From Herbaspirillum rubrisubalbicans (GTDB taxonomy: Bacteria; Pseudomonadota; Gammaproteobacteria; Burkholderiales; Burkholderiaceae_D): 64,000 nucleotides of DNA. The stretch spans positions 1,736,001 through 1,800,000 of the forward strand of contig NZ_CP024996.1 in assembly GCF_003719195.1 (NCBI RefSeq), written 5' to 3'. The position numbers and the translations under genes were made by a program. The notes beneath the pieces were generated by a model. The model had not been told where the DNA came from. It saw only the letters and a list, made by a program, of their open reading frames with translations, and searched no databases. Below are positions 1 through 64,000 of the stretch, piece after piece. The first letter of the stretch is position 1. The number at the start of each line of letters is the position of its first letter.

Positions 1-560
1 CCGACGACAACCTGCGCCAATCCACCCGTTCCACCGATTTCATCACACCCAAGAGTCGTGCCAGCAAAGTCATGCGCGACGCTGTGCTGACCCTGGCCGA
101 GACCGAGCCCTTCGCGCGCACGCTGGTCAACAGCGGGCGTTTGTCCACGCCTACCCCCTATGTGGACTCCTCGCTCAATACTCCCGACAGTGCACTGTTC
201 GGCGGTCGCATGGCGCCCGGCACGCCTTGCGCCGATGCGCCGATCCTGCGCGATGGCCGTCCGAGCTGGTTGCTGGAACAATTTGGAGAGAGCTTTACGG
301 TACTGGTGTTTGGCGCCGTGGAAGTTCCTGCCAGCATCGAAGCCGCAGGACTCACGGTCAAGGTCAAGCGGATCGGCGCAAGCGGTTCAGGTGCCGAGCT
401 GGTGGACGTGCAAGGATTGGCGGCCCAGCGTTACGGTGCACGTGACGGGTGTGCCTACCTGATCCGGCCCGACCAGCACATGGCCGCGCGCTGGCTGCAT
501 TTCGATGCTGCGGCTATCGAGCAGGCCATTTCCCGCTGCGTCGGTCATTGCACGGCGTAA
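1..560 (+). CDS. FAD-dependent aromatic monooxygenase, C-terminal part (5' end outside window)
   Basis: The reading frame is open from base 3 to the TAA at 558-560 (185 residues), so the gene starts before the window. The visible part resembles the C-terminal region of PheA/TfdB- and MhpA-type FAD monooxygenases, which hydroxylate aromatic rings with NAD(P)H and O2. The stretch TDFITPKSRASKVMRDAV followed by LVNSGRLSTPTPY is typical of where the catalytic part meets the thioredoxin-like C-terminal domain. The FAD-binding motifs lie outside the window, so the substrate cannot be told. The last 16 bases overlap the end of the convergent diguanylate cyclase gene. The family is fairly secure; the specific reaction is not. 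Confidence 0.72.
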   Translation, partial: DDNLRQSTRSTDFITPKSRASKVMRDAVLTLAETEPFARTLVNSGRLSTPTPYVDSSLNTPDSALFGGRMAPGTPCADAPILRDGRPSWLLEQFGESFTVLVFGAVEVPASIEAAGLTVKVKRIGASGSGAELVDVQGLAAQRYGARDGCAYLIRPDQHMAARWLHFDAAAIEQAISRCVGHCTA

Positions 561-1222
561 GTGCTCGCTTGCTGGCGTGTGCGCTTGAGGTGATACATCC
601 CCTGGTCGGCGCGCGCCAGTAATGCTTCCATCGATAGTCCATCCTCGGGATAGTGGGCGTGGCCCAGGCTGGCGCTGACGTTGAGCGAGGTTGGGCCGAT
701 CGGGAAGGGTTGGGTGAGGGCCTGGGTCAGCTTGTCGCGGATGATGGTGATGTCGCCGCAGGCGACGATCTCGCTGAGCACCACGAATTCGTCGCCACCG
801 ATGCGGGCAATGGTATCGGCATGACGCAGGCTTTCCGAGAGGCGCTCACCGATCTGCATCAACAGCAGATCGCCGGCGGCATGACCCAGGCGGTCATTGA
901 CCGCCTTGAAGCCATCCAGATCCAGGAACAGCAGGGCAAACCGGCCCTGTTCACGCTCGGCTCGGGCAATCGCCTCGCTGATGCGGTCTTCCAGCAGGTT
1001 GCGGTTGGGCAGGCCGGTGAGGCTGTCGTAAAGAGCCTGCTGGCGCAGGCTTGCATTGACGCTCTTGGCATCTGCCAGTTGCTGGTCCAGACGGTCGCAG
1101 CGACGCCGGGCCTTGCGCAGCAAGCCACCCAGCACGCCGATCACCGCCACCGCCCCCAACAGGGCGCAGCTCAGGGCCAGTTGAGCGATCATGGCCAGTT
1201 CCCTGTTATCCATCCCAAACAT
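545..1222 (-). CDS. Membrane-anchored GGDEF diguanylate cyclase
   Basis: A 225-residue protein that should make cyclic di-GMP from two GTP. One hydrophobic helix lies at about residues 11-34, a short basic linker follows, and the GGDEF domain covers about 65-220. The signature GGDEF is intact at 142-146, the metal-binding DLDGFK segment is at about 101-106, and an RHAD sequence (133-136) ends five residues before GGDEF, the right place for the RxxD product-inhibition site. Activity with feedback inhibition is therefore expected. The start overlaps the end of the upstream regulator gene by 17 bp, suggesting translational coupling, so the regulator probably controls or accompanies c-di-GMP synthesis. 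No sensory domain other than the membrane anchor is visible. Confidence 0.9.
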   Translation of the reverse strand: MFGMDNRELAMIAQLALSCALLGAVAVIGVLGGLLRKARRRCDRLDQQLADAKSVNASLRQQALYDSLTGLPNRNLLEDRISEAIARAEREQGRFALLFLDLDGFKAVNDRLGHAAGDLLLMQIGERLSESLRHADTIARIGGDEFVVLSEIVACGDITIIRDKLTQALTQPFPIGPTSLNVSASLGHAHYPEDGLSMEALLARADQGMYHLKRTRQQASTYAVQ

Positions 1223-1918
1223 AAAACGCCGCGCCTTCTTTCATTGCTACGCAGATGAAGCCTCTGCCATAGATGTTCCGAATCTCGAAGCGGGTGTGGG
1301 CCAGCTGTGCCAGCTTCTTCCGGATGCGATAGATGATGGTGTCAATGCGATGCGGATCGACGATCTCGGCCGTGATGTTGAGGGCGTGCATCAGGTGTTC
1401 CGCACTGACCGGGAAGTGCGGGCTCAAGAACAGCGTGGTCAGGACCGCGCATTCCTTATCGCTCAATGCCAGGCGCTCATTGTGCGGGCTGACCAGCGTG
1501 CCGTTGCGGCGATACAGGGTCCAGGCCTCGGTATTGCCGGGTGCAGGCGTCTGCAGGATGTGCAGGCGCCGCAGGAAGGAACGTATGGTCGCCAGCAGCA
1601 GGCCTTCCCTGACCGGCTGGTGCAGAAAATAGTCGGCGCCGTCGTGCAGGGTCTTCTCCTGCGCGGCCTCGCTGATGTTCTCGCCGATGACGACGATGCC
1701 CAGCATCGGGAATTTCTGCCGCAGATCGGCCACCAGAGGACGAAAACTGCTGGTGATCCGATGCGTCTCGATGATCAGGATCGTGGGTTTTTTTTTTGAA
1801 TCTCCCCCTCCAGCGCCGACAGCGCCGTCACCGCCCTGACCGGCAGGCCACTTGCATGAAGAACCTTCAGCACATGACCCGGCCCCTCGCCTGGATGCTC
1901 TACGATTAACACTGCCAC
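1206..1918 (-). CDS. OmpR/PhoB-type response regulator with degenerate receiver, frameshifted at an A10 run
   Basis: The C-terminal part is an OmpR-type winged helix (LSDKECAVLTTLFLS ... RIDTIIYRIRKKL ... IYGRGFICV). The frame holding it runs upstream into an implausible Arg/Gly/Ser-rich leader. In another frame, from a GTG at 1916-1918, the opening strand of a receiver domain is readable (VAVLIVEHPGEG ... LSALEGEIQ), and it runs into a stop just after a run of ten A (T10 at 1788-1797 on the + strand). One extra A, or loss of two, would join the halves into a normal receiver-plus-DNA-binding protein. The receiver looks degenerate: the acidic pair is missing, the phospho-Asp position reads LIIE and the Lys position reads LHQPV. 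It could be a pseudogene, a sequencing error or a slippage-regulated gene. Confidence 0.7.
1788..1797 (-). repeat. A10 homopolymer (mRNA sense) at the frameshift point
   Basis: Ten consecutive T on the + strand read as ten A in the mRNA of the response-regulator gene. The upstream and downstream halves of the conserved protein lie in different frames on either side. Runs of nine or more A are known substrates for RNA polymerase slippage and replication slippage. Confidence 0.8.
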
Positions 1919-2098
1919 GTCGACTCACATCCCTAAAATGAAACAGCCCTGATAGTCCGCGCTCAACGGATGAGTATCATTGTTGGTTACGTTATACCCG
2001 CTTTTGCGAAGCGGGAGTTTCACAGAAAATCTCGATTTTATTTCTTATTGGAAATTTTTATGAGCAATGGAAAGGCGCAAGATCGTGTAGAAACGACG

Positions 2099-2122
2099 AA
2101 CGGCAGCCCGCGGGCTGCCGTT
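2099..2122 (-). terminator. Perfect 24-bp palindrome after the cheY operon
   Basis: A GC-rich perfect inverted repeat (12 bp per arm, no spacer beyond a minimal turn) lies 62 bp past the stop of the small gene downstream of cheY. It could end the minus-strand transcript. No strong T-tract follows on either strand, so it is a hairpin of likely but unproven terminator function. Confidence 0.45.
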
Positions 2123-2184
2123 CTCCTGATGCTGTTTCTGTCTTGGCTGCGTTGGCGTACTGCCGATTAGGTAATGGGCGCCGG

Positions 2185-2415
2185 TCAGTAGATGTCCAAC
2201 CCGAAGTACTGGGCGACATCACCTTCGGTCCAATCCTTGATGACATCGCGTTCCAGCAGAACGCGATATTCCGAGCGCGTCGTGCCGCCCGGTTGCTGGA
2301 TGATGCGGCTCTCCAGCGTATAGATGGTCTGGTGGATGCGGGTGGTCATCGAGGCCTGTTTGATGATACTGCCCACTTCCGGTTCCTGCTGGTCGTCGTT
2401 GGCGGGGAGGTCCAT
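2185..2415 (-). CDS. Small hypothetical protein in the cheY operon
   Basis: A 76-residue soluble, mildly acidic protein starting 9 bp after the cheY stop on the same strand, so almost certainly co-transcribed with it. I see no membrane segment, Cys pair or known motif. Aromatic and acidic residues are concentrated at the end (DWTEGDVAQYFGLDIY). I do not recognise the family. Its position suggests an accessory role in chemotaxis or motility signalling, which is an inference only. A 24-bp palindrome lies shortly downstream. Confidence 0.6.
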   Translation of the reverse strand: MDLPANDDQQEPEVGSIIKQASMTTRIHQTIYTLESRIIQQPGGTTRSEYRVLLERDVIKDWTEGDVAQYFGLDIY

Positions 2416-2424
2416 GGCGTCCTC

Positions 2425-2826
2425 TTACTTCATCTGTGCGCGCCGCGAAAGGATCTTCTCGATCTTTTCCTTGAGCGTGGCGGCGTTGAAGGGCTTGACG
2501 ATGTAGCCATCGGCGCCTTCCTGGGCCGCCATGACGATGTTTTCCTTCTTGGCTTCAGCCGTGATCATGAGCACCGGCAGATGGGCCAGGGCAGGGGTGG
2601 CGCGAATTTTCTTCAACAGGGTCAGGCCATCCATGACCGGCATGTTCCAGTCGGTGAGCACGAAGGTGATGTTGGAGGCGCCCGATTCCAGGATCTTCAG
2701 AGCGGTGGAGCCATCGTCGGCTTCCACGATCTTGGTGTATTCCAGTTCCTTGAGCAGGCCGCTGACGATGCGGCGCATCGTCGAGAAATCGTCGACGACG
2801 AGAAAGTGTTGGTCTGTATCAGCCAT
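2425..2826 (-). CDS. cheY: CheY-type single-domain response regulator
   Basis: A 133-residue stand-alone receiver. In chemotaxis CheY is phosphorylated by CheA and binds the flagellar switch. All catalytic positions are present: acidic pair D12/D13 (FLVVDD), phospho-acceptor D59 ([11 protein letters not shown]), T89 (MITA) and K111 (IVKPF), plus the aromatic Y108. Length and motifs fit CheY closely, including the STMRRIV helix after the acidic pair. No cheA, cheW or flagellar genes are in the window, so this may be a secondary CheY serving another sensor. A chemoreceptor gene lies about 2 kb away on the other strand. Confidence 0.88.
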
Positions 2827-2968
2827 GTTTGAGATATACCGTGGAGGGTGTGGCGTATGCCCGGGATCGGCAGCCTGCCTGCGCTATCCGTGCACAGCCG
2901 ACAGCGACGCAAGCCTGCCGTCTGGCTCGGTGGCGCGAGCAGGGCCGAGACCGCGCCCAGTGGTTCAG

Positions 2969-2992
2969 TTGCTTAGTCGCTTAGTTGCTTAG
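2969..2992. repeat. Three 8-bp tandem repeats of TTGCTTAG type
   Basis: Units TTGCTTAG, TCGCTTAG and TTGCTTAG follow one another across the stop codon of the surface-antigen-like gene. Because the unit length is not a multiple of three, gain or loss of a unit would alter the last residues of that protein. Confidence 0.7.
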
Positions 2993-3364
2993 TGCCCACT
3001 GACCTTGGGCGTTCTTGCAATAACGCAACTTCAGCGGCTCGGTGCCACGCTTGCTGGTGACCACCAGGTCCACCTTGGCGCAGGACGGGGTGCTGTTCTC
3101 GAAGGTTGGGGTGATCTTGGCCGAGGTCGAGGGCTTGGGGCCATCGGTCCACTGCGAGGTCTTGCCGCTCACGCCTGCATCCAGGGAAGCGGTGATGGCG
3201 GCGTAGAGGGAGTTGATCTGTTCTTTCTTCAGGTCGGCCACGGCCGTATTGGAGAAGAAATCAAGGTTGGCCTGGGCCTGGGCCTGGTGGGCCAGCGCGG
3301 CGGCGCAGAGGAGACCGGCCTGGGTGGCCAGCTTCAGGAAGTGGGAGAGGGAACGCTTGGTCAT
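2981..3364 (-). CDS. Secreted surface-antigen-like protein
   Basis: The ATG at 3362-3364 (MTKRSLSHFLKLATQ) gives a 127-residue protein with a clean signal peptide ending at about AHQAQA. The longer upstream reading lacks a sensible N-terminus. The mature part has two Cys and ends in RYCKNAQGQWALSN. This resembles the C-terminal beta-rich domain of small outer-membrane antigens of the 17-kDa/RT0821 type, where an exposed Trp and paired Cys end the fold. The role is unknown; location should be periplasm or outer membrane. The stop codon lies inside a short tandem repeat. Confidence 0.62.
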   Translation of the reverse strand: MTKRSLSHFLKLATQAGLLCAAALAHQAQAQANLDFFSNTAVADLKKEQINSLYAAITASLDAGVSGKTSQWTDGPKPSTSAKITPTFENSTPSCAKVDLVVTSKRGTEPLKLRYCKNAQGQWALSN

Positions 3365-3609
3365 GGAGGGCTCGTTTCTCGGAATCTGGAAGTCAATGAC
3401 GTTGTCGGTATCGGGGGGAGGACAACGGTAAAGCCTTGCTTTTATACCAGAAATCAGTGGGGCGCCAAACATGTGCTTGCGCGGTAAAGCCCCCGCTTTT
3501 CCTGCTTTGTATGCTGGGTCTGGTGGGCATAATGCGCCACACTGCTGCACTTGCGCGCGCCTGCGCTCAAGACCGCCATTGCAGGAACCGACGACAACAA
3601 GGGGAAACC

Positions 3610-4854
3610 ATGAAGTCCAGCCTGGTACGTATGACGATGATCCTGGGCCTGTTGGCCTGTGCAGTGCCCGCCATGGTGCAGGCGCAGGCGCCTGCCATCT
3701 CTGCCCCCCAAGCGGTGCAGGCGGTGGCCTCCGGTGTGCGATATGAAATGATAGGTCGTTGGGATGTGGACAAACTCAACACTATCCTGAAAAAGGATAC
3801 GCCGGCCTTCTCCGGCGTGCCGGTCAATTACACCCCGGCGCGCAATGCCGTGATCCTCTATCGCGTGACCTATCCTTCGGTGATCCCGGAACGCGGCAAC
3901 CAGCCCATCCTGGCCTCGGGTCTGCTGGCCATTCCCGATACGTCGGCCAAGTCCTATCCCATGCTGTCCTATCAGCATGGCACGGTCTACGAGCGCAAGC
4001 AGGTGCCGTCCTTCCCCGAGCAATCGCCGGAAACGCAATTGATGATCGCCCAGTTCGCCGGCCAGGGTTACGTCCTGATCGGCGCCGATTATTTCGGCAT
4101 GGGCATTTCCACCGAACCCGAGAGCTACATGGTCAAGGGCAGTCATCAGCAAGCTACCTACGACATGTTGATGGCTTCGCGCAGCGTGCTCTCCAGCATG
4201 GGCGTAGCCAGTGACAAGCTGTTCCTCTCGGGCTGGTCGCAGGGCGGTTTCGTCACCATGGCCTTCCTGGAAAAGCTGGAGGCGGCCGGCGTCAAGGTCG
4301 ATGGCGCCACCACTGCCAGTGCGCCGCTGGATGTGTTCGCACTGCTGGAAGGCTTCCTCACCTATCCGCGGTCCAATGATGCGGTCTGGCTCAATAGCAT
4401 CGTGATCCTGTCGGCATTTGCCTTCGAGAATTATTATGGTGTACCCGGACTGGCGCGCTCGGTCTTGACCGATGCCTCCTATGACGTATCGAAGAAGGCC
4501 TACGAGCGCCAGCCTTTCAATGTGGCCGACATTCCCACCGATCTTCACAAGTTGATTCGCCCCGAGTATTTCGATACCCACTATTTCGCCAATTCTGCAT
4601 ATGGCCGCCTGATCGCCAACACCCAGGCCTATCGTTGGGTGATCCGCTCTGATGTGCGCAACTATTACGGTGAGTCCGATGAAGCCATCACCCCGGGCGT
4701 AGGTCGCATGGCGATGACCTATGCGCAAGCCATGGGTTCGGGCAACCTGCACGTGCAGGCGGTGTCCACCGGACCGACCACCCATCGTGGCACTTTTGCC
4801 ACAGCGGTACCTTTGTGGAAGAACTGGTTCGATAGCAAATCTGCCACAAAGTAA
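3610..4854 (+). CDS. Secreted alpha/beta hydrolase (lipase/esterase-like)
   Basis: The ATG at 3610, preceded by AGGGGAAA, gives 414 residues with a signal peptide (MKSSLVRMTMILGLLACAV, cut near VQAQA). The mature chain has the alpha/beta hydrolase layout: an oxyanion-side HGT segment (SYQHGTVY), the nucleophile elbow GWSQGG and a late His (TTHRGTF). These mark it as an extracytoplasmic serine esterase or lipase, broadly like secreted fungal and bacterial lipase-type hydrolases. The substrate cannot be predicted. It is transcribed away from the surface-antigen gene and towards the chemoreceptor, with 176 bp between them and no obvious shared function. Confidence 0.78.
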   Translation: MKSSLVRMTMILGLLACAVPAMVQAQAPAISAPQAVQAVASGVRYEMIGRWDVDKLNTILKKDTPAFSGVPVNYTPARNAVILYRVTYPSVIPERGNQPILASGLLAIPDTSAKSYPMLSYQHGTVYERKQVPSFPEQSPETQLMIAQFAGQGYVLIGADYFGMGISTEPESYMVKGSHQQATYDMLMASRSVLSSMGVASDKLFLSGWSQGGFVTMAFLEKLEAAGVKVDGATTASAPLDVFALLEGFLTYPRSNDAVWLNSIVILSAFAFENYYGVPGLARSVLTDASYDVSKKAYERQPFNVADIPTDLHKLIRPEYFDTHYFANSAYGRLIANTQAYRWVIRSDVRNYYGESDEAITPGVGRMAMTYAQAMGSGNLHVQAVSTGPTTHRGTFATAVPLWKNWFDSKSATK

Positions 4855-5030
4855 GACACATCCTCCTCCTCGTCCAGAGTACAGGTCTTCTTTTGCCAGC
4901 CCCAAAGGCAGAGCAGACCTGTCTCTTCCCCTCTTTTCCGTCCTGAGGTCGCAACTCATCCGGCATATCATCCGCTTGCCGGTCCCCCCCACCGGCCTGG
5001 CACTTCCCTCCACTCTATACTGCAATCCAC

Positions 5031-6581
5031 ATGAATCCTCTTCGTCGTCTCCGTCTGGGCGCACGCCTGGCCGCCGGCTTTGCCGCGCTTTTACTATTGC
5101 TCATCGTCATCACCGTCATCGGCATCACCCGCATGTCTTCGCTGGATCAGACGTCCATCGAGATCAGTGGCAGTACCTATCCCAAGGTCAATGCCGCCCA
5201 GAAGATGGAATATCTGATGATGAATATTGCCCGCGCCGCACGCAACATCATCATTCTGGAAGATGCTGCACAGATGGCCAGCAATAAGAAATCCATCGAC
5301 AAGGATCTGGCGGACTACCAGAAGGCCCTGGAGTACCTGCGCACCCATGCCAGCACTGACGAAAGCCGACGACTGACGGCGCTCGCCGATGAGCAGAGCA
5401 AGGCCTATTTCGCCTTCACTGCCGATGTGGTCGATCTTGGCTTGAAGAACCAGAACGTCGAAGGACAGCGTCTGTTGTTCGGCCCGCGCTACAAGACCCA
5501 AGGCGAGCTCCTGGCCACCCTGCAACAACTGGTCACCCTGTTTGAAGGCCAGATGCACGAAGCGACCCAGGCCGCACACGATACCTACCTCACCTCGTCC
5601 ACGATTCTGGGTGTGTCGGCTGCCGTGGCAGTGCTGCTTGGTCTGATCGCCGCATTGGCGATCAGCCGCTCCATCACCGTGCCGATGGCCGATGCCTTGG
5701 ATACCGCGCGCAAAGTGGCCAATGGTGACCTGACCAAAACCATCACCGACCATGCCCCCGATGAAACCGGCGAACTGCTGGCCGCCCTGCGCGAGATGAA
5801 CCGCTCGCTGGTGGACATCGTCTCCAGTGTGCGCACCGGTGCCGATACCATCGCCACTGCCTCGCAGGAAATCGCCTCCGGCAACCAGGACTTGTCGGCA
5901 CGCACCGAACACCAGGCCAGCTCTCTGGAAGAAACCGCCTCTTCGATGGAGGAGTTGACCTCCACCGTGCAGCAGAACAGCGCCAATGCCCGCCATGCGG
6001 CCGAAATGGCGCAGGCCGCCACGCAGATCGCTGGCCAGGGTGGCGAGATCGTCGGTCAGGTGGTGACCACCATGGATGGCATCGATGCCTCGGCCCGCAA
6101 GATCGTCGATATCATCGGCGTGATCGACGGCATCGCCTTCCAGACCAATATCCTGGCCTTGAATGCCGCCGTCGAGGCGGCCCGTGCCGGCGAACAAGGG
6201 CGCGGCTTCGCGGTGGTGGCTACCGAAGTGCGTAGCCTGGCGCAACGCTCGGCGGCTGCTGCCAAGGAAATCAAGGTCTTGATCGGCGACTCCGTGGAGA
6301 AAGTGGATTCCGGCGCCCAACTGGTCAAGAAGGCTGGTCATACCATGCAGGAAATCGTGCAGAGCGTGGCCCAGGTCAATACCATCATCGGCCAGATCAG
6401 CGCGGCCGGTGAAGAGCAGCGGGCCGGTATCGAGCAGGTGCACCAGGCAGTGGCGCAGATGGATGAGGTGACCCAGCAGAACGCCGCGCTGGTGGAACAA
6501 GCGGCCGCCGCTTCGCGCGCCATGCAGGGTCAGGCTGCGGAACTGGCCGAACAGGTCAGTATTTTCCGCCTGCCCGCTTGA
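5031..6581 (+). CDS. Methyl-accepting chemotaxis protein
   Basis: A 516-residue transmembrane receptor that should signal to CheA/CheW. TM1 lies at about 12-35. A periplasmic helical domain of about 150 residues, four-helix-bundle type, spans to TM2 at about 188-212. HAMP follows (about 212-265) and then the long cytoplasmic coiled coil. The hairpin tip is unmistakable ([20 protein letters not shown], then [19 protein letters not shown]), and methylation-helix sequences such as [18 protein letters not shown] are present. The C-terminus lacks an NWETF-type CheR/CheB tether. The ligand is unknown. It stands alone; the nearest chemotaxis gene is cheY at 2.4-2.8 kb. Confidence 0.93.
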
Positions 6582-6754
6582 GGTGCTGGTGTGATGCGCT
6601 GAGGCGCCATCCGGGATGCGGGCGGCAAGCCCGCAGCCCGGAAAGGTAAGGCATTCAGGAAATGAAATCTAAGTCATTGCAGCCCGGCATAGCACGCAAC
6701 AAGGCCACGGCAAGCCCGAAAGGCTTGCAGGAAGAGGCTGCAAGGAGGAGGGGA

Positions 6755-6778
6755 GCCGCGACCGGATGCGGTCGCGGC
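6755..6778 (-). terminator. GC-rich hairpin downstream of the small RHH-like gene
   Basis: A 9-bp perfect stem (GCCGCGACC) with a 6-base loop lies 20 bp past the stop codon of the gene at 6798-7016. It has no clear T-run, so termination is plausible rather than certain. Confidence 0.4.
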
Positions 6779-6797
6779 GAGGATGCATTAGTTTTTG

Positions 6798-7016
6798 TCA
6801 GTCCTGGCCCTTGGCGGCGAGATCGATCGCACGCACGATGGCCACGGCCTTTTCGATCACTTCAGCCTGGCTGGACACCCGCATACTCTTCTTGAGGTGG
6901 TGGATGTAGTCACGGGTCTGGCGGCTCACCGGTACGTTGAGGAAACCATCCGGCTCGGTGATGAAACGCGGAGGAACCACCACGACTGGCTCGGGTGTCT
7001 TGGAACGCTTGGGCAT
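6798..7016 (-). CDS. Small protein with possible ribbon-helix-helix fold
   Basis: The ATG at 7014-7016 is preceded by AAAAGGGAG at good spacing and gives 72 residues (MPKRSKTPEPVVVVPPRF). After a Pro/Val-rich start there is one likely beta strand (GFLNVPVS) and two helices (RQTRDYIHHLKKSM, then SQAEVIEKAVAIVRAIDL). That order fits Arc/MetJ-type ribbon-helix-helix DNA-binding proteins, but the match is by pattern only. No toxin or partner gene is adjacent. It could be a small transcription factor or an orphan antitoxin-like protein. Confidence 0.55.
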   Translation of the reverse strand: MPKRSKTPEPVVVVPPRFITEPDGFLNVPVSRQTRDYIHHLKKSMRVSSQAEVIEKAVAIVRAIDLAAKGQD

Positions 7017-7200
7017 GGGTATCTCCCTTTTGATTGGTCTGGATGACGGCGGCACAGTGCCTGCGGCAATATAACTTTGATCGTAAAAATATCAGAACTT
7101 ATTTTTTCGATTTTACGCTTTTTGTCCTCAAACTCTTATTCGGCGGGAATGAGGGCGGACAACTTTAGCGTGATCGCAACAACGAGGACGCCACCGCTTT

Positions 7201-7494
7201 TTATTCCTGCTTCCCTGCCATGTCAAGCAAGTTCGTCAAGTACTTGCCGGAGGCGCCTGCCAGGACCAGATCATTTAGATTTTCTGCTTCCCCGATTTGG
7301 GCTCGGATCCCTTTCAAATCCCGCTTTCTCCTCTGCGTTGGCCATTGGGCGTCGATGTCCAGGCTTTTTACCGATTCCATAAAAACTAAGAACTGCGCGA
7401 TCGTGTCGAGTCATTGTCGACTGATATTGGCAGCGATATCACAGACTTCCCTTAGCAGTGGGATACGGAAACTGTTTACGTCGACGATATTCAT
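7201..7494 (-). pseudogene. Possible small-gene remnant interrupted by an in-frame TGA
   Basis: This 628-bp gap is AT-richer than its surroundings. On the minus strand an ATG at 7492-7494 opens a protein-like frame (MNIVDVNSFRIPLLREVCDI) that meets TGA at 7411-7413. The same frame then continues (LDTIAQFLVFMESVKSLDI) to a TAA at 7201-7203. The part after the stop contains its own ATG (7378-7380) and encodes 59 residues by itself. The composition looks like a soluble helical protein rather than random translation. I do not recognise it. It may be a decayed gene, two tiny genes or chance. The rest of the gap up to 7644 should hold the promoter of the downstream binding protein. Confidence 0.35.
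7381..7394. promoter_or_regulatory. ACTAAGAACT motif copy 1 upstream of the amino-acid binding protein
   Basis: The bases AAAAACTAAGAACT share the core CTAAGAAC with sites near 11.4 kb and 19.4 kb, and CTAAGAA with one near 25.2 kb, all in gaps around sulfur genes. It lies about 250 bp before the binding-protein start. Its role is inferred only from recurrence. Confidence 0.3.
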
Positions 7495-7644
7495 GCTGGC
7501 ATGGTCCTTGCTGTGCTCTGAACGGTATATGCCCACCTCCCTGTCTCAAGGGGAGGGTTGGCGCAAGCAGGTCAGAGAGGACGATTTTCTAAGTCTTTAT
7601 CCTGCCGTAGAGTTCAAGCCATTCATCGATCACAAGGAACCCCC

Positions 7645-8442
7645 ATGAAGTTCGTCAAGACCGCAATCGTTGCATCCCTGGGCCTGATGGCCGTACTGGC
7701 CGCCTCCGCCCACGCCGACAACCTGGCCGATATCCAGAAGGCCGGCGTGGTCAAGATCGGCGTGCCGCAGGACTTCGCCCCCTATGGCTCGGTCACCTCC
7801 GACCTGCAGTTGCAGGGCCTGGACATCGATGTGGCCAAACTGGTCGCCAAGGGCCTGGGCGTAAAGGCCGAACTGGTGCCGGTCCCCATCTCCAGCCGCA
7901 TGGCTTTCCTGCAGACCCACAAGATCGATCTCATCATCTCGACCCTGGGCAAGAATGCCGAGCGCGAAAAGGTCATCGATTTCTCGCAAGGTTATGCACC
8001 CTACAACAACAGCGTCTTCGGTGTGGCCGCGATCAAGGTATCCGGTCCGGCCGATCTGGCCAACCAGACCGTGGGCGTGGCGCGTTCCACCTTCGAAGAC
8101 CTGATGCTCACCGACAGCGTACCCAAGAGCACCGTCATCAAGCGCTACGAAGACAACAATGGCCTGATCTCGGCCTATGTCTCGGGCCAGGTGCAGATCG
8201 TCGGTACCGGTGACTTCGTGGCCTATGCGTTGGCCGAGAAGACTCCCAACAACAAGCCCTTGCTGAAGTACATCATCAATGTCTCGACCTGCTATGTCGG
8301 TATGAACAAGGGCGAGCCTGCCTTGATGGCCAAGGTCAACGAGGCCCTGACGGCATCCAAGAAGAGTGGTGAACTCAATGGCATCGTCAAGAAGTGGCTC
8401 AACGTGCCGCTGCCGGAGAAGATCGCCACCACTTACCAGTAA
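7645..8442 (+). CDS. ABC transporter periplasmic amino-acid-binding protein (orphan)
   Basis: The ATG at 7645 follows AAGGA and opens a signal peptide (MKFVKTAIVASLGLMAVLAASAHA); the protein has 265 residues. The mature part is a family-3 solute-binding protein, as in His/Gln/Cys importers: KAGVVKIGVPQDFAPYG at the start, GLDIDVAKLVAKGLG, then IDLIISTLGKNAEREKVIDFS. It should bind a polar amino acid in the periplasm and deliver it to a membrane permease, but no permease or ATPase adjoins it. Being next to the methionine importer and sulfur genes, cystine or another sulfur amino acid is a reasonable guess, not shown by the sequence. Confidence 0.85.
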   Translation: MKFVKTAIVASLGLMAVLAASAHADNLADIQKAGVVKIGVPQDFAPYGSVTSDLQLQGLDIDVAKLVAKGLGVKAELVPVPISSRMAFLQTHKIDLIISTLGKNAEREKVIDFSQGYAPYNNSVFGVAAIKVSGPADLANQTVGVARSTFEDLMLTDSVPKSTVIKRYEDNNGLISAYVSGQVQIVGTGDFVAYALAEKTPNNKPLLKYIINVSTCYVGMNKGEPALMAKVNEALTASKKSGELNGIVKKWLNVPLPEKIATTYQ

Positions 8443-8632
8443 GTCTCCTGCATGGCAGGCGCGGTCAGCGCTGCATGGACTTTAGAGGTCAGGGCCGCCT
8501 TGCACAAGCGACGGGCGATCATGGGGCAGGCGCTCACCAAGTTTGCGCTTGTCTCGGTGACTGGTAATGTTGGGTGATCCGCTTGATTTTTTTCGATGAG
8601 GAGCATGGTTCGACGCAGGCTAGAACTCATCC

Positions 8633-8660
8633 AAAAAAAGCCACGGATCACTCCGTGGCT
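8633..8660 (-). terminator. Rho-independent terminator of the metN-metI-metQ operon
   Basis: A 9-bp stem (AGCCACGGA) with a 4-base loop is followed on the minus strand by seven T. It lies about 98 bp past the metQ stop and should end the methionine-import transcript. The rest of the 8443-8757 gap shows no gene. Confidence 0.85.
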
Positions 8661-8757
8661 GGTAGTCAAACACAGCAGCCTGACGTGCTGCCGGTGGGTA
8701 TGGCGATCATGATCTTATCTTTCATATGACGCGTCAGCGCCCTGATCGCCAAACGCC

Positions 8758-9549
8758 TCAGAAGGCCGGTACGATGGCGCCCTGGTATTTTTCTTCGATA
8801 AATTTCTTCACATCCGGCGAATTGAGCGCGGCAGCGAGCTTCTTGATGGCGGGGCTGTCCTTGTTGTCTTCACGCGCCACCAGCAGGTTGGCATAGGGCG
8901 AGTTGGCATCTTCGATGAACAGCGAATCCTTGACCGGGTTCAGCTTGGCTTCCAGTGCATAGTTGGTATTGATCAGGGCCACATCGACCTGGTTGAGCAC
9001 GCGCGGCAGGGTGGCCGCTTCCAGGGCTCGGAACTTCAGCTTCTTGGGGTTTTCCACGATGTCCTTCTGGGTCGAGGAAATGTTGGAGCTGTCCTTGAGC
9101 TTGATGAGGCCATTGCGCGCCAGCAGCAACAAGGCGCGGCCGGAGTTGGACGGGTCATTGGGGATGGCGATGGTCGCGCCATTGGGAATGTCGGCCACCT
9201 TCTTGTACTTCTGCGAGTACGCGGCGAAGGGCTCGACGTGGACCTTGGTGATCGGCACTTCGATATCGTTCTTGTGGCTCTTCTTGAACTGGTCCAGATA
9301 GGGCTGGTGCAGGAAGAAGTTGCCATCGACCTGTTTCTCGTTGGTCTGCACAGCCGGCTGCACGTAGTCGGTGAAGACCTTGACCTGCAGATCGATGCCT
9401 TCCTTGGCCAGCACCGGCTTGATGTGTTCCAGGATCTCGGCGTGCGGCACCGGGGTGGCGGCAATCACCAGCTTGTCGGCGGCGTGCGCGCCCACGGTGA
9501 AGGCCAGGGCGGCGGTCGCCACCAGATGAGGGATCAGTTTGCGGATCAT
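8758..9549 (-). CDS. metQ: Methionine ABC transporter substrate-binding protein
   Basis: The ATG at 9547-9549 follows GGAG and gives 263 residues; the ten residues upstream in the same frame look non-coding. It is a NlpA/MetQ-family protein that binds methionine and feeds MetNI. Recognisable segments are LVIAATPVPHAEILEHIKP, the tyrosine-rich Q-V-DGNFFLHQPYLD segment, IPNDPSNSGRALLLLA and INTNYALEA. The signal peptide ends in VGAHAA with no lipobox Cys, so it is probably soluble and periplasmic, unlike the E. coli lipoprotein. It is the last gene of the metN-metI-metQ operon, followed by a clear terminator. Confidence 0.92.
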   Translation of the reverse strand: MIRKLIPHLVATAALAFTVGAHAADKLVIAATPVPHAEILEHIKPVLAKEGIDLQVKVFTDYVQPAVQTNEKQVDGNFFLHQPYLDQFKKSHKNDIEVPITKVHVEPFAAYSQKYKKVADIPNGATIAIPNDPSNSGRALLLLARNGLIKLKDSSNISSTQKDIVENPKKLKFRALEAATLPRVLNQVDVALINTNYALEAKLNPVKDSLFIEDANSPYANLLVAREDNKDSPAIKKLAAALNSPDVKKFIEEKYQGAIVPAF

Positions 9550-9642
9550 GTTTTTCTCCATTCTTGGTATGACAATCAATTGAACGTCGGTTGACGTAGC
9601 GAGGGATTCGTCCTTCGTGGGGAGCGAACCCGAATCTATTTG

Positions 9643-10341
9643 CTACTTACGGGTGAAGCGCAGCACCAGGCGGTCGCCGAAGAATTGCAGCAACTGCACC
9701 AGCACCACCAGGATGGCCACCGTGACCACCATCACCTCGGTCTGGAAGCGCTGGTAACCGTAACGGATGGCCAGGTCGCCCAGGCCGCCGCCGCCGATCA
9801 CGCCCGACATGGCGGCATACGACATCAAGGTGATGGCGGTGATGGTGATGGCCGCCAGCAAGCCTGGCAGCGCCTCGGGCAGCAGGGCACCGAAGATGAT
9901 CTGGCGACGCCTTGCACCCATGGCGGTACAGGCTTCGAGGATGCCGCGGTCGATTTCGCGCAGCACGCTCTCGGTCAGGCGCGCGAAGAAGGGCGCGGTG
10001 CCGATCACCAGCGGCGGAATGGCGCCGGTCACGCCCAGCGAAGTCCCCACCAGCCACAGCGTGAAGGGGATCAAGAGGATCAGCAGGATCAGGAACGGCA
10101 CCGAGCGCAGTACGTTGACCACCAGCGAGAGCACCCAGTAGAGACCGCGCTGTTCCAGCAACTGGCCGCGATTGGTCAGGAACAGCAGGATCCCCAGCGG
10201 CAGTCCCAGCAGCACCGTGAACAACAGCGAGCCGCCGGTCATGGCCAGGGTTTCCAACGTCGCGTCGCCGACTTCGCTCCAGTCGATCACTGACAGGTCG
10301 ATCTGGCCCAGCAGGGCCGACAGGGAAGACAGTGCGCTCAT
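9643..10341 (-). CDS. metI: Methionine ABC transporter permease
   Basis: A 232-residue inner-membrane protein with five or six hydrophobic segments. It should form the homodimeric channel of the methionine importer. The EAA loop that docks onto MetN is visible (EACTAMGARRRQIIFGALLPEALPGL, positions about 138-163), and the end of the family is typical (GVIGGGGLGDLAIRYGYQRF). The start overlaps the metN stop in an ATGA, as usual for this operon. metQ follows after 93 bp. Confidence 0.95.
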   Translation of the reverse strand: MSALSSLSALLGQIDLSVIDWSEVGDATLETLAMTGGSLLFTVLLGLPLGILLFLTNRGQLLEQRGLYWVLSLVVNVLRSVPFLILLILLIPFTLWLVGTSLGVTGAIPPLVIGTAPFFARLTESVLREIDRGILEACTAMGARRRQIIFGALLPEALPGLLAAITITAITLMSYAAMSGVIGGGGLGDLAIRYGYQRFQTEVMVVTVAILVVLVQLLQFFGDRLVLRFTRK

Positions 10342-11348
10342 GCCAGCACCTCATGATCGATGCCGGACTCGCGCAGCCGCGCCAGCACTTGGCCGACGGC
10401 CTCGGTGCCGCCGGAAAACTCCACCAGCAATTGCCCGTAGGGTGTGTCCTTGATGCGCGAGACGGTGCCGCGCACGATGGTGGCCAGCGCGCTGGTGGCC
10501 GCCGTCAGTTGCGACAGGATGGGTTGTGCCGCGACTTCACCGGCATAGGTCAGGCGCACCAGTGTGCCATCGGCGCGCCGCTGGTAGAGATTGTCGCTGG
10601 CATCCCAGGCATGGCTTTCGGCCAGCAGCGAACGGGTGACCGCGTGTTGCGGGCGCAGGAAGATGTCCACCACGCGGCCCTGTTCGGCCACTGCGCCATG
10701 TTCCAGCACGGCCACGCGGTCGCAGATGCTGCGGATGACTTCCATCTCGTGCGTGATGAGCACGATGGTCAGGCCCAGCTTGCGGTTGATGTCCAGCAGC
10801 AGGCGCAGGATGGCCTGGGTGGTCTCGGGGTCCAGGGCCGAGGTGGCTTCGTCGCACAACAGCAGGCGCGGGGTATTGGCCAAGGCGCGGGCAATGCCTA
10901 CGCGCTGCTTCTGGCCGCCCGACAGTTGCGCCGGATACTGGTCGCGGTGCTGTTCCAGGCCCACCAGTTGCAGCAGTTCGGTCACGCGCGCGGCGCGTTG
11001 TTGGCGGCTGTAGCGGCCGGTGATCTTGAGCGGCCAGTCGATGTTCTGCGCCACCGTCTTGGCGTTGAGCAGGTTGAAATGCTGGAAGATCATGCCCACC
11101 CGCTGGCGCAGGCCCAGCAGGGCTTCATGGCCGAGGCCGGTGATGTCTTCGCCGTCGATGAGGACACGCCCGCTGTCGGGGCGTTCCAGGACGTTCAAGG
11201 TGCGGATCAGGGTACTCTTGCCGGCGCCGGAGCGGCCGATGATGCCGAAGATCTCGCCCTGGGCGATGTCCAGGTTGATGTCGCGCAGGGCGATGATGTC
11301 GCGCTGGCCGGCATGGTAGGTCTTGTGGAGTTGCTCGATGCGAATCAC
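10338..11348 (-). CDS. metN: Methionine ABC transporter ATPase
   Basis: A 336-residue ATP-binding subunit. Walker A is GRSGAGKST, the Q-loop lies in MIFQHFNLL, the ABC signature is LSGGQKQR, Walker B is LLLCDEATSALDP and the switch His is ITHEM. The last 90 or so residues form a NIL domain, the methionine-sensing regulatory domain that shuts the pump when methionine is high inside the cell. The start is a GTG (11346-11348) with a weak Shine-Dalgarno sequence. Together with metI and metQ it makes a complete methionine importer. The cysteine desulfurase gene lies 163 bp upstream on the same strand. Confidence 0.95.
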   Translation of the reverse strand: MIRIEQLHKTYHAGQRDIIALRDINLDIAQGEIFGIIGRSGAGKSTLIRTLNVLERPDSGRVLIDGEDITGLGHEALLGLRQRVGMIFQHFNLLNAKTVAQNIDWPLKITGRYSRQQRAARVTELLQLVGLEQHRDQYPAQLSGGQKQRVGIARALANTPRLLLCDEATSALDPETTQAILRLLLDINRKLGLTIVLITHEMEVIRSICDRVAVLEHGAVAEQGRVVDIFLRPQHAVTRSLLAESHAWDASDNLYQRRADGTLVRLTYAGEVAAQPILSQLTAATSALATIVRGTVSRIKDTPYGQLLVEFSGGTEAVGQVLARLRESGIDHEVLA

Positions 11349-11402
11349 GTTGGTCAGTTCTAAGGAAACGGCCCCGAGTCTAACCTTGCATGAGCAGCAT
11401 GG

Positions 11403-11426
11403 GAACTTATAAAAAGTTCTTAGCTT
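11403..11426. promoter_or_regulatory. Dyad and AAGTTCTTAGC motif upstream of metN
   Basis: GAACTT and AAGTTC form a 6-bp dyad with a 5-base AT spacer. The right arm runs into AAGTTCTTAGCTT, the reverse complement of the CTAAGAACTT motif seen before other sulfur genes. It lies 55-80 bp before the metN start and may be an operator or promoter element. Confidence 0.4.
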
Positions 11427-11511
11427 ATGGGAGAAATCTGCAGTTCAATACTAATTGCCAGCAATGATGAGACCTGGCGGCCCGGCGCAGAAAAACTAAG
11501 TAAATCCCTCC

Positions 11512-12708
11512 TTAGTGTACCTCTTGCAACACCTCATGCGCCAGCACCTGGCGCACGGTGGCCACTACGTAGTCGATTTCGGCCTCGGTAGTGCCCCGGC
11601 CCAGCGAAAAGCGCACTGCATTGCGCGCCACCTCCGGCGAGCGACCGATGGCCAGCAGCACGAAGGAGGGTGCGGCCGCAGCCGAATTGCAGGCCGAACC
11701 GGCCGACACGGCGATACCCAGCAACTGGCTGCCCAGCGTGCCATAGCGCGTGGGCGGGAAGCTCACGTTCAGGTTGTGTGGCACGCGGGCGTGGGCGCTG
11801 CCATTCAATTGCACCCCCGGCAAATCGGCCAGGCCCTGCCACAGCCGGTCGCGCAGGGCGCGGATGCGCTGTCCTTCCGTCACCAGCAACTGGCCGGCCA
11901 GGGCGAAGGCTGCACCCATGCCCACGATCTGGTGGGTGGCCAGGGTGCCTGAACGCATCCCGTTTTCATGACCGCCGCCATCGATCTGGGCTTCCAGCTT
12001 CAGGTTCGGGTTGCTGCGTACATATAGCGCACCGATACCCTTGGGACCGTAGACCTTGTGCGCCGAAAAGGACATCAGGTCCACCTTCAGTCGCGCCAGA
12101 TCGATGGCGATCTTGCCGGCCGCCTGCACGGCGTCCACATGGAAGACCACCCCCTGCTCGGCGCAGACCTCGCCCAATGCGGCGATGGGCTGGATCACGC
12201 CGATCTCGTTGTTGACGTACATGATCGAGGCCAGCAGCGTGTCCGGGCGCAGTGCGGCGCGCAACTGCTGCGGGGTGACCAGGCCATCGGCGTCCGGCTG
12301 CAGGTAGCTGACCTCGAAGCCGGCCTTCTCCAGCGTATGCATGGTGTCCAGCACCGCCTTGTGTTCGGTGGCCACCGTGATGAGATGCTTGCCACGTCCT
12401 TGTGCACGCAGTGCATGGGCCGTTCCCTTGAGCGCCAGGTTGTTGGATTCGGTGGCACCCGAGGTCCAGATGATTTCATCCGGGCGGGCGCCCACCAGGC
12501 CGGCCACCTGCGCACGCGCCTGCTCCACCGCGCGTCGCGCTTCCCAGCCGAAGGGGTGGGAGCTGCTGGCGGCGTTGCCGAACTTGTCGGTGAGGAAGTC
12601 GCACATTACGCGGGCCACTTGCGGATCGACCGGCGTGGTGGCGCCATAGTCCAGGTAGATGGGAAAGCGCAGATCGGCCGAGGGGCGACAGGGGGCTGGG
12701 GCGTTCAT
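11512..12708 (-). CDS. PLP-dependent cysteine desulfurase (NifS/IscS family)
   Basis: A 398-residue class V aminotransferase-fold enzyme that takes sulfur from cysteine, giving alanine and a protein persulfide. The PLP lysine sits in SFSAHKVYGPKG. The substrate-binding start is YLDYGATTPVD, the PLP-contact ATEHKAVLDTM is present, and the catalytic Cys is in SAGSACNSAA, the position of SSGSACTSA in IscS. No iscU, iscA or hscA genes adjoin it, so it is not a housekeeping isc gene. It stands at the head of a sulfur-amino-acid block and faces a divergent LysR regulator, so its expression is probably tied to sulfur supply. It could supply sulfur for clusters or recycle imported cysteine. Confidence 0.9.
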   Translation of the reverse strand: MNAPAPCRPSADLRFPIYLDYGATTPVDPQVARVMCDFLTDKFGNAASSSHPFGWEARRAVEQARAQVAGLVGARPDEIIWTSGATESNNLALKGTAHALRAQGRGKHLITVATEHKAVLDTMHTLEKAGFEVSYLQPDADGLVTPQQLRAALRPDTLLASIMYVNNEIGVIQPIAALGEVCAEQGVVFHVDAVQAAGKIAIDLARLKVDLMSFSAHKVYGPKGIGALYVRSNPNLKLEAQIDGGGHENGMRSGTLATHQIVGMGAAFALAGQLLVTEGQRIRALRDRLWQGLADLPGVQLNGSAHARVPHNLNVSFPPTRYGTLGSQLLGIAVSAGSACNSAAAAPSFVLLAIGRSPEVARNAVRFSLGRGTTEAEIDYVVATVRQVLAHEVLQEVH

Positions 12709-12743
12709 GAGGGTGTTCCGGGGTGTCCAGAGTGATTCAGTTG

Positions 12744-12771
12744 AGCAGGCTTGTCATCAGGCAAGCCTGCT
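12744..12771 (-). promoter_or_regulatory. Perfect 10-bp leader hairpin before the cysteine desulfurase
   Basis: AGCAGGCTTG and its exact complement CAAGCCTGCT are separated by 8 bases. The hairpin lies 36 bp before the desulfurase ATG, inside its likely 5' leader, with no T-run. It could influence translation or mRNA stability, or be a regulator site. Confidence 0.5.
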
Positions 12772-12828
12772 GGCCGGGTGGCAAGGCAGGACGGCAGCGG
12801 GATTCCCGGTCACATGCTGCGTCCTGCA

Positions 12829-12912
12829 TTTGCTTATACAAAATTATTATACTGAAATAGAATACAAGCAAACCTATAATTCGAAAATCATATGCAAGCA
12901 CTTTGATCAAGG
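12829..12912. promoter_or_regulatory. AT-rich control region between the desulfurase and LysR genes
   Basis: About 80 bp of very AT-rich DNA in a GC-rich setting lies between the divergent genes. It contains the inverted repeat TTTGCTT (12829-12835) and AAGCAAA (12866-12872) and several TATAAT-like hexamers. This is the expected place for LysR autoregulation and for control of the sulfur operon. Confidence 0.55.
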
Positions 12913-12924
12913 AATCTGATTTCG

Positions 12925-13863
12925 ATGGATCTGAATCAGCTGGAGGCCTTTGCGGCGGTAATGACCCTGGGCAGTGTGACCGGTGCCGGTCGCAGCCTTG
13001 GCCGTTCGCAGCCGGCCGTCAGCAAGGCCATCGGCGAGCTGGAATCTGAACTTGGGTATGCCCTGTTCGACCGCAATGGCCCGCGCGTCACGCCCACGGC
13101 CAAGGCCTTCCTGCTCTATGAAGAAGTGGAACGCTCGCTGGTGGGCCTGCGCAGCATCCGCGAGCGCGCCCTCGAAATCGCCCGTGAAGAAGTGCATCCG
13201 GTCCATCTGGTGGCCACCCCTGCGCTGGCCTCGACCATCGCCCCGGCAGCCTTGCAATTACTGGCCTGCGAGAAAGATCGTGCGTTCCCGGAACACATCC
13301 ACCTGCGCAGCGCCTCGGCCGAGCAGGTGGTGCACGCGGTCCTGCACCGCACCGTCAGCTTGGGGCTGACTTCGCTGCCGGTGGCGCATCGCGGCTTGGA
13401 GCTGCACTGGATTGGCGAAGCGCCCTGCGTGGCGGTGGTGCGCGCCGATCATCCGCTGGCCGGTCGCGACAAGCTCACCCGCGCCGCCCTGCGTGGCCAG
13501 CGCGTCATCACCATGTCCAATCGCTATCGCCTGCGCCAGCGGGTGGAAACTGCGCTGGGCGAGGATAGCCGGCTGGATGTGGCCATCGATACCAATACTT
13601 CCTTCAACGCCATCATGGCCGCGCGTGCCGGATTGGGGGTGGCGCTGGTGGAGCCGGCCACGGCCTATGGGATGCCCATCGAGGGGATGGTGGTCAAGCG
13701 CCTGGCGGTGGAGATTCCTTTCTATTTCGGTGTGGTCACGCCCTATGGCAAGCCGGTCGAAGGGGTGACGCAACGACTGATCGATGCGGTGGAGACCGCC
13801 GCACGCCATACCTTGCAGGGCTTCGTCAAGCGGGATGCCAGCCTGCATGACGAATTGTTATAA
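12925..13863 (+). CDS. LysR-family transcriptional regulator of the sulfur island
   Basis: A 312-residue LysR protein. The N-terminal winged helix is clear (MDLNQLEAFAAVMTLGSVTGAGRSLGRSQPAVSKAIGELE) and the effector-binding domain takes the rest. It lies divergently from the cysteine desulfurase and 144 bp before the flavoprotein/ABC operon on its own strand, so it probably controls one or both. In enteric bacteria CysB and Cbl, also LysR proteins, play this part for sulfur-limitation genes, but this protein is not obviously CysB itself. The start is supported by AAGGA and the usual LysR N-terminus. Confidence 0.9.
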   Translation: MDLNQLEAFAAVMTLGSVTGAGRSLGRSQPAVSKAIGELESELGYALFDRNGPRVTPTAKAFLLYEEVERSLVGLRSIRERALEIAREEVHPVHLVATPALASTIAPAALQLLACEKDRAFPEHIHLRSASAEQVVHAVLHRTVSLGLTSLPVAHRGLELHWIGEAPCVAVVRADHPLAGRDKLTRAALRGQRVITMSNRYRLRQRVETALGEDSRLDVAIDTNTSFNAIMAARAGLGVALVEPATAYGMPIEGMVVKRLAVEIPFYFGVVTPYGKPVEGVTQRLIDAVETAARHTLQGFVKRDASLHDELL

Positions 13864-14007
13864 ATCATTTTGTAGTTCTGTGGCAGTACCGTAGCAAGCA
13901 CGCAGCAGCGTCAACCGGGAAGGGCGTTGCATCATAAAACCCGAAACCAGACGATCACCGGCAATGACCATGCCGAGCTCGTCTTTTCATGCTTTTGATG
14001 AGGCGAT

Positions 14008-15480
14008 ATGCAAGATACCGAACCGACATTGACCACGGCTGCGGCCCCGCAAGGACTGGCCGCCCTGGAAGCGCGCCTGCGCCAGGACCTGGACTGGCTG
14101 GCCCTGCCCGGCAAGGCGTGGACGCCCAAGATCGAGCGCGCTGGCGTGCCGGTGATCGATGTGGCCATCATCGGCGGTGGCCAGGCCGGCATGGCGGCCT
14201 CGGTCGCCTTGACGCACCTGGGCATTCCCAACGTCATCTATGACCAGTCGCCCAAGGATTTCGAAGGCCCATGGGCGACCACCGCGCGCATGGAAACCCT
14301 GCGCTCGCCCAAGACCCTGACCGGCCCGGCGCTGGGCTTTCCGGCGCTGACTTTCCGCGCCTGGTTCGAGGCACAGTTCGGCTTGGCCGCCTGGGAGGCG
14401 CTGGACAAGATCCCGCGCCTGCAATGGATGGATTACCTGCGCTGGTTCCGCCGCGTGATGCAGCTGGATATCCGTAACGAGCACCGGGTGCTGGCCGTGC
14501 AGCCGCGCGCCGATGGCATCGTGGCATTGCAACTGCAATCGCCTGCGGGCCAATCGACCGTGTTGGCACGCCGCGTCGTCGTGGCCACTGGTCGCGATGG
14601 CCTGGGTGGCGCCTACCTGCCGCCGTTGGCCGGGCAACTACCACGCGATCGCTGGGCGCATTCGTCTGACGTGTTCGACTATGCCAGTCTGAAGGGCAAG
14701 CGCGTGGGCGTCGTTGGCGGTGGTTCCTCTGCCATGGACAGCGCGGCCACCGCGCTGGAAGAGGGGGCGGCGCGGGTCGATCTGCTGATCCGCCGCAAGG
14801 ACCTGCCGCGCATCAACAAGGGCAAGGGCTCGGGCAACCCCGGCCTGGTCAATGGTCACCTGCACTTGCCGGATGCATGGAAATGGCGCATCCGCCACTA
14901 TGTCAATGCACAACAGGTGCCGCCGCCCTCGGGGAGCACGCGCCGCGTCTCGCGCTTTGCCAATGCGCGCTTCCTGCTGGGCACCGCCATCGAGTCGGTG
15001 GAGCTCCAGCGAGATGGCGCGCTGCTGCTGCACACCAATCGCGGCCCGCTGGAACTGGATTTCCTGTTCTTCTCCACCGGCTTCAAGATCGACTGGAGCC
15101 TGCGCAGCGAATTCAAGGAGATCGCCCCGCACATCCTCAACTGGAGCGACCGCTACACCCCACCCGCCGGCGAAGAAGACCAGGAACTGGCCGACTCGCC
15201 TTACCTGGGACCGGTGTTCGAATTCCAGCAGAAGACCCCCGGCAGCTTGCCAGGCCTGGAACGCGTGCACTGCTTCTGCTATCCGGCCGCAGCCAGCCAT
15301 GGCACGGTCTCTGGCGACATCCCCGCCATCAGCGATGGCGCCTATCGCCTGGCGCAGGGCATTGCTGCGCTGATGTACAGCGAAGACGTGGAGGTCCACT
15401 ACCGCAATATCCAGTCCTACGAAGAGCCGGAACTGGAAGGCGATGAATGGACCGAAGCGCCCTGGGAGCTGCCCGCATGA
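14008..15480 (+). CDS. FAD/NAD(P)-binding flavoprotein, first gene of the sulfur operon
   Basis: A 490-residue two-dinucleotide-fold flavoprotein. The FAD motif is IIGGGQAGMAA (about 52-62) and a second GxGxxG-type NAD(P) motif is VVGGGSSAMDSA (about 235-246). The arrangement fits flavin-containing monooxygenase-like enzymes and related NAD(P)H oxidoreductases. The classic FxGxxxHxxxW fingerprint is not seen, so the exact class is open. It is the first of ten closely packed genes and its ATGA stop overlaps the permease start. A role in oxidising an imported organosulfur compound, or in supplying electrons to its partners, is an inference from context. Confidence 0.8.
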   Translation: MQDTEPTLTTAAAPQGLAALEARLRQDLDWLALPGKAWTPKIERAGVPVIDVAIIGGGQAGMAASVALTHLGIPNVIYDQSPKDFEGPWATTARMETLRSPKTLTGPALGFPALTFRAWFEAQFGLAAWEALDKIPRLQWMDYLRWFRRVMQLDIRNEHRVLAVQPRADGIVALQLQSPAGQSTVLARRVVVATGRDGLGGAYLPPLAGQLPRDRWAHSSDVFDYASLKGKRVGVVGGGSSAMDSAATALEEGAARVDLLIRRKDLPRINKGKGSGNPGLVNGHLHLPDAWKWRIRHYVNAQQVPPPSGSTRRVSRFANARFLLGTAIESVELQRDGALLLHTNRGPLELDFLFFSTGFKIDWSLRSEFKEIAPHILNWSDRYTPPAGEEDQELADSPYLGPVFEFQQKTPGSLPGLERVHCFCYPAAASHGTVSGDIPAISDGAYRLAQGIAALMYSEDVEVHYRNIQSYEEPELEGDEWTEAPWELPA

Positions 15481-16451
15481 GTGCAGCGATTGCGAAAAGC
15501 GTGTTGCAGGCACTGATGGTGGTGTTGTTGATGACGGTGATCGTCTTCTTCGGCCTGCACATGATCGGCAATCCGGTCGATATCCTGATCGGCCAGGACG
15601 TGGACCAGGTGGACCGCCTGCGCATCATCCAGGAACTGGGGCTGGACCAGCCGGTATGGCGCCAGTACCTGGCCTTCCTCAATGGCGCGCTGCACGGCAA
15701 CCTGGGCAATAGCTTCGTCTACAACACGCCGGCCATCCTGCTGATCTTCCAGCGCCTGCCGGCCACGCTGGAGCTGGCGTTCGCCGCTCTGTTGCTGGCC
15801 CTGCTGGTGGGGGTGCCGCTGGGGCTGCTGGCGGGGATGAAACCGGATCATCCGGTTTCGCGCCTGGTGATGACCACCAGCATCCTCGGCTTTTCGCTGC
15901 CGACCTTCTGGATCGGCTTGATGCTCATCATGGCCTTCTCGGTCACGTTGGGCTGGCTGCCCTCGGGCGGTCGCGGCCAGACCGCCGAGCTGTTCGGCGT
16001 GCAGTGGTCGTGGCTGACCGTCGATGGCTGGCGTCACATGATCCTGCCGGCGCTCAACCTGTCGCTGTTCAAGATTTCGCTGGTGATCCGTCTCACCCGC
16101 GCCAATGTGCGCGAGGTGCTGCCGATGGACTTCGTCAAGTTCGCCCGCGCCAAGGGCTTGTCGCCGGCACGGGTGGTGTTGATGTATGTCTTGCGCAATA
16201 CCTTGATCCCGCTAGTGACCGTGGTCGGGCTGGAGTTCGGCTCTACCATTGCCTTTGCGGTGGTGACCGAAAGCATCTTCGCCTGGCCCGGCGCCGGCAA
16301 GCTGATCCTGGACAGCATCAATGCACTGGACCGGCCGGTGATCGTGGCTTACCTGATGGTGATCGTGTGCATGTTCGTCACCATCAACCTGGTGGTGGAC
16401 GTGCTCTACAAGATTCTGGATCCGCGTGTGCGGGTGGAGGCCCGGGCATGA
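15477..16451 (+). CDS. Peptide/nickel-type ABC transporter permease 1 (DppB-like)
   Basis: The ATG at 15477 overlaps the previous stop as ATGA; 324 residues with six predicted membrane helices. DppB/OppB features are present: an N-terminal helix with VIVFFGLHMIGNPVDIL, the periplasmic LGLDQPVWRQYLAFLNGALHGNLGNS region, and the EAA loop FVKFARAKGLSPARVVLMYVLRN that contacts the ATPases. It should pair with the next gene to form the channel of a peptide-type importer. The substrate may be a sulfur compound rather than a peptide, given the neighbours. Confidence 0.92.
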   Translation: MSAAIAKSVLQALMVVLLMTVIVFFGLHMIGNPVDILIGQDVDQVDRLRIIQELGLDQPVWRQYLAFLNGALHGNLGNSFVYNTPAILLIFQRLPATLELAFAALLLALLVGVPLGLLAGMKPDHPVSRLVMTTSILGFSLPTFWIGLMLIMAFSVTLGWLPSGGRGQTAELFGVQWSWLTVDGWRHMILPALNLSLFKISLVIRLTRANVREVLPMDFVKFARAKGLSPARVVLMYVLRNTLIPLVTVVGLEFGSTIAFAVVTESIFAWPGAGKLILDSINALDRPVIVAYLMVIVCMFVTINLVVDVLYKILDPRVRVEARA

Positions 16452-17410
16452 GCGCGCCGCACACTGACATCCATCTGACCCAAGAACAGGTGCGCGCCCG
16501 CGTGGCCGAACTGTCGGCCTTCCAGCCCCCGCGCCGCGAGTCGCCCTGGCGGCGCGTGATGCGTCACTTTGTGGCGTCGCGCTCGGCCATGCTGGGGCTG
16601 GTGATCGTGCTGCTGCTGATCGTGGGCGCGGTGGCCGCACCGTGGATCACGCCGCAGAATCCCTATGACCTGATGCAACTGGATGTGCTCGATGCGCGCC
16701 TGCATCCTGGCACCATCAACGGCGCCGGTACCTATACCTATTGGCTGGGTACCGATGGCCAGGGCCGCGATCTGGTCTCGGCCATCCTCTATGGCTTGCG
16801 CATCAGCGTGGGCATCGGTGTGGGCTCGGCGTTGATCGCCGGTGTCATCGGCACGCTCATCGGCCTGCTGGCCGCGTATGTCGGCGGCAAGCTCGATACC
16901 TTGTTGATGCGCTTTGCCGATCTGGTGCTGTCCTTCCCCTCCATCCTGGTGGCGATGCTGATCCTGGCTTATGTGGGCAAGGGCATCTTCAACGTGATGG
17001 CCACCCTGGTGGTGCTGGAATGGGCCTATTACGCCCGCACCGCGCGCGGGCAGGCGCTGGTGGAGCGACGCAAGGAATACGTGGAAGCGGCACGCGGGCT
17101 GAATTTATCTTCCTGGCGCATCATGGTGCGGCACATCCTGCCCAACTGCCTGCCACCGCTGATCGTGATCGGCACGCTGCAGGTGGCGCGTGCCATCACG
17201 CTGGAGGCGACCCTGTCCTTCCTCGGCCTGGGCGTGCCCATCACTGAGCCCTCGCTGGGCCTGCTTATTTCCAATGGTTACCAATACATGCTCTCGGGTG
17301 AATACTGGATCAGCTTTTATCCCGGCATCACGCTGTTGATCGTGATCGTCGCCATCAACCTGGTGGGCGATCGCCTGCGCGACATCCTCAATCCGAGGTG
17401 GCAGAAGTGA
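16448..17410 (+). CDS. Peptide/nickel-type ABC transporter permease 2 (DppC-like)
   Basis: The start at 16448 overlaps the previous stop as ATGA and gives 320 residues. A soluble N-terminus of about 45 residues is followed by the first helix and the DppC N-terminal domain, the YWLGTDGQGRDLVSAILYGLRIS segment typical of DppC/OppC, and the EAA loop (YVEAARGLNLSSWRIMVRHILPN). It completes the membrane channel with the upstream permease. Reading on from further upstream would overlap the previous gene by over 400 bp and is rejected. Confidence 0.92.
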   Translation: MSAPHTDIHLTQEQVRARVAELSAFQPPRRESPWRRVMRHFVASRSAMLGLVIVLLLIVGAVAAPWITPQNPYDLMQLDVLDARLHPGTINGAGTYTYWLGTDGQGRDLVSAILYGLRISVGIGVGSALIAGVIGTLIGLLAAYVGGKLDTLLMRFADLVLSFPSILVAMLILAYVGKGIFNVMATLVVLEWAYYARTARGQALVERRKEYVEAARGLNLSSWRIMVRHILPNCLPPLIVIGTLQVARAITLEATLSFLGLGVPITEPSLGLLISNGYQYMLSGEYWISFYPGITLLIVIVAINLVGDRLRDILNPRWQK

Positions 17411-18390
17411 GCGCGACGACCCTGGACGTGCGCCATCTGCGCACGCATTTCTTCACGCCCGATGGTGTGCTGCCGGCGGTCGATGATGTCTCGCTGTCGG
17501 TGGGGCGTGGTCGCATCCTGGGCCTGGTCGGCGAATCCGGCTCGGGCAAGAGCGTCACCGGGTTTTCCATCCTGGGCATGGTCGATGCGCCGGGGCGCAT
17601 CGTCGGCGGCGAAATCCTGTTCCAGGGCCGCGACCTGGTGCGCATGGACAAGGCTTCGTTGCGCGAACTGCAGGGAAATCGCATCGCCATGATCTTCCAG
17701 GATCCGATGATGACCTTGAACCCGGTGCTCAAGGTCGAGGCGCAGATGGTCGATGCCGTGCTGGCGCACAGCAAGGTGAGCCGCCAGCAGGCGCGTGAGC
17801 TGGCGCGTCAGACCCTGGGCATGATGGGCATCGCTAGTCCCGAGGAGCGCCTGCAGGCCTATCCACACCAGTTGTCGGGCGGGATGCGCCAACGGGTGGC
17901 CATTGCCATCGCCATGCTGCACAAGCCTGACCTGATCATTGCCGACGAACCCACGACTGCGCTGGATGTGACCATCCAGGCGCAGATCCTGTCGGAAGTG
18001 CAGAAACTGGCGCGCCAGCATGGCACTGCGCTGATCTGGATTACCCACGATCTGTCGGTGGTGGCCGGGTTGGCCGATGAAGTGGCGGTGATGTATGCCG
18101 GGCGCATTGTCGAGCAGGGCAGTGTGGATGCGGTACTCGATAGCCCCCTGCATCCCTATACCCAAGGCCTGATCGGCAGCCTGCCCAGCAACAACCGGCG
18201 CGCAACGCGTCTGCGCCAGATTCCCGGCATGACGCCCAACCTGCTGCACCTGCCGCCCACCTGCGCTTTTGCTGCGCGTTGCGAGCGTCTCAGTCAGCAC
18301 TGCCTGACGGCCCCTGCCATCAGCGAGCCGCGGCCGGCACATCTGGTGCGCTGCTATCACCCTATCTCGATGAATGAGCACCATGGATAA
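17407..18390 (+). CDS. Peptide-type ABC transporter ATPase 1 (DppD-like)
   Basis: An importer ATPase with Walker [10 protein letters not shown]-loop [12 protein letters not shown], signature LSGGMRQR, Walker [13 protein letters not shown] and switch ITHDL. The C-terminal oligopeptide/dipeptide transporter extension carries the Cys cluster [14 protein letters not shown], an iron-sulfur-like motif common in DppD. A GTG at 17407 in a GTGA overlap, with GAGG at correct spacing, fits the overlap pattern of the two genes before it better than the GTG nine bases upstream. It works as a heterodimer with the next gene. Confidence 0.92.
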
Positions 18391-19390
18391 GGCCGTCATC
18401 CCCCTCATCGAAACCCGCGCAGTCAGTCGTCGCTTTGGCCAGCGCCACCAGGGCTGGCTGGAGCGCCAGTTGCAGGCGCGCGGCTGGAGCCGCCCACCTG
18501 CCATCACGCACGCACTCGACCAGGTCGACCTGAAGGTATTGCCGGGTGAAGTGGTCGGCCTGGTCGGGGAATCCGGCTGCGGCAAGTCCACGCTGGGACG
18601 CGTGGCCTGTGGCTTGCTCGACCCTTCGGAAGGCCAAGTGCTGGTCAATGGTCGCGATCGCGCCAGCCTCACCCGTGGCGAAGAGGCCCAGGCGCGCTTG
18701 CAGGTGCAAATGATTTTCCAGAATCCCTATGCCAGCCTGAACCCGCGCCTTCGCGTCGACCAGATCGTCGGTGAGGCGGCCCAGGTCAATGGCAAGGTCG
18801 AGGGCGACCTGGATGACTACGTCTGTCGCCAGTTGCTGCGCGCCGGCCTTGATCCGGCCCTGCGCGACCGTTATCCGCACCAGTTCTCGGGTGGCCAGCG
18901 TCAGCGCATCGGCATCGCCCGGGCGCTGGCCGTGCAGCCGCAGATGCTGGTCTGCGATGAAGCGGTGGCGGCGCTGGATGTGTCGATCCAGGCGCAGATC
19001 CTGAACCTGTTCATGGACCTGCGCGAAGAACTGGGCCTGACCTATCTGTTCATCAGCCATGACCTGGGCGTGGTGGAGCACGTGTCGGACCGCGTGGTCA
19101 TCATGTACCTGGGCAGGGTGGTGGAGAGTGCGCCGGTGGCCGAGCTGTTCGGCCAGCCCAATCATCCCTACACGCAAGCCCTGCTGGCCGAGGTGCCGCG
19201 CATGGGGGCGCGCAAGAAGGAATTCACCGCCATCAAGGGGGAAATCCCCAGCCCCCTGAATCCGCCGGGTGGCTGTCACTTCAACCCGCGCTGCCCGCAC
19301 GCCACGCAGCGCTGTCGTGAAGAACAGCCCTTGTTGCGCGAAATTGCGCCGGGGCACATGAGTGCCTGTCATCTCAATGATGGCCGTTGA
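18374..19390 (+). CDS. Peptide-type ABC transporter ATPase 2 (DppF-like)
   Basis: A 338-residue partner ATPase with Walker A GESGCGKST, Q-loop MIFQNPYASLNP, signature FSGGQRQR, Walker B LVCDEAVAALDVS and switch ISHDL. Note LVCDEA rather than LVADEP. The C-terminal transporter extension has the Cys-rich end CHFNPRCPHATQRCREEQP. The start overlaps the upstream ATPase by 17 bp. With the two permeases and the binding protein downstream, the importer is complete. Confidence 0.92.
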   Translation: MSTMDKAVIPLIETRAVSRRFGQRHQGWLERQLQARGWSRPPAITHALDQVDLKVLPGEVVGLVGESGCGKSTLGRVACGLLDPSEGQVLVNGRDRASLTRGEEAQARLQVQMIFQNPYASLNPRLRVDQIVGEAAQVNGKVEGDLDDYVCRQLLRAGLDPALRDRYPHQFSGGQRQRIGIARALAVQPQMLVCDEAVAALDVSIQAQILNLFMDLREELGLTYLFISHDLGVVEHVSDRVVIMYLGRVVESAPVAELFGQPNHPYTQALLAEVPRMGARKKEFTAIKGEIPSPLNPPGGCHFNPRCPHATQRCREEQPLLREIAPGHMSACHLNDGR

Positions 19391-19424
19391 GATGGATTTG
19401 ATGACCTAGAACCGAGCAGTCAAG

Positions 19425-19436
19425 AACTAAGAACTT
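19425..19436. promoter_or_regulatory. AACTAAGAACTT motif before the binding-protein gene
   Basis: Copy of the CTAAGAACTT motif in the 91-bp gap between the second ATPase and the binding protein, 46-57 bp before the ATG. It may mark an internal promoter or operator of the operon. Confidence 0.35.
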
Positions 19437-19481
19437 GGATATCCCGCAGTGCTTACACCCTGACCACAGAGGAACCCGACC

Positions 19482-21068
19482 ATGAAGAAAACCCTCCTGA
19501 CCCGCCTGCTGGCCGTCGCCCTGACCGGTGCCGCGCTGGCCGTTGCCGCCGATGCGGCGCGTGCGCAGAACCTCAACATCGCCTTTGCCGATCCGCTCTC
19601 TTCGCTTGATCCGCAACTGAACAATCACGCCGGCGACCGCTCGGTGGACCTGCATTTCTGGGACCTGCTGGTCCAGAACGACTACAACAAGCTGGTGCCG
19701 GGCCTGGCGGTGAGCTGGAAGAACATCGACCCCAAGACCTGGGAATTCAAGCTGCGCCCCAACGTCAAGTGGCAGGACGGCAAGCCCTTCACCGCCGACG
19801 ACGTGATCTTCTCCTACCAGCGTGCGCGCGCCGTGCCGGGCAGCGTGGCCACCTTCGCCGGCTACCTGCGTACGGTGGAATCGGTCACCGCCAAGGACCC
19901 GCTGACCCTGGTCATCAAGACCAATATCCCTAATCCCGACCTGCCGTTGAACCTGGCCTCGGTACATATCGTCAGCAAGCACGTGGGTGAAAAATCCAGC
20001 ACCGAGAACTACAACAGCGGTGCGGCCGTGATCGGTACCGGCCCCTACAAGTTCGTCTCCTACACGCCAGGCGACCGCGTGGTGATGCAGCGTAACGACG
20101 ACTACTGGGGCGGCAAGGCCTTGTGGGAAAAGGTCAACTACCGCTACATCAACAACGGCGCCGCACGCACTGCGGCGCTGCTTTCGGGCGATGTGGACGT
20201 GATCGACAAGGTCTCGGTGTCCGACCTGGCCAAGCTCAAGCAGTCACCCAACGTCAAGGTGTATCCCTACAACGGCTTGCGCGTGCTGCTGATCCAGCCC
20301 AGCTTCCACGAAGGCCCGAGCCCCTTCATCACCGACAACAACGGCAAGCCGCTGGAGAAGAACCCGCTGTTGGACGTGCGCGTACGCCGCGCCATGTCGC
20401 TGGCGATCAACCGCAAGGCCCTGATCGATCGTATCCTGCAAGGTGCCGCCACCGAGGCTAACCAGTGGATGCCGGCCGATACCTTCGGCTACAACCCGGA
20501 GATCAAGAACATTCCCTTCGATGCCGCGCAGGCCAAGAAGCTGCTGGCCGAGGCTGGTTTCCCGGAAGGCTTCAAGCTGACCATCCACGTACCCAACGAC
20601 CGCTATCCGCAAGCGCCGGAAACCATGCAGGCAGTGGCCCAGTTCTGGACCCGTATCGGCATCAAGACCCAGGTCGAGGTGCTGCCGTGGGCGTCCTATT
20701 CTTCGCGCGCCAACAAGAACGAATTCGCGGTCTCGGTGCTGGCCTGGGGTAACGGGACCGGCGAAGCCAGCTATGCACTGGTCAACGTGCTGGGCACGGT
20801 GGACCCCAAGAAGGGCATCGGCGCCTCCAACTGGAACCACTACAGCAGCCCGGCGGTGGACAAGGCCCTGGCCGATTCCACTGCGGAATTCGATGCCGCC
20901 AAGCGCGAAGCCATCCTGCGCGGCGCGGCCAAGACGGTCTCGGATGAAGTGGGCGTGATCCCGCTGTATCACTACCAGAACATCTGGGCCGCCAAGAAGG
21001 GGCTGAAGGTCACTCCCATCAGCAGTGACCGCACCACCGCCATGATGGTGACCCAGGACAAGAAGTAA
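19482..21068 (+). CDS. Peptide-type ABC transporter substrate-binding protein
   Basis: A 528-residue periplasmic family-5 binding protein with signal peptide ending near DAARAQ. Family hallmarks are LDPQLNNHAGDRSVDLHFWD, the WEFKLRPNVKWQDGKPFTADDV segment and IGTGPYKFVSY. The fold binds peptides, nickel complexes or small organic compounds for the DppBCDF-like importer upstream. From memory of named TIGR families, the set of binding protein, CMD protein, AhpD-like protein and luciferase-like monooxygenase recurs together in Klebsiella and Agrobacterium (KPN_01854/01858 and Avi_7169/7170 families). This should be checked; the substrate is unknown to me. Confidence 0.9.
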   Translation: MKKTLLTRLLAVALTGAALAVAADAARAQNLNIAFADPLSSLDPQLNNHAGDRSVDLHFWDLLVQNDYNKLVPGLAVSWKNIDPKTWEFKLRPNVKWQDGKPFTADDVIFSYQRARAVPGSVATFAGYLRTVESVTAKDPLTLVIKTNIPNPDLPLNLASVHIVSKHVGEKSSTENYNSGAAVIGTGPYKFVSYTPGDRVVMQRNDDYWGGKALWEKVNYRYINNGAARTAALLSGDVDVIDKVSVSDLAKLKQSPNVKVYPYNGLRVLLIQPSFHEGPSPFITDNNGKPLEKNPLLDVRVRRAMSLAINRKALIDRILQGAATEANQWMPADTFGYNPEIKNIPFDAAQAKKLLAEAGFPEGFKLTIHVPNDRYPQAPETMQAVAQFWTRIGIKTQVEVLPWASYSSRANKNEFAVSVLAWGNGTGEASYALVNVLGTVDPKKGIGASNWNHYSSPAVDKALADSTAEFDAAKREAILRGAAKTVSDEVGVIPLYHYQNIWAAKKGLKVTPISSDRTTAMMVTQDKK

Positions 21069-21072
21069 GCAC

Positions 21073-22404
21073 ATGCCCAACTTCTCCATCGAAGTCAGCC
21101 CGATCGACGACCTGATCGACGTGCCACGGCGCATCGTCGTGCGGGGCGCACATCCGGGCGAGCCGGTGCGAATTTCCTCATCTACCTTGCGCAATGGCGC
21201 GCAGTGGTGCAGCACGGCCTGCTACATCGCCGATGCCTATGGCAATGTGGATGTGAGCATGAACCCGGCCATCGACGGCGACTACTATGGCATCGACCCG
21301 ATGGGCTTGCTGTGGTCGCAGAAACCGGTGCAGGCCGGGCGGCGCGACAACTTCCATGCCGACGTGATGGCGCCGCTGGAAACCACGCTGACCGTCTCTG
21401 CGCTGGACCAGCCGGGGCTGCTGCCCTGCATCCCGGCCAGCACGGTGCTGGTGCAGCGCCTGGCATCAGAAGGTGTGGTGCGTCGTGAAGTACGCGAGGC
21501 GGGCCTGGTCGGCACGCTATTCCTGCCGGCTACGCCGGGACCGCATCCGGCCGTGATGATCCTCAACGGCTCGGGGGGCGGCATCAATGAGCCGCGGGCG
21601 GCGCTGTATGCCGCGCGGGGCTACGCGGCCTTTGCCCTGGCTTACTTCAAGGCGCCGGGCTTGTCGGATTACATCTCCAACACACCGCTGGAATATTTCG
21701 AGCGTGGCCTGGACTGGTTGCGTGCCGAAGTCCAACCGCTGCACGACTTCGTGGCCATCAGCGGCCAGTCGCGCGGTGGCGAACTGGTGCTGCTGCTGGG
21801 TGCGACCTTCCCGCAGAAGGTCTCGGCGGTGCTGGCCTATGTGCCCAGTGCGCTGGTGCATAGCGGCCAGAACGCTGCCGACCCGGCGGTGGGGCGGGAA
21901 GGGCCGACCTGGCTCTTGCGTGGCGAGCCCCTGCCACATCAATGGCAGGGCAACCGCAGCGCCAGCTGGGCGCCATTCGATGACGGCCCGGCACCGCATC
22001 GGCATGAACTGGCGATGCTGACTGCCTTGCAGGATGAAGAGGCGGTGGCACGCGCGCGCATTCCGGTGGAGTGCATCCAGGCGCCGGTACTGCTGCTGTC
22101 GGCTACCGATGATGGCTCCTGGCCTTCCAGCCTCTATTGCGGCATGGTGCGTGACAAGCTGGCTGCGGTATCGCATCCCTGGCCGGTAGTCTGGCGCAAC
22201 TATGCCCATGCCGGCCATTCCATCCTGTTCCCGTTCGTGCCGACCACGCAGACCACCTATGCGCACCCGGTCTCGGGCCGCGTCAGCACCGGCGGTGGCG
22301 AACCGCAAGCCAACGCCCGCGCCGATCTCGACGCCTGGCAGCAGGCGCAGCAATTCCTGCGCGATGCACTGGCCAGACATTCATCCAATAAGGAGACCCC
22401 ATGA
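21073..22404 (+). CDS. BAAT-like acyl-CoA thioesterase / acyltransferase-fold hydrolase
   Basis: A 443-residue protein starting 4 bp after the binding-protein gene. The N-terminal ~130 residues look like the beta-sandwich of the acyl-CoA thioester hydrolase / bile-acid-CoA:amino-acid N-acyltransferase family. The C-terminal ~290 residues form an alpha/beta hydrolase domain. The nucleophile elbow is GQSRGGE with Ser at 233, the acid is likely in LSATDDGSW and the His in YAHAGHS. Family acyltransferases use Cys here and hydrolases use Ser, so hydrolysis of an ester, amide or thioester is the more likely reaction. In the operon it may cleave the imported compound. It has no signal peptide and should be cytosolic. 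Confidence 0.8.
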   Translation: MPNFSIEVSPIDDLIDVPRRIVVRGAHPGEPVRISSSTLRNGAQWCSTACYIADAYGNVDVSMNPAIDGDYYGIDPMGLLWSQKPVQAGRRDNFHADVMAPLETTLTVSALDQPGLLPCIPASTVLVQRLASEGVVRREVREAGLVGTLFLPATPGPHPAVMILNGSGGGINEPRAALYAARGYAAFALAYFKAPGLSDYISNTPLEYFERGLDWLRAEVQPLHDFVAISGQSRGGELVLLLGATFPQKVSAVLAYVPSALVHSGQNAADPAVGREGPTWLLRGEPLPHQWQGNRSASWAPFDDGPAPHRHELAMLTALQDEEAVARARIPVECIQAPVLLLSATDDGSWPSSLYCGMVRDKLAAVSHPWPVVWRNYAHAGHSILFPFVPTTQTTYAHPVSGRVSTGGGEPQANARADLDAWQQAQQFLRDALARHSSNKETP

Positions 22405-22922
22405 GTACCCCCGTCTACGACATCAGCAAGGATGTCATCGACCAACTGGCTGGCCTGACGGCCGGCAGCCCCCTGCACGGCCTGCGCCATCAGCGCGACA
22501 AGGTTGCCGTGGCCTCGCAGGGCAGCTATGACACGCTCTTCGATCCAGCCCTGGCAGGCATCGGCCTGGACGAACGCCTGTTGGTAGCGCTCTACGCCTG
22601 CCGCCTGGCGGGCGCGACCGACCTGGCCGATCACTATCGCGCCCGCGCGCAAGCGCTGCCCGCCGAGGCTGCGCAACTGGCCGCAGCCGACAGCGGTAGC
22701 CCGGAACAACTGCCCGAAGGCCGCTTGCGCGCCATGCTGGTCTTTACTCGCGCGCTCACCCAGCGCCCGGTGGAAGGTGACAAGGCCGCCATTGAAAAGC
22801 TGCCCGCCGCCGGCATCAGTACGCCCGCCGTGGTGGCGCTGTCGCAGCTGATCGCCTTCGTGTCCTATCAATTGCGCGTGGTCGCCGGCTTGAAGGCCAT
22901 GCGTGCTGCCGCGGCTCAATAA
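22401..22922 (+). CDS. CMD-domain protein without catalytic CxxC (Avi_7170-like)
   Basis: A 173-residue helical protein starting in an ATGA overlap with the BAAT-like gene and led by AAGGAGA. The fold resembles carboxymuconolactone decarboxylase/AhpD proteins (LVALYACRLAGATDLADHYRARA), but the redox CxxC is missing; the single Cys in that helix sits in YACRLAG. I recall a family named CMD domain protein, Avi_7170 family, that pairs with the AhpD-like protein encoded next. It may be a non-catalytic partner or a divergent enzyme. Function unknown. Confidence 0.75.
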   Translation: MSTPVYDISKDVIDQLAGLTAGSPLHGLRHQRDKVAVASQGSYDTLFDPALAGIGLDERLLVALYACRLAGATDLADHYRARAQALPAEAAQLAAADSGSPEQLPEGRLRAMLVFTRALTQRPVEGDKAAIEKLPAAGISTPAVVALSQLIAFVSYQLRVVAGLKAMRAAAAQ

Positions 22923-22933
22923 GGAGCAGCCTC

Positions 22934-23539
22934 ATGAGCGATATCATCAAGGCCAATGGCTTTACCAACGAGACCCTGGAATGGGATGCCTGGCTGGATG
23001 TGATCCAGCTGGAGGAGGCCAGCGAAGACCAGATCAAGGTGCTGGAAGAAAGCCACCCCAAGGCCAAGACCTCGGACTACTACCTGTTCCTGGCGCACCA
23101 GCCCGACATCCTGCGCCAGCGTTCGGCCGCCTTCAACGCCATCATGTATGCCCCGGGCGGCCTCTCGCGTGCCGAGCGCGAACTGGGTTCGCTGGTGGTC
23201 TCGCGCATCAATGGTTGCGTGTATTGCGCCTCGGTCCATGCACAGCGTTTCGAGCAGTTGGCCAAGCGTAACGATACCGTGCGCCAGGTGTTTGATACCC
23301 CTTATGGCGCCGGGGTGGATGCGCGTGAACAGGCCATCGCCAAGTTCTCGGCCGAGTTGACCGAGACACCAGGGCAGATCGGTGCAGCGCAGATCAAGGC
23401 GCTCTACGAGGTGGGCTTGAGCGAACTGGAAGTGCTGGACCTGATCCATTCGGTGGCCATCTTTGCCTGGGCCAATCGCTTGATGCTCAACCTGGGCGAG
23501 CCGGTGTTTGCCGATGGCAGCAAGGCTGAAGCGAAGTAA
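22934..23539 (+). CDS. AhpD-fold alkylhydroperoxidase-like protein (Avi_7169-like)
   Basis: A 201-residue helical protein 11 bp after the CMD gene, with AAGGAG before its ATG. The AhpD active site is complete: Glu in RAEREL (81/83) and C95-V-Y-C98-A-S-V-H102. In Mycobacterium tuberculosis, AhpD reduces peroxides with this CxxC and is itself reduced by a lipoyl protein (dihydrolipoamide succinyltransferase) and Lpd. That is striking here because the next gene encodes a lipoyl H-protein-like carrier. It may act as a peroxidase, a disulfide reductase or an oxidoreductase on a sulfur intermediate. Cytosolic. Confidence 0.85.
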   Translation: MSDIIKANGFTNETLEWDAWLDVIQLEEASEDQIKVLEESHPKAKTSDYYLFLAHQPDILRQRSAAFNAIMYAPGGLSRAERELGSLVVSRINGCVYCASVHAQRFEQLAKRNDTVRQVFDTPYGAGVDAREQAIAKFSAELTETPGQIGAAQIKALYEVGLSELEVLDLIHSVAIFAWANRLMLNLGEPVFADGSKAEAK

Positions 23540-23569
23540 CCCCTCTATCCATTCAACGAGGAAACTGTG

Positions 23570-23947
23570 ATGAATATTCCCGATCACCTGGTCTATGCCC
23601 AGACCCATGAGTGGGTCAAGCTGGAGGCCGACGGCACGCTGACCATCGGTATCACCGATTTCGGCCAGGAGCAGTTGGGGCCGCTGGTCTACGTGGACAT
23701 GCCGAGCGTGGGCAAGGCCCTGGCGCGCGGGGCTGAATCCGGCATCGTGGAGTCCAACAAGACGGCCTCGGACCTTCATGCACCGGTTGATGGCGAGGTG
23801 ATCGCCATCAACGAGGTGCTGGTGGAGCGGCCTGATGCCATCAACGAGGCGCCCTATGAGCAGTGGATCTTCAAGCTCAAGCCGACCGCGCCGTTTTCGT
23901 CAGAGGGTTTCCTCGACGCGGCGGCTTACATCAAGCTGGTTTCCTGA
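23570..23947 (+). CDS. Stand-alone lipoyl carrier protein, glycine-cleavage H-protein-like
   Basis: ATG at 23570 follows CGAGGAAA (a GTG one codon earlier is less likely); 125 residues. It has the whole H-protein shape: HEWVKLEADGTLTIGITDFGQEQLG, then the lipoylation hairpin ESGIVESNKTASDLHAPVDGEV with Lys 64 at the modified position, and the YEQWIFKLKP end. No gcvT, gcvP or lpd gene is near, so it is not part of a normal glycine cleavage operon. GcvH-like lipoyl proteins outside glycine cleavage are known in sulfur oxidation (LbpA with sHdr) and with sirtuin/macrodomain pairs. Here it ends a sulfur operon just after an AhpD-like gene, suggesting it shuttles electrons or a bound sulfur group. 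Confidence 0.88.
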   Translation: MNIPDHLVYAQTHEWVKLEADGTLTIGITDFGQEQLGPLVYVDMPSVGKALARGAESGIVESNKTASDLHAPVDGEVIAINEVLVERPDAINEAPYEQWIFKLKPTAPFSSEGFLDAAAYIKLVS

Positions 23948-23960
23948 TTCGTCCTTGCGC

Positions 23961-25088
23961 TCAGGAGGCTGAGGCGGCGGCGCGGATATCGAAGGCGCCG
24001 CCGGTCTGTGCGCGGTCACGCAAGGTGACTGCGTTCTTGCCCAATAGCGGGAACACCAGTTCGGCAAAGCGGATCGCTTCTTCCAGGTGCGGGTAGCCGG
24101 ATAGCACGAAGGTATCCACGCCCAGATCCGCATATTCCTGCAGCCGTTCGGCCACCGTGGCGGCATCGCCCACCAGCGAGGTACCGGCCCCGCCGCGCAC
24201 CAGTCCCACCCCGGCCCAGAGGTTAGGGGCGATTTCCAGTTTGTCGCGCCGACCGCCATGCAGGGCCGCCATTCTTTGTTGTCCTACGGAATCCATCCTG
24301 GCGTAGTTTTCTTGGGCGCGGGCGATGTCGTCATCGGTGAGTTTGCTGATGAGACGGTCGGCAGCGGCCCAGGCTTCGGCGGTGGTCTCACGCACGATGG
24401 CGTGCAGGCGCACGCCGAAGCGCACGGTGCGGCCGTGTTTGGCGGCACGTTCGCGCACATCTTCGATCTTCTGTTTGACCGCAGCCGGTGGCTCGCCCCA
24501 GGTGAGGTAGGCATCCACGTGTTTGGCGGCCAACGCGTGGGCGGCGGGGGAGGAGCCGCCGAAGTAGAGGGGCGGGTAGGGTTGTTGCACGGCCGGGTGG
24601 AAGATCTGGCCGCGGCGGATGCGGAAGTGTTTGCCTTCGTAGTTGACGATCTCGCCTTGCAGCAGTTTGCGCCAGATGGTGAGGTATTCGTCGGCGGCTT
24701 CGTAGCGTTCGTCATGCTTGAGGAAGACGCCGTCGGCTTCGAGTTCGGTGGCGTCGCCGCCGGGGACGACGTTGAGGAGCAGGCGGCCGTTGAGGGCCTG
24801 GTCGAGGGTGGCGGCTTGTCGGGCGGAGGGGCCGGGGCCGCCGAGCGAGGTTCTCAGAGCTACCAGCAGTTTGATGCGCTGGGTGACCGGGACCAGGCTG
24901 GCGGCGACGATCCAGGGGTCGAGGCAGGAGGCGCCGGTGGGGATGAGCAGGCCGTCGTAGCCGAGGTTTTCGCTGGTGACGGCGATCTGGCGCATGTAGT
25001 CAAGGGTGGGGGCGCGGCCGAAGTCGGATTTGCCGAGGTAGCGGGTGTCGCCTGAGGTGGGGAGGAACCAGAAGAGTTCTAATGACAT
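23961..25088 (-). CDS. ssuD: FMNH2-dependent alkanesulfonate monooxygenase (SsuD family)
   Basis: A 375-residue luciferase-like monooxygenase with strong similarity along its length to E. coli Ssu[20 protein letters not shown] at the start, [67 protein letters not shown] and [17 protein letters not shown]. SsuD releases sulfite from alkanesulfonates using FMNH2 and O2; the FMN reductase (ssuE) and SsuABC are not beside it. It converges on the lipoyl-protein operon (13 bp apart). The start follows AAGGAAA, and a large inverted-repeat element begins about 130 bp upstream. Substrate could be a specific sulfonate rather than a broad range. Confidence 0.92.
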
Positions 25089-25151
25089 GGCGGGGATTTC
25101 CTTTTTGCGGTTTTTGCCTTGGCGTTATTAGAGCGCTCTGCTGGGGTTGTG

Positions 25152-25172
25152 GCTAAGAATGTTTTTTTATTT
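25152..25172. promoter_or_regulatory. CTAAGAA-type motif upstream of ssuD
   Basis: GCTAAGAAT followed by a T-run lies about 65 bp before the ssuD start and resembles the CTAAGAACTT motif near other sulfur genes. It is a weaker match, kept as a candidate only. Confidence 0.25.
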
Positions 25173-25402
25173 CCTTAGTTGGTTTTTGGTTTTTGTTTTG
25201 GCTGGTTGTGGTGGTGGTTTTTGGTTTTGGGGTAGTCTGCACGGTAAACTTATGTGCGCTCTAGCTTAATGCTTTTCTTTCTCCGGTCGGGAGGACGCGC
25301 CGGGGGCGGCCCGGCAGCCGCTCACTTTCTTTGGCCCGCCAAAGAAAGTGAGCAAAGAAAGCGGCCCCCTAAGAGCCAGCCCTCCTACGGAGGGTACCCG
25401 CC

Positions 25403-25478
25403 GCAGCGAAGCGAAAAGTGGGAAAAATAGAGTCGCTACGCTCCCACTATTTTTCTGATCCACTTTTCACTTCGCTGC
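25403..25478. repeat. Left-arm hairpin of element copy 1
   Basis: Outer stem arms at 25403-25421 and 25460-25478 (19 bp, one mismatch) enclose an inner AAAAATAG/CTATTTTT stem and a GTCGCTACG-type loop. In copy 2 the outer stem is a perfect 21 bp (41067-41087 with 41126-41146). Confidence 0.8.
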
Positions 25479-25744
25479 GTCGGCTGGCCCCCAAGGGGGA
25501 AAGCGTAACCGGCTCGCCTTCGGCCTCGCGGGGTCTCCGACTCGCCTTCGGCTTTGTGTGGGCTCGCCTGCGGCATCGAATTTTTCTTCGGGCAATGTTC
25601 TGTTTTTGTATAAATAATTTACCGTGCGGACTGTGGTCGCGCACCGACGTATCGAAGGTGAAGAACCCCAACCCGAAGCCGTAGGCGAGTCGGAGATGTC
25701 GCGAGGCCGAAGGCGAGCCGTTGAGGTCGTCCGCTTCTGCCCCG

Positions 25745-25830
25745 CCGCGTCAGTGCACATCAAAACGGATCAGAAAAATAGTCGGAGCGAAGCGACTCTA
25801 TTTTTCCCGTTTTGATGTGCACTGACGCGG
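25745..25830. repeat. Right-arm hairpin of element copy 1, same core but different outer stem
   Basis: A perfect 24-bp outer stem (25745-25768 with 25807-25830) encloses the same core as the left hairpin in inverted orientation (AAAAATAG ... AGCGAAGCGACT ... CTATTTTT). The outer stem sequence is unrelated to that of the left arm, yet fully self-complementary. Copy 2 carries the same hairpin. Confidence 0.85.
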
Positions 25831-26050
25831 GGACCCTCCGCAGGAGGGCGGGGTAGTAGCGGTCGCCTTCTTTTGCTTACTTTTCTTGGCGAGACAAGAA
25901 AAGTGAGCGGCTGCCGGGCCGCCCCCGGCGCGTCCTCCCGACCGGAGAGAGGACACAATTAAGCTAGAGCGCACATAAGTTTTCCGTGCAGACTACCCCA
26001 AAACCAAAAAACACCATCACATCCAAGCCAACAAGATCAAGCCAACAGCA

Positions 26051-26947
26051 TCAAGCCGGCATCACCAACGACCCTCGATACTCCCCCAGCCATTTAGCAA
26101 ACAGCAAAGCCTCCGCCCCCGCCTGCGCATCAATCCCCAGGTAGTAAGGCGCCAGGCTCATGCGCAAATGCGGGAAGGGACACACCAGCCGCCCCGAGCG
26201 CAGATCATTGTCGGCCAGCGACACCGGCGACAGCGCCAACCCCAGCCCATCCACCACCGCCTGCAACACGAAATGCACATGATCGAAATGCAGCATGGCC
26301 TGCCCACGCCAGCGCTTCAAGCCCACCAACTTGCGCCAATCGTCCCAATCATTGCGCCGACTGCGCGACACCAGCAGCGTATGCCCCACAATCTGCGACA
26401 CATCCACCAACGGCATCGTCTGTAACAGCGCAGGCGAAGCCACCAGTACCAGCTCATCCTCCATGAAACGCTGCACCTTGAGCCGCTCCGGCCAATTGTT
26501 CTCGCCACGCCGGATCGCCATATCGAAGGACGAACCAGCCTTGCCCACCGAAGCCGTGCTGGTCACCACCTGCGGTGCAATGCCCGGATAGCGCTCGACG
26601 AAATCGGCGAGATGCGGAATCAGCCAGCGCACCGCAAACGAAGGCCGCACATTGATGACCACCGTGCGCGTAGGCGCATCGCGCATCACCCGGCGCGCCG
26701 CAGTGGCCAGGATGTCGAAGGCCGGACTGGCTTCTTCGAAGAACTGTCGACCACGTTCGGTCAGCAAGACCTGACGGATACGCCGCTCGAACAGCGGCAT
26801 CCCCAGGTAATCTTCCAGGTTCTTGATCTGGCGGCTGATGGCGCCATGCGTGACATTGAGCTCTTGCGCTGCCAACGTGAAGCTTTGATGACGGGCCGCT
26901 GCCAGGAAGGCGCGGATGGCATTGAGCGGAAGGGTAAGATCGGCCAT
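26051..26947 (-). CDS. LysR-family regulator, GcvA/AmpR-like subgroup
   Basis: A 298-residue LysR protein. The start MADLTLPLNAIRAFLAAARHQSFTLAAQELNVTHGAISRQIKNLE is typical of the GcvA/TrpI/AmpR subgroup, and the effector domain ends with FAKWLGEY. It is divergent from an MFS transporter gene 76 bp away and probably controls it and itself. A separate role in the neighbouring sulfur genes cannot be excluded. The first large repeat element lies just beyond its stop. Confidence 0.9.
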   Translation of the reverse strand: MADLTLPLNAIRAFLAAARHQSFTLAAQELNVTHGAISRQIKNLEDYLGMPLFERRIRQVLLTERGRQFFEEASPAFDILATAARRVMRDAPTRTVVINVRPSFAVRWLIPHLADFVERYPGIAPQVVTSTASVGKAGSSFDMAIRRGENNWPERLKVQRFMEDELVLVASPALLQTMPLVDVSQIVGHTLLVSRSRRNDWDDWRKLVGLKRWRGQAMLHFDHVHFVLQAVVDGLGLALSPVSLADNDLRSGRLVCPFPHLRMSLAPYYLGIDAQAGAEALLFAKWLGEYRGSLVMPA

Positions 26948-27023
26948 GCGTCAGATATTATCACGCATGACCGGAATTAATATCGTTTGTCAGCGCCAAC
27001 TCGCACGGCGCATCATCCGGTCC

Positions 27024-28172
27024 ATGTCCACGCCAGACCTCCGCCAGGCCGATCTCGATTCGCGCCACGCCGCCTTGTCGCTATCGGCTGCCTTACCCTG
27101 CGATATCGTCCTCTACCTGCTGTTGCCGATGTATGCCGACCAGTTCCATGTGAGCCTGGCCGAGGCCGGCGTGCTGCTGGCGGCCAATCGGCTGGTGCGC
27201 ATCGCCGGGTATCGTTGGGTAACCAGTTTCTATGCGCGCCGTGGTGATCGCCCGACTTGCCTCATGGCGGTGTGTACGGCCGTCGTGTGCGCCCTCGGCT
27301 ATACGGTGGCCAGTGGCTTCTGGGCACTGCTGCCGTTGCGTCTGTTGTGGGGCATGGCTTTTGCCGGGCTTAACCTGTCGACCCAGGCCATGTCCACCTC
27401 GACAGCCCAGGGCGCGGCGCGCCGCTCGGGGCGTTCGCGCGGGGTGATCGCCATCGGCCCCATGCTCTGGCTGCCCACTGCCGCACTGCTGGCCGCGCAT
27501 GTCGGGCCGCGCATGGTGTTCGGGTGCGTGGCGATGACCGCGCTGCTGGGCTTGCTGGCGGCGCATCGTCTGCCAGCCCATGCCTACGCGCCGCCGCAGC
27601 CGCGCCGCTGGAAGTTGCCCAATGCACTGGACTGGTGGTCGTTCCTGGAAGGCTTGACGCTGGATGGTCTGTTCATTGTGGGCCTAGCCTATATGAGCAA
27701 GCAATCCTTCGGTGCCGATGGCGAGCTGGTCGCAGGCGTACTCATGGCGCTGCGCTATGCGGGGGAGATCGTCTTGAGCCCGCTGGGCGGTTGGCTGGCC
27801 GAGCGGTTCGGGGCGGTCAAGGTGCTGGTGACGCTATCCCTGGCCACTTGCGTGGCGCTGGTCGGTTTCGGTGGCGGCTTGCTGTGGTTGTTCGCCGGCC
27901 TGATCGTGATCCTGAGGGCGCTGCAGTTGCCGCTGCTGGCCCCCATCGTGGCGGCCCGCACGCCGCCCGGGCAACGGGTACATGCGCTGGCCGGGCGCGC
28001 CATCTGGCGCGATATCGGGGCTGGCTTGGGGCCCATGCTGGCGGGCTTGCTGCTGCCGGTGATGTCGTCGCTGTGGCTGTATGGACTGGCGGCGGCAGCG
28101 CTGGCCTTGGCGGCCATTGCCTGCGGCCGCGAACCGGTTGTGGTGGCCGCTGCCGCACCTGGCGGCAAGTAA
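27024..28172 (+). CDS. Major facilitator superfamily transporter
   Basis: The ATG at 27024 gives 382 residues (MSTPDLRQADLDSR) with about eleven or twelve hydrophobic segments. The MFS loop between TM2 and TM3 is present in relaxed form (GYRWVTSFYARRGDRPT), and the second half repeats it (GGWLAERFGAVKVLV). The frame continues upstream but would overlap the LysR start region. The substrate is unknown; a divergent LysR regulator suggests an inducible small-molecule exporter or importer. Confidence 0.85.
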   Translation: MSTPDLRQADLDSRHAALSLSAALPCDIVLYLLLPMYADQFHVSLAEAGVLLAANRLVRIAGYRWVTSFYARRGDRPTCLMAVCTAVVCALGYTVASGFWALLPLRLLWGMAFAGLNLSTQAMSTSTAQGAARRSGRSRGVIAIGPMLWLPTAALLAAHVGPRMVFGCVAMTALLGLLAAHRLPAHAYAPPQPRRWKLPNALDWWSFLEGLTLDGLFIVGLAYMSKQSFGADGELVAGVLMALRYAGEIVLSPLGGWLAERFGAVKVLVTLSLATCVALVGFGGGLLWLFAGLIVILRALQLPLLAPIVAARTPPGQRVHALAGRAIWRDIGAGLGPMLAGLLLPVMSSLWLYGLAAAALALAAIACGREPVVVAAAAPGGK

Positions 28173-28194
28173 GGCGCGTGGCGCGAGGCGCCTT
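28171..28194 (+). terminator. Weak hairpin at the end of the MFS gene
   Basis: AAGGCGC and GCGCCTT (7 bp) with a 10-base loop overlap the MFS stop codon. No T-run follows, so it is a weak terminator candidate. Confidence 0.35.
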
Positions 28195-28287
28195 ATGCGC
28201 TCAACGGATATCGATGCGCCCATCGCTTCGTTCACAGCGGGTCGGTGGCTGGCTAGTATGGGGCTTCTCTTCGATCTTGCCCCAGGT

Positions 28288-28449
28288 ATGTCCATGAACG
28301 AACCCTACATCTATCAGGAACTCGGCAACCTCTCCCTGGAACCCCTGCAACCGGGTGAACGCAAGCTCATCGGTGCCATTTTCTTGTTCGGCCTGGCCTT
28401 GCTGGGTGCGCTGTATTTCCTGCAACGCTGGCTGCCCTTGGGCAGTTGA
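28288..28449 (+). CDS. Small single-pass membrane protein
   Basis: A 53-residue frame from ATG 28288 (or 51 from ATG 28294) with a soluble, acidic N-half (MNEPYIYQELGNLSLEPLQ) and one clean membrane helix (LIGAIFLFGLALLGALYFL) before a short polar end. The amino-acid pattern looks selected rather than random. It is not overlapped by another gene and converges on the serine acetyltransferase gene. Family not recognised. An SD-like CAGG sits before the start. Confidence 0.5.
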   Translation: MSMNEPYIYQELGNLSLEPLQPGERKLIGAIFLFGLALLGALYFLQRWLPLGS

Positions 28450-28469
28450 GCTGTACAGAGCGCACCGGT

Positions 28470-29405
28470 TCAGGGCTGGCGGCAGTCGCTCAGCATCTCT
28501 GCCTGGGAGATATTGCTGCCCGGCGGCACGCTGTGTGTGAGCCAGACGTTGCCGCCGATGACTGAGCCCTGGCCGATGGTGATGCGGCCCAGCAGGGTTG
28601 CTCCGGCATAGACCACCACGTCATCCTCGACGATGGGATGGCGCGCAATTCCCTTGACCAATGAACCGTCCGGCTCCTGCGGGAAGCGTTTGGCGCCCAG
28701 CGTCACGGCCTGGTACAGGCGCACGTTGCGGCCGATGATGGTGGTTTCGCCGATCACCACGCCGGTGCCGTGGTCGATGAAGAAGCTGGGACCGATCTGC
28801 GCGGCCGGGTGGATGTCGATGCCGGTGGCCGAATGGGCGATGTCGGCGATCAGGCGCGCCAGCAGCGGCGCTCCCAGCTGGTGCAGAGCGTGCGCCAGGC
28901 GGTGGTAGATGATGGCGGTAGTGCCGGGGTAGCACAGCAGGATTTCCGAAATGCTGGAGGCAGCGGGGTCGCCGTGATAGGCGGCCTGGATGTCGCTGAC
29001 CAGAATGTCGCGCACGGCGGGCAACTGATGCGCGAAGTCGCGCGTGATCACCGTGGCGCGCTCGCGCAGCAGGGCATCTTCATGTATTTCGCTGCTGAAA
29101 TAGAGGCTGCGGCGTACCTGCTCGCGCAGGATGGCCAGCGCCGCATTCAACTGGCTTCCAACGAAATAATCGATGGTCTCATCGGATAAATCGGTATGCC
29201 CATAATGCGTGGGGAACAGTGCTGCCTGCAGGTGGTGCAAGAGCTTTTGCATGGCTTCACGCGAGGGCAATTCGCGGATCTCGCCACGGTAGCGGATCTT
29301 GTTGGTCACTTCGCGCGAGGTGCGCAGCCCGGCCACGACCGTAGACAGGCCCAGCCCGGCTGATTCGGCCAGGGCATTTAATTCGGGGGTGTGAGAGGTA
29401 TCCAT
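28470..29405 (-). CDS. cysE: Serine O-acetyltransferase
   Basis: Starting at ATG 29405 (a TTG two codons earlier is possible), 311 residues. The C-terminal left-handed beta-helix of hexapeptide repeats is clear (GIDIHPAAQIGPSFFIDHGTGVVIGETTIIG, then LYQAVTLGAKRFP), with the catalytic His in FFIDHGTG. It makes O-acetylserine from serine and acetyl-CoA, the carbon skeleton for cysteine. The longer N-terminal domain is like EpsC/SrpH-type SATs, which form a subfamily distinct from E. coli CysE. Presence in the sulfur region fits assimilation of sulfide released from imported compounds. Confidence 0.92.
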   Translation of the reverse strand: MDTSHTPELNALAESAGLGLSTVVAGLRTSREVTNKIRYRGEIRELPSREAMQKLLHHLQAALFPTHYGHTDLSDETIDYFVGSQLNAALAILREQVRRSLYFSSEIHEDALLRERATVITRDFAHQLPAVRDILVSDIQAAYHGDPAASSISEILLCYPGTTAIIYHRLAHALHQLGAPLLARLIADIAHSATGIDIHPAAQIGPSFFIDHGTGVVIGETTIIGRNVRLYQAVTLGAKRFPQEPDGSLVKGIARHPIVEDDVVVYAGATLLGRITIGQGSVIGGNVWLTHSVPPGSNISQAEMLSDCRQP

Positions 29406-29958
29406 GCCCAAATGCTATCAAAAATGCACGCGGGGCGCCGGCGGGGCAACTGGGCGGGATGCGAATCGAGGAGAAAACCGGTAGAGCGATTCGCGGCGCC
29501 CAGTTCTATCTGAAAAGTGGCGCCGCAGTTGAATTGCTCTGGGAAAGTACTTTAACGGTCATTTCCAGCCGATGCAAACGATCTTTCTGCATATCCATAT
29601 GCGGCCATTTGATCTGCCGCAAAGCCTTGTCGGATGCCGCTTTGCGGGCAGTGGTGCAGGCCTGATGGCCAATCCACTCAGGAAATTCCTGATGGTTTTG
29701 GCGCGCGCCTCAGGAAGCTCCCGATAGGGCTGGTGCCAGCCTACGGGTAAAGTTCGCTCATACCGGCTGCACCGCGATCTAGCGCCCCAGGGGCGAGGTT
29801 CAGGCGCCGCAGCCGTCCCGTTTCATGGATTACCGGGAAGCCCTGAGGGGGGCTTACTTTTGGGCGCGCTTCCGCGAGGATGTGCGCCTTTTTTTTGTTT
29901 GTGATGCAATACGCCCTGATTCGATTGATTGATAGATTGCTTGCGAGAAGGGAAATCC
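29406..29958. other. Intergenic region with hairpins, no gene seen
   Basis: About 550 bp with no believable protein. It holds TTCCTGA/TCAGGAA (29688-29718 region) and GGCTGG/CCAGCC dyads and then a strong terminator on the + strand at 29863-29896. A short transcript from the + strand, or a leader controlling the gene at 29959, would explain the layout. Confidence 0.4.
29863..29896 (+). terminator. Rho-independent terminator upstream of a secreted-protein gene
   Basis: GGCGCGC and GTGCGCC form a 7-bp stem (one G-U) with a 12-base loop, followed directly by eight T. It faces the + strand and ends 62 bp before the next + strand start, with no + strand gene before it. Confidence 0.75.
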
Positions 29959-30327
29959 ATGTACAGGTTCAGATGGAGCTCGACCACCTCGGCGAGGCTG
30001 TCGTTGCTGTCTCTGCTGATGCTGGCTGCTGGGGCTGCGCTGGCCCAGGTGCCGCCTCTCACGATGCCAGTGCAGTCGGTACCGGCGGCGCCCACGCCGG
30101 TGGCTAGCGACATCACCCGCAGTTGCGCCGCCGGCAGCGGTTGCGTGCTGACTTGCCTGAACATGGCGGCCGAGATAGTGTTGACCGAATCGGCCACGCG
30201 AGCGGTGCGCATCATTTCACTGTCCAACGGCAACAGTGAATTCCGCATGGACAATGGCAATGCCGGTATCAACGTGGTCCTGGTCTCGCACGACAACCTG
30301 ATGTGCAAGCTCACCGGGGGGATCTGA
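29959..30327 (+). CDS. Small secreted protein of unknown function
   Basis: ATG 29959 follows GAGAAGGGAAA and gives 122 residues. A signal peptide (RLSLLSLLMLAAGAALA) is followed by a Pro-rich stretch and a compact domain with four Cys (SCAAGSGCVLTCLN ... LMCKL), likely disulfide-bonded in the periplasm. Not recognised. It follows a terminator and converges on the ClC gene. Confidence 0.65.
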   Translation: MYRFRWSSTTSARLSLLSLLMLAAGAALAQVPPLTMPVQSVPAAPTPVASDITRSCAAGSGCVLTCLNMAAEIVLTESATRAVRIISLSNGNSEFRMDNGNAGINVVLVSHDNLMCKLTGGI

Positions 30328-30346
30328 TCCACGCGGCGCCGGGGCT

Positions 30347-32062
30347 TCAGTTGCCCAGCAGTTTTTCCCGTACCGATTCTTCTTCGGCATGAGTGGCGCT
30401 GGCGCGTGCCAGGTCCGACAGCGATAGCACGCCCACCAGTTGCTGCTTTTCAGGTCCGGCCACCACCGGCAGTCGCGCCACTGCCCGTTGTGCCATCGCC
30501 CCGGCGGCTGCGCGCGCGCTCAGGTGCGGCAGCAGGTAACCACTATCGGGCTCCAGCAGGGAGCCGCAATCGGTGGCCGGATCGGCTTGCCGCAGTCGGC
30601 GCAAGGCCACCATGCCCACCAGCCGGCCCTGTGCGGTGACCGGGTAATAGCGATGTACCTGTGCGCCGGTACGACACTGCTCCAGCGCCTGGCTTGCGGG
30701 TAGTGCTGCTTCCAGAGCTTGCGGCACCGACATCAGGTCGTCCACGTGGACCCGCTCCAGCGGATCGACGCCGTATTCGCGGTGCACGTGCAAGCCGCGC
30801 CGGGCGATTTTCTCGGTCATGATGGAACGCTTCATCCACAGCACGTTCACGCCATAGGCCACGGCGGTGGTCGCAATCAGTGGCAGCAGGGCATTGCCCG
30901 CGTGGGTCAGGCCGAAGGCGAACACGATGGCCGTCAACGGCGCCCCCAGCACACTGCCCAGCACCCCGGCCATGCAGACCAGTGGCCACAATGTCGGCGA
31001 GCCTCCCGGTAGCCAGGGAGAAAGCACCAGCCCCAGTCCTGCCCCCATCATCAATAAGGGGGCCAGCACCCCGCCCGAGGTTCCCGAGCCCAGTGCCAGC
31101 AGCCAGATCACTGCCTTCACCAGCAGCAGTACCAGCGCGGCCGACACCAGCATGTGCTGGTTGAGCAGGTCGGCAATGACGTCATAGCCCACTCCCAGCG
31201 CACGTGGCTGCAGCAGCCCGCCCAGGCCGACGGCAATGCCGCCCAGGGCCGGCCACCACATCCAGTGCAGGGGCAGGCGATGAAAGCCGTCTTCGATGCG
31301 GTACAGCGCCAGCGTCAGCAGCGCCGCCAGTACGCCGCTGGCCAGGCCCGCCAGCAGGCAGGAGAGCAGGGCCAGCGGCGCCACCGGGGCGACCTGCAGT
31401 GGAAACAGTACGCCGGCATCGATCATCCAGGGCCGCAGGAAACCTGCCACGGCACAGGCCAGCGCCACCGGTAGCAGGCTGCGCGGACGCAATTCGAACA
31501 GCAGCAATTCCACCGCCAGCAGCACTGCCGCCAGGGGCGTGCCGAAGATGGCGGTCATGCCGGCGCAGGCACCCGAAACCAGCAGGGTCTTGCGCTCGGC
31601 CGCGGTCAGGTGCAGCCATTGCGCCAGCAGCGAACCCAGCGAACCGCCGGTCATGATGATTGGACCTTCCGCGCCGAACGGGCCGCCACTGCCGATGACG
31701 ATGCCCGAGGACAAGGGTTTCAACAGCGCCACCTTGGGCGACATGCGACTCTTGCCGAAGAGGATGGCTTCGATTGCTTCGGGAATGCCATGGCCGCGGA
31801 TCTTGTCGCTGCCGTAGCGTGCCATCAGGCCGACGATCAGACCACCTGCCACCGGCAGCACGGCGGCGATCCAGCCCAGCGTATGGCTGGCCGGTGAACT
31901 GGCAGCAAAGGACAGGCGCTGGAAGTAGAACAGGTTGGTAAACAGCGCAATCAGTTTGATCAGCAGCCAGGCCGCACCCGTGGAGAGCACGCCGATGACC
32001 ACGGCAATGGCGCACAGCAGGGGGAGCCGTCGGTCGGCGGTGTAGTCGCGTTTGTGTTTCAT
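30347..32062 (-). CDS. ClC-type chloride channel/transporter with CBS domains
   Basis: A 571-residue ClC protein with about a dozen membrane helices and a C-terminal pair of CBS motifs (about 450-570, ending VVAGPEKQQLVGVLSLSDLARAS). Ion-pathway motifs are present in variant form: RGHGIPEA in place of GSGIPE, and GSGGPFGAEGP in place of GREGP; the gating Glu is kept. This His-for-Ser variant occurs in a betaproteobacterial group, but whether it carries chloride, with or without proton exchange, is uncertain. CBS domains suggest nucleotide control. It is divergent from ssuA. Confidence 0.9.
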   Translation of the reverse strand: MKHKRDYTADRRLPLLCAIAVVIGVLSTGAAWLLIKLIALFTNLFYFQRLSFAASSPASHTLGWIAAVLPVAGGLIVGLMARYGSDKIRGHGIPEAIEAILFGKSRMSPKVALLKPLSSGIVIGSGGPFGAEGPIIMTGGSLGSLLAQWLHLTAAERKTLLVSGACAGMTAIFGTPLAAVLLAVELLLFELRPRSLLPVALACAVAGFLRPWMIDAGVLFPLQVAPVAPLALLSCLLAGLASGVLAALLTLALYRIEDGFHRLPLHWMWWPALGGIAVGLGGLLQPRALGVGYDVIADLLNQHMLVSAALVLLLVKAVIWLLALGSGTSGGVLAPLLMMGAGLGLVLSPWLPGGSPTLWPLVCMAGVLGSVLGAPLTAIVFAFGLTHAGNALLPLIATTAVAYGVNVLWMKRSIMTEKIARRGLHVHREYGVDPLERVHVDDLMSVPQALEAALPASQALEQCRTGAQVHRYYPVTAQGRLVGMVALRRLRQADPATDCGSLLEPDSGYLLPHLSARAAAGAMAQRAVARLPVVAGPEKQQLVGVLSLSDLARASATHAEEESVREKLLGN

Positions 32063-32140
32063 GGAAAAACCAGGTGGAGGGCCGTGCTCGTGGTGAGGCG
32101 AGGAGAAGAGGTCGGCCAGGGTAAAGGGATAAAGGATTAA

Positions 32141-32159
32141 TATATCATAATATGATATA
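32141..32159. promoter_or_regulatory. 19-bp perfect AT palindrome between clc and ssuA
   Basis: TATATCATA, a central A and TATGATATA make a perfect palindrome in an AT-rich patch, about 80 bp before the ClC start and 157 bp before ssuA. It has the look of an operator for a dimeric regulator. Confidence 0.5.
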
Positions 32160-32315
32160 AATGTAGGAATTTGGATGAGCGGCGCCTATCAGTCCTGTTC
32201 TGACTTATCCGCTTTTCTTCTATGCACTGGCGGAATGATTCGTTCGCAGTTCAGGCGGGGATGGCTACTCTGGTTTGCCTGAAGCAGTTACCTGAACAAT
32301 GAACGTGGAGCACAC

Positions 32316-33320
32316 ATGCCGCAGCAAGAAGACCAACGCAGCCGGGCCATCGCCGTGGTGGAACACAACAGCAAACGCCGCCGCCTGCTCGCCACCGGCC
32401 TTGCGCTGGGGACCGCAGCAACCCTCGCCACCCTGGCACCACGCCCGGCACGCGCTGCCAGCCGCCAGTTGCGCGTGGGGTACCAGAAGGGGGCGTTAAG
32501 CATCATTCGCGCCCATGGCACTCTGGAGCAGCGCCTGGCGCCGCTGGGGGCGAGCGTGAAGTGGGTGGAATTCAGCGCCGGGCCGGTGCAGCTAGAAGCG
32601 CTGGGTGCCGGGTCGATCGACTTCGGCGACGTCGGGGAAGCACCACCGATCTTTGCACAGGCGGCCGGCACGCCGCTGGTCTATGTCGGTGCCACGGTGC
32701 CGCGCCCTTATGTGGAAGCGGTGCTGGTCAAGGATGACAGTCTGTTCAAGCCTGAGCAGCTCAAGGGCAAGCGCATTGCACTCAACAAGGGTTCCAACGT
32801 GCATTACTTCCTGGTCAAGCTGCTGCAAAAGCATGGCCTGCAGTATGGCGACGTCACCCCGGTATGGCTGGCCCCAGCCGATGCCCGTGCCGCCTTCGAG
32901 CGCGGCTCGGTGGATGCCTGGGCGATCTGGGAACCCTATCTGGCCGCGGCTCAGCAGACCCTGAAGGCGCGTATCCTGGCCGATGCCGATGGGGTGGTGA
33001 AGAACCGTGCCTATTATTTTTCGACGCGTGACTATGCGCGTGATAACGCCGACCTCATTCGTATCGCACTGGAAGAGCTGGCCAAGGTGGATGAGTTCGC
33101 CAAGACTCGTCCGGACGATTACGCCAATGAACTGGCCGGCATCCTGGGCCTGCCCAAGAGCGTGCTGGATGTGGTGGTGCGACGCTATCACTACGGTACG
33201 CTGCCCATCACCCAGGCCATCCTGGATGAGCAACAGCAGATTGCCGATACCTTCCTCGACCTGAAGCTCATTCCCAGGAAGATCAACCTGCGTGAAACGG
33301 CGCCGCCCTGGCTGGCCTGA
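32316..33320 (+). CDS. ssuA: Aliphatic sulfonate ABC transporter substrate-binding protein
   Basis: A 334-residue SsuA family protein. The signal carries an RRR-LL motif (NSKRRRLLATGLALG), so Tat export is possible. The mature protein follows SsuA closely: LRVGYQKGALSIIRAHGTLEQRL, VQLEALGAGSIDFGDVGEAPPIFAQAAG, LKGKRIALNKGSNVHYFLV, PADARAAFERGSVDAWAIW and QQIADTFLDLKLIP. It should bind alkanesulfonates in the periplasm, but ssuB and ssuC are not adjacent; the matching monooxygenase lies 7 kb away beyond a repeat element. The next genes in the other direction are a defence-like module. Confidence 0.9.
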   Translation: MPQQEDQRSRAIAVVEHNSKRRRLLATGLALGTAATLATLAPRPARAASRQLRVGYQKGALSIIRAHGTLEQRLAPLGASVKWVEFSAGPVQLEALGAGSIDFGDVGEAPPIFAQAAGTPLVYVGATVPRPYVEAVLVKDDSLFKPEQLKGKRIALNKGSNVHYFLVKLLQKHGLQYGDVTPVWLAPADARAAFERGSVDAWAIWEPYLAAAQQTLKARILADADGVVKNRAYYFSTRDYARDNADLIRIALEELAKVDEFAKTRPDDYANELAGILGLPKSVLDVVVRRYHYGTLPITQAILDEQQQIADTFLDLKLIPRKINLRETAPPWLA

Positions 33321-33377
33321 CGTTATGGCTCGAAATTGACGGGAGCTGGCCCACGACTTGAATTGCTGGGCGGGCTA

Positions 33378-33959
33378 TTACATCGCGTTCAGGAGTTGCA
33401 ACTCAAGTCGCTTGATACCTTGGATCAGGTTTGAAAAACTTGATGAGCGAGTGTTGTCCAGGTCCAGATAATATCCGAGGTTTCTTGATCCTCCGACTTT
33501 TTGGTATTTGCCCCGTGTCAGCTCATGCAACTCCATGCTGGGTGACCCGAGTCTGTCAGGTTCCCGATATTTTGCATTTCCTTGAAGCTTGCGCAGTCCT
33601 TGAATGTCTAGGGCTGACTCGACTGCACCCAGATCCGCTAGATAAAAGCTCTCTAACTCACGACACGCTATCCGCACGAGAGAGACATTCCCTTTGCCAG
33701 CGGCGATACACTTTGTCACGAGTGTGTCTTTCAATGCCTTGCAATCTGCATGGCTGTCCTGGTCTCGCATGATCAGAAAGCGTGCATCAGGATTGAGATA
33801 TCCGCGAAGCTTTCGCTCCAGTTGCTTTTCCAGATCTTGCTTGCCTTCGAATGGGATAAGCCGATGACGAACCAAGGGATTCAAGATTCTGGGCAGTAGT
33901 GTATCCAGCATTGCTTTTGCAGATGGTTCTTCAAGAAGAAAGACAAGCTCTGGCCTCAT
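33378..33959 (-). CDS. DUF4276-like / TOPRIM-like protein, partner of the ATPase
   Basis: A 193-residue protein coupled to the ATPase by an ATGA overlap. It shows a TOPRIM-like acidic layout: Glu at the start (FLLEE, 10/11) and an Asp pair in FLIMRDQDSHADC (66/68), as in nucleases of the OLD/TOPRIM group. It resembles DUF4276 proteins, which accompany AAA ATPases in several phage-defence systems. The local base composition is AT-richer than the surroundings, suggesting horizontal gain. It probably cuts nucleic acid when the ATPase senses infection; that is inferred, not shown. Confidence 0.65.
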   Translation of the reverse strand: MRPELVFLLEEPSAKAMLDTLLPRILNPLVRHRLIPFEGKQDLEKQLERKLRGYLNPDARFLIMRDQDSHADCKALKDTLVTKCIAAGKGNVSLVRIACRELESFYLADLGAVESALDIQGLRKLQGNAKYREPDRLGSPSMELHELTRGKYQKVGGSRNLGYYLDLDNTRSSSFSNLIQGIKRLELQLLNAM

Positions 33960-35149
33960 TGTGGATCGGCTCCTTCAAAAAAACCTTGTTTCCACAGGTA
34001 GCCGAGCTGATCGCCTTCGCTCATGTATTTTGCAATTTGCGGATCATCTTTGGCGCGGCGTATCTCGGTAGTTCCTTTACTCTTGACCAGCCAACATACC
34101 TCTTCCAGATTCAGTGCATTCAAGAAGTCAGGGGAATGCGTTGAGACCAGAACTTGCCCTTGTCCTCGGGTGGAGTAGAGGCGAAACTCTTCGGCCAGCT
34201 CAGCCATCAGTTTCGGATAAAGCTGGTTTTCCGGCTCTTCGACACAGAGCAAGGGATGGGGAGCTGGATCGTGCAGCAACACAAGATACGCGAACATCTT
34301 GATCGTCCCGTCTGATACGTATCGATCCAGGAAAGGCGTCTTGAAAGAACCATCCTGGAATCTGAGGGTGAGATAACCATCATCCATGAGTCGAGGTTCG
34401 ATTCCACTAACGCCGGGCACACGTTGCGCGACGATTTGCAGGATTTCCTGAAATTTCTTAGGGAAGTTTTCGTGGAGATATAAGGCGACTCTGGGAAGGT
34501 TGTCGCCCGTCTCGGAGAGATGCTCCGAATCTCCAGCGGCTTCCTTTCGACCGCGCGCGGCGGTGATGTGAAAGTCCGATACGTGCCAGGATTCGATCAA
34601 TTGCCTGAATGCGTTGGCCGCCTTGAAGCGTTCGAATTGTCCAAGCCCTTTGATGGCCAAAGTGTCCGGTGCCACGGTTTGATGCTCGCGGTCTAGTGAT
34701 TCGTCAGGTTGATGAAAATCTTCTTCGTTGGTAATGGCAAATCCGGAGCCGTTGGTGAAGTCAAGGAAGCGGTATGGACTGCCGTAGCGTCCGCGTTTAT
34801 AGCGTAAGACTTCACGTTTGACGAAGGGCAAGCCACCCTGCTCGGCAATTTCAAGCGAATAAGTCACTAGCCGTTCCACATCAGTGATCGGCATTCGGTA
34901 TTGGATCTCGATGAGGATGCTTTCATCCTCAGGCACATCTCTGCTGAGGACTTCTTTGAAGCGGCCACGCTTGTCCAAAGCCTGCCTTACGTTACCTTTC
35001 AGGCAGTCATGCAGAAATCCGAAGACGTCAAAGAGCGTGGATTTCCCCGAACCATTCGCGCCAACCACGACTAGGAAAGGCGGAATATCCGTGAGATGGA
35101 CATCACGGAACGTCTTGAAGTTTTTTAATCGGATCGACTCAATTTTCAC
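33956..35149 (-). CDS. AAA-type (RecF/OLD-like) ATPase of a two-gene defence-like module
   Basis: A GTG at 35147-35149 after GGGGAA starts MKIESIRLKNFKTFRDVHL; the extra residues upstream look non-coding. 397 residues. Walker A is VGANGSGKST (29-38) and Walker B LLCVEEPENQLYP with STHSPDFLNAL after it, the SMC/RecF-like AAA_21 pattern found in OLD and AbiL/PARIS-type systems. It is coupled to the TOPRIM-like gene downstream and has no chromosomal-repair neighbours. The codon usage is AT-richer than flanks. It could sense a phage factor and control the nuclease. Confidence 0.82.
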   Translation of the reverse strand: MKIESIRLKNFKTFRDVHLTDIPPFLVVVGANGSGKSTLFDVFGFLHDCLKGNVRQALDKRGRFKEVLSRDVPEDESILIEIQYRMPITDVERLVTYSLEIAEQGGLPFVKREVLRYKRGRYGSPYRFLDFTNGSGFAITNEEDFHQPDESLDREHQTVAPDTLAIKGLGQFERFKAANAFRQLIESWHVSDFHITAARGRKEAAGDSEHLSETGDNLPRVALYLHENFPKKFQEILQIVAQRVPGVSGIEPRLMDDGYLTLRFQDGSFKTPFLDRYVSDGTIKMFAYLVLLHDPAPHPLLCVEEPENQLYPKLMAELAEEFRLYSTRGQGQVLVSTHSPDFLNALNLEEVCWLVKSKGTTEIRRAKDDPQIAKYMSEGDQLGYLWKQGFFEGADPQ

Positions 35150-35331
35150 GAAATTCCCCAAGGAAGCAGGCTGCAAGGTGCATAGATGGCACCGCTGCAC
35201 AAACTATCGAAAGACGATAGCCCGGTACTCTATCACGCTCTCGAAGTATTGCTTCTGCTGTCAGTCTGCGGCAGCAATTAGGGTTTGCAGTACGAATTGA
35301 GTAAGGGGGGCAATCGTAAGGGCGAAAGAAA

Positions 35332-35368
35332 ACACCCCCAGGGCATGATTGGTCTGCCCTGGGGGTGT
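35332..35368 (-). terminator. Strong hairpin terminator of the phosphoesterase gene
   Basis: A perfect 14-bp stem (35332-35345 with 35355-35368) and 9-base loop, followed on the minus strand by TTTTCTTTC, lies just past the stop of the gene at 35410-37122. Confidence 0.85.
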
Positions 35369-35409
35369 GTGCCCAGACAACGTGAAGCGATGACAGTGGT
35401 CGAGCTGGA

Positions 35410-37122
35410 TTACGCCTTGAACTGCAAGGCGTTGGTCAGGTCGCCCATCGGTTGCTGTCCACGCGCGATCATGGCCTCATCACGCTGCTTGAGACCATCC
35501 AGCGTTTCCAGGCCGAAGGTACGGGTGATCAGGCGCAGGATGGAAGCGGTGTCATAGATGGTGTGGTCCACCATCCCCTTGCGGGCGAAGGGCGAGACCA
35601 CCAGCGCCGGCACGCGGGTGCCCGGACCCCAACGGTCGCCCTTGGGCGGGGCCACGTGATCCCACCAGCCGCCGTTTTCGTCGAAGGTGATCACCACCAC
35701 CATGTTCTTCCACTGCGGGCTGGCCTGCAGGCTCTTGATGACGTGCGCGATGTGACGGTCGCCGGAGGCGATGTCGGCATAGCCGGCGTGCAGGTTGAGG
35801 TTGCCTTGCGGCTTGTAGAAGGTCACCGGCGGCAGGCGACCGGCCTCCACGTCGGCCAGGAAGCGGTTGGTGCGCGCTTCATCCCCCAGGCCACCGTCGC
35901 GCAGGCGCTTGTTGCGCTCGGCCGGATTTTCCGGGCCCAGGTTCTTGAAGTAGTTGAAGGGCTGGTGGTGGTACTGGAAATTGGGGATCTTGGGGATACC
36001 CTTGGAATCCTTGAATTCATCCAGAGTGGCTTGCCAGGCGCCGGCATACCAGGCCCAGTCGATACCCTTCTTGTTGAGCTTGTCGCCGATGTGCTCATGC
36101 GTCTGCGGCACCAGTACGCTGGGCTGGTTGGGTTCGGCATAGGCCGGGTTGTTGCGGTCGCGGCTCCAGGTCGGCCAATACGGTGGGGCCATGGTGTTGA
36201 CGGCGTAGCCGTCCGGGGTCAGTGCGCTGGGGCCGAACTTGGGCGGGCCTTGCAGGGCGCTGGCCGGGCTGCCTTCTTCGGGGACCAGTTCGGGCGAGAG
36301 CGGATCGTTGTTGCGGGTCTTGGCCACCTGGGTACGGGAGACCGAGCTCATCACGTTGGGGTAGAAGGGCGCGGTGGCGCAGATCAGGTACTGGTGGTTC
36401 AGGAAGGAACCGCCGAAGGCGCCCTGGAAAAAGTTGTCGCACAGCACGAACTCGCGCGCCACATCCCACAGGCGCAGGTTGTACTTGGTGTCGCCATAGT
36501 GGCCCATGGTCAGGCCACCGGAATCGGCCCAGGCTACGAAGCCATCGTTCTTGCCGCCATTGATCTGCATCTGGTTCTGGTAGAACACGTGCCACAGGTC
36601 GCGCGTGACCAGGCTCAGCGGCAGGGCTTCGCCCTGCGGGCCCTTGAGTGCATAGGGGGCATTGGGCAGGTTGGTCTGGTATTGCTTGCCGCCGGCGTAG
36701 GTGACGCCTTCCACGCTCTGGTCCTGGATCAGCACGCCATTCCAGGCTGGCGGCAATTCCTTGAGCAGGCTGCCGTCGCGGTCACGTTGCTGGTAGTCCG
36801 CGGGCTTGAGCGAGGACAGCGGCTTTTCCAGGCCGGGGAAATCGGCGAAGAGGTTGTTGAAGCTGCGATTCTCGGCATAGATGACCACAATGGTCTTGAC
36901 GTTCTCGCGTAAGGCGCGGTCCAGTGCCGCCGCCTCCAGCGGATTGCCGCCGGGGCCGGCAGTGTTGCCTTGGCCTTCGGTGGCGCAGGCGGCCAGGGCA
37001 CTGCCGGCGCCGAGCGCAGCCATGCCACCCAGGAAGCGGCGGCGGCTGTTGTTCTGCGGGAGGATAGGGGAGTCACCGGCGGTCGGCTGGCTGCCGGCGA
37101 TGTCGTCGTCGTGCTTGCTCAT
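35410..37122 (-). CDS. Tat-exported acid phosphatase / phospholipase C family protein
   Basis: ATG 37122 gives 570 residues (MSKHDDDIAGSQPTAGD). A Tat signal (NNSRRRFLGGMAALGAGSAL) with Cys after ALAA suggests a lipoprotein. The mature chain is an alkaline-phosphatase-superfamily phosphoesterase like AcpA and PlcC: VVIYAENRSFNNLFADFPG carries the metal and catalytic site, and FDENGGWWDHVAPPKGDRWGPGTRVP is the family's second site. It should cleave phosphomonoesters or phosphodiesters in the periplasm or outside. It stands as a single gene with its own terminator. Confidence 0.88.
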   Translation of the reverse strand: MSKHDDDIAGSQPTAGDSPILPQNNSRRRFLGGMAALGAGSALAACATEGQGNTAGPGGNPLEAAALDRALRENVKTIVVIYAENRSFNNLFADFPGLEKPLSSLKPADYQQRDRDGSLLKELPPAWNGVLIQDQSVEGVTYAGGKQYQTNLPNAPYALKGPQGEALPLSLVTRDLWHVFYQNQMQINGGKNDGFVAWADSGGLTMGHYGDTKYNLRLWDVAREFVLCDNFFQGAFGGSFLNHQYLICATAPFYPNVMSSVSRTQVAKTRNNDPLSPELVPEEGSPASALQGPPKFGPSALTPDGYAVNTMAPPYWPTWSRDRNNPAYAEPNQPSVLVPQTHEHIGDKLNKKGIDWAWYAGAWQATLDEFKDSKGIPKIPNFQYHHQPFNYFKNLGPENPAERNKRLRDGGLGDEARTNRFLADVEAGRLPPVTFYKPQGNLNLHAGYADIASGDRHIAHVIKSLQASPQWKNMVVVITFDENGGWWDHVAPPKGDRWGPGTRVPALVVSPFARKGMVDHTIYDTASILRLITRTFGLETLDGLKQRDEAMIARGQQPMGDLTNALQFKA

Positions 37123-37444
37123 GGATGAGTTTCCTGTTGGATATTGTTGTGGGGTTTGGCGCATAGCGGGGGGGAGCATAGCGCGACCGTATGACAAGGA
37201 TGTGTCTTTTCCATCATGTGGGCAATCAAGAAAATGACAAAACCTGCACCAAAAGACAGTGAAAGTTTATGTAAAAGAAACGCTAGGATGCAATCCATGC
37301 GCTGGGATAGCCCTAGAATGCATCGATCGCATGGGCTGTGTCCCAGTGCAGCGTGGCCCGGCGTGCGGGTCAGGTGGGCTGGCCGTGTCAGGGGATGGCG
37401 CGTCTGGCTCTCACACCATTGCGGTATTGTCGTCCGGGGGAATC

Positions 37445-37543
37445 ATGTTGCTCAAAGCTTTTCAATACCTGCTCATCGGCGCCAGTTTCAGTGCCGGCAT
37501 GTTGTTCATGCTGGTGCTGGCCATCACTGCGCCATTGATTTGA
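37445..37543 (+). CDS. Very short hydrophobic peptide (possible)
   Basis: A 32-residue frame (MLLKAFQYLLIGASFSAGMLFMLVLAITAPLI) would form one membrane helix, with GGGGGAATC before its ATG. No homologue is recognised and chance is possible; conservation in relatives would decide. Confidence 0.3.
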   Translation: MLLKAFQYLLIGASFSAGMLFMLVLAITAPLI

Positions 37544-37602
37544 GTCTGTGGCCGGAGCGGTAGTCCGGTCACAGCACTTTCCTTTTTACTGTTCCTGTCC
37601 AT

Positions 37603-38319
37603 TTACCTGCGCTGCAGGACTGGCTTGCCCGAGCGGTTGACCGCGATGAACAAGCCCATCAATCCCACGAAGGCTGCCAGCAACATGCAGGCATTAAGCA
37701 GCACGCGCGGATAGCCCAGCGCGTTGACGTCGATGAAGGGGTAGGGATAGAAGCCCGACAGCGCCCCGCGCCACAAGGTCAGCGTCAGGTAGCCTAGGGG
37801 ATAGATCAGCCACAGCAGCGACTTCTTCAGCGATGCCTGGAACACCGGCACGAAGAAAATCCAATACACAATGCCCAGCAGCGGTACCACCGTATGCAGG
37901 CTCTCATTGACCAGCGCCCGGAACCCGGTCGGCGTCCACAGGTGACGCAGCAAGAGGTTGTAGGCGATCCCCACGAAAGCCAGGTAGGCCACCACCGCTG
38001 AAATTACTGAGGGCTGCCGGAAGAAGCGGCTCATCGGCGTGGTCAGCGACAGGGCCAGCGAGGTGAAGCACAGTGCGCTCATCAGGATGGTGAGATTGGT
38101 GAGGTACATGGTGAGCCGATCCAGCCCATCGAGCACCCCACCGCCGCGCGCCAGCAGGCGGCTGATGGTGATGTCGGTCTGCGCCACGAAGGCAAACCAG
38201 CTGATGACGGCGATCAAGCCGGCCACGGTACGCGCGGCGGTGGAGTTGCGCCGCGCCGGGAAGAGGTGGGCGCCAAAGGAATCCGGTGACTCCGGCGAGG
38301 GGATCTGATCGTTGCTCAT
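37603..38319 (-). CDS. Pr6Pr-family integral membrane protein
   Basis: ATG 38319 gives 238 residues with about six membrane helices. It matches the bacterial Pr6Pr membrane-protein family: FVAQTDITISR, the YLTNLTILMSALCF segment, LHTVVPLLGIVYWIFFVP and the FYPYPFIDVNALGYPRVLLN motif near the end. The function of the family in bacteria is not established. The longer reading upstream would be an unlikely extra N-terminus. It is divergent from the bactofilin region. Confidence 0.8.
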   Translation of the reverse strand: MSNDQIPSPESPDSFGAHLFPARRNSTAARTVAGLIAVISWFAFVAQTDITISRLLARGGGVLDGLDRLTMYLTNLTILMSALCFTSLALSLTTPMSRFFRQPSVISAVVAYLAFVGIAYNLLLRHLWTPTGFRALVNESLHTVVPLLGIVYWIFFVPVFQASLKKSLLWLIYPLGYLTLTLWRGALSGFYPYPFIDVNALGYPRVLLNACMLLAAFVGLMGLFIAVNRSGKPVLQRR

Positions 38320-39030
38320 GGCATATGCAGGGAAGGGGGGAGGGCTGGGCAGGATGAGATGGGGCACTGCCTGCCGGGCAATAGCGCACATCATAAATCG
38401 CCTAGTGCCGATCTGCTGCGCCGGATGACATTCATTTTCATCGCTTACATCGCGTCACACTCTGGTTTTTCGTCTTTTCGTGGCAATTCAGCGGGAATGC
38501 TATGGAAGCCAATTTCTAAGTTTTTAGAGGATTTTATTTTCGATGATCTCAACATTGGTTAGCGGCGTGATGGTCTGCAAGCCATGGCCAGAGCGGATTG
38601 CAACGCCATGCATGTCGCCTGTAGGCGACGCTGGTGGGGCAACAACTGTTACATTTTTTTTAGTTACAAGGCGCTGCAAAATATAAATAATTTGCCTTGT
38701 ATTTACTGCATGAAAACAGCGCTTCTGCTGTTACAAAATTGTGGTGAACTTTGTATTTGGCATCCTGCCGAATCGCACAGGTTTCCTCCCGGGCAATGCC
38801 TGATCACGACGATCCAGGTGCTCCATCGTGGCGCGCGCGACCACAGCGGGAGGGCAGAACCTGTGCTGCCACAGCACGCCATTCAAGCCTGTGACCGTTG
38901 TTTGCGGTCCTGTGCAGCGATCCCGTCATCGCAGTTGCGGCGTGTTGTGAGTCTGTTGTGCGCCTTGCCGCACGTTATTTTTTGCGCGTAGATGTTTACG
39001 CATCTGGCACTACCCATTTCAGGAGATCAC
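38320..39030. other. AT-rich intergenic region upstream of the bactofilin gene
   Basis: About 710 bp without a believable gene. The middle part (38500-38760) is strongly AT-rich with repeated GTTACA motifs (ACTGTTACATT, TAGTTACAAG, GCTGTTACAAA). It may contain promoters for the flanking genes, a small RNA, or the remnant of transferred DNA. Confidence 0.4.
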
Positions 39031-39555
39031 ATGCTTCGCTCGGAATCCCTCTTCGGCAAACGCGAAACCAATTCGACCAACTCCCCGTTCAGCAGTGCGG
39101 GGAGCAGCGTCTCTTCTTCCACTGGCGGCAATGTGACCAGCGTCAACAAGGCTGCCCCTTATCCTTCTTCCGTTTCCCACGCTGCCCCCGCAGCCACCGA
39201 GGAGAGCGGCAGCAAGCTCACGGTCGGTCCCAACATCAAGGTCAAGGGCGAGATCGAGGATTGCGACACCCTGGTGGTGGAAGGCAAGGTACAAGCCACC
39301 ATCAACTGCCGCGTGGTGCAGATCGCCGAGCGCGGTGCCTTCAAGGGCTCGGCCGAGATCGACCTGGCCGAGATCCGCGGCGAATTCGATGGCGACCTGA
39401 CGGTGCGCCAGAAGCTGGTGATCTATTCCAGCGGCAAGGTCACCGGCAAGATCCGTTATGGCAAGCTGGTCATCGAAGAGGGTGGTCAACTGGCCGGTGA
39501 TCTGCAGGTCGGTGGTGGTCACGAGCAGAAGGATTTGCTGCAGAAGACGGCCTGA
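39031..39555 (+). CDS. Bactofilin (polymer-forming cytoskeletal protein)
   Basis: ATG 39031 follows CAGGAGATCAC and gives 174 residues. A disordered Ser-rich N-terminal tail is followed by the bactofilin beta-helix (LTVGPNIKVKGEIEDCDTLVVEGKV ... AEIRGEFDGDLTVRQKLVIYSSGKVTGKIRYGKLVIEEGGQLAGDLQV). Bactofilins self-assemble into filaments that position cell-envelope or chromosome proteins. No M23 peptidase neighbour, often seen, is present. It has its own SD and stands alone. Confidence 0.92.
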   Translation: MLRSESLFGKRETNSTNSPFSSAGSSVSSSTGGNVTSVNKAAPYPSSVSHAAPAATEESGSKLTVGPNIKVKGEIEDCDTLVVEGKVQATINCRVVQIAERGAFKGSAEIDLAEIRGEFDGDLTVRQKLVIYSSGKVTGKIRYGKLVIEEGGQLAGDLQVGGGHEQKDLLQKTA

Positions 39556-39923
39556 ACGCCCCTGCGGGTGGTGACCGGTGCCTGGCATCGGTCACGGTCC
39601 GGGGATGAATCGGAGTGATACCGCGCTGGGAGCAGGCCGGGACGGCGCTGCAGTTGGCTCATTTGGCTCATTTCCTGCTGGAAATGGAGCGGAGTAAAGG
39701 GCGACTTGTTGTCAAGTTGCTCTGATCTGCTGCGATTGTCGCGATATTGACCTGGCTTTTCCTCTTTGGTATCGCTTTACGGATAGCCGATTTGTCCGCA
39801 TGGCCTGGCCGTGCGACAATAGCGCCTTTCGTCCTTTTATCCGGCCTGCCCGGCCGGTGGCGGCGCCCCAGTGGCGCTGGCCGTTGGGACGCTGGCGTTT
39901 CTCAGGTTTCTCAGTTCATTCTC
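39556..39923. other. Intergenic region between bactofilin and purU
   Basis: About 370 bp. It starts with a GTGACCG/CGGTCAC hairpin (39571-39595) that may end the bactofilin transcript; the rest contains the purU promoter region. No gene is seen; the upstream extension of the purU frame is not believable. Confidence 0.45.
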
Positions 39924-40793
39924 ATGGCTCACCCGGAATACATTCTTACCTTGTCCTGCCTGGACCAGCGCGGCATCGTGCATCGCGTCTCGGGCTTTTT
40001 GGCCGATCACGGCTGCAACATCATCGATTCGGCGCAGTTTGGCGATGCGCAGTCCAAGCTGTTCTTCATGCGCGTGCATTTTGCGTCGGAGGATGGGGCG
40101 ATGTCGGATGCGGCCTTGCGTGCCGATTTCGGCGTGCTGGGCGATTCGCTGCAGATGAACTGGCAGTTGCATGATGCAGGCAAGAAGCCGCGGGTGATGT
40201 TGATGGTGTCCAAGATCGGGCATTGTCTGAACGATCTGCTGTTCCGTTACAAGAGCGGTTTGCTGCCGGTGGAGATTCCGGCGATCGTGTCCAACCATAC
40301 TGACTTCTATCAGTTGGCGGCCAGCTACAACATTCCTTTCCATCATCTGCCGTTGGCGACCGGTTCTTCTGCGCAAGTGAAGCGGGCGCAGGAGCAGCGC
40401 ATCATGGAGATCGTGGAGGCGAACCAGATCGATCTGGTGGTGCTGGCGCGTTATATGCAGATCTTGTCGCCGGAGATGTGCGAGGCTTTGCGTGGCCGGG
40501 CGATCAATATTCACCATTCTTTCCTGCCCAGCTTCAAGGGGGCCAAGCCTTATTATCAGGCGCATGATCGTGGGGTGAAGTTGATCGGGGCGACTGCGCA
40601 CTTCGTGACCGGGGATCTGGATGAAGGTCCGATCATTGAGCAAGGGGTGGAGCGGGTCGATCATTCGATGGGGCCGGATACCTTGACGGCGATTGGGCGG
40701 GATATCGAGTGCGTGGTGTTGGCTCGGGCTGTCAAATGGTTTACCGAGCATCGGATTTTGCTCAATGGGCATAAGACTGTGATCTTTAACTGA
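39924..40793 (+). CDS. purU: Formyltetrahydrofolate deformylase
   Basis: ATG 39924 gives 289 residues. An N-terminal ACT domain (EYILTLSCLDQRGIVHRVSGFLADHGCNI) regulates the enzyme. The C-terminal formyltransferase fold has the catalytic set INIHHSFLPSFKGAKPYYQAHDRGVKLIGATAHFV with Asn, His and Asp (GDLDEGPIIEQ) in place. It hydrolyses 10-formyl-THF to formate and THF, supplying formate for purine synthesis and balancing one-carbon units. It has its own terminator next to the second repeat element. Confidence 0.95.
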   Translation: MAHPEYILTLSCLDQRGIVHRVSGFLADHGCNIIDSAQFGDAQSKLFFMRVHFASEDGAMSDAALRADFGVLGDSLQMNWQLHDAGKKPRVMLMVSKIGHCLNDLLFRYKSGLLPVEIPAIVSNHTDFYQLAASYNIPFHHLPLATGSSAQVKRAQEQRIMEIVEANQIDLVVLARYMQILSPEMCEALRGRAINIHHSFLPSFKGAKPYYQAHDRGVKLIGATAHFVTGDLDEGPIIEQGVERVDHSMGPDTLTAIGRDIECVVLARAVKWFTEHRILLNGHKTVIFN

Positions 40794-40810
40794 TCGTTTT
40801 TTTCTTTTGG

Positions 40811-40847
40811 AACGCCGTCTGGCTTGGGCTGGGCGGCGTTTTGTTTT
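40811..40847 (+). terminator. Rho-independent terminator of purU
   Basis: AACGCCG and CGGCGTT (7 bp) with a 16-base loop are followed by a T-rich run (TTGTTTTTG). It lies about 20 bp after the purU stop. Confidence 0.8.
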
Positions 40848-40864
40848 TGTTTTTGTTTTTGTTT

Positions 40865-41718
40865 TGGCTGGCTGTGGTTGTGGTATTTGGTTCTGGGGTA
40901 GTCTGCACGGAAAACTTATGTGCGCTCTAGCTTAATACTTTTCTCTCTTCGGTCGGAAGGACGCGCCGGGGGCGGCCCGGCAGCCGCTCACTTTCTTTGG
41001 CCCGCCAAAGAAAGTAAGCAAAGAAAGCGGCCCCCTAAGAGCCAGCCCTCCTACGGAGGGTACCCGCCGCAGCGAAGCGAAAAGTGGGAAAAATAGAGTC
41101 GCTACGCTCCCACTATTTTTCTGATCCACTTTTCGCTTCGCTGCGGCGGCTGGCCCCCAAGGGGGAAAGCGTAACCGGCTCGCCTTCGGCCTCGCGGGGT
41201 CTCCGACTCGCCTTCGGCTTTGTGTGGGCTCGCCTTCGGCTTTGTGTGGGCTCGCCTGCGGCATCGAATTTTTCTTCGGGCAATGTTCTATTTTTGTATA
41301 AATAATTTACCGTGCGGACTGTAGTCGCGCAGCGACGTATCGAAGGTGAAGAATCTCAACCCGAAGCCGCAGGCGAGTCGGAGATGTTGCGAGGCCGAAG
41401 GCGAGCCGTTGAGGTCGTCCGCTTCTGCCCCGCCGCGTCAGTGCACATCAAAACGGATCAGAAAAATAGTCGGAGCGAAGCGACTCTATTTTTCCCGTTT
41501 TGATGTGCACTGACGCGGGGACCCTCCGCAGGAGGGCGGGGTAGTAGCGGTCGCCTTCTTTTGCTTACTTTTCTTGGCGAGACAAGAAAAGTGAGCGGCT
41601 GCCGGGCCGCCCCCGGCGCGTCCTTCCGACCGAAGAGAGAAAAGCATTAAGCTAGAGCGCACATAAGTTTTCCGTGCAGACTACCCCAGAACCAAATACC
41701 ACCACCACAGCCAGCCAA
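40865..41718. repeat. Non-coding inverted-repeat element, copy 2
   Basis: Near-identical to copy 1 and in the same orientation; it sits between purU and the acyl-CoA ligase. Its left arm has one extra ~21-bp unit of CTCGCCTTCGGCTTTGTGTGGG, a tandem duplication absent from copy 1. Left and right arms share their own sequence variants (for example CTTCGGTCGGAAGG where copy 1 has CTCCGGTCGGGAGG in both arms). Inverted homology extends further out here, to TTGGCTGGCTGTGG on the left and its complement on the right. Confidence 0.85.
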
Positions 41719-41745
41719 GACCCCATCCCCGAACAATGAATAATC

Positions 41746-43386
41746 TCAGCTAGCAGCCGGATACTGCTCCCGCATCACCCGCTTATTGATCTTCCCAACA
41801 CTGGTCCGCGCCAGCTCATCCACAAACCTCACCCGATCCGGCACGCCATAACGAGAAATGACCCCCGCCTCCGCCGAAGCCCGCACATGCTGCCGGATAT
41901 CTTCCTCGCTGACCCCGACCGCATCCTTCTTCAGCACCACCAGCGCCACCGGCCGCTCCCCCCACTTCCCATCCTGCACCCCGATCACCGCCGTCTCCGC
42001 CACTGCCGGATGACGCGCAATGATGTCCTCGATCTGCAATGAAGAGACCCACTCGCCCCCCGTCTTGATCACATCCTTGATCCGATCCGTCACCTGCAGA
42101 TAGCCCTCGCCATCGATATGTCCGATATCCTGGGTATGCAACCAGCCACCCCGCCATAATTCTTCAGAAGCCTCAGCCTGATGCAGATAACCCTGCGTCA
42201 ACCACGGCGCCCGCACCACCACTTCGCCGGTGCTCTGACCATCATGAGCACAATCATTCATATCGCCATCTACCGTGCGCAATGCCACCAACGGCACCGG
42301 GCGGCCGGTCTTCACGCGCAGGCTGGCCTCGCGCTCACCCCCCAGTTCTGCCGTGGGCACCTGCGCCAGCGTCAATATCGGGCAAGTCTCCGACATCCCA
42401 TAACCGGTGAAGACATCGATGCCCCGCTCCCGCGCCGCCCGGGCCAGGCTGCTGGTCATGGCCGAGCCGCCGATGATCATCTTCCAGCCCGACAGATCCA
42501 CCTCGCGTGCTTTTTCCGAGGACAGGATCATCTGCAGGATGGTCGGCACACAATGGGAAAAAGTCACTTTTTCTTCCCGGATCAGCTTGCAGATGGTGTC
42601 AGGCACGTAGCGGCCCGGATAGACCTGCTTGACCCCGGCCATGGTCGCCACATAGGGCAGCCCCCAGGCGTGGACATGGAACATGGGCGTCAAGGGCATG
42701 TAGACATCGTCCCGGTGCAGGCGGCCCTGCTGCGCTGGCAAGGCCAGGCCGGCGGTAGTGGCCAGGGTGTGCAACACCAGTTGCCGATGGCTGAAATAGA
42801 CGCCCTTGGGCAGGCCGGTCGTGCCGGTGGTGTAGAAGGTGGTGGCGCGGGCGTTTTCGTCGAAGTCGGGGAAGTCGTAGCGGGCCTCGGCCTGGGCCAG
42901 CAATTGTTCGTATTCCCCGGCAAAACCGGGACCGCGCGGGCAGGGGCTGCCATCGTCGGTGAGCAGCACGCAGCGCGTCAGGGTGCTGAGTTCGCCGCGG
43001 ATCTGCTTCAACACCGGCATGAAGTCCGAGTTCATCAGCAAGACATCGGCTTGCGCGTGATTGAGTGTGTAGGCGATCTGCTCCGGCGACAGGCGCACGT
43101 TCACCGTCTGCAAGACGCAACCCATCATCGGCACGGCGAAGAAACACTCCAGGTAGCGGTTGCTGTCCCAGTCCATCACGGCCACCGTGTTGCCGGCCTG
43201 TACGCCCATTTCCTTGAGGGCATTGGCCAGGCGCTGCACGCGCTGGTAGAACTGGGCATAGCTCAGACGGCGCTGGCCGTAAATGATTTCCTGCTCGGGA
43301 GCGGTGGCCAGGGCGCTGTGCAATAACTGCTTGATCAGCAGCGGGTAGCCATAGGCCGATGGGGTTTGCTCGATGGCTTGGGGCAT
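41746..43386 (-). CDS. Fatty acyl-CoA synthetase (AMP-forming)
   Basis: A 546-residue ANL-superfamily ligase. P-loop YTTGTTGLPKG, A5 region GYGMSETCP, A7/A8 GWLHTQDIGHIDGEGYLQVTDRIKD and the catalytic Lys in TSVGKINKRVMRE are all present. It activates a medium- or long-chain fatty acid to acyl-CoA via the acyl-AMP; closest pattern is the AlkK/FadD3-like group of betaproteobacteria. It stands alone. Chain length cannot be read from the sequence. Confidence 0.93.
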   Translation of the reverse strand: MPQAIEQTPSAYGYPLLIKQLLHSALATAPEQEIIYGQRRLSYAQFYQRVQRLANALKEMGVQAGNTVAVMDWDSNRYLECFFAVPMMGCVLQTVNVRLSPEQIAYTLNHAQADVLLMNSDFMPVLKQIRGELSTLTRCVLLTDDGSPCPRGPGFAGEYEQLLAQAEARYDFPDFDENARATTFYTTGTTGLPKGVYFSHRQLVLHTLATTAGLALPAQQGRLHRDDVYMPLTPMFHVHAWGLPYVATMAGVKQVYPGRYVPDTICKLIREEKVTFSHCVPTILQMILSSEKAREVDLSGWKMIIGGSAMTSSLARAARERGIDVFTGYGMSETCPILTLAQVPTAELGGEREASLRVKTGRPVPLVALRTVDGDMNDCAHDGQSTGEVVVRAPWLTQGYLHQAEASEELWRGGWLHTQDIGHIDGEGYLQVTDRIKDVIKTGGEWVSSLQIEDIIARHPAVAETAVIGVQDGKWGERPVALVVLKKDAVGVSEEDIRQHVRASAEAGVISRYGVPDRVRFVDELARTSVGKINKRVMREQYPAAS

Positions 43387-43524
43387 CTCGGGTCTCCTCT
43401 GTTGTGCGGCGGCCGGCCGCCTGTTATGGAATGGAGTCCCGATGATACCGCTAACTTCCAGAGACGATGGTCGCCGGGACGACGAAATTTGCGTAGGCTG
43501 CGGCGTCGTCCCGGTGTCCCATGC

Positions 43525-43815
43525 CTAGTTCTTTTCTTCCAGCGAAGTCACCGTCAGCGCACCGTCGATGCGCTCGGCAGTGAAGCTGATCTTTTCGCCG
43601 GCGCGGGCCCGGGCCAGGATCTCGGGCGCAGCCTTGAAGACCATGGTCATGCCGGGCATCTGCAAGTTGGGAATCTCGCCGTGGCGGATGGTGAGCTTGC
43701 CGGTAGCAGCATCGATCTTGCGGATTTCGCCATCGACCTTGGGGGGCTGGTCCTGGGCCTGGGCGGCTAGCATCGGCAGCAAGAGGGAAGCGGTGAAGAG
43801 CAGGGTGCGGATCAT
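43525..43815 (-). CDS. CusF-like periplasmic copper-binding protein with Trp replaced
   Basis: ATG 43815 follows AAGGAAA and gives 96 residues; the longer reading upstream is inside the multicopper oxidase end. A signal peptide (MIRTLLFTASLLLPMLAAQAQ) is followed by the CusF beta barrel (KVDGEIRKIDAATGKLTIRHGEI). The metal site reads IRHGEIPNLQMPGMTMVFKA; CusF uses His, Trp, Met and Met in HxxIxxxxWPxMTMxF. Here the Trp position is Met (MPGMTM), so copper(I) binding would be altered. It ends the copper operon. Confidence 0.8.
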   Translation of the reverse strand: MIRTLLFTASLLLPMLAAQAQDQPPKVDGEIRKIDAATGKLTIRHGEIPNLQMPGMTMVFKAAPEILARARAGEKISFTAERIDGALTVTSLEEKN

Positions 43816-43852
43816 GGAATTTCCTTTCATAGCGTCGAACAACGAGGGGGTG

Positions 43853-45241
43853 TCAGTGATGGCCTTGATGCCCGCCCGGCTTGACCACATCCAGCGTGGC
43901 CGGGCCTGGCTGGCCGGTGGCGCCTGCAGGTGCGCGGCGCGGGCCGGGCAGTTCGCCTTTCCATTCATGTGCCACCGTACCAGCCGGGGCGCGGTACCAG
44001 CCCGGGTCGCGGTAGTCGTCGCGGGCCAGGTGGCGCCGGACCTTGAGGGTGCTGAACATGCCGCCCATCTCGATGGGACCGTAAGGGCCGCGTCCGGTCA
44101 TCATGGGCAGGGTGTTCTCCGGCAGCGGCATTTCCATCTCACCCATGGAGCCGCCCTTGTCGCCCATGGCCATGTAGTCGGGCACCAGTTTGCTGATCTT
44201 TTCGACCACCCTCGATTGATCCACTCCGATCATGGTCGGCAGGTCATGGCCCATGGCGTTCATGGTGTGATGCGCCTTGTGGCAGTGCAGGGCCCAGTCG
44301 CCTTCTTCGGTGGCGTCGAACTCGATGGCGCGCATCTGGCCCACGGCGATGTCGGTGGTGACTTCGGGCCAGCGCGCCGCTGGTGGCACCCAGCCACCAT
44401 CGGTGCCGGTGACGACGAATTCGTGACCGTGCAGATGCAGCGGGTGATTGGTCATGGTGAGATTGCCCACGCGGATGCGCACGCGGTCGTTGTGCCGCAC
44501 CACTAGCGGGTCGATGCCGGGGAAGGCGCGGCTGTTCCAGGTCCAGAGATTGAAGTCCAGCATGGTGCTGACCTTTGGGACGGTCGCTCCCGGTGCGATG
44601 TCGTAGGCATTCATCAGGAATACGAAATCGCGGTCCACGCGCATGAAGCCGGGATCCTTGGGATGCGTGACCCAGAAGCCCATCATGCCCATGGCCATCT
44701 GCACCATTTCATCGGCGTGCGGGTGATACATGAAGGTGCCGGCGCGCCGTGCGGTGAATTCGTAGACATAGGTCTTGCCGGGCGGGATGGCCGGCTGCGT
44801 CAGGCCGGACACGCCATCCATGCCATTGGGCAGGCGCTGGCCATGCCAGTGTACCGAGGTCGCTTCGGGCAGCTTGTTGGTGACGAAGATGCGCACCCGG
44901 TCGCCTTCCACCACTTCGATGGTGGGGCCGGGGCTTTGGCCGTTGTAGCCCCAGAGATTGGCCTTCATGCCGGGGGCGATTTCACGTACCACCGGTTCGG
45001 CCACCAGGTGGAATTCCTTGACGCCGTTCTTCATGCGCCAGGGCAGGGTCCAGCCGTTGAGGGTGACCACCGGTTGATAGGGACGACCAGTGGCCGGTGG
45101 CAAGGGCGGCTGGGTGGCGGGGCTGGTTTGCAGCGCGGCTTCGGGCAGGCTGGCGGCACCGGCCCGGCTCACCGCCGCAGAGCTGACGGCCAGGGCGGCG
45201 CCTTGCAGGAAGTGGCGGCGCAGTTTATCGCTGGGGTTCAT
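43853..45241 (-). CDS. Tat-exported multicopper oxidase
   Basis: A 462-residue protein with Tat signal LRRHFLQGAALAVSSAAVSRA. Four copper motifs are intact: HWHG, HPHAD, HPLHLHGHEF and HCHKAHH. It probably oxidises copper(I) in the periplasm for copper tolerance, as CopA/PcoA and CueO do; a Met-rich tail (GEMEMPLPENTLPMM) fits copper binding. The start overlaps the TolC-like gene as ATGA, so the two are translated together. The CusF-like gene follows. Confidence 0.9.
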   Translation of the reverse strand: MNPSDKLRRHFLQGAALAVSSAAVSRAGAASLPEAALQTSPATQPPLPPATGRPYQPVVTLNGWTLPWRMKNGVKEFHLVAEPVVREIAPGMKANLWGYNGQSPGPTIEVVEGDRVRIFVTNKLPEATSVHWHGQRLPNGMDGVSGLTQPAIPPGKTYVYEFTARRAGTFMYHPHADEMVQMAMGMMGFWVTHPKDPGFMRVDRDFVFLMNAYDIAPGATVPKVSTMLDFNLWTWNSRAFPGIDPLVVRHNDRVRIRVGNLTMTNHPLHLHGHEFVVTGTDGGWVPPAARWPEVTTDIAVGQMRAIEFDATEEGDWALHCHKAHHTMNAMGHDLPTMIGVDQSRVVEKISKLVPDYMAMGDKGGSMGEMEMPLPENTLPMMTGRGPYGPIEMGGMFSTLKVRRHLARDDYRDPGWYRAPAGTVAHEWKGELPGPRRAPAGATGQPGPATLDVVKPGGHQGHH

Positions 45242-46623
45242 GGTTGTTTTCCTTCTTGGGGGCGGCCGCCCAAGGCCTGTTGCAGGCCGGCTTCGGCGAT
45301 CCAGAAATCGCGCTGGGCGTCGATGGCGGTGTTGACGGTGGTGGCTTGTTCACGGGCGTCGGCCAGCAATGCGAAGACGCTGATGAGCATCCCGTTGTAG
45401 CGCAGCAGGTTTTCTTCGGCGATGCGCTGGCGCAGGGGCAGCAGTTGGTCCTGGTAGCGCCGCGCCAAGGCATAGGCATCCTGCCGTTCGCGCCAGGCCA
45501 GGCGCGCCTGGGCGCGCGCATCGAGGACGCTGGCGGCCAGTCGGTGCGCGCCTTGCAGATAGATGGACTCGGCCTTGGCCACGCGTGCCTCGCCCCAGTC
45601 GAAGAGAGGAATCTCGATGGAGATCTCATAGCCGATCTCGGGTGGCTTGCCGCTCTCGGAGGTGCGCACCGCACCCAGGTCCAGCACATTGATCCAGCGC
45701 GTGGCGCGGGTCAGGCCCAGCGAGGCTTGCAGGCCCTCCAGCTCGGTGCGGGCGGCTTGTACGTCCAGCCGTTGTTGCAGCGCTTGTTGTTCGATGTCGT
45801 TGAGTTCATCGAGTTGGCGCGGCAGGGCCGGCAATTGGGCCGGCAGGGCGAAATCCGGGGCCAGGCCCAGCAGGCGTGCCAGGCTTTCCTTGTCCTGCGC
45901 GGCCAGGCGCTGCGCCTGTTGCAGACTGGCTTGCGCCTGACCATAGAAGAATTGCTCGCGGGCGGCATCGAGCTTGCTGATGTTGCCCAGGCGCGCCATT
46001 TGCGCGGCCAGTTCATGCGCGGCTTCGGCGGCATCGGCCACCTGCTGCTGGTAGCGCAGTCCTTGCTGGGCGGCGACCGCCTTGTAGTAGGCCTGCCGGG
46101 TCTGTGCCGCCAGCGCTAGCACGCGTGCGGCCAGTGACAGGCGCACCTGCTCGAAGCGTCGTTGCTCGATACGCGAGGCCGCCGGCAGAGTGATCAGGCG
46201 CATCAGCCCTAGCGACAGGCTGCGCTCGATCTTGAGGTCGTCGCCGGCATGGCTGCGCTTGAAGGAAAAGCCGGGGTTGGGCAGCCGCCCGGCCTGGACC
46301 AGGTCGGCCTCGGCCACCCCCAATCCGGCGAACTCGGCTTGCAGTTCGGGATTGTTGATGAGGGCGATCTGCACCGCATCGTCGGCGCTGGCCAGGCGCG
46401 CCGGAGAGGCCGCATCGGCTTGCAGCAGTTGGCGCACGCGTTGGGCGCTGGCTTGGCTTTGCTGTGGTGTGCGGTTCCAGGCGGGGGCCTGGCCCAGGCG
46501 CTGGCGGCTGGTCTGTTCGACCTGATCAAAGCCGCCATCGGGCGACAATTGCGCGCAGCCGGCCAGCAAGGTGCAGGCGGCCACGGCAACGGCCCGCAAG
46601 GGACGTGAAACGTGGGGAATCAT
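45238..46623 (-). CDS. TolC/CusC-family outer-membrane efflux lipoprotein
   Basis: A 461-residue OEP protein with a lipoprotein signal (TLLAGCAQLS). Two OEP repeats (LVQAGRLPNPGF ... ; IPLFDWGEARVAKAE) with long coiled coils are visible. It should be the outer-membrane duct of a heavy-metal export system, but no RND (cusA) or adaptor (cusB) gene follows; the next gene is a multicopper oxidase. So it either works with a pump encoded elsewhere or is part of a copper-export set with the ATPase upstream. Confidence 0.88.
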   Translation of the reverse strand: MIPHVSRPLRAVAVAACTLLAGCAQLSPDGGFDQVEQTSRQRLGQAPAWNRTPQQSQASAQRVRQLLQADAASPARLASADDAVQIALINNPELQAEFAGLGVAEADLVQAGRLPNPGFSFKRSHAGDDLKIERSLSLGLMRLITLPAASRIEQRRFEQVRLSLAARVLALAAQTRQAYYKAVAAQQGLRYQQQVADAAEAAHELAAQMARLGNISKLDAAREQFFYGQAQASLQQAQRLAAQDKESLARLLGLAPDFALPAQLPALPRQLDELNDIEQQALQQRLDVQAARTELEGLQASLGLTRATRWINVLDLGAVRTSESGKPPEIGYEISIEIPLFDWGEARVAKAESIYLQGAHRLAASVLDARAQARLAWRERQDAYALARRYQDQLLPLRQRIAEENLLRYNGMLISVFALLADAREQATTVNTAIDAQRDFWIAEAGLQQALGGRPQEGKQP

Positions 46624-46716
46624 GGAATCCTCGTCTGATGATGAGCGTCATCCACTGCGCACGCCGTCAGGCGGGCGCGCAGGGGCTAGGCGCACGCAGG
46701 CGTGCGCAAGGCGGGA

Positions 46717-47142
46717 TCAGGCCAGGGCAGGGGGACGGTCGGGGTTTTCCGACAGATAGCCGACGAAGCCCGCAGTGGGCTGCGCGAGGAATTCGCGCGA
46801 GGGAAGATCGGGCGCGGGCACGCCGCCCAAGGCCAGCGGCAGGATGGCGCCCACCGTGCAGGCGGCGCAGAAGCTGCAGGAGGCGTCGGCGTGGTGTTGC
46901 GAATGCGGGGCATCCTGGTCGGCCATGGCCGGGGTGCTCATGTCATGGCCGGCATGAGGCGCGTGCTCATGCTGGTGCTGATGCGCTTGGGCTGGCATGG
47001 TCAGCGGGTGATGTGGCATTTGATGCGCTTGCACCGCCTGCTGCATGGCCGGCGCGCAGGCCTGCAGCACCGCGGCGAAACCCTGGACGGGAATCGCCAG
47101 CGCCAGCAACCAGAGCAGGAGGATTTTTGCGCGCAGCATCAT
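46717..47142 (-). CDS. His-rich metal-related secreted protein (DUF2946-like)
   Basis: ATG 47142 gives 141 residues. A signal peptide (ILLLWLLALAIPVQGFAA) is followed by a His/Met-rich stretch (HQMPHHPLTMPAQAHQHQHEHAPHAGH) and a Cys cluster (CSFCAACTVGAILP). Proteins of this kind occur in copper/cadmium resistance operons and likely bind metal. It lies 52 bp after the CadA-type ATPase on the same strand and before the TolC-like gene. Confidence 0.7.
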   Translation of the reverse strand: MMLRAKILLLWLLALAIPVQGFAAVLQACAPAMQQAVQAHQMPHHPLTMPAQAHQHQHEHAPHAGHDMSTPAMADQDAPHSQHHADASCSFCAACTVGAILPLALGGVPAPDLPSREFLAQPTAGFVGYLSENPDRPPALA

Positions 47143-47194
47143 GGGCGGCAGTATAGACTGCGCTCGCGCTGGCGAGCAACCTGTCCACCTGGCT

Positions 47195-49516
47195 TTACGC
47201 GCTTGCCTTGCGCTGGCGCACACCGCGCACCAGGCGCAGACCGTTGAAGACCACGATCAGGCTGGCCCCCATGTCGGCAAACACCGCCATCCACAGCGAA
47301 CTCATGCCCACCAGCGCCAGCACCAGGAACACCGCCTTGATGCCCAGCGCGATGCTGATGTTCTGCAGCAGCACGGCATGGGCCTTGCGGCTCAAGCGGA
47401 TGAAGTCGGGAATCTTGCGCAGGTCGTCATCCATCAGCGCCACATCGGCCGTCTCCAGCGCCGTGTCGGTCCCGGCCGCGCCCATGGCGAAGCCGATGTC
47501 GGCCCGCGCCAGGGCCGGGGCGTCGTTGATGCCGTCGCCCACCATGCCCACACTGTGCAGGCCGTAGCGCCCACTGAGTTCTTCGATGACCTTGAGCTTA
47601 TCCTCCGGCAACTGGTCGCCGCGGGCGTCGGCAATGCCGGTCTGCGCGGCAATGGCTTGCGCGGTGTGGCTGTTGTCGCCGGTCAGCATGACCACCTGCA
47701 CGCCCAGTGCTTGCAGCTCGGCGACGGCCTGCTGGCTGCTGGGACGCACGGTGTCGGCCACCGCCACCAGCAATTGCGGATGCCCTTCGCGGCATAGCAG
47801 GGTGGTGGTCTTGCCCTGTTTTTCGAAGGCTTGCAGGCGCGCTTCCAGTGCCGGGCTGCACTGGCCCAGCTCGTGGATCAGGCGGTGATTGCCGAGGTGA
47901 AACAATTGACCCGCGATACGCCCCTGCACGCCGCGTCCGGCGAGGGCGGCGAATTCGCTCACTTCCAAGGTGACGATTTCTTCCTGGGCGGCGATGGCCC
48001 GCGAGACCGGGTGATCCGAGCGTGCCGCCAGCGACACCGCCAGTTGCAGCAGGGCTTGCTGGTCGGCACCGGCTTGCAGTGTGAGCACATCGGTCACGCG
48101 CGGCTTGCCGAAGGTCAGGGTGCCGGTCTTGTCCACCGCCAGGGCGCGCAGTTGGCGGCCCTGTTCCAGGTAGACGCCCCCCTTGACCAGGATGCCCAGC
48201 TTGGCGGCCGACGCCAGTGCACTGACGATGGTCACGGGCGTGGAAATGACCAGGGCGCAGGGGCAGGCGATCACCAGCAGCACCAGTGCCTTGTAGAGCC
48301 AGGGCTGGAAGGCGGCGCCGGCCAGCAGCGGCGGCAATAGGGCCACCAGCAAGGCCATCAGCACCACGGCCGGGATGTAGTAGCGCGCGAAGTTGTCCAC
48401 GAAGCGCTGGGTCGGAGCCCGCTGGCCTTGCGCCTGCTGCACGCTCTTGACGATGCGCGAGAGGGTGGAGTCGCTCTGCACGGCGGTGACCCGCATCTCG
48501 AAGGCGCCTTGTTCATTGATGGTGCCGGCAAAGACCGGGTCACCGGCTTGTTTCTGTACCGGTATGCTTTCGCCGGTGATGGGGGCCTGGTTGATGCTGG
48601 TGCTACCTGACAGTAGCACGCCATCCAGCGGTACACGTTCACCTGGTGCCACCCGTACAGTGGCATCCACTGTCACGGTATTGGCCGGTACACTTTTCCA
48701 GACACCATCGGCTCCGCGCAGGCTGGCCAGGTCCGGCGTCATCGCCATCAGGCCGGCGATGGCATTACGGGCGCGATCCAGCGACAAGGCCTCAATCATC
48801 TCGGCCAGGGTGAACAGCACGATCACCATCGCCGCCTCCGGCCACTGTCCGATCGCGGCCGCGCCGATGACCGCCAGCGACATCAGGAAATTCATGTTCA
48901 GCGAGAAGTTGCGCAGCGCGATCCAGCCTTTCTTGAGCGTGCCCAGCCCGCCCAGCAGGATGGCGGCCAGCGCCAGCGCGATCACCGGCAGCGAACGGTC
49001 ATTGCCGCTGGTCCAGGCCAGTAGCTCGGCACCCAGCGCCGCTACCCCGGCCAGCCCCAGCAGCGCCCAGCGGCGCGCCGGGATGCGATAGGCGGCGGCC
49101 TGGTCGGGGGCATCGCGGCCGGCTTCGGCATCCAGCGAATCGGACTTGACCGCCGGCAGCATGTCCAGCGCCTTGAGGGTCGCCACCAGCGGCGCAATCG
49201 AAGGCAACTGGTGCTGCACCGTCAGCTCGCGCTGGATCAGGTTGAATTCCAGCGCCCCAACGCCCTGCATCTGCGTCAGGCGTTCGCGGATCAGTTTTTC
49301 TTCGGTGGGGCAATCCATCTTCTGGATGAAGAAGACTGCCTGCTCGGTCGCCCCTTCCAGGCGGCGTGCGGGCGGGAAGGGCGTGGACGGGCTGCTGCAG
49401 CAGGCAGCGCCATGGGCATGGGAATGCGTGTGGTGGTCGTGATCGTGATGATGGCCATGATCGTGCTCATGGTCGTGCTGGTGGTCATGCTGGTGGTCAT
49501 GCGCGTGGGCAGCCAT
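47195..49516 (-). CDS. cadA: Zn/Cd/Pb-translocating P-type ATPase
   Basis: A 773-residue P1B-type pump. The first ~35 residues are very His-rich, followed by an HMA domain whose motif reads KMDCPTEE, the Cys/Glu form typical of CadA rather than copper pumps. CPC in IACPCALV, DKTGTLTFGKP, TGES, GDGIND and the HP locus (SDHPVSRAI) are present. It exports Zn, Cd or Pb from the cytosol. A CadR/PbrR gene divergently transcribed 80 bp away has its operator in the gap, so the pump should be metal-inducible. Confidence 0.93.
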   Translation of the reverse strand: MAAHAHDHQHDHQHDHEHDHGHHHDHDHHTHSHAHGAACCSSPSTPFPPARRLEGATEQAVFFIQKMDCPTEEKLIRERLTQMQGVGALEFNLIQRELTVQHQLPSIAPLVATLKALDMLPAVKSDSLDAEAGRDAPDQAAAYRIPARRWALLGLAGVAALGAELLAWTSGNDRSLPVIALALAAILLGGLGTLKKGWIALRNFSLNMNFLMSLAVIGAAAIGQWPEAAMVIVLFTLAEMIEALSLDRARNAIAGLMAMTPDLASLRGADGVWKSVPANTVTVDATVRVAPGERVPLDGVLLSGSTSINQAPITGESIPVQKQAGDPVFAGTINEQGAFEMRVTAVQSDSTLSRIVKSVQQAQGQRAPTQRFVDNFARYYIPAVVLMALLVALLPPLLAGAAFQPWLYKALVLLVIACPCALVISTPVTIVSALASAAKLGILVKGGVYLEQGRQLRALAVDKTGTLTFGKPRVTDVLTLQAGADQQALLQLAVSLAARSDHPVSRAIAAQEEIVTLEVSEFAALAGRGVQGRIAGQLFHLGNHRLIHELGQCSPALEARLQAFEKQGKTTTLLCREGHPQLLVAVADTVRPSSQQAVAELQALGVQVVMLTGDNSHTAQAIAAQTGIADARGDQLPEDKLKVIEELSGRYGLHSVGMVGDGINDAPALARADIGFAMGAAGTDTALETADVALMDDDLRKIPDFIRLSRKAHAVLLQNISIALGIKAVFLVLALVGMSSLWMAVFADMGASLIVVFNGLRLVRGVRQRKASA

Positions 49517-49561
49517 CGTTTGCTCCTTGTGCAGAGAACAGGTTTCAGGGGTATATTAAAA

Positions 49562-49582
49562 ACCCTGAAGTAACTACAAGGT
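49562..49582. promoter_or_regulatory. CadR/PbrR operator in the cadA promoter
   Basis: ACCCTGAAGTAACTACAAGGT is an imperfect dyad (16 of 21 positions symmetric) of MerR-family form. On the minus strand it lies between TTGACC and a TAATAT-like -10 with an over-long spacer, as MerR-type activation needs. Confidence 0.8.
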
Positions 49583-49596
49583 CAAGCGAGGATCAC

Positions 49597-50049
49597 ATGG
49601 ATACGCTCAAGATTGGCGAACTGGCCGGCCAGGCGGATTGTCCCGTGGAAACCATCCGTTATTACGAAAAGGAAGCCTTGTTGCCCGAGCCCACCCGCTC
49701 GCCGTCGAACTATCGCCTGTATGGCCCGCGCCACGTCGAGCGGCTGCAATTCATCCGCCATTGCCGTTCGCTGGACATGACCCTGGAAGAGGTACGGGAA
49801 CTGCTGCGCCTGCGCGATGCCCCCGAGCAGAACTGCGGCGAAGTCAACGCTCTGCTGGACAAGCATATCGGTCACGTAGCCCAGCGCATTGCCCAATTAC
49901 AGGCCTTGCAGGCACAACTGCAGCAGTTGCGCGCCCAGTGCGAGAGCGAACAGCCGGCGCGCGATTGCGGCATCCTGCAGGGCCTGGCCAGCCTGCCCGA
50001 TGAGATGAAACCGGCCAACCTGGGCAGCCACGGTGGTGGTTGCCATTGA
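49597..50049 (+). CDS. cadR: MerR-family Cd/Pb-responsive regulator
   Basis: ATG 49597 gives 150 residues. The helix-turn-helix is KIGELAGQADCPVETIRYYE, with Cys 15 at the PbrR-type position, a second in NCGEV and a third in RDCGILQGLAS. The tail ends GSHGGGCH. This matches PbrR/CadR, which sense Pb or Cd through three cysteines. It is divergent from cadA and controls it from the shared operator. Confidence 0.9.
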   Translation: MDTLKIGELAGQADCPVETIRYYEKEALLPEPTRSPSNYRLYGPRHVERLQFIRHCRSLDMTLEEVRELLRLRDAPEQNCGEVNALLDKHIGHVAQRIAQLQALQAQLQQLRAQCESEQPARDCGILQGLASLPDEMKPANLGSHGGGCH

Positions 50050-50064
50050 TTGCCGCCAAGGCTG

Positions 50065-50967
50065 TCAGTCGGCCCGCGCCAGCCAGGCCAGCACTTCCTC
50101 GATCACTTCATCCGGTTTTTCCCGCTGCGGGAAATGGCCGGCGCCGGGGATGAGCACGCGGCGATAGGCATGGCCGAAGTGGTGCTCCTTGTCCTCGGAG
50201 CTGGCAGGATGATTGGCGCCATCCTCGGTGCCATGCAGCACCAGCGTGGGCACCATGATGCGCGGGGTCTCCCGCAGGCGCTCTTCCAGCGCGGCATAGG
50301 CCGCATCACCCTCGACAAAACCCCAGCGATGACGATAGGAATGCAGGCAGATCTCGACCCAGTCGGGATTGTCGAAGGAGGCCGCGGTATTGGCGAATTC
50401 GGAGTCGGCGAATTTCCACGTCGGTGACCAGGTATTCCACATGAAGCGGGCGAAGGCACGCCGGTCGTTGCGCAATTGCGCCTCGCCGCGCGGGGTGGCG
50501 AAGAACCAGTGGTACCAGTAGCTGCGTGATTGCTGCAGCGACAGCGTCTGGTCCGGGGTGTTGGTGCCCCAGCCCACCGACAGCGCGATGCAATGGGCGA
50601 TGCGTTCAGGGCATTGCGAGGCGGCGATGTAGGCGGCGCGGGCGCCCCAGTCGTGGCCGATGAGGCTGTAGCGCGACAGCCCCAGGGCCTCGGCAAAGGC
50701 CATCAGGTCACTGGCCAGCGCGGCCAGTTGACCGCTGCGCGGGGTGGCGTCGGACAGGAAACGGGTCGGCCCGTAGCCGCGCAGGTAGGGGCGGATCACG
50801 CGGTAGCCGGCGGCGCGCAGCGGGCCCAGCAAGCTGTCCCAGGTTCGCACATCGTCCGGCCAGCCATGCACCAGGATCACGGGCGGGGCTTCGGGCGGGC
50901 CGCTGGTTTCAAAGCCGATACGCAGCTTGTCGGTCTCGACGAAACTCAGGTGATTGGTCTGTGGCAT
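50065..50967 (-). CDS. Alpha/beta hydrolase, epoxide hydrolase-like
   Basis: A 300-residue hydrolase with HGW oxyanion segment (LVHGWPDDVRTW), nucleophile Asp in IGHDWGARAAY and late His in GAGHFPQREKP. The Asp nucleophile and Trp (DWG) point to epoxide hydrolase or haloalkane dehalogenase-type chemistry rather than an esterase. The substrate is unknown; it is not linked to the metal genes on either side except by position. Confidence 0.85.
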   Translation of the reverse strand: MPQTNHLSFVETDKLRIGFETSGPPEAPPVILVHGWPDDVRTWDSLLGPLRAAGYRVIRPYLRGYGPTRFLSDATPRSGQLAALASDLMAFAEALGLSRYSLIGHDWGARAAYIAASQCPERIAHCIALSVGWGTNTPDQTLSLQQSRSYWYHWFFATPRGEAQLRNDRRAFARFMWNTWSPTWKFADSEFANTAASFDNPDWVEICLHSYRHRWGFVEGDAAYAALEERLRETPRIMVPTLVLHGTEDGANHPASSEDKEHHFGHAYRRVLIPGAGHFPQREKPDEVIEEVLAWLARAD

Positions 50968-51115
50968 GACGGACGTTCCCCCTCTGGTGTTGGTCTTGTT
51001 GGATGTGCCTGGATAAAGAAAGTCTGAGTGATAGATGAAGTTTAATTATCGCCGCAACACCGGTAGCGCGCTGAAAGCCCCCCTGATTTGGCACAGGTGA
51101 ACACTTATACGCAGC

Positions 51116-51538
51116 TCATGAGGGCGTTCCTGCGGGAGAACAGCAATCCTGCTCTGCCCCCAGTGCATCAAGGATGGGGCAGTCGGGCCGGTGGTCGCCG
51201 TGGCAGTCTTGCACCAGCCGTTCCAGTGTGGCCTTCATGGTCTGCAATTCGTGGATGCGCTGGTCCAGCTCGCCGATGTGGGTCTGCGCCAGTTGCTTGA
51301 CCTTGCGGCTGGAGCGCGACTGGTCCAGCCACAGCCCGATCAGGTCACTCACCTGCGCCATGGAAAAGCCCAACTGGCGCGCCTGCCGCACGAAGCGCAA
51401 TAGATGCACGTCGCGCTGGCCATAGACGCGGTAGCCGGCATCGGAACGGCCGGCCTTGGGGATCAGGCCGGTTTCTTCATAATGGCGGATCATCTTGGCC
51501 GAGACGCCCGAGGCGCTGGCGGCTTCACCGATATTCAT
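51116..51538 (-). CDS. cueR: MerR-family copper efflux regulator
   Basis: ATG 51538 with AGGAG inside the end of copA; 140 residues. HTH start MNIGEAASASGVSAKMIRHYEE and the metal loop DCHGDHRPDCPILDAL carry the two Cys that bind Cu(I), as in CueR/HmrR. A Cys pair (QDCCS) ends the chain. It starts 2 bp past the copA stop codon, so it is expressed with copA and feeds back on the boxes at 53.8-53.9 kb. Confidence 0.9.
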   Translation of the reverse strand: MNIGEAASASGVSAKMIRHYEETGLIPKAGRSDAGYRVYGQRDVHLLRFVRQARQLGFSMAQVSDLIGLWLDQSRSSRKVKQLAQTHIGELDQRIHELQTMKATLERLVQDCHGDHRPDCPILDALGAEQDCCSPAGTPS

Positions 51539-51540
51539 GT

Positions 51541-53784
51541 TCACTCCTGGGGTGTTGCGCCCTGGCGCGGTTGCCAGCGCCGCAGCAGCAGGGCATTGCT
51601 GACGACGCTGACGCTGGAGAAGGCCATGGCGGCGCCGGCCAGCATGGGATTGAGCAGGCCGAAGGCGGCCAGCGGGATGCCGACCAGGTTGTAGATGAAG
51701 GCCCAGAACAGGTTCTGGCGGATCTTGCTATAGGTGCGGCGCGAGATGTCGATGGCGTCGGCCGCCAGCCCGGGGTCGCCATGCATCAAGGTCACGCCGG
51801 CCGCCTGCATGGCCACATCGGTGCCGGTCGACATGGCGATGCCCACATCGGCTGCGGCCAGGGCGGGGGCGTCATTGATGCCGTCGCCCACCATCGCTAC
51901 CACGCGCGCGCCGTTCTCGCGCAGGGTGGTCACGGCCTGGGCCTTGTCCGCCGGCAGCACTTCGGCGCGCACATCCTGGATACCCAGTTCGGCTGCCACC
52001 TGCTGTGCCGCCCCGCGATTGTCGCCACTGAGCATGGCGGTGCGGATGCCCAGCGCGTGCAAGGTGGCGATGGCGGCCTTGGCGCCCGGCTTGAGCTGGT
52101 CGCCAAAGGCCAGCAGGCCCAGCACGACCAGGCCTTGCGCCTGGCGCTCGGCCAGCCAGGACAGCGTGCGGCCCTGGGCCTGCAATTGTTCGGCGCGCGC
52201 TTGCAAAGCCGGGCAGTGGGCCTGCCATTGCTGCATCCAGCGGCTGCTGCCCAGGAGCAGGTGGCGCCCGCCCACCTCGCCTTCGATCCCCAGTCCGGCG
52301 ACGCTCTGCACGTTCTGCGCCTGCCAGGCAGGCAGATCGGGTCGCGCCTGGGCGGCTTCCAGCACGGCGCGACCCAGCGGGTGTTCACTGCGTGCCTGCA
52401 GCGCGGCGGCCAGCGCCAGCAGTTCATCCTGGGGCGTGGTATCGGCTGCTTCCAGCTCCGTCAGGCGCGGCCGACCGACGGTGAGCGTGCCGGTTTTGTC
52501 GAAGGCGATCACCTCCACCCGATGCGCGATTTCCAGCGCCTGGGCATCCTTGATCAGGATGCCGTGGCGCGCTGCCACGCCGGTGCCTGCCATGATGGCG
52601 GTGGGAGTGGCCAGGCCCAGGGCGCAAGGGCAGGCGATGACCATGACCGCCACCGCATTGAGCAGGGCCTGTTGCCAGGCGCTCGTGCTCAGGCCCCAGC
52701 CCAGCAAGGTCGCCAGTGACAGCAGCAGCACGGCCGGTACGAAGACCGCGCTGACCTGGTCCACCAGCCGCTGGATCGGCGCCTTGGCAGCCTGTGCCTG
52801 TTCCACCATGCGCACGATGCGCGCCAGCACGGTTTCGGCGCCGATGGCGGTGGTCTCGAAGAGCAGGACGCCCTCGGCATTGATGGCGCCGGCGGCCAGC
52901 GTGTCGCCTACCTGCTTGGCTTGCGGCCGACTCTCGCCGGTCAGCATGGCCTCATCCAGATGACTACGGCCTTCGCGGATCACGCCATCGACCGGCACCC
53001 GCTCGCCGGGACGCAGCACCACCAGGTCGCCCACCCGCACCTGGGCCAGCGGCAGCTCGATGTCCTGCCCATTGCGGCGCACCCGGGCGCGATCCGGGCG
53101 CAGGGCGTTGAGCGCGGCAATGGCGTCGGCGGTCTGGCGCTTGGCGCGGCCTTCCAGCCATTTGCCCAGCAATACCAGGGTGATCACCACCGCCGAGCTT
53201 TCGAAATACAGGTGCGGCATGACCATCTCATGGCCGGACATGGCCGGCATGGTCAGCCATTGCCAGAGCGAGAGACCATAGGCGGCGCTGGTGCCTAGGG
53301 CCACCAGCAGGTCCATGTTGCCCGAACGCGCGCGCAGCGCGCCCCAGCCGGCGTAATAGAAGCGCCAGCCCAGCCAGAACTGGACCGGCGTGGCCAGCAG
53401 CCATTGCCACAGCGGCGGCAGGCTCCAGGTGACACCCAGCGGGGCCAGCAGCATGGGCAGCACCAGCGGCAGGGACAAGGCCGCCGATAGCGCCACCGGC
53501 CACCAGGAGGGCAGGGTAGGTTGGGCGCTAGAGGGAGCGGCGCTCTGTTCAGGGATGTGCTGGTGCGCCTGGTAACCGGCCTTCTCGATGGCGGCAATCA
53601 GCGTGGCGGGGGGGACGGTCTGGGCCGCGGCGATGCTGGCGCGTTCGGTAGCCAGGTTGACGCTGACCTCGGTGACGCCGGGGATTTTCTTGAGCGCCTT
53701 CTCGACGCGCATCACGCACGAGGCGCAGCTCATGCCTTCGATGTCGATGCTGATCTCGGCGGTGGCAGAGGAAGAATGATTCAT
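51541..53784 (-). CDS. copA: Cu(I)-exporting P-type ATPase
   Basis: ATG 53784 gives 747 residues (the longer reading has an unlikely N-terminus). One HMA domain with CASC (C20, C23), [42 protein letters not shown] and the M-rich TM segments typical of CopA. It pumps Cu(I) out of the cytosol. Its promoter carries a CueR box; cueR follows directly and copZ is divergent. Confidence 0.94.
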
Positions 53785-53824
53785 GGCGAATGCTCCGGGA
53801 GGATGATCGGATGCCTTTATCTTC

Positions 53825-53846
53825 ATCCTTCCCATGATGGTAAGGT
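53825..53846 (-). promoter_or_regulatory. CueR box in the copA promoter
   Basis: On the minus strand TTGACC overlaps ACCTTACCATCATGGGAAGGAT, a CueR-type dyad, with AAGATA-like -10 about 19-20 bp downstream. It lies 40 bp before the copA start. Confidence 0.75.
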
Positions 53847-53881
53847 CAAGCTGATTGTCGCATGTATCCTAATTCTTGCGC

Positions 53882-53912
53882 TTGACCTTGCCACGGTAGG
53901 AAGGTTTAAGCT
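53882..53912 (+). promoter_or_regulatory. CueR box and promoter of copZ
   Basis: TTGACC (53882-53887), a 19-bp spacer holding the dyad ACCTTGCCACGG...GGAAGGT (53885-53905), and TAAGCT (53907-53912) form a classic CueR-activated promoter facing copZ. Confidence 0.8.
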
Positions 53913-53947
53913 TCCGTCATCGACTTCACTTCATGAAAGGAAACGCC

Positions 53948-54148
53948 ATGAGCACCACCTTCACCGTCAACGACATGACCTGCAACCACTGCGCCGGCGT
54001 CATCACCAAGGCCGTCAAGGAAGTGGACGCCAATGCCAAGGTCGATATCACGGTCGCCGACAAGCGCGTAGTCATCGATAGCAGCCTGCCGGCGCAGAGC
54101 TTTGCCGAGGCCATCGAAGAGGCCGGTTATACGCCCGTAGCTGCCTGA
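53948..54148 (+). CDS. copZ: Copper chaperone CopZ
   Basis: ATG 53948 after AAAGGAAA; 66 residues. HMA fold with NDMTCNHCAG metal site. It carries Cu(I) in the cytosol to the CopA ATPase and CueR. Divergent from copA with a CueR box on each side of the shared gap. It converges on the VWA gene. Confidence 0.93.
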   Translation: MSTTFTVNDMTCNHCAGVITKAVKEVDANAKVDITVADKRVVIDSSLPAQSFAEAIEEAGYTPVAA

Positions 54149-54155
54149 ATCCTAA

Positions 54156-55325
54156 TTATTTGCTCAACAGGCGCATCGCCCCTTCCAGCCCATCCATGGT
54201 GAGCGGGTACATGCGCCCGTTCATCAACTGGCGGATCAGCGCGATCGATTGCCGGTATTGCCATAGCCCTTCCGGTTCCGGGTTCAACCACACGAAATGC
54301 GGGAAGGTGCTGGTGAAACGTTGCAGCCAGTCGGCGCCGGCTTCGGCATTGTTGTATTCCACCGCACCGCCCGGCTGCACGATTTCATAGGGGCTCATGG
54401 TGGCGTCGCCCACGAAGATGAGCTTGGTATCGGGCGTGTACTTGCGCAGCACATCCCAGGTCGAGAAGCGTTCGGCGTGGCGGCGACGGTTGTTCTTCCA
54501 CAGGTAGTCATAGACGCAGTTGTGGAAGTAGAAGAACTCCATGTTCTTGAATTCGGTACGGGCGGCCGAGAACAGCTCTTCGGTGCGGGCGATGTGGTCA
54601 TCCATGGAGCCGCCCACGTCGAACAGCATCAAGACCTTGATCTTGTTCTTGCGCTCGGGCTGCATACGGATGTCGAGATAGCCGGCATTGCTGGCGGTGG
54701 CGCGGATGGTGTCATCCAGCGCCAGTTCTTCATCCAGCCCTTCGCGGGCAAAGCGGCGCAGGCGGCGCAGGGCCACCTTGATGTTGCGCGTGCCCAGTTC
54801 GCGCTGGCCGTCATAGTCCTGGTATTGGCGTTCTTCCCAGACTTTGACCGCGCTACGCTGCCCGCCCTTGCCGCCGATGCGGATGCCTTCCGGGTTGTAG
54901 CCGCCATGGCCGAAGGGCGACACGCCGCCCGTGCCGATCCATTTGCTGCCGCCTTCGTGACGCTCCTTCTGTTCTTCCAGCAATTGCTTCAAGCGCTCCA
55001 TGAGCTTGTCATAGCCGAACTTTTCGACGGCCGCTTTCTGTTCCGGCGTGAGCTCGCGCTGCAATTGCTTGAGCAGCCACTCCAGCGGGATGTCCGGCCG
55101 CTTCTCGAAGATCGTCTCCACGCCCTTGAAGTAGGCGCCGAAGGCACGGTCGAACTTGTCGAAGTTGGCCTCATCCTTGACCAGGGTCAGGCGCGCCAGA
55201 TAGTAGAACTGTTCCAGCGAAGGGACGATGACCTGCTGCTCCATCGCCTCCAGCAGGGTCAGGAATTCCTTGATCGAGGCGGGCACGCCAGCCTGTTTCA
55301 CGGTGTAGAAGAAGTCGATGAGCAT
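54156..55325 (-). CDS. VWA-domain protein, CoxE-like
   Basis: A 389-residue protein. The C-terminal half is a von Willebrand A domain with MIDAS residues in LMLFDVGGSMDDH and FVGDATMSPYE. The N-terminal part is helical (VKQAGVPASIKEFLTLLEAMEQQ). CoxE-like VWA proteins work with MoxR AAA ATPases (here two genes upstream) as chaperones that insert metal cofactors or remodel complexes. The target is unknown. It is in one minus-strand operon with the MoxR gene. Confidence 0.88.
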   Translation of the reverse strand: MLIDFFYTVKQAGVPASIKEFLTLLEAMEQQVIVPSLEQFYYLARLTLVKDEANFDKFDRAFGAYFKGVETIFEKRPDIPLEWLLKQLQRELTPEQKAAVEKFGYDKLMERLKQLLEEQKERHEGGSKWIGTGGVSPFGHGGYNPEGIRIGGKGGQRSAVKVWEERQYQDYDGQRELGTRNIKVALRRLRRFAREGLDEELALDDTIRATASNAGYLDIRMQPERKNKIKVLMLFDVGGSMDDHIARTEELFSAARTEFKNMEFFYFHNCVYDYLWKNNRRRHAERFSTWDVLRKYTPDTKLIFVGDATMSPYEIVQPGGAVEYNNAEAGADWLQRFTSTFPHFVWLNPEPEGLWQYRQSIALIRQLMNGRMYPLTMDGLEGAMRLLSK

Positions 55326-55346
55326 GGAGCAAAGCGCCTTGGCGCC

Positions 55347-55934
55347 TCAACGGCCCAGCTTGAATTGCAGGTGGCGGCGCACGGTCGGCCATTCGGATTG
55401 GATGATGGAAAACACCACCGTGTCGCGATAGGAGCCATCGGGCATCCGCTGGTGATTGCGCAGGATGCCATCCTGCTTGGCGCCCAGCCGGGCGATGGCC
55501 GCGCGTGATTGCTGGTTCATCCAGTGGGTGCGGAATTCGACGGCGATGCAGTGCATGTCTTCGAAGGCGTGCGTGAGCAGCATCAGCTTGCACTCGGTAT
55601 TGATGCCGGTACGCTGGGCGCTAGCGGCGTACCAGGTGGAGCCGATCTCGACCCGGCGATGCGCTGCATCGGCATTCATGTAGGTGGTCATGCCGCACAA
55701 GGCGCCGGTATCGTTGCGGCGGATCACGAAGGGCAACATGCTGCCCTGCTGTTGGAGATGCAGACGGCGTTCGATCTCGGCGCGCATGTTCTCCGGCTTG
55801 GGGATGGCTGTGTACCAGAGCTTCCAGAGCTTGCCGTCGGAGACGGCGGCGATGAGTGCATCGTGGTGCTCGGGATGCAGCGGCTCAATGGTGGCGAACT
55901 GGCCCTTCAAGGTGATCGGCGAGAGGAATTGCAT
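55347..55934 (-). CDS. GNAT-family N-acetyltransferase
   Basis: A 195-residue protein with GNAT features like RimJ/RimL (FVIRRNDTGALCGMTTYMNADAAHRRVEIGSTW, then NTECKLMLLTHAFE, the acetyl-CoA region). It likely acetylates a small molecule or a protein N-terminus. It sits between the MoxR ATPase and the VWA protein, an unusual insert in this pair. Confidence 0.85.
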   Translation of the reverse strand: MQFLSPITLKGQFATIEPLHPEHHDALIAAVSDGKLWKLWYTAIPKPENMRAEIERRLHLQQQGSMLPFVIRRNDTGALCGMTTYMNADAAHRRVEIGSTWYAASAQRTGINTECKLMLLTHAFEDMHCIAVEFRTHWMNQQSRAAIARLGAKQDGILRNHQRMPDGSYRDTVVFSIIQSEWPTVRRHLQFKLGR

Positions 55935-55960
55935 GACGGCTCCGGGAGTTCAGCGAAAGT

Positions 55961-56836
55961 TCAGCGATGGTTGCGCGACATGAAGACCAGTCGCTCGAAC
56001 AGTTGCACATCCTGCTCGTTCTTGAGCAGTGCGCCATGCAGGGGCGGCACCACGGCCTGGTGGTCCTGGCTGTGCAGGGCTTCGGGCGGGATGTCCTCGG
56101 CCATGAGCAGCTTCAACCAATCGATCAGTTCCGAGGTCGAGGGCTTCTTCTTGATGCCGGGCACTTCGCGCACCTGGTAGAAGGCTTCCAGCGCCTGGGC
56201 CAGCAGCTCGCGCTTGAGGTGCGGGAAGTGCACATCGACGATCTGCTGCATGGTTTGTTTGTCGGGGAACTTGATGTAGTGGAAGAAGCAGCGGCGCAGG
56301 AAGGCGTCCGGCAATTCCTTCTCGTTGTTGGAGGTGATCACCACCAGCGGGCGATGCCGCGCCTGCACCAGTTCGCGCGTCTCGTAGACGTAGAACTCCA
56401 TGCGGTCGATCTCGCGCAGCAGATCGTTGGGGAATTCGATGTCGGCCTTGTCGATTTCATCGATGAGCACCACCACCGGTTCTTCCGACGTGAAGGCTTG
56501 CCACAGCACACCCTTGACGATGTAGTTGTGGATGTCCTTGACCCGCTCATCGCCCAGTTGCGAGTCGCGCAGGCGCGAGACCGCATCGTATTCATACAGG
56601 CCCTGCTGGGCCTTGGTGGTGGATTTGATGTGCCATTGCAGCAGGGGCCGGCCCAGCGCTGCGGCCACTTCCTCGGCCAGCATGGTCTTGCCGGTGCCGG
56701 GTTCGCCCTTGATGAGCAGCGGACGTTGCAGGGTGAGGGCGGCGTTGACCGCCAGCTTGAGGTCATCGGTGGCGACATAGTTGTCGCTACCGGTAAAGCG
56801 GGCCGGATGGCCGGGAACGGCGGAATGATCTGGCAT
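55961..56836 (-). CDS. MoxR-family AAA+ ATPase
   Basis: ATG 56836 after AAGGACC; 291 residues. Walker A GEPGTGKT, Walker B VVVLIDEIDKAD, sensor VITSNNEKELPDAFLRRC and the MoxR C-terminal lid are present. With the VWA protein it forms a MoxR-VWA type chaperone pair. The extra upstream residues of the frame are unlikely to be translated. It is divergent from the Gcr-family gene. Confidence 0.9.
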   Translation of the reverse strand: MPDHSAVPGHPARFTGSDNYVATDDLKLAVNAALTLQRPLLIKGEPGTGKTMLAEEVAAALGRPLLQWHIKSTTKAQQGLYEYDAVSRLRDSQLGDERVKDIHNYIVKGVLWQAFTSEEPVVVLIDEIDKADIEFPNDLLREIDRMEFYVYETRELVQARHRPLVVITSNNEKELPDAFLRRCFFHYIKFPDKQTMQQIVDVHFPHLKRELLAQALEAFYQVREVPGIKKKPSTSELIDWLKLLMAEDIPPEALHSQDHQAVVPPLHGALLKNEQDVQLFERLVFMSRNHR

Positions 56837-57029
56837 GGAGGCGGTCCTTGTCAGGTGGCTGGGGTCGCGGCGTCGGATGGATGTTGTACTGCAGCAGAGG
56901 TGGCGCGCGTTGCTTCGAGTATAAGGGAAAACCGGCGGCTTCCCGCAGTCGCTTGAAATTGGCGAAATCGTTCCTATATCAGGGGCTACGCATGTTTCAA
57001 AAGGACAGCGCCGCTGGCGCTCACTGCCT

Positions 57030-59273
57030 ATGAAATTTCTTTTCTTCAAGATGCTGGTGGTGTGGAGGCGGATGCGCCACGGGATGCAGGCGCGCTACAT
57101 GGACCGCCAGGACGTCGGCCGGCAGCTGGAAGTCTTGATGCGGCGCATCGACCCTGCGGCCAGTTGGCACGAACGCGCCAACTGGATGATCGACGTGGCC
57201 GAATGGCTGCGTCACCGGCCCGCAGTCTCGCTGCTGGATCGCCAGGCGTGGCACCAGGTGCGCCGGCAACGACTGGTCATCATGCTGGACTGGCTGGACC
57301 AGCACCGCGATGTGCGCCGTGCGGTGCAGAACGCGCTGCAAAAGACCCTGCGCGAAGCCAACGGCCCCGAACTCTTTTCCACCACCGGCCTGCCGCACGA
57401 GCCCGGCTTCTTCGGCGAACTCTCGGAGCGTCTGGCGCGCCTGATCCTGCCGCGCCATCTCTCGCCCACCGACCTGTCCTCGCTTTTTACTGCCATGTTC
57501 CCCGACCCGGACGATGCCGCCTGGTTGCTGGAGCTGGACAATGATTTGCTGGTGCGGCTGTGGAAGCTGATGGCCGACGATGGCATCTCGCACATGTACT
57601 GGCAGCAGATCGAGGAAGCCATTACCTACCTCACCACCACCGTGGTGGCCGATGGCATCAGCCCGGCCTTCCGCCAGCGCCTGGAACCCAAGATGCCCAT
57701 GCGCGCCACGCCGTTCCTGGCCCTGCGGCGCGAAATGGAAAGCTGGCTGCGCGCGCAACCGGGCGACCTGGGCGCGCTGCGCAGCGTGCGCATGTTGGTG
57801 GCCGTGTGTCATGCGCAGACCGATCGCATCTATGCGCATCTGGATGAATATGGTGTCTCGGTCAGCCTGGTCTATCGCGTCGAACGTATGCGTGCGCACC
57901 TGCAACGCATCGGCCGTCTGATCGACGTGCGCTCGGGCGTGCCGGGGCCGCTCATCAGCCCGGCTGTTCCCGGACTGGCTGCCAAAGCTGGTGCGGGCGC
58001 CGGGCGGATGCAGTTGCTGCTGTGTGACCTCATTGCTGCCCACCACCATCGCGATTCGGTACGCGGCCTGATGCGGCGCAGCTTTGCGCTGCTGGCGCGC
58101 AAGATGGTGGAGCGCAATGCCGACCACCGCGAGCAAGCCATCGCCCGCGATGGTGCCGGCTATCGCAAGGTGATGCGCGCGGGTCTCTTGGGGGGCGCGG
58201 TGATCGCCGGGACGGCGCTGGTCAAGCAGAGCCTGTCCACGCTGGGCGTGGTGCACTTCGTCGATGGGGCGCTGGCTTCGCTCAACTACGCCGCCAGTTT
58301 CCTGCTCATTGCCGCGCTGGGCGGCGTGCTGGCCACGCGCCAGCCAGCGGTGACGGCACCGGCTCTGGCCTCACGCATGGGGGACCTGGATACCGAGGGG
58401 ATGCGTGAGTTGATCGCCGAGTCGGGGCAATTGCTGCGCTCGCAATCGGCCGGCATCTTCGGCAACCTGCTGGCGGTGATTCCGGTCACGGCGGCGCTGT
58501 GCACTCTGGGTTGGTTCGCGCTGGGCGGCAAGCCCATGTCGCTGGAGACGGCGCGCCAGACGCTGGCGTCGCTCTCGCTGGTGGGCCCTACGCCCCTGTA
58601 TGCCGCCCTGACCGGTGTACTGCTATGGCTGGCCAGCCTGGCGGCGGGCTTTGCCGATAACTGGTTTGCCCTGCGCCGGGTGCGTGAAGTGGTCTCCAAC
58701 CATCGCCGCCTGGTGCATGGCCTGGGCCCCTTGCGCGCCCAGCGCTGCGCGGCCTGGCTGGAACGCAACGTCGCCACCGTCGCCGGCAGCCTGGCGCTGG
58801 CGCTGCTGTTGGGCATGGCGCCGGTGGTGGCGGCCTTCTTCAGCCTGCCGCTGGATATCCGTCATGTCACGCTGGCCGCAGGCACGCTGACGGCGGCCGT
58901 TTTCAGCCTGGGCTGGAGCGCCTTGCTGACGCCGGCGTTCTGGCTGGCTGCCGGTGGCGTGGCCGTCACGGCCATGCTGTCGGTGGCGGTGGCCTTCGCG
59001 TTCGCCCTGGCCCTGGCGCTGCGCTCGCGCGACCTGCCGCGGCGCGCCCGCAACGTCGCCATGCGGGCGGTGTTGCGTCGCTTCATCATCCGGCCTTTAT
59101 TCTTCATTCTTCCCCTGCCGGCCCATGCGGCGGTGCAGGATGAGTCCGAGGATGACGATGAGGATGACGATGATGGAACGGACGGTCCGCACGGGGATGA
59201 CCCGGAGCCGCGCCTGGCTTCACTTGAGCATCGGAAGGATATGCATATTCAGGCAAGTCGCCAGGTCGCCTGA
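57030..59273 (+). CDS. Gcr-family protein (labelled site-specific recombinase) with many membrane helices
   Basis: A 747-residue protein that fits the family annotated as site-specific recombinase Gcr. The sequence argues against a recombinase: a soluble N-terminal ~380 residues is followed by at least six strong membrane helices (for example LLGGAVIAGTALV, YAASFLLIAALGGVLA, LAVIPVTAALCTLGWFAL, AAFFSLPL, MLSVAVAFAFALALAL). No tyrosine- or serine-recombinase catalytic motif is seen. An acidic tail (DESEDDDEDDDDGTDG) ends the protein. Function unknown; a membrane role is more likely than DNA recombination. Confidence 0.8.
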   Translation: MKFLFFKMLVVWRRMRHGMQARYMDRQDVGRQLEVLMRRIDPAASWHERANWMIDVAEWLRHRPAVSLLDRQAWHQVRRQRLVIMLDWLDQHRDVRRAVQNALQKTLREANGPELFSTTGLPHEPGFFGELSERLARLILPRHLSPTDLSSLFTAMFPDPDDAAWLLELDNDLLVRLWKLMADDGISHMYWQQIEEAITYLTTTVVADGISPAFRQRLEPKMPMRATPFLALRREMESWLRAQPGDLGALRSVRMLVAVCHAQTDRIYAHLDEYGVSVSLVYRVERMRAHLQRIGRLIDVRSGVPGPLISPAVPGLAAKAGAGAGRMQLLLCDLIAAHHHRDSVRGLMRRSFALLARKMVERNADHREQAIARDGAGYRKVMRAGLLGGAVIAGTALVKQSLSTLGVVHFVDGALASLNYAASFLLIAALGGVLATRQPAVTAPALASRMGDLDTEGMRELIAESGQLLRSQSAGIFGNLLAVIPVTAALCTLGWFALGGKPMSLETARQTLASLSLVGPTPLYAALTGVLLWLASLAAGFADNWFALRRVREVVSNHRRLVHGLGPLRAQRCAAWLERNVATVAGSLALALLLGMAPVVAAFFSLPLDIRHVTLAAGTLTAAVFSLGWSALLTPAFWLAAGGVAVTAMLSVAVAFAFALALALRSRDLPRRARNVAMRAVLRRFIIRPLFFILPLPAHAAVQDESEDDDEDDDDGTDGPHGDDPEPRLASLEHRKDMHIQASRQVA

Positions 59274-59637
59274 ACTTGGCATGGGTTTGGAGTCGGGGGC
59301 GTTCATATTGCGCTGCATATAAGTGGTCTTTGCGGTGGTCTTCCTTGCCTGGTGCGGGTTTGCGGACGATCTGCAGGGTTTGCCGGCAGGGATGACGCTG
59401 CCGATTTTATTGGTTAGAATCAAATCGTTTTTTGCGCAAGGCAGGGGGAGTGGAGAGACACGCTTGAGCCGAGGCATCGGTTGAGCCATAGCAGAACAGC
59501 CAAACCTGCAACACCAGGGCAATCGAACAAGCACGATAAAGTTTGCCTCTGGCAGCAAAAGATGTGTTTCGTCGGGTGTCCGTTGCGCCGAGGTTGGGCG
59601 GGGCGGATGGCAAGTCCAATCACCTTACCCTGCTCAC
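59274..59637. other. Intergenic region before the cytochrome genes
   Basis: About 360 bp without a believable gene on either strand. A T/A-rich patch near 59400-59435 may hold the promoter of the cytochrome pair. Confidence 0.4.
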
Positions 59638-59958
59638 ATGAAAAAACACCTCGTGTTTCTTGCCTTCGTCGGCGTGTTCGGCAGTGCGTCTGCGGCGGAC
59701 ATCGTCGGCAATGCCAAGGCTGCTGAAAACAAAATCTCCAACTGCATCGGTTGCCACGGCATCCCAGGCTACAAAGCCAGCTATCCCGAGGTCTACCAGG
59801 TACCGATGCTGGGTGGCCAGTCTGCCAAGTACATCGAAAACGCGTTGCACGCCTACCAGAAGGGGGAGCGCAAGCATCCTTCGATGATGGGCGTGGCCGC
59901 TAGCCTGTCGGACCAGGATATCGCCGACCTGGCCGCCTACTATTCGCAGCAGAAGTAA
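59638..59958 (+). CDS. Small periplasmic cytochrome c
   Basis: A 106-residue protein with signal peptide (VFLAFVGVFGSASA) and one heme motif CIGCH; the axial Met is in YQVPMLGGQSAKYIENAL or HPSMMGVA. Class I cytochrome c fold of the type found beside terminal oxidases or as electron carriers. It is followed 14 bp later by a second cytochrome gene. Confidence 0.9.
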   Translation: MKKHLVFLAFVGVFGSASAADIVGNAKAAENKISNCIGCHGIPGYKASYPEVYQVPMLGGQSAKYIENALHAYQKGERKHPSMMGVAASLSDQDIADLAAYYSQQK

Positions 59959-59972
59959 GGGGGAGCCACGCA

Positions 59973-60326
59973 ATGAAGAACAACCTGATTGCCCTCGCGC
60001 TGCTGGCCGCCACGGCCCTGCTGGCGCAGGCGGCTGGTGCAGCCGACCTGGCCAATGGCCGTGCCCAGCTGGAGAAGTACAACTGCGCCTCCTGCCACGG
60101 CAAGGACTACAACTCGCCCACCGACCCCGGCACGCCCAAGCTGGCCGGCCAGCACGCGGACTACCTCAAGCACGCCCTGACCGCCTACCGGCGCGGCGAC
60201 AGCGCCATGAACGGTCGCAACAATGCCGTCATGTCGCCCAATGCCAAGCCGCTGTCGGATCGCGACATCAACGACATCGCCGCTTATCTGCACAGCCTGC
60301 CCGGGACGCTGGTGGTGCGCAAGTAA
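59973..60326 (+). CDS. Second small periplasmic cytochrome c
   Basis: A 117-residue paralogue of the preceding protein with signal peptide (LLAATALLAQAAGA) and heme motif CASCH; PKLAGQHADYLKHALTAYRRG matches the first cytochrome's helix. The pair probably carries electrons together in the periplasm. No oxidase gene is adjacent. Confidence 0.9.
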   Translation: MKNNLIALALLAATALLAQAAGAADLANGRAQLEKYNCASCHGKDYNSPTDPGTPKLAGQHADYLKHALTAYRRGDSAMNGRNNAVMSPNAKPLSDRDINDIAAYLHSLPGTLVVRK

Positions 60327-60399
60327 GGCCGGTTCTGGATGAACCAAAGCTGCTCCATTGCTGGATGAAGGCGTGGTTTTTTTTTCGTACCAGCCGGGA

Positions 60400-60831
60400 T
60401 TATCCCTGCGCGCGCCGCTTGATATTCTCGATATAAGCCGCCCCATCCGGCGGCAAACCATTGCGCTGGGCATTCCAGATCATCTCCCCCAGGGCTTCCA
60501 TGATCTCGTGATGGGCCTCATGTTCCGAGCCGCGGCGCTGCGCCAGCAACTGGAAAGCGCCGCGGATGCCGGGCGGCTGGTCGATGGAGATCTGTTCCGT
60601 GATCGACAGGTGCATCGATAGATGCAGGAAGGGATTGCTGCGCCCCTGTTCGACCGAATAGTCGGCGGCCAGCGCTTGCTCGACGTCGCGCAATGCATCG
60701 TGGTATTCCGGGTGCTGCAGGATCCAGTCGCGGGCGATGGCCTCCAGGGGCGTCAGCACCAGGTTGCCTTGGTGCTTGCGGTAGGCTTCGCAGAAGAAGC
60801 GGCGGACATCGTGCTGGGACGGGGTGAACAT
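60400..60831 (-). CDS. DUF1841 family protein
   Basis: A 143-residue soluble protein matching DUF1841: FFCEAYRKHQGNLVLTPLEAIARDWI, HLSMHLSITEQISIDQPPGIR, EHEAHHEIMEALGEMIWNAQRNGLPPD. The conserved His-rich HLSMHLSI and HEAHHEIME suggest metal binding. The family is widespread in betaproteobacteria; its function is unknown. It stands alone. Confidence 0.88.
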   Translation of the reverse strand: MFTPSQHDVRRFFCEAYRKHQGNLVLTPLEAIARDWILQHPEYHDALRDVEQALAADYSVEQGRSNPFLHLSMHLSITEQISIDQPPGIRGAFQLLAQRRGSEHEAHHEIMEALGEMIWNAQRNGLPPDGAAYIENIKRRAQG

Positions 60832-61046
60832 GGTGCGGTGCAGATCGGTGGCAAAGCGCTATTTTACGCTGGTCTGCGGGCATCTTCAGGTGGGCCGCAG
60901 CGGGCGCCGACGTCCTGCACGCAGATGAAGTAATATTCTTTCCAGCAAACAAGCATCAGAATAATCCATCCAACAAAACAAAACCCGGCGACACCGCTTC
61001 TATGTGGTGTGGCGGATTCAAGCCGGGCATCAAGAAGGGATAGTGC

Positions 61047-62285
61047 ATGGGTGTTGTTGGAACTCCGCCACGGCCTGCGCGCCGCCAACGCTTGTGGTCG
61101 CTGTGTCGGGCAGCGGCGTGGGCATTGTCTTTGCTGGCCCTGGCCGCGCACGGTGCGGTGGTGGCCCCGGCCAATACGTCAGCCGCGCTCAAGGAGGAAA
61201 TGCAGGTTGATGATGCAACCTTGCTCATCGGCTTTGCCGGTCCCTTGAGCGGCCCCAACATGGGAGTGGGCCGCAGTATGCGTAACGGGGCGCAACTGGC
61301 CATTGATGAAGCCAACCGGCGTGGCCTGCGCATTGCCGGCAAGGTGTACCGGCTCAAGCTGCTTTCCCAGGATGACCGCGCCGACCCGGTCACGGCCGAG
61401 TACGTAGCCCGCTATCTGGCCAGCCAGCACGTCCTGGCCGTGGTGGGACACTGGACCAGCGGTACCAGTCTGGTGGCTGCGCCCGTCTATCACGCCGCCG
61501 GGGTGATCCAGGTGACGCCCTCGGCCATGAGTCGCAAGCTCACTGCGCTGTCCTATCCGCGCATCTTCCGCACCATCCCCAACAATGAGAGCATGGGACG
61601 CTGGTCGGCCCAGTACGCCGTGGGCAAGCTGGGGGTACGCACCGTGGTCACCATCGATGACCGTACCCCCTTCGGCCAGGGGCTGGCCGAGCAGTTTGCG
61701 CAAGAAGTCCAGGCCCAAGGGGCGCAGGTGGTGGGCCGTTATTCGGTCAGTGATAAGACCTCTGACTTCAATGCGCCGCTGCTGCAGGCACGCAAGCAGG
61801 CGCCGGACCTGATCTTCTTCGGCGGGCTGGACTGGCAGGCTGCAGTGCTGGTCAAGTCGATCCGGCGCTTGAAACTGGAGGCCCGGTTCATGGCCGCGGC
61901 GGGTACGGTGGGGCTACCTTTCCTGATGGGCGCCGGGGCCGATGCCAATGGCGCCCTGGTGCTGGAGCCAGGACCGCCGGAAGACAAGATGCCGGGTTGG
62001 AAGAGTTTCCGCCAGCGCTATAGCGAGAGCTTCGATTCCAGCATCGACCTTTACTCGGTATTTTCCTACGAGGCGGCGCAAGCCATCATTGAAGGCTTGC
62101 GCCGGGCCGGCAGCACCGATTCGGATGCCGTGGCGCGCGCCATGCACCGGCTGCGTTTCGAGGGGGTCAGCGGGCCGGTCGCCTTCAATGAAGAGGGGGA
62201 TCTGCTCAATCCCGGTTTTACGATGTATGAAGTCAAGGACCAGCGCTGGGTCGCGGTGACGCGCCTGCACGGCCTGCCGCGCTAG
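61047..62285 (+). CDS. LivK-like ABC transporter substrate-binding protein
   Basis: ATG 61047 after AAGAAGGGA; 412 residues with a signal peptide ending near AAHGAVVA. Type I periplasmic fold of the branched-chain-amino-acid binding group: IGFAGPLSGPNMGVGRSMRNGAQLAIDEAN, VAVVGHWTSGTSLVAAPVYHAAG, FRTIPNNESMGRWSA and DLIFFGGLDWQAA. It should bind an amino acid or small acid, but no livHMGF genes are adjacent. It converges on nth. Confidence 0.88.
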   Translation: MGVVGTPPRPARRQRLWSLCRAAAWALSLLALAAHGAVVAPANTSAALKEEMQVDDATLLIGFAGPLSGPNMGVGRSMRNGAQLAIDEANRRGLRIAGKVYRLKLLSQDDRADPVTAEYVARYLASQHVLAVVGHWTSGTSLVAAPVYHAAGVIQVTPSAMSRKLTALSYPRIFRTIPNNESMGRWSAQYAVGKLGVRTVVTIDDRTPFGQGLAEQFAQEVQAQGAQVVGRYSVSDKTSDFNAPLLQARKQAPDLIFFGGLDWQAAVLVKSIRRLKLEARFMAAAGTVGLPFLMGAGADANGALVLEPGPPEDKMPGWKSFRQRYSESFDSSIDLYSVFSYEAAQAIIEGLRRAGSTDSDAVARAMHRLRFEGVSGPVAFNEEGDLLNPGFTMYEVKDQRWVAVTRLHGLPR

Positions 62286-62307
62286 AACTCGGCACAGCGG
62301 TGGGGGC

Positions 62308-62958
62308 TTAGACGCCCTTGGCTGGCAGCGGCGTCTTCTGCTTGAATTCGCACAGGTCGGCAATGATGCAGTTCCAGCACTGTGGCTTGCGTGCAATGCA
62401 GGTATAGCGACCATGCAGGATCAGCCAGTGGTGCGCATCCTGGCGGAACTCGGGGGCGACGAACTTGATGAGCTTGCGCTCGACTTCATCGACGTCCTTG
62501 CCTGGTGCCAGTCCGGTGCGGTTGGAGACGCGGAAGATGTGGGTATCCACCGCAATGGTGGGATGGCCGAAGGCGGTATTCAATACCACGTTGGCGGTCT
62601 TGCGGCCCACCCCCGGTAGGGCTTCCAGCGCCTCGCGCGACTCCGGCACTTGGCCGCCGTGTTCTTCGATCAGGATGCGGCAGGTCTCGATGACGTTCTT
62701 GGCCTTGGTGCGGTACAGGCCGATGGTCTGGATGTAGGGCATCAACTGCTCCACCCCCAACTGGTAGATCGCAGCCGGGGTATTGGCGACCGGGTAGAGC
62801 TTGCGCGTGGCCTTGTTGACCGACACATCGGTGGCCTGGGCCGAGAGCAGCACGGCGATCAGCAGCTCGAAGGGCGTGGTGTATTCCAGCTCGGTGGTCG
62901 GGGTGGGGTTGGCCTGGCGCAGGCGCTCGAAGATTTCGCGGCGTTTGGTCGGGTTCAT
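62308..62958 (-). CDS. nth: Endonuclease III (DNA glycosylase/AP lyase)
   Basis: ATG 62958 gives 216 residues. The helix-hairpin-helix [18 protein letters not shown] with catalytic Lys, Asp in [13 protein letters not shown] and the 4Fe-4S set C-x6-C-x2-C-x5-C ([17 protein letters not shown]) are intact. It removes oxidised pyrimidines and nicks abasic sites. Its start overlaps the rnfB-like stop as ATGA, a conserved betaproteobacterial arrangement. Confidence 0.95.
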
Positions 62959-63686
62959 GGGCGAGGGGTGTCGGTGGCGTTGCCGCTCTTTGCGGCTTGT
63001 TCGGCTTGCAGCTTCTTCAGGCGTGAGCGTTCCATGGCGGCTTGGATGATGGCTTTCTTGCGGGCTAGTTCGGCCTGTTCTTCGGGCGTGCCGGCTGCGG
63101 CCGCTTCCACTTCCTGCAACTTGGCCGCCGCCTTGGCGGCCAGGCGCGCATCGTTTTCTTCCTTGTCGCGGCGCAGGCGCAGCGTGCGCCATTGGTAGCG
63201 CTGACGCGCGGCATCGGCCTGCTCCTGGCTCCAGGCTTGCCAGCCGGTGCGGCCGGGCGTGGCCTCCACCATGCTGATGCAATCGACCGGGCAGGGCGCC
63301 ACGCACAGGTCGCAACCGGTGCAGAGCGCATCGATGACGGTATGCATCTGCTTGGCCGCGCCGGCGATGGCATCGACCGGGCAAGCCTGGATGCAGAGCG
63401 TGCAGCCGATGCAGACTTGCTCATCGATGACGGCCAGGCGACGCGGCTGTTCGCTGCCGTGGACAGGATTCAAGGGGATCACCGGCTGGCCCAGCAGCTG
63501 CGCCAGCCGCGCCACGCCCTCGGCACCGCCGGGTGGGCACTGGTTGTGGGAGGCGCGACCCTCGGCCATGGCTTCGGCATAGGGGCGGCAGGCCGCATAG
63601 CCGCACTTGGTGCATTGGGTCTGCGGCAGCAGGTCTTCGAGGCGGTCGGCCAGGGTGGCGGAGGCGGTGGTGGCGGATGGCGGCAC
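62955..63686 (-). CDS. rsxB: RnfB/RsxB-like iron-sulfur protein
   Basis: GTG start at 63686 (weak SD); 243 residues. An N-terminal 4Fe-4S domain ([16 protein letters not shown] ... CPPGG) is followed by two ferredoxin motifs ([15 protein letters not shown] and [15 protein letters not shown]). A charged helical tail follows. It resembles RnfB but lacks its N-terminal membrane helix and other rnf genes, as the betaproteobacterial short form does. It likely carries electrons, perhaps to keep SoxR or another cluster reduced; the role beside nth is not settled. Confidence 0.9.
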
Positions 63687-63774
63687 GGCGGTTGGACGAT
63701 CAGACGGTTCAACGGAACAAGGGCGCTATTATCCAGCCAAACTGCGTTGAAGTCATTTCGCGTGCGCAAAGCAA

Positions 63775-63805
63775 AACGGCGCCGCCGTCGGGACGGGGCG
63801 CCGTT
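63775..63805 (-). terminator. Hairpin terminator of the PHB depolymerase gene
   Basis: AACGGCGCC and GGCGCCGTT (9 bp) with a 13-base loop are followed on the minus strand by TTTTGCTTTG, about 20 bp past the stop at 63826. Confidence 0.7.
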
Positions 63806-63825
63806 GCTGGTATGGCTTGATCTGC

Positions 63826-64000
63826 TCAGGCGTTGGCGCGGATGAATTCGCCGATCTTGGGACAGACGATCTCGCGCCAGCGACGGCCCGAGAAGATGCC
63901 GTAGTGGCCGGCCTTTGGCACCGTGAAATGCTGCTTGCGGGCCTTCGGGATGCTGCTGCACAGTTCCTGGGCGGCCTGGGTCTGGCCAGAGCCGGAGATG
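63826..64000 (-). CDS. phaZ: Intracellular PHB/PHA depolymerase, C-terminal end (partial)
   Basis: Only the last ~57 residues are in the window; the gene continues beyond base 64000. The end (ISGSGQTQAAQELCSSIPKA, then HFTVPKAGHYGIFSGRRWRE and IGEFIRANA) matches the C-terminus of intracellular polyhydroxyalkanoate depolymerases, with the catalytic-site His in GHYGIF. It mobilises stored PHB. The first part cannot be judged. Confidence 0.82.
   Translation of the reverse strand, partial: ISGSGQTQAAQELCSSIPKARKQHFTVPKAGHYGIFSGRRWREIVCPKIGEFIRANA

Follow-up and report, generated by a model that had tools for sequence, protein, structure and literature searches.

The mycobacterial AhpD relay consists of AhpC, AhpD, a lipoyl E2 subunit and Lpd, and the positions of Glu, CxxC and His in mycobacterial AhpD provide a reference for the spacing of these residues. 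In Trichomonas hydrogenosomes only the H and L proteins of the glycine decarboxylase complex are reportedly present, and a study of OsmC in these organelles is said, by its title, to assign peroxide reduction to parts of the incomplete complex. The KPN_01854-01858 and Avi_7169-7170 gene clusters (TIGR04027-TIGR04030) encode a peptide-type importer, a flavin-dependent enzyme, and CMD and AhpD-like domains. According to one study, AhpD is reduced by a lipoamide protein, and Ohr and OsmC are lipoyl dependent (PMC8945050). LbpA of sHdr sulfur oxidation is a GcvH homologue outside glycine cleavage that has two strictly conserved cysteines, some archaeal ones excepted (PMC6067878).

We analyzed a window of 64,000 nucleotides of the Herbaspirillum rubrisubalbicans genome. 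Ten ORFs between positions 14008 and 23947, all on the plus strand, are tightly packed, with gaps of -1, -1, -13, -17, 91, 4, -4, 11, and 27 bases between successive frames and 13 bases between the last one and the convergent SsuD gene (Table 1). Their families and joint extent agree with the initial annotation, which had described a packed ten-gene operon with a flavoprotein, a full peptide-type importer, a BAAT-like hydrolase, a CMD protein, an AhpD-like protein, and a GcvH-like protein, convergent with SsuD.

TABLE 1 Features of the operon and its surroundings in the window
Feature	Position	Strand	Evidence
MetQ-MetI-MetN-like importer, upstream neighbor	8758..11348	-	NlpA lipoprotein, BPD_transp_1, ABC_tran + NIL
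IscS-like cysteine desulfurase, upstream neighbor	11512..12708	-	IscS model 528 bits, cut-off 548
LysR-family regulator	12925..13863	+	Pfam HTH_1 + LysR_substrate
Flavoprotein, probably flavin monooxygenase	14008..15480	+	Pyr_redox_3, 57.3 bits
ABC importer permease, OppB/DppB type	15480..16451	+	Profile match
ABC importer permease, OppC/DppC type	16451..17410	+	Profile match
ABC importer ATPase, OppD type	17398..18390	+	Profile match
ABC importer ATPase, DppF/OppF type	18374..19390	+	Profile match
Family 5 solute-binding protein (SBP_bac_5)	19482..21068	+	PF00496, 323.3 bits
BAAT/acyl-CoA thioesterase-like hydrolase	21073..22404	+	PF04775 + PF08840 (Bile_Hydr_Trans + BAAT_C)
CMD-domain protein without CxxC	22401..22922	+	TIGR04029, 109.0 bits, cut-off 100.75
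AhpD-fold protein, E-x11-CVYC-x3-H	22934..23539	+	TIGR01926 above cut-off
GcvH-family lipoyl carrier, ESNK motif	23567..23947	+	GcvH models
SsuD alkanesulfonate monooxygenase, convergent neighbor	23961..25088	-	TIGR03565, 588.4 bits, cut-off 518.2

The closest solved chain to the flavoprotein is the monooxygenase 4usr (E value of 2.5e-7); its score against the ArsO model (45.7 bits) is far under the cut-off of 425, and a PHROGs match was set aside as meaningless. None of the Opp/Dpp-type permeases and ATPases scores above its own NCBIfam equivalog cut-off, and the solved-structure matches of the solute-binding protein include many peptide- and agrocinopine-binding chains. The BAAT-like hydrolase aligns with ACOT2 (3hlk; E value of 2.9e-49), including the serine within GxSxGG, which is presumably the nucleophile. 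The LysR-family gene is a possible regulator of the operon, and a homologue lies 5' of the flavoprotein gene in many of the homologous loci compared.

The AhpD-like protein is above the cut-offs of the peroxidase-related model TIGR01926 (216.9 versus 81.8 bits) and the core model TIGR00778 (40.7 versus 27.8 bits) and, with 19.5 bits against a cut-off of 191.95, is not a member of the AhpD family TIGR00777. Its Glu-x11-CxxC-x3-His motif, described as intact in the initial annotation, can be read directly in the sequence, as can the absence of CxxC from the CMD protein, and the motif is present in 73/73 homologous loci (some genomes are counted twice). The protein resembles mycobacterial AhpD in fold family and in Glu/CxxC/His spacing. 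No AhpC-type partner is found among the ten operon genes, and this, together with the position of the protein outside TIGR00777, counts against a relay. The window CMD protein passes the model of the Avi_7170 type (TIGR04029). Compared with the Avi/KPN-type clusters, the Herbaspirillum operon differs in its AhpD-like protein, which remains under the TIGR04030 cut-off for Avi_7169-type proteins (186.5 versus 233.15 bits), in its solute-binding protein, which is below the TIGR04028 cut-off, and in the added GcvH; in the Pantoea example of these clusters, the monooxygenase is luciferase-like and CMD and AhpD are fused. Of 22 loci outside Herbaspirillum, 12 have the CMD and AhpD genes joined in a single open frame.

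We propose that the product of the last operon gene is a lipoyl electron carrier dedicated to reducing the AhpD-like protein, a reading argued by analogy, to which we give an even chance. The encoded protein scores above the cut-offs of two GcvH models (149.4 versus 117 and 124.2 versus 115.85). The predicted lipoyl lysine was initially numbered K64, which holds for the ATG start at 23570; it becomes K65 from the GTG at 23567. This lysine is kept in all 29 operon GcvHs and is preceded in each of them by N, versus V, T, S, or A in 39 comparison proteins. In a tree for which L130 was trimmed to 125 residues, the 29 proteins form one clade (support of 100/99) on a long stem of 0.8.

The lipoyl arm might instead carry the substrate, with an acyl or sulfur group on the lipoyl thiols being handed on between three operon proteins (flavoprotein, AhpD-like, and thioesterase-like). 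The operon does encode a thioesterase-like protein, and a role in presenting sulfur substrates has been proposed for the GcvH homologue LbpA (PMC6067878). The initial annotation had likewise drawn a comparison with LbpA. However, the window GcvH contains no cysteine and none of the 29 operon copies contains more than one, so that the two residues defining LbpA are missing; the comparison fails here, and we rejected LbpA membership. Neither hdr genes nor a dedicated lipoate ligase were found within the operon or in its annotated near neighbors. The genome has canonical LipB/LipA (LipB above its cut-off, with a LipA-like frame adjoining), in contrast to the LbpA system. The Flav-CMD-AhpD core is also found in homologous loci without the thioesterase or without the importer type of the window. 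We regard a substrate-carrying arm as unlikely.

What does a GcvH do in this genome? The operon copy is the only GcvH in the complete genome, and no match to GcvP was found anywhere in it. A single GCV_T match (44.5 bits, covering positions 48-157 of 255) lies in a frame carrying KGCYPGQ, which we take to be the YgfZ motif; this match looks like YgfZ and not like a plausible GcvT. The absence of glycine-cleavage genes, initially noted for the operon, therefore extends to the whole genome, whose sole GcvH lacks GcvP and GcvT as partners. With the genus pattern described below, this led us to reject a glycine-cleavage role. The protein could also lack any current role, as a leftover of lost glycine cleavage or as an acquired passenger, a reading that the missing GcvP and GcvT and the long clade stem would allow. 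We consider this very improbable: the lipoyl lysine persists throughout the operon copies, GcvH is retained in 29 of 30 AhpD-bearing genus genomes, and the operon gcvH is under purifying selection (median dN/dS of 0.171, range of 0.029-0.458, computed on 159 usable pairs out of 190, with dS between 0.05 and 1.5). Alignment A2 excluded L050, for which the end coordinate used lay beyond the stop.

The AhpD gene is present in 30 of 34 Herbaspirillum genomes. In 29 of them gcvH follows directly 3', and none of these 29 has a GcvP above cut-off; the co-occurrence without gcvP that the initial annotation suggested looking for exists within the genus. The order is not a chance arrangement, being found in 29 of the 34 genus genomes. 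The four genomes without an AhpD ortholog have neither GcvH nor GcvP above cut-off; for GcvH, this absence is partly trivial because linked genes travel together. In the thirtieth AhpD-bearing genome (G023), the operon lacks GcvH, and gcvH adjoins gcvP. This operon nests within the GcvH-bearing clade (UFB of 99 and 100) in a tree built from the named operon loci (19 out of 20, with the truncated L041 left out). For G023, the short locus L026 was replaced by L154. The nested position and the gcvH at gcvP read as a replacement. On the tree, the linked GcvH would represent about one gain and one loss and not 29 independent events. The genus pattern and the lack of GcvP indicate that this GcvH is tied to the operon and has no part in glycine cleavage. 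To judge from these genomes, Herbaspirillum keeps a glycine-pathway-type lipoyl protein though glycine cleavage is gone.

Outside the genus, all 14 AhpD-bearing Burkholderiales have one GcvH, located beside GcvP and not at the AhpD gene. Linkage is therefore not obligate, and in these organisms the carrier is either the housekeeping GcvH acting in trans or not needed. Of the initial interpretation, the conserved gene pair (29/30 within the genus) and the lack of a GcvP partner stand, and the likeness to LbpA falls.

A hand count over 200 Burkholderiales gives 33 with GcvH but no GcvP; outside the genus the figure is 31 of 198. Some GcvP absences may reflect incompleteness (e.g., G159, 85% complete). 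This frequency speaks against the uniqueness of the Herbaspirillum case and would fit a GcvH that acts generally as lipoyl donor or reductant (e.g., for Ohr, OsmC, or thiol peroxidases) and merely shares the operon promoter, with the AhpD-like protein receiving electrons from elsewhere. Consistent with such a function, in 12 stretches read from 11 of the 31 non-genus genomes, tpx (thiol peroxidase) adjoins gcvH in four and the window-type operon in none. The four tpx neighbors also count in favor of a dedicated carrier, and the other eight stretches, which have no peroxidase beside gcvH, count against it. Against a general donor, every GcvH in the genus lies at the operon except where gcvP is present, and genomes lacking the AhpD ortholog lack GcvH too. 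With LipB and the LipA-like frame in the genome, lipoate assembly does not need GcvH as a relay, and we rejected this function; the route of assembly behind the argument is that of PMC10332631. Overall, a general donor appears rather unlikely.

Returning to the dedicated carrier, we hypothesize that the importer takes up a small, probably sulfur-containing compound, which the flavin monooxygenase would oxygenate. The CMD/AhpD pair would act as one unit, whose CxxC might reduce a peroxide, sulfenate, or disulfide intermediate. Lipoyl-GcvH would then re-reduce the AhpD-like protein and would itself be kept reduced by NADH and a lipoamide dehydrogenase (Lpd), whose presence we infer. The mechanism that we favor, drawn from the lipoyl dependence of AhpD, Ohr, and OsmC, is a supply of electrons to the AhpD-like protein, and its prospects of being right are evenly balanced. 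A lipoyl protein as the presumed reductant would be shared with the mycobacterial relay as described in PMC8945050, whereas the carrier is an E2 subunit there and a GcvH here, and the Herbaspirillum genes are paired in a transport-monooxygenase operon that lacks AhpC and whose AhpD-like protein is outside TIGR00777. The Trichomonas system differs in being eukaryotic and in having OsmC in place of the AhpD-like protein.

In the open-access literature we found no paper joining AhpD, lipoyl, and GcvH, or these with sulfonate; none on orphan GcvH without GcvP, lipoyl, and glycine cleavage; and none combining CMD, AhpD, organosulfur, monooxygenase, and ABC transporter. More tentatively, GcvH without glycine cleavage could be a recurrent, dedicated lipoyl carrier for thiol peroxidases, AhpD-like in Herbaspirillum and, separately, Tpx in other Burkholderiales, with NADH feeding electrons via Lpd and lipoate and not thioredoxin. 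If so, carrying electrons on its own would be a further function of lipoate in bacteria, a reductant could be named for the large, little-characterized CMD/AhpD group in many transporter-monooxygenase clusters, and the retention of GcvH by some bacteria that lack glycine cleavage would be explained.

The substrate is probably an organosulfur compound, as the initial name of sulfur operon implied; this rests on the neighboring SsuD, IscS-like, and MetNIQ-like genes, the last of which presumably encode an importer of the MetQ-MetI-MetN type. SsuD is next after the operon in 10 of the 20 named loci; of the remaining 10, 3 break off too early to show what follows. The AhpD-like protein has a match in 483 plasmid records, of which eight were read, and GcvH matched 161 plasmid records, all at less than 60% identity.

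Within Herbaspirillum, the AhpD-like gene of the operon was found (E below 1e-100) in 30 of 34 genomes, and in 29 of these a gcvH gene lies directly downstream on the same strand and GcvP gives no match above the 26-bit cut-off. The suggested co-occurrence of the two genes without gcvP was recovered. GcvP-model matches below the cut-off (18.8 to 21.3 bits) occur in five genomes of the sample. In the four remaining genomes (G016, G017, G026, and G027), neither GcvH (cut-off, 22.2 bits) nor GcvP gives a match above the cut-off; G027 is 63% complete and its AhpD-like gene is only 43% identical, and the one GCV_H match of G016 (21.2 bits) lies within a 1225-residue frame. Five operon genomes have a second weak GCV_H match (20.8 to 24.3 bits, three over 22.2) in frames of 611 to 655 residues. 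In such long frames the weak matches probably mark lipoyl or biotinyl domains that belong to other enzymes. A contig labelled Duganella sp. (L051) carries the operon, groups with Herbaspirillum in trees, and has the same GcvH as genus genome G004; the label is probably a misnomer.

Judged by gene content, the operon GcvH does not serve glycine cleavage. It is the single GcvH in the window's genome (a single contig of 5,617,593 bases with a completeness rating of 100%), in which no GcvP match was found; the initial annotation had noted that the operon has no glycine-cleavage genes. The sole GCV_T match (44.5 bits) covers positions 48 to 157 of 255, in a frame containing KGCYPGQ, a YgfZ-like motif. 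LipB scored over its cut-off, and the adjoining frame on the same strand carries CTRRCPFCDV, which is typical of LipA; hence, the carrier could be lipoylated by the usual route.

The 30th genome, G023, has GcvP with an adjoining gcvH, and its operon stops after the AhpD-like gene, followed by a convergent peptidase-like gene. When nine operon proteins are concatenated, the resulting tree nests G023 in the GcvH-bearing clade with bootstraps of 99 and 100 around it; a smaller CMD and AhpD tree does not fix its placement inside the genus. The gcv-linked GcvH of G023 is not part of the operon-GcvH clade; it groups with the GcvH of a family relative (93/87). The simplest reading of these trees is that the operon GcvH would have been present early in the genus and then lost in the gcvHP-bearing lineage. 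On this reading the linked GcvH amounts to a single gain and a single loss rather than 29 separate events.

The 29 operon GcvHs group as a single clade (100/99) whose stem is long (0.8), and they are under purifying selection (median dN/dS, 0.171; range, 0.029 to 0.458). They have G33, N64, H71, Q99, and F110 in common; at any one of the first four sites, at most two of 39 comparison proteins, a phylogenetically unbalanced set, agree. The residue preceding the lipoyl Lys is Asn in 29/29 operon GcvHs and Val, Thr, Ser, or Ala in the comparison proteins. E2 lipoyl domains have Asp at this position, and the Asn might, speculatively, be an E2-like change. The initial annotation had drawn a parallel to LbpA, the GcvH homologue of sHdr sulfur oxidation, which did not hold. 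Excerpts of PMC6067878 describe two strictly conserved Cys in the LbpA family, whereas the window GcvH has none and no operon GcvH has more than one, ruling out LbpA.

The ten-gene operon is real and as tight as first described (gaps of -1, -1, -13, -17, 91, 4, -4, 11, and 27 bases). NCBIfam and Pfam gave the family assignments. All components of the importer are present (two permeases, two ATPases, and one binding protein), the CMD protein lacks CxxC, and the AhpD-like protein has E-x11-CVYC-x3-H, in line with the initial annotation; the latter motif is present in 73/73 homologous loci, some genomes being counted twice. The flavoprotein weakly resembles flavin monooxygenases (NCBIfam ArsO model, 45.7 bits against a cut-off of 425; nearest solved chain 4usr, E of 2.5e-7), and the closest PDB relative of the BAAT-like protein is human ACOT2 (E of 2.9e-49). 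Of 20 named loci, 19 have the full operon and one is truncated; short genus loci show BAAT-CMD-AhpD only, plus GcvH except in G023.

Across Burkholderiales, the AhpD-like gene was found at E ≤ 1e-40 in 16 of 399 genomes, two of them Herbaspirillum. In all 14 others the single GcvH adjoins GcvP, and none has a GcvH at the AhpD-like gene. Operon-less members of the window's family (n = 14) have both GcvH and GcvP (11) or neither (3). A homologue search gave 31 GcvH loci, 20 at the operon and 11 away from it. The other nine operon genes, without gcvH, reside on Caballeronia and Variovorax plasmids; records from Burkholderia, Paraburkholderia, Pararhizobium, and Azospirillum keep flavoprotein-CMD-AhpD near other transporter genes. 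In Pantoea the cluster is of the luciferase-like TIGR04028 type. In the loci compared outside the genus, the core is thus flavoprotein-CMD-AhpD, with importer, thioesterase, and GcvH variable. CMD and AhpD form one long open frame in 12 of 22 such loci, so the two proteins probably act as one unit. The linked GcvH is found where gcvP is missing, which fits a module requiring some lipoyl H protein; the same distribution would also fit a module requiring no H protein elsewhere.

By analogy with known systems, we hypothesize that lipoyl-GcvH and Lpd would keep the CxxC of the AhpD-like protein reduced while the flavin enzyme acts on an imported compound. We give an even chance to the operon GcvH supplying electrons to the AhpD-like protein; that it instead carries the substrate on its lipoyl arm seems improbable, and a general role of GcvH, not tied to the AhpD-like protein, is rather unlikely in our estimate. 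Peroxidases that depend on lipoyl groups have been described, as have AhpD relays. The open-access literature searched gave no example of a bacterial operon with a GcvH dedicated to an AhpD/peroxidase relay. A weak lead comes from Rhodobacter sphaeroides, where the predicted ECF41 promoters listed in PMC3426412 include entries for gcvH and for a CMD gene.

GcvH without GcvP also occurs elsewhere. Among 200 Burkholderiales counted by hand (GcvH at E ≤ 1e-12, GcvP at E ≤ 1e-40), 170 have GcvH and 139 have GcvP. GcvP alone is seen in two genomes and GcvH alone in 33, of which two are Herbaspirillum. This last set includes every sampled member of one family (f25; five genomes) and of one genus (g15; also five). 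The ten-gene operon is absent from all 12 gcvH stretches examined, from 11 of the 31 non-Herbaspirillum genomes, and the GcvHs of these loci have Val, not Asn, before the Lys. In four stretches (G123, G164, G082, and G159) gcvH is preceded by accB-accC-prmA and followed by tpx; the other eight have no tpx adjoining gcvH. Tpx was identified by NCBIfam in G123 (240.4 bits) and G082 (254.3 bits; cut-off, 123) and through 70% identity in G164 and G159, the latter genome being only 85% complete, so that its lack of GcvP is unsure. These GcvHs lower the uniqueness of the operon case, yet they point the same way, to H proteins beside thiol peroxidases. In G212, which has no GcvP match, the genes flanking gcvH encode an HI0933-like flavoprotein on one side and a DAO-family (DadA-like) protein on the other.

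Loci compared with the operon and their coordinates
Feature	Locus	Coordinates
gcvH-tpx, GcvP-less Burkholderiales	L158	5480-6375
gcvH-tpx, GcvP-less Burkholderiales	L159	5977-6902
gcvH-tpx, GcvP-less Burkholderiales	L160	5980-6981
gcvH-tpx, GcvP-less Burkholderiales	L166	5983-7207
gcvH between flavoprotein and DAO-family genes, G212	L165	3945-7902
Transport and dehydrogenase-like genes near operon, G155	L144	6008-10013
Single CMD-AhpD open frame, non-genus	L141-L143, L148-L153, L064, L068, L070	
G023 operon	L154	
G023 separate gcvH-gcvP locus	L079	

As for the substrate, sulfur is suggested by the neighbouring genes: those for a MetNIQ-like importer and an IscS-like protein lie upstream, and SsuD lies downstream. 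We lean slightly towards an organosulfur compound. SsuD follows the operon in 10 of the 20 named loci, and three of the remaining 10 are too short to tell. Near the operon in G155 are a sulfonate/nitrate/taurine-type permease and binding protein, both below NCBIfam cut-offs, and an acyl-CoA dehydrogenase-like protein.
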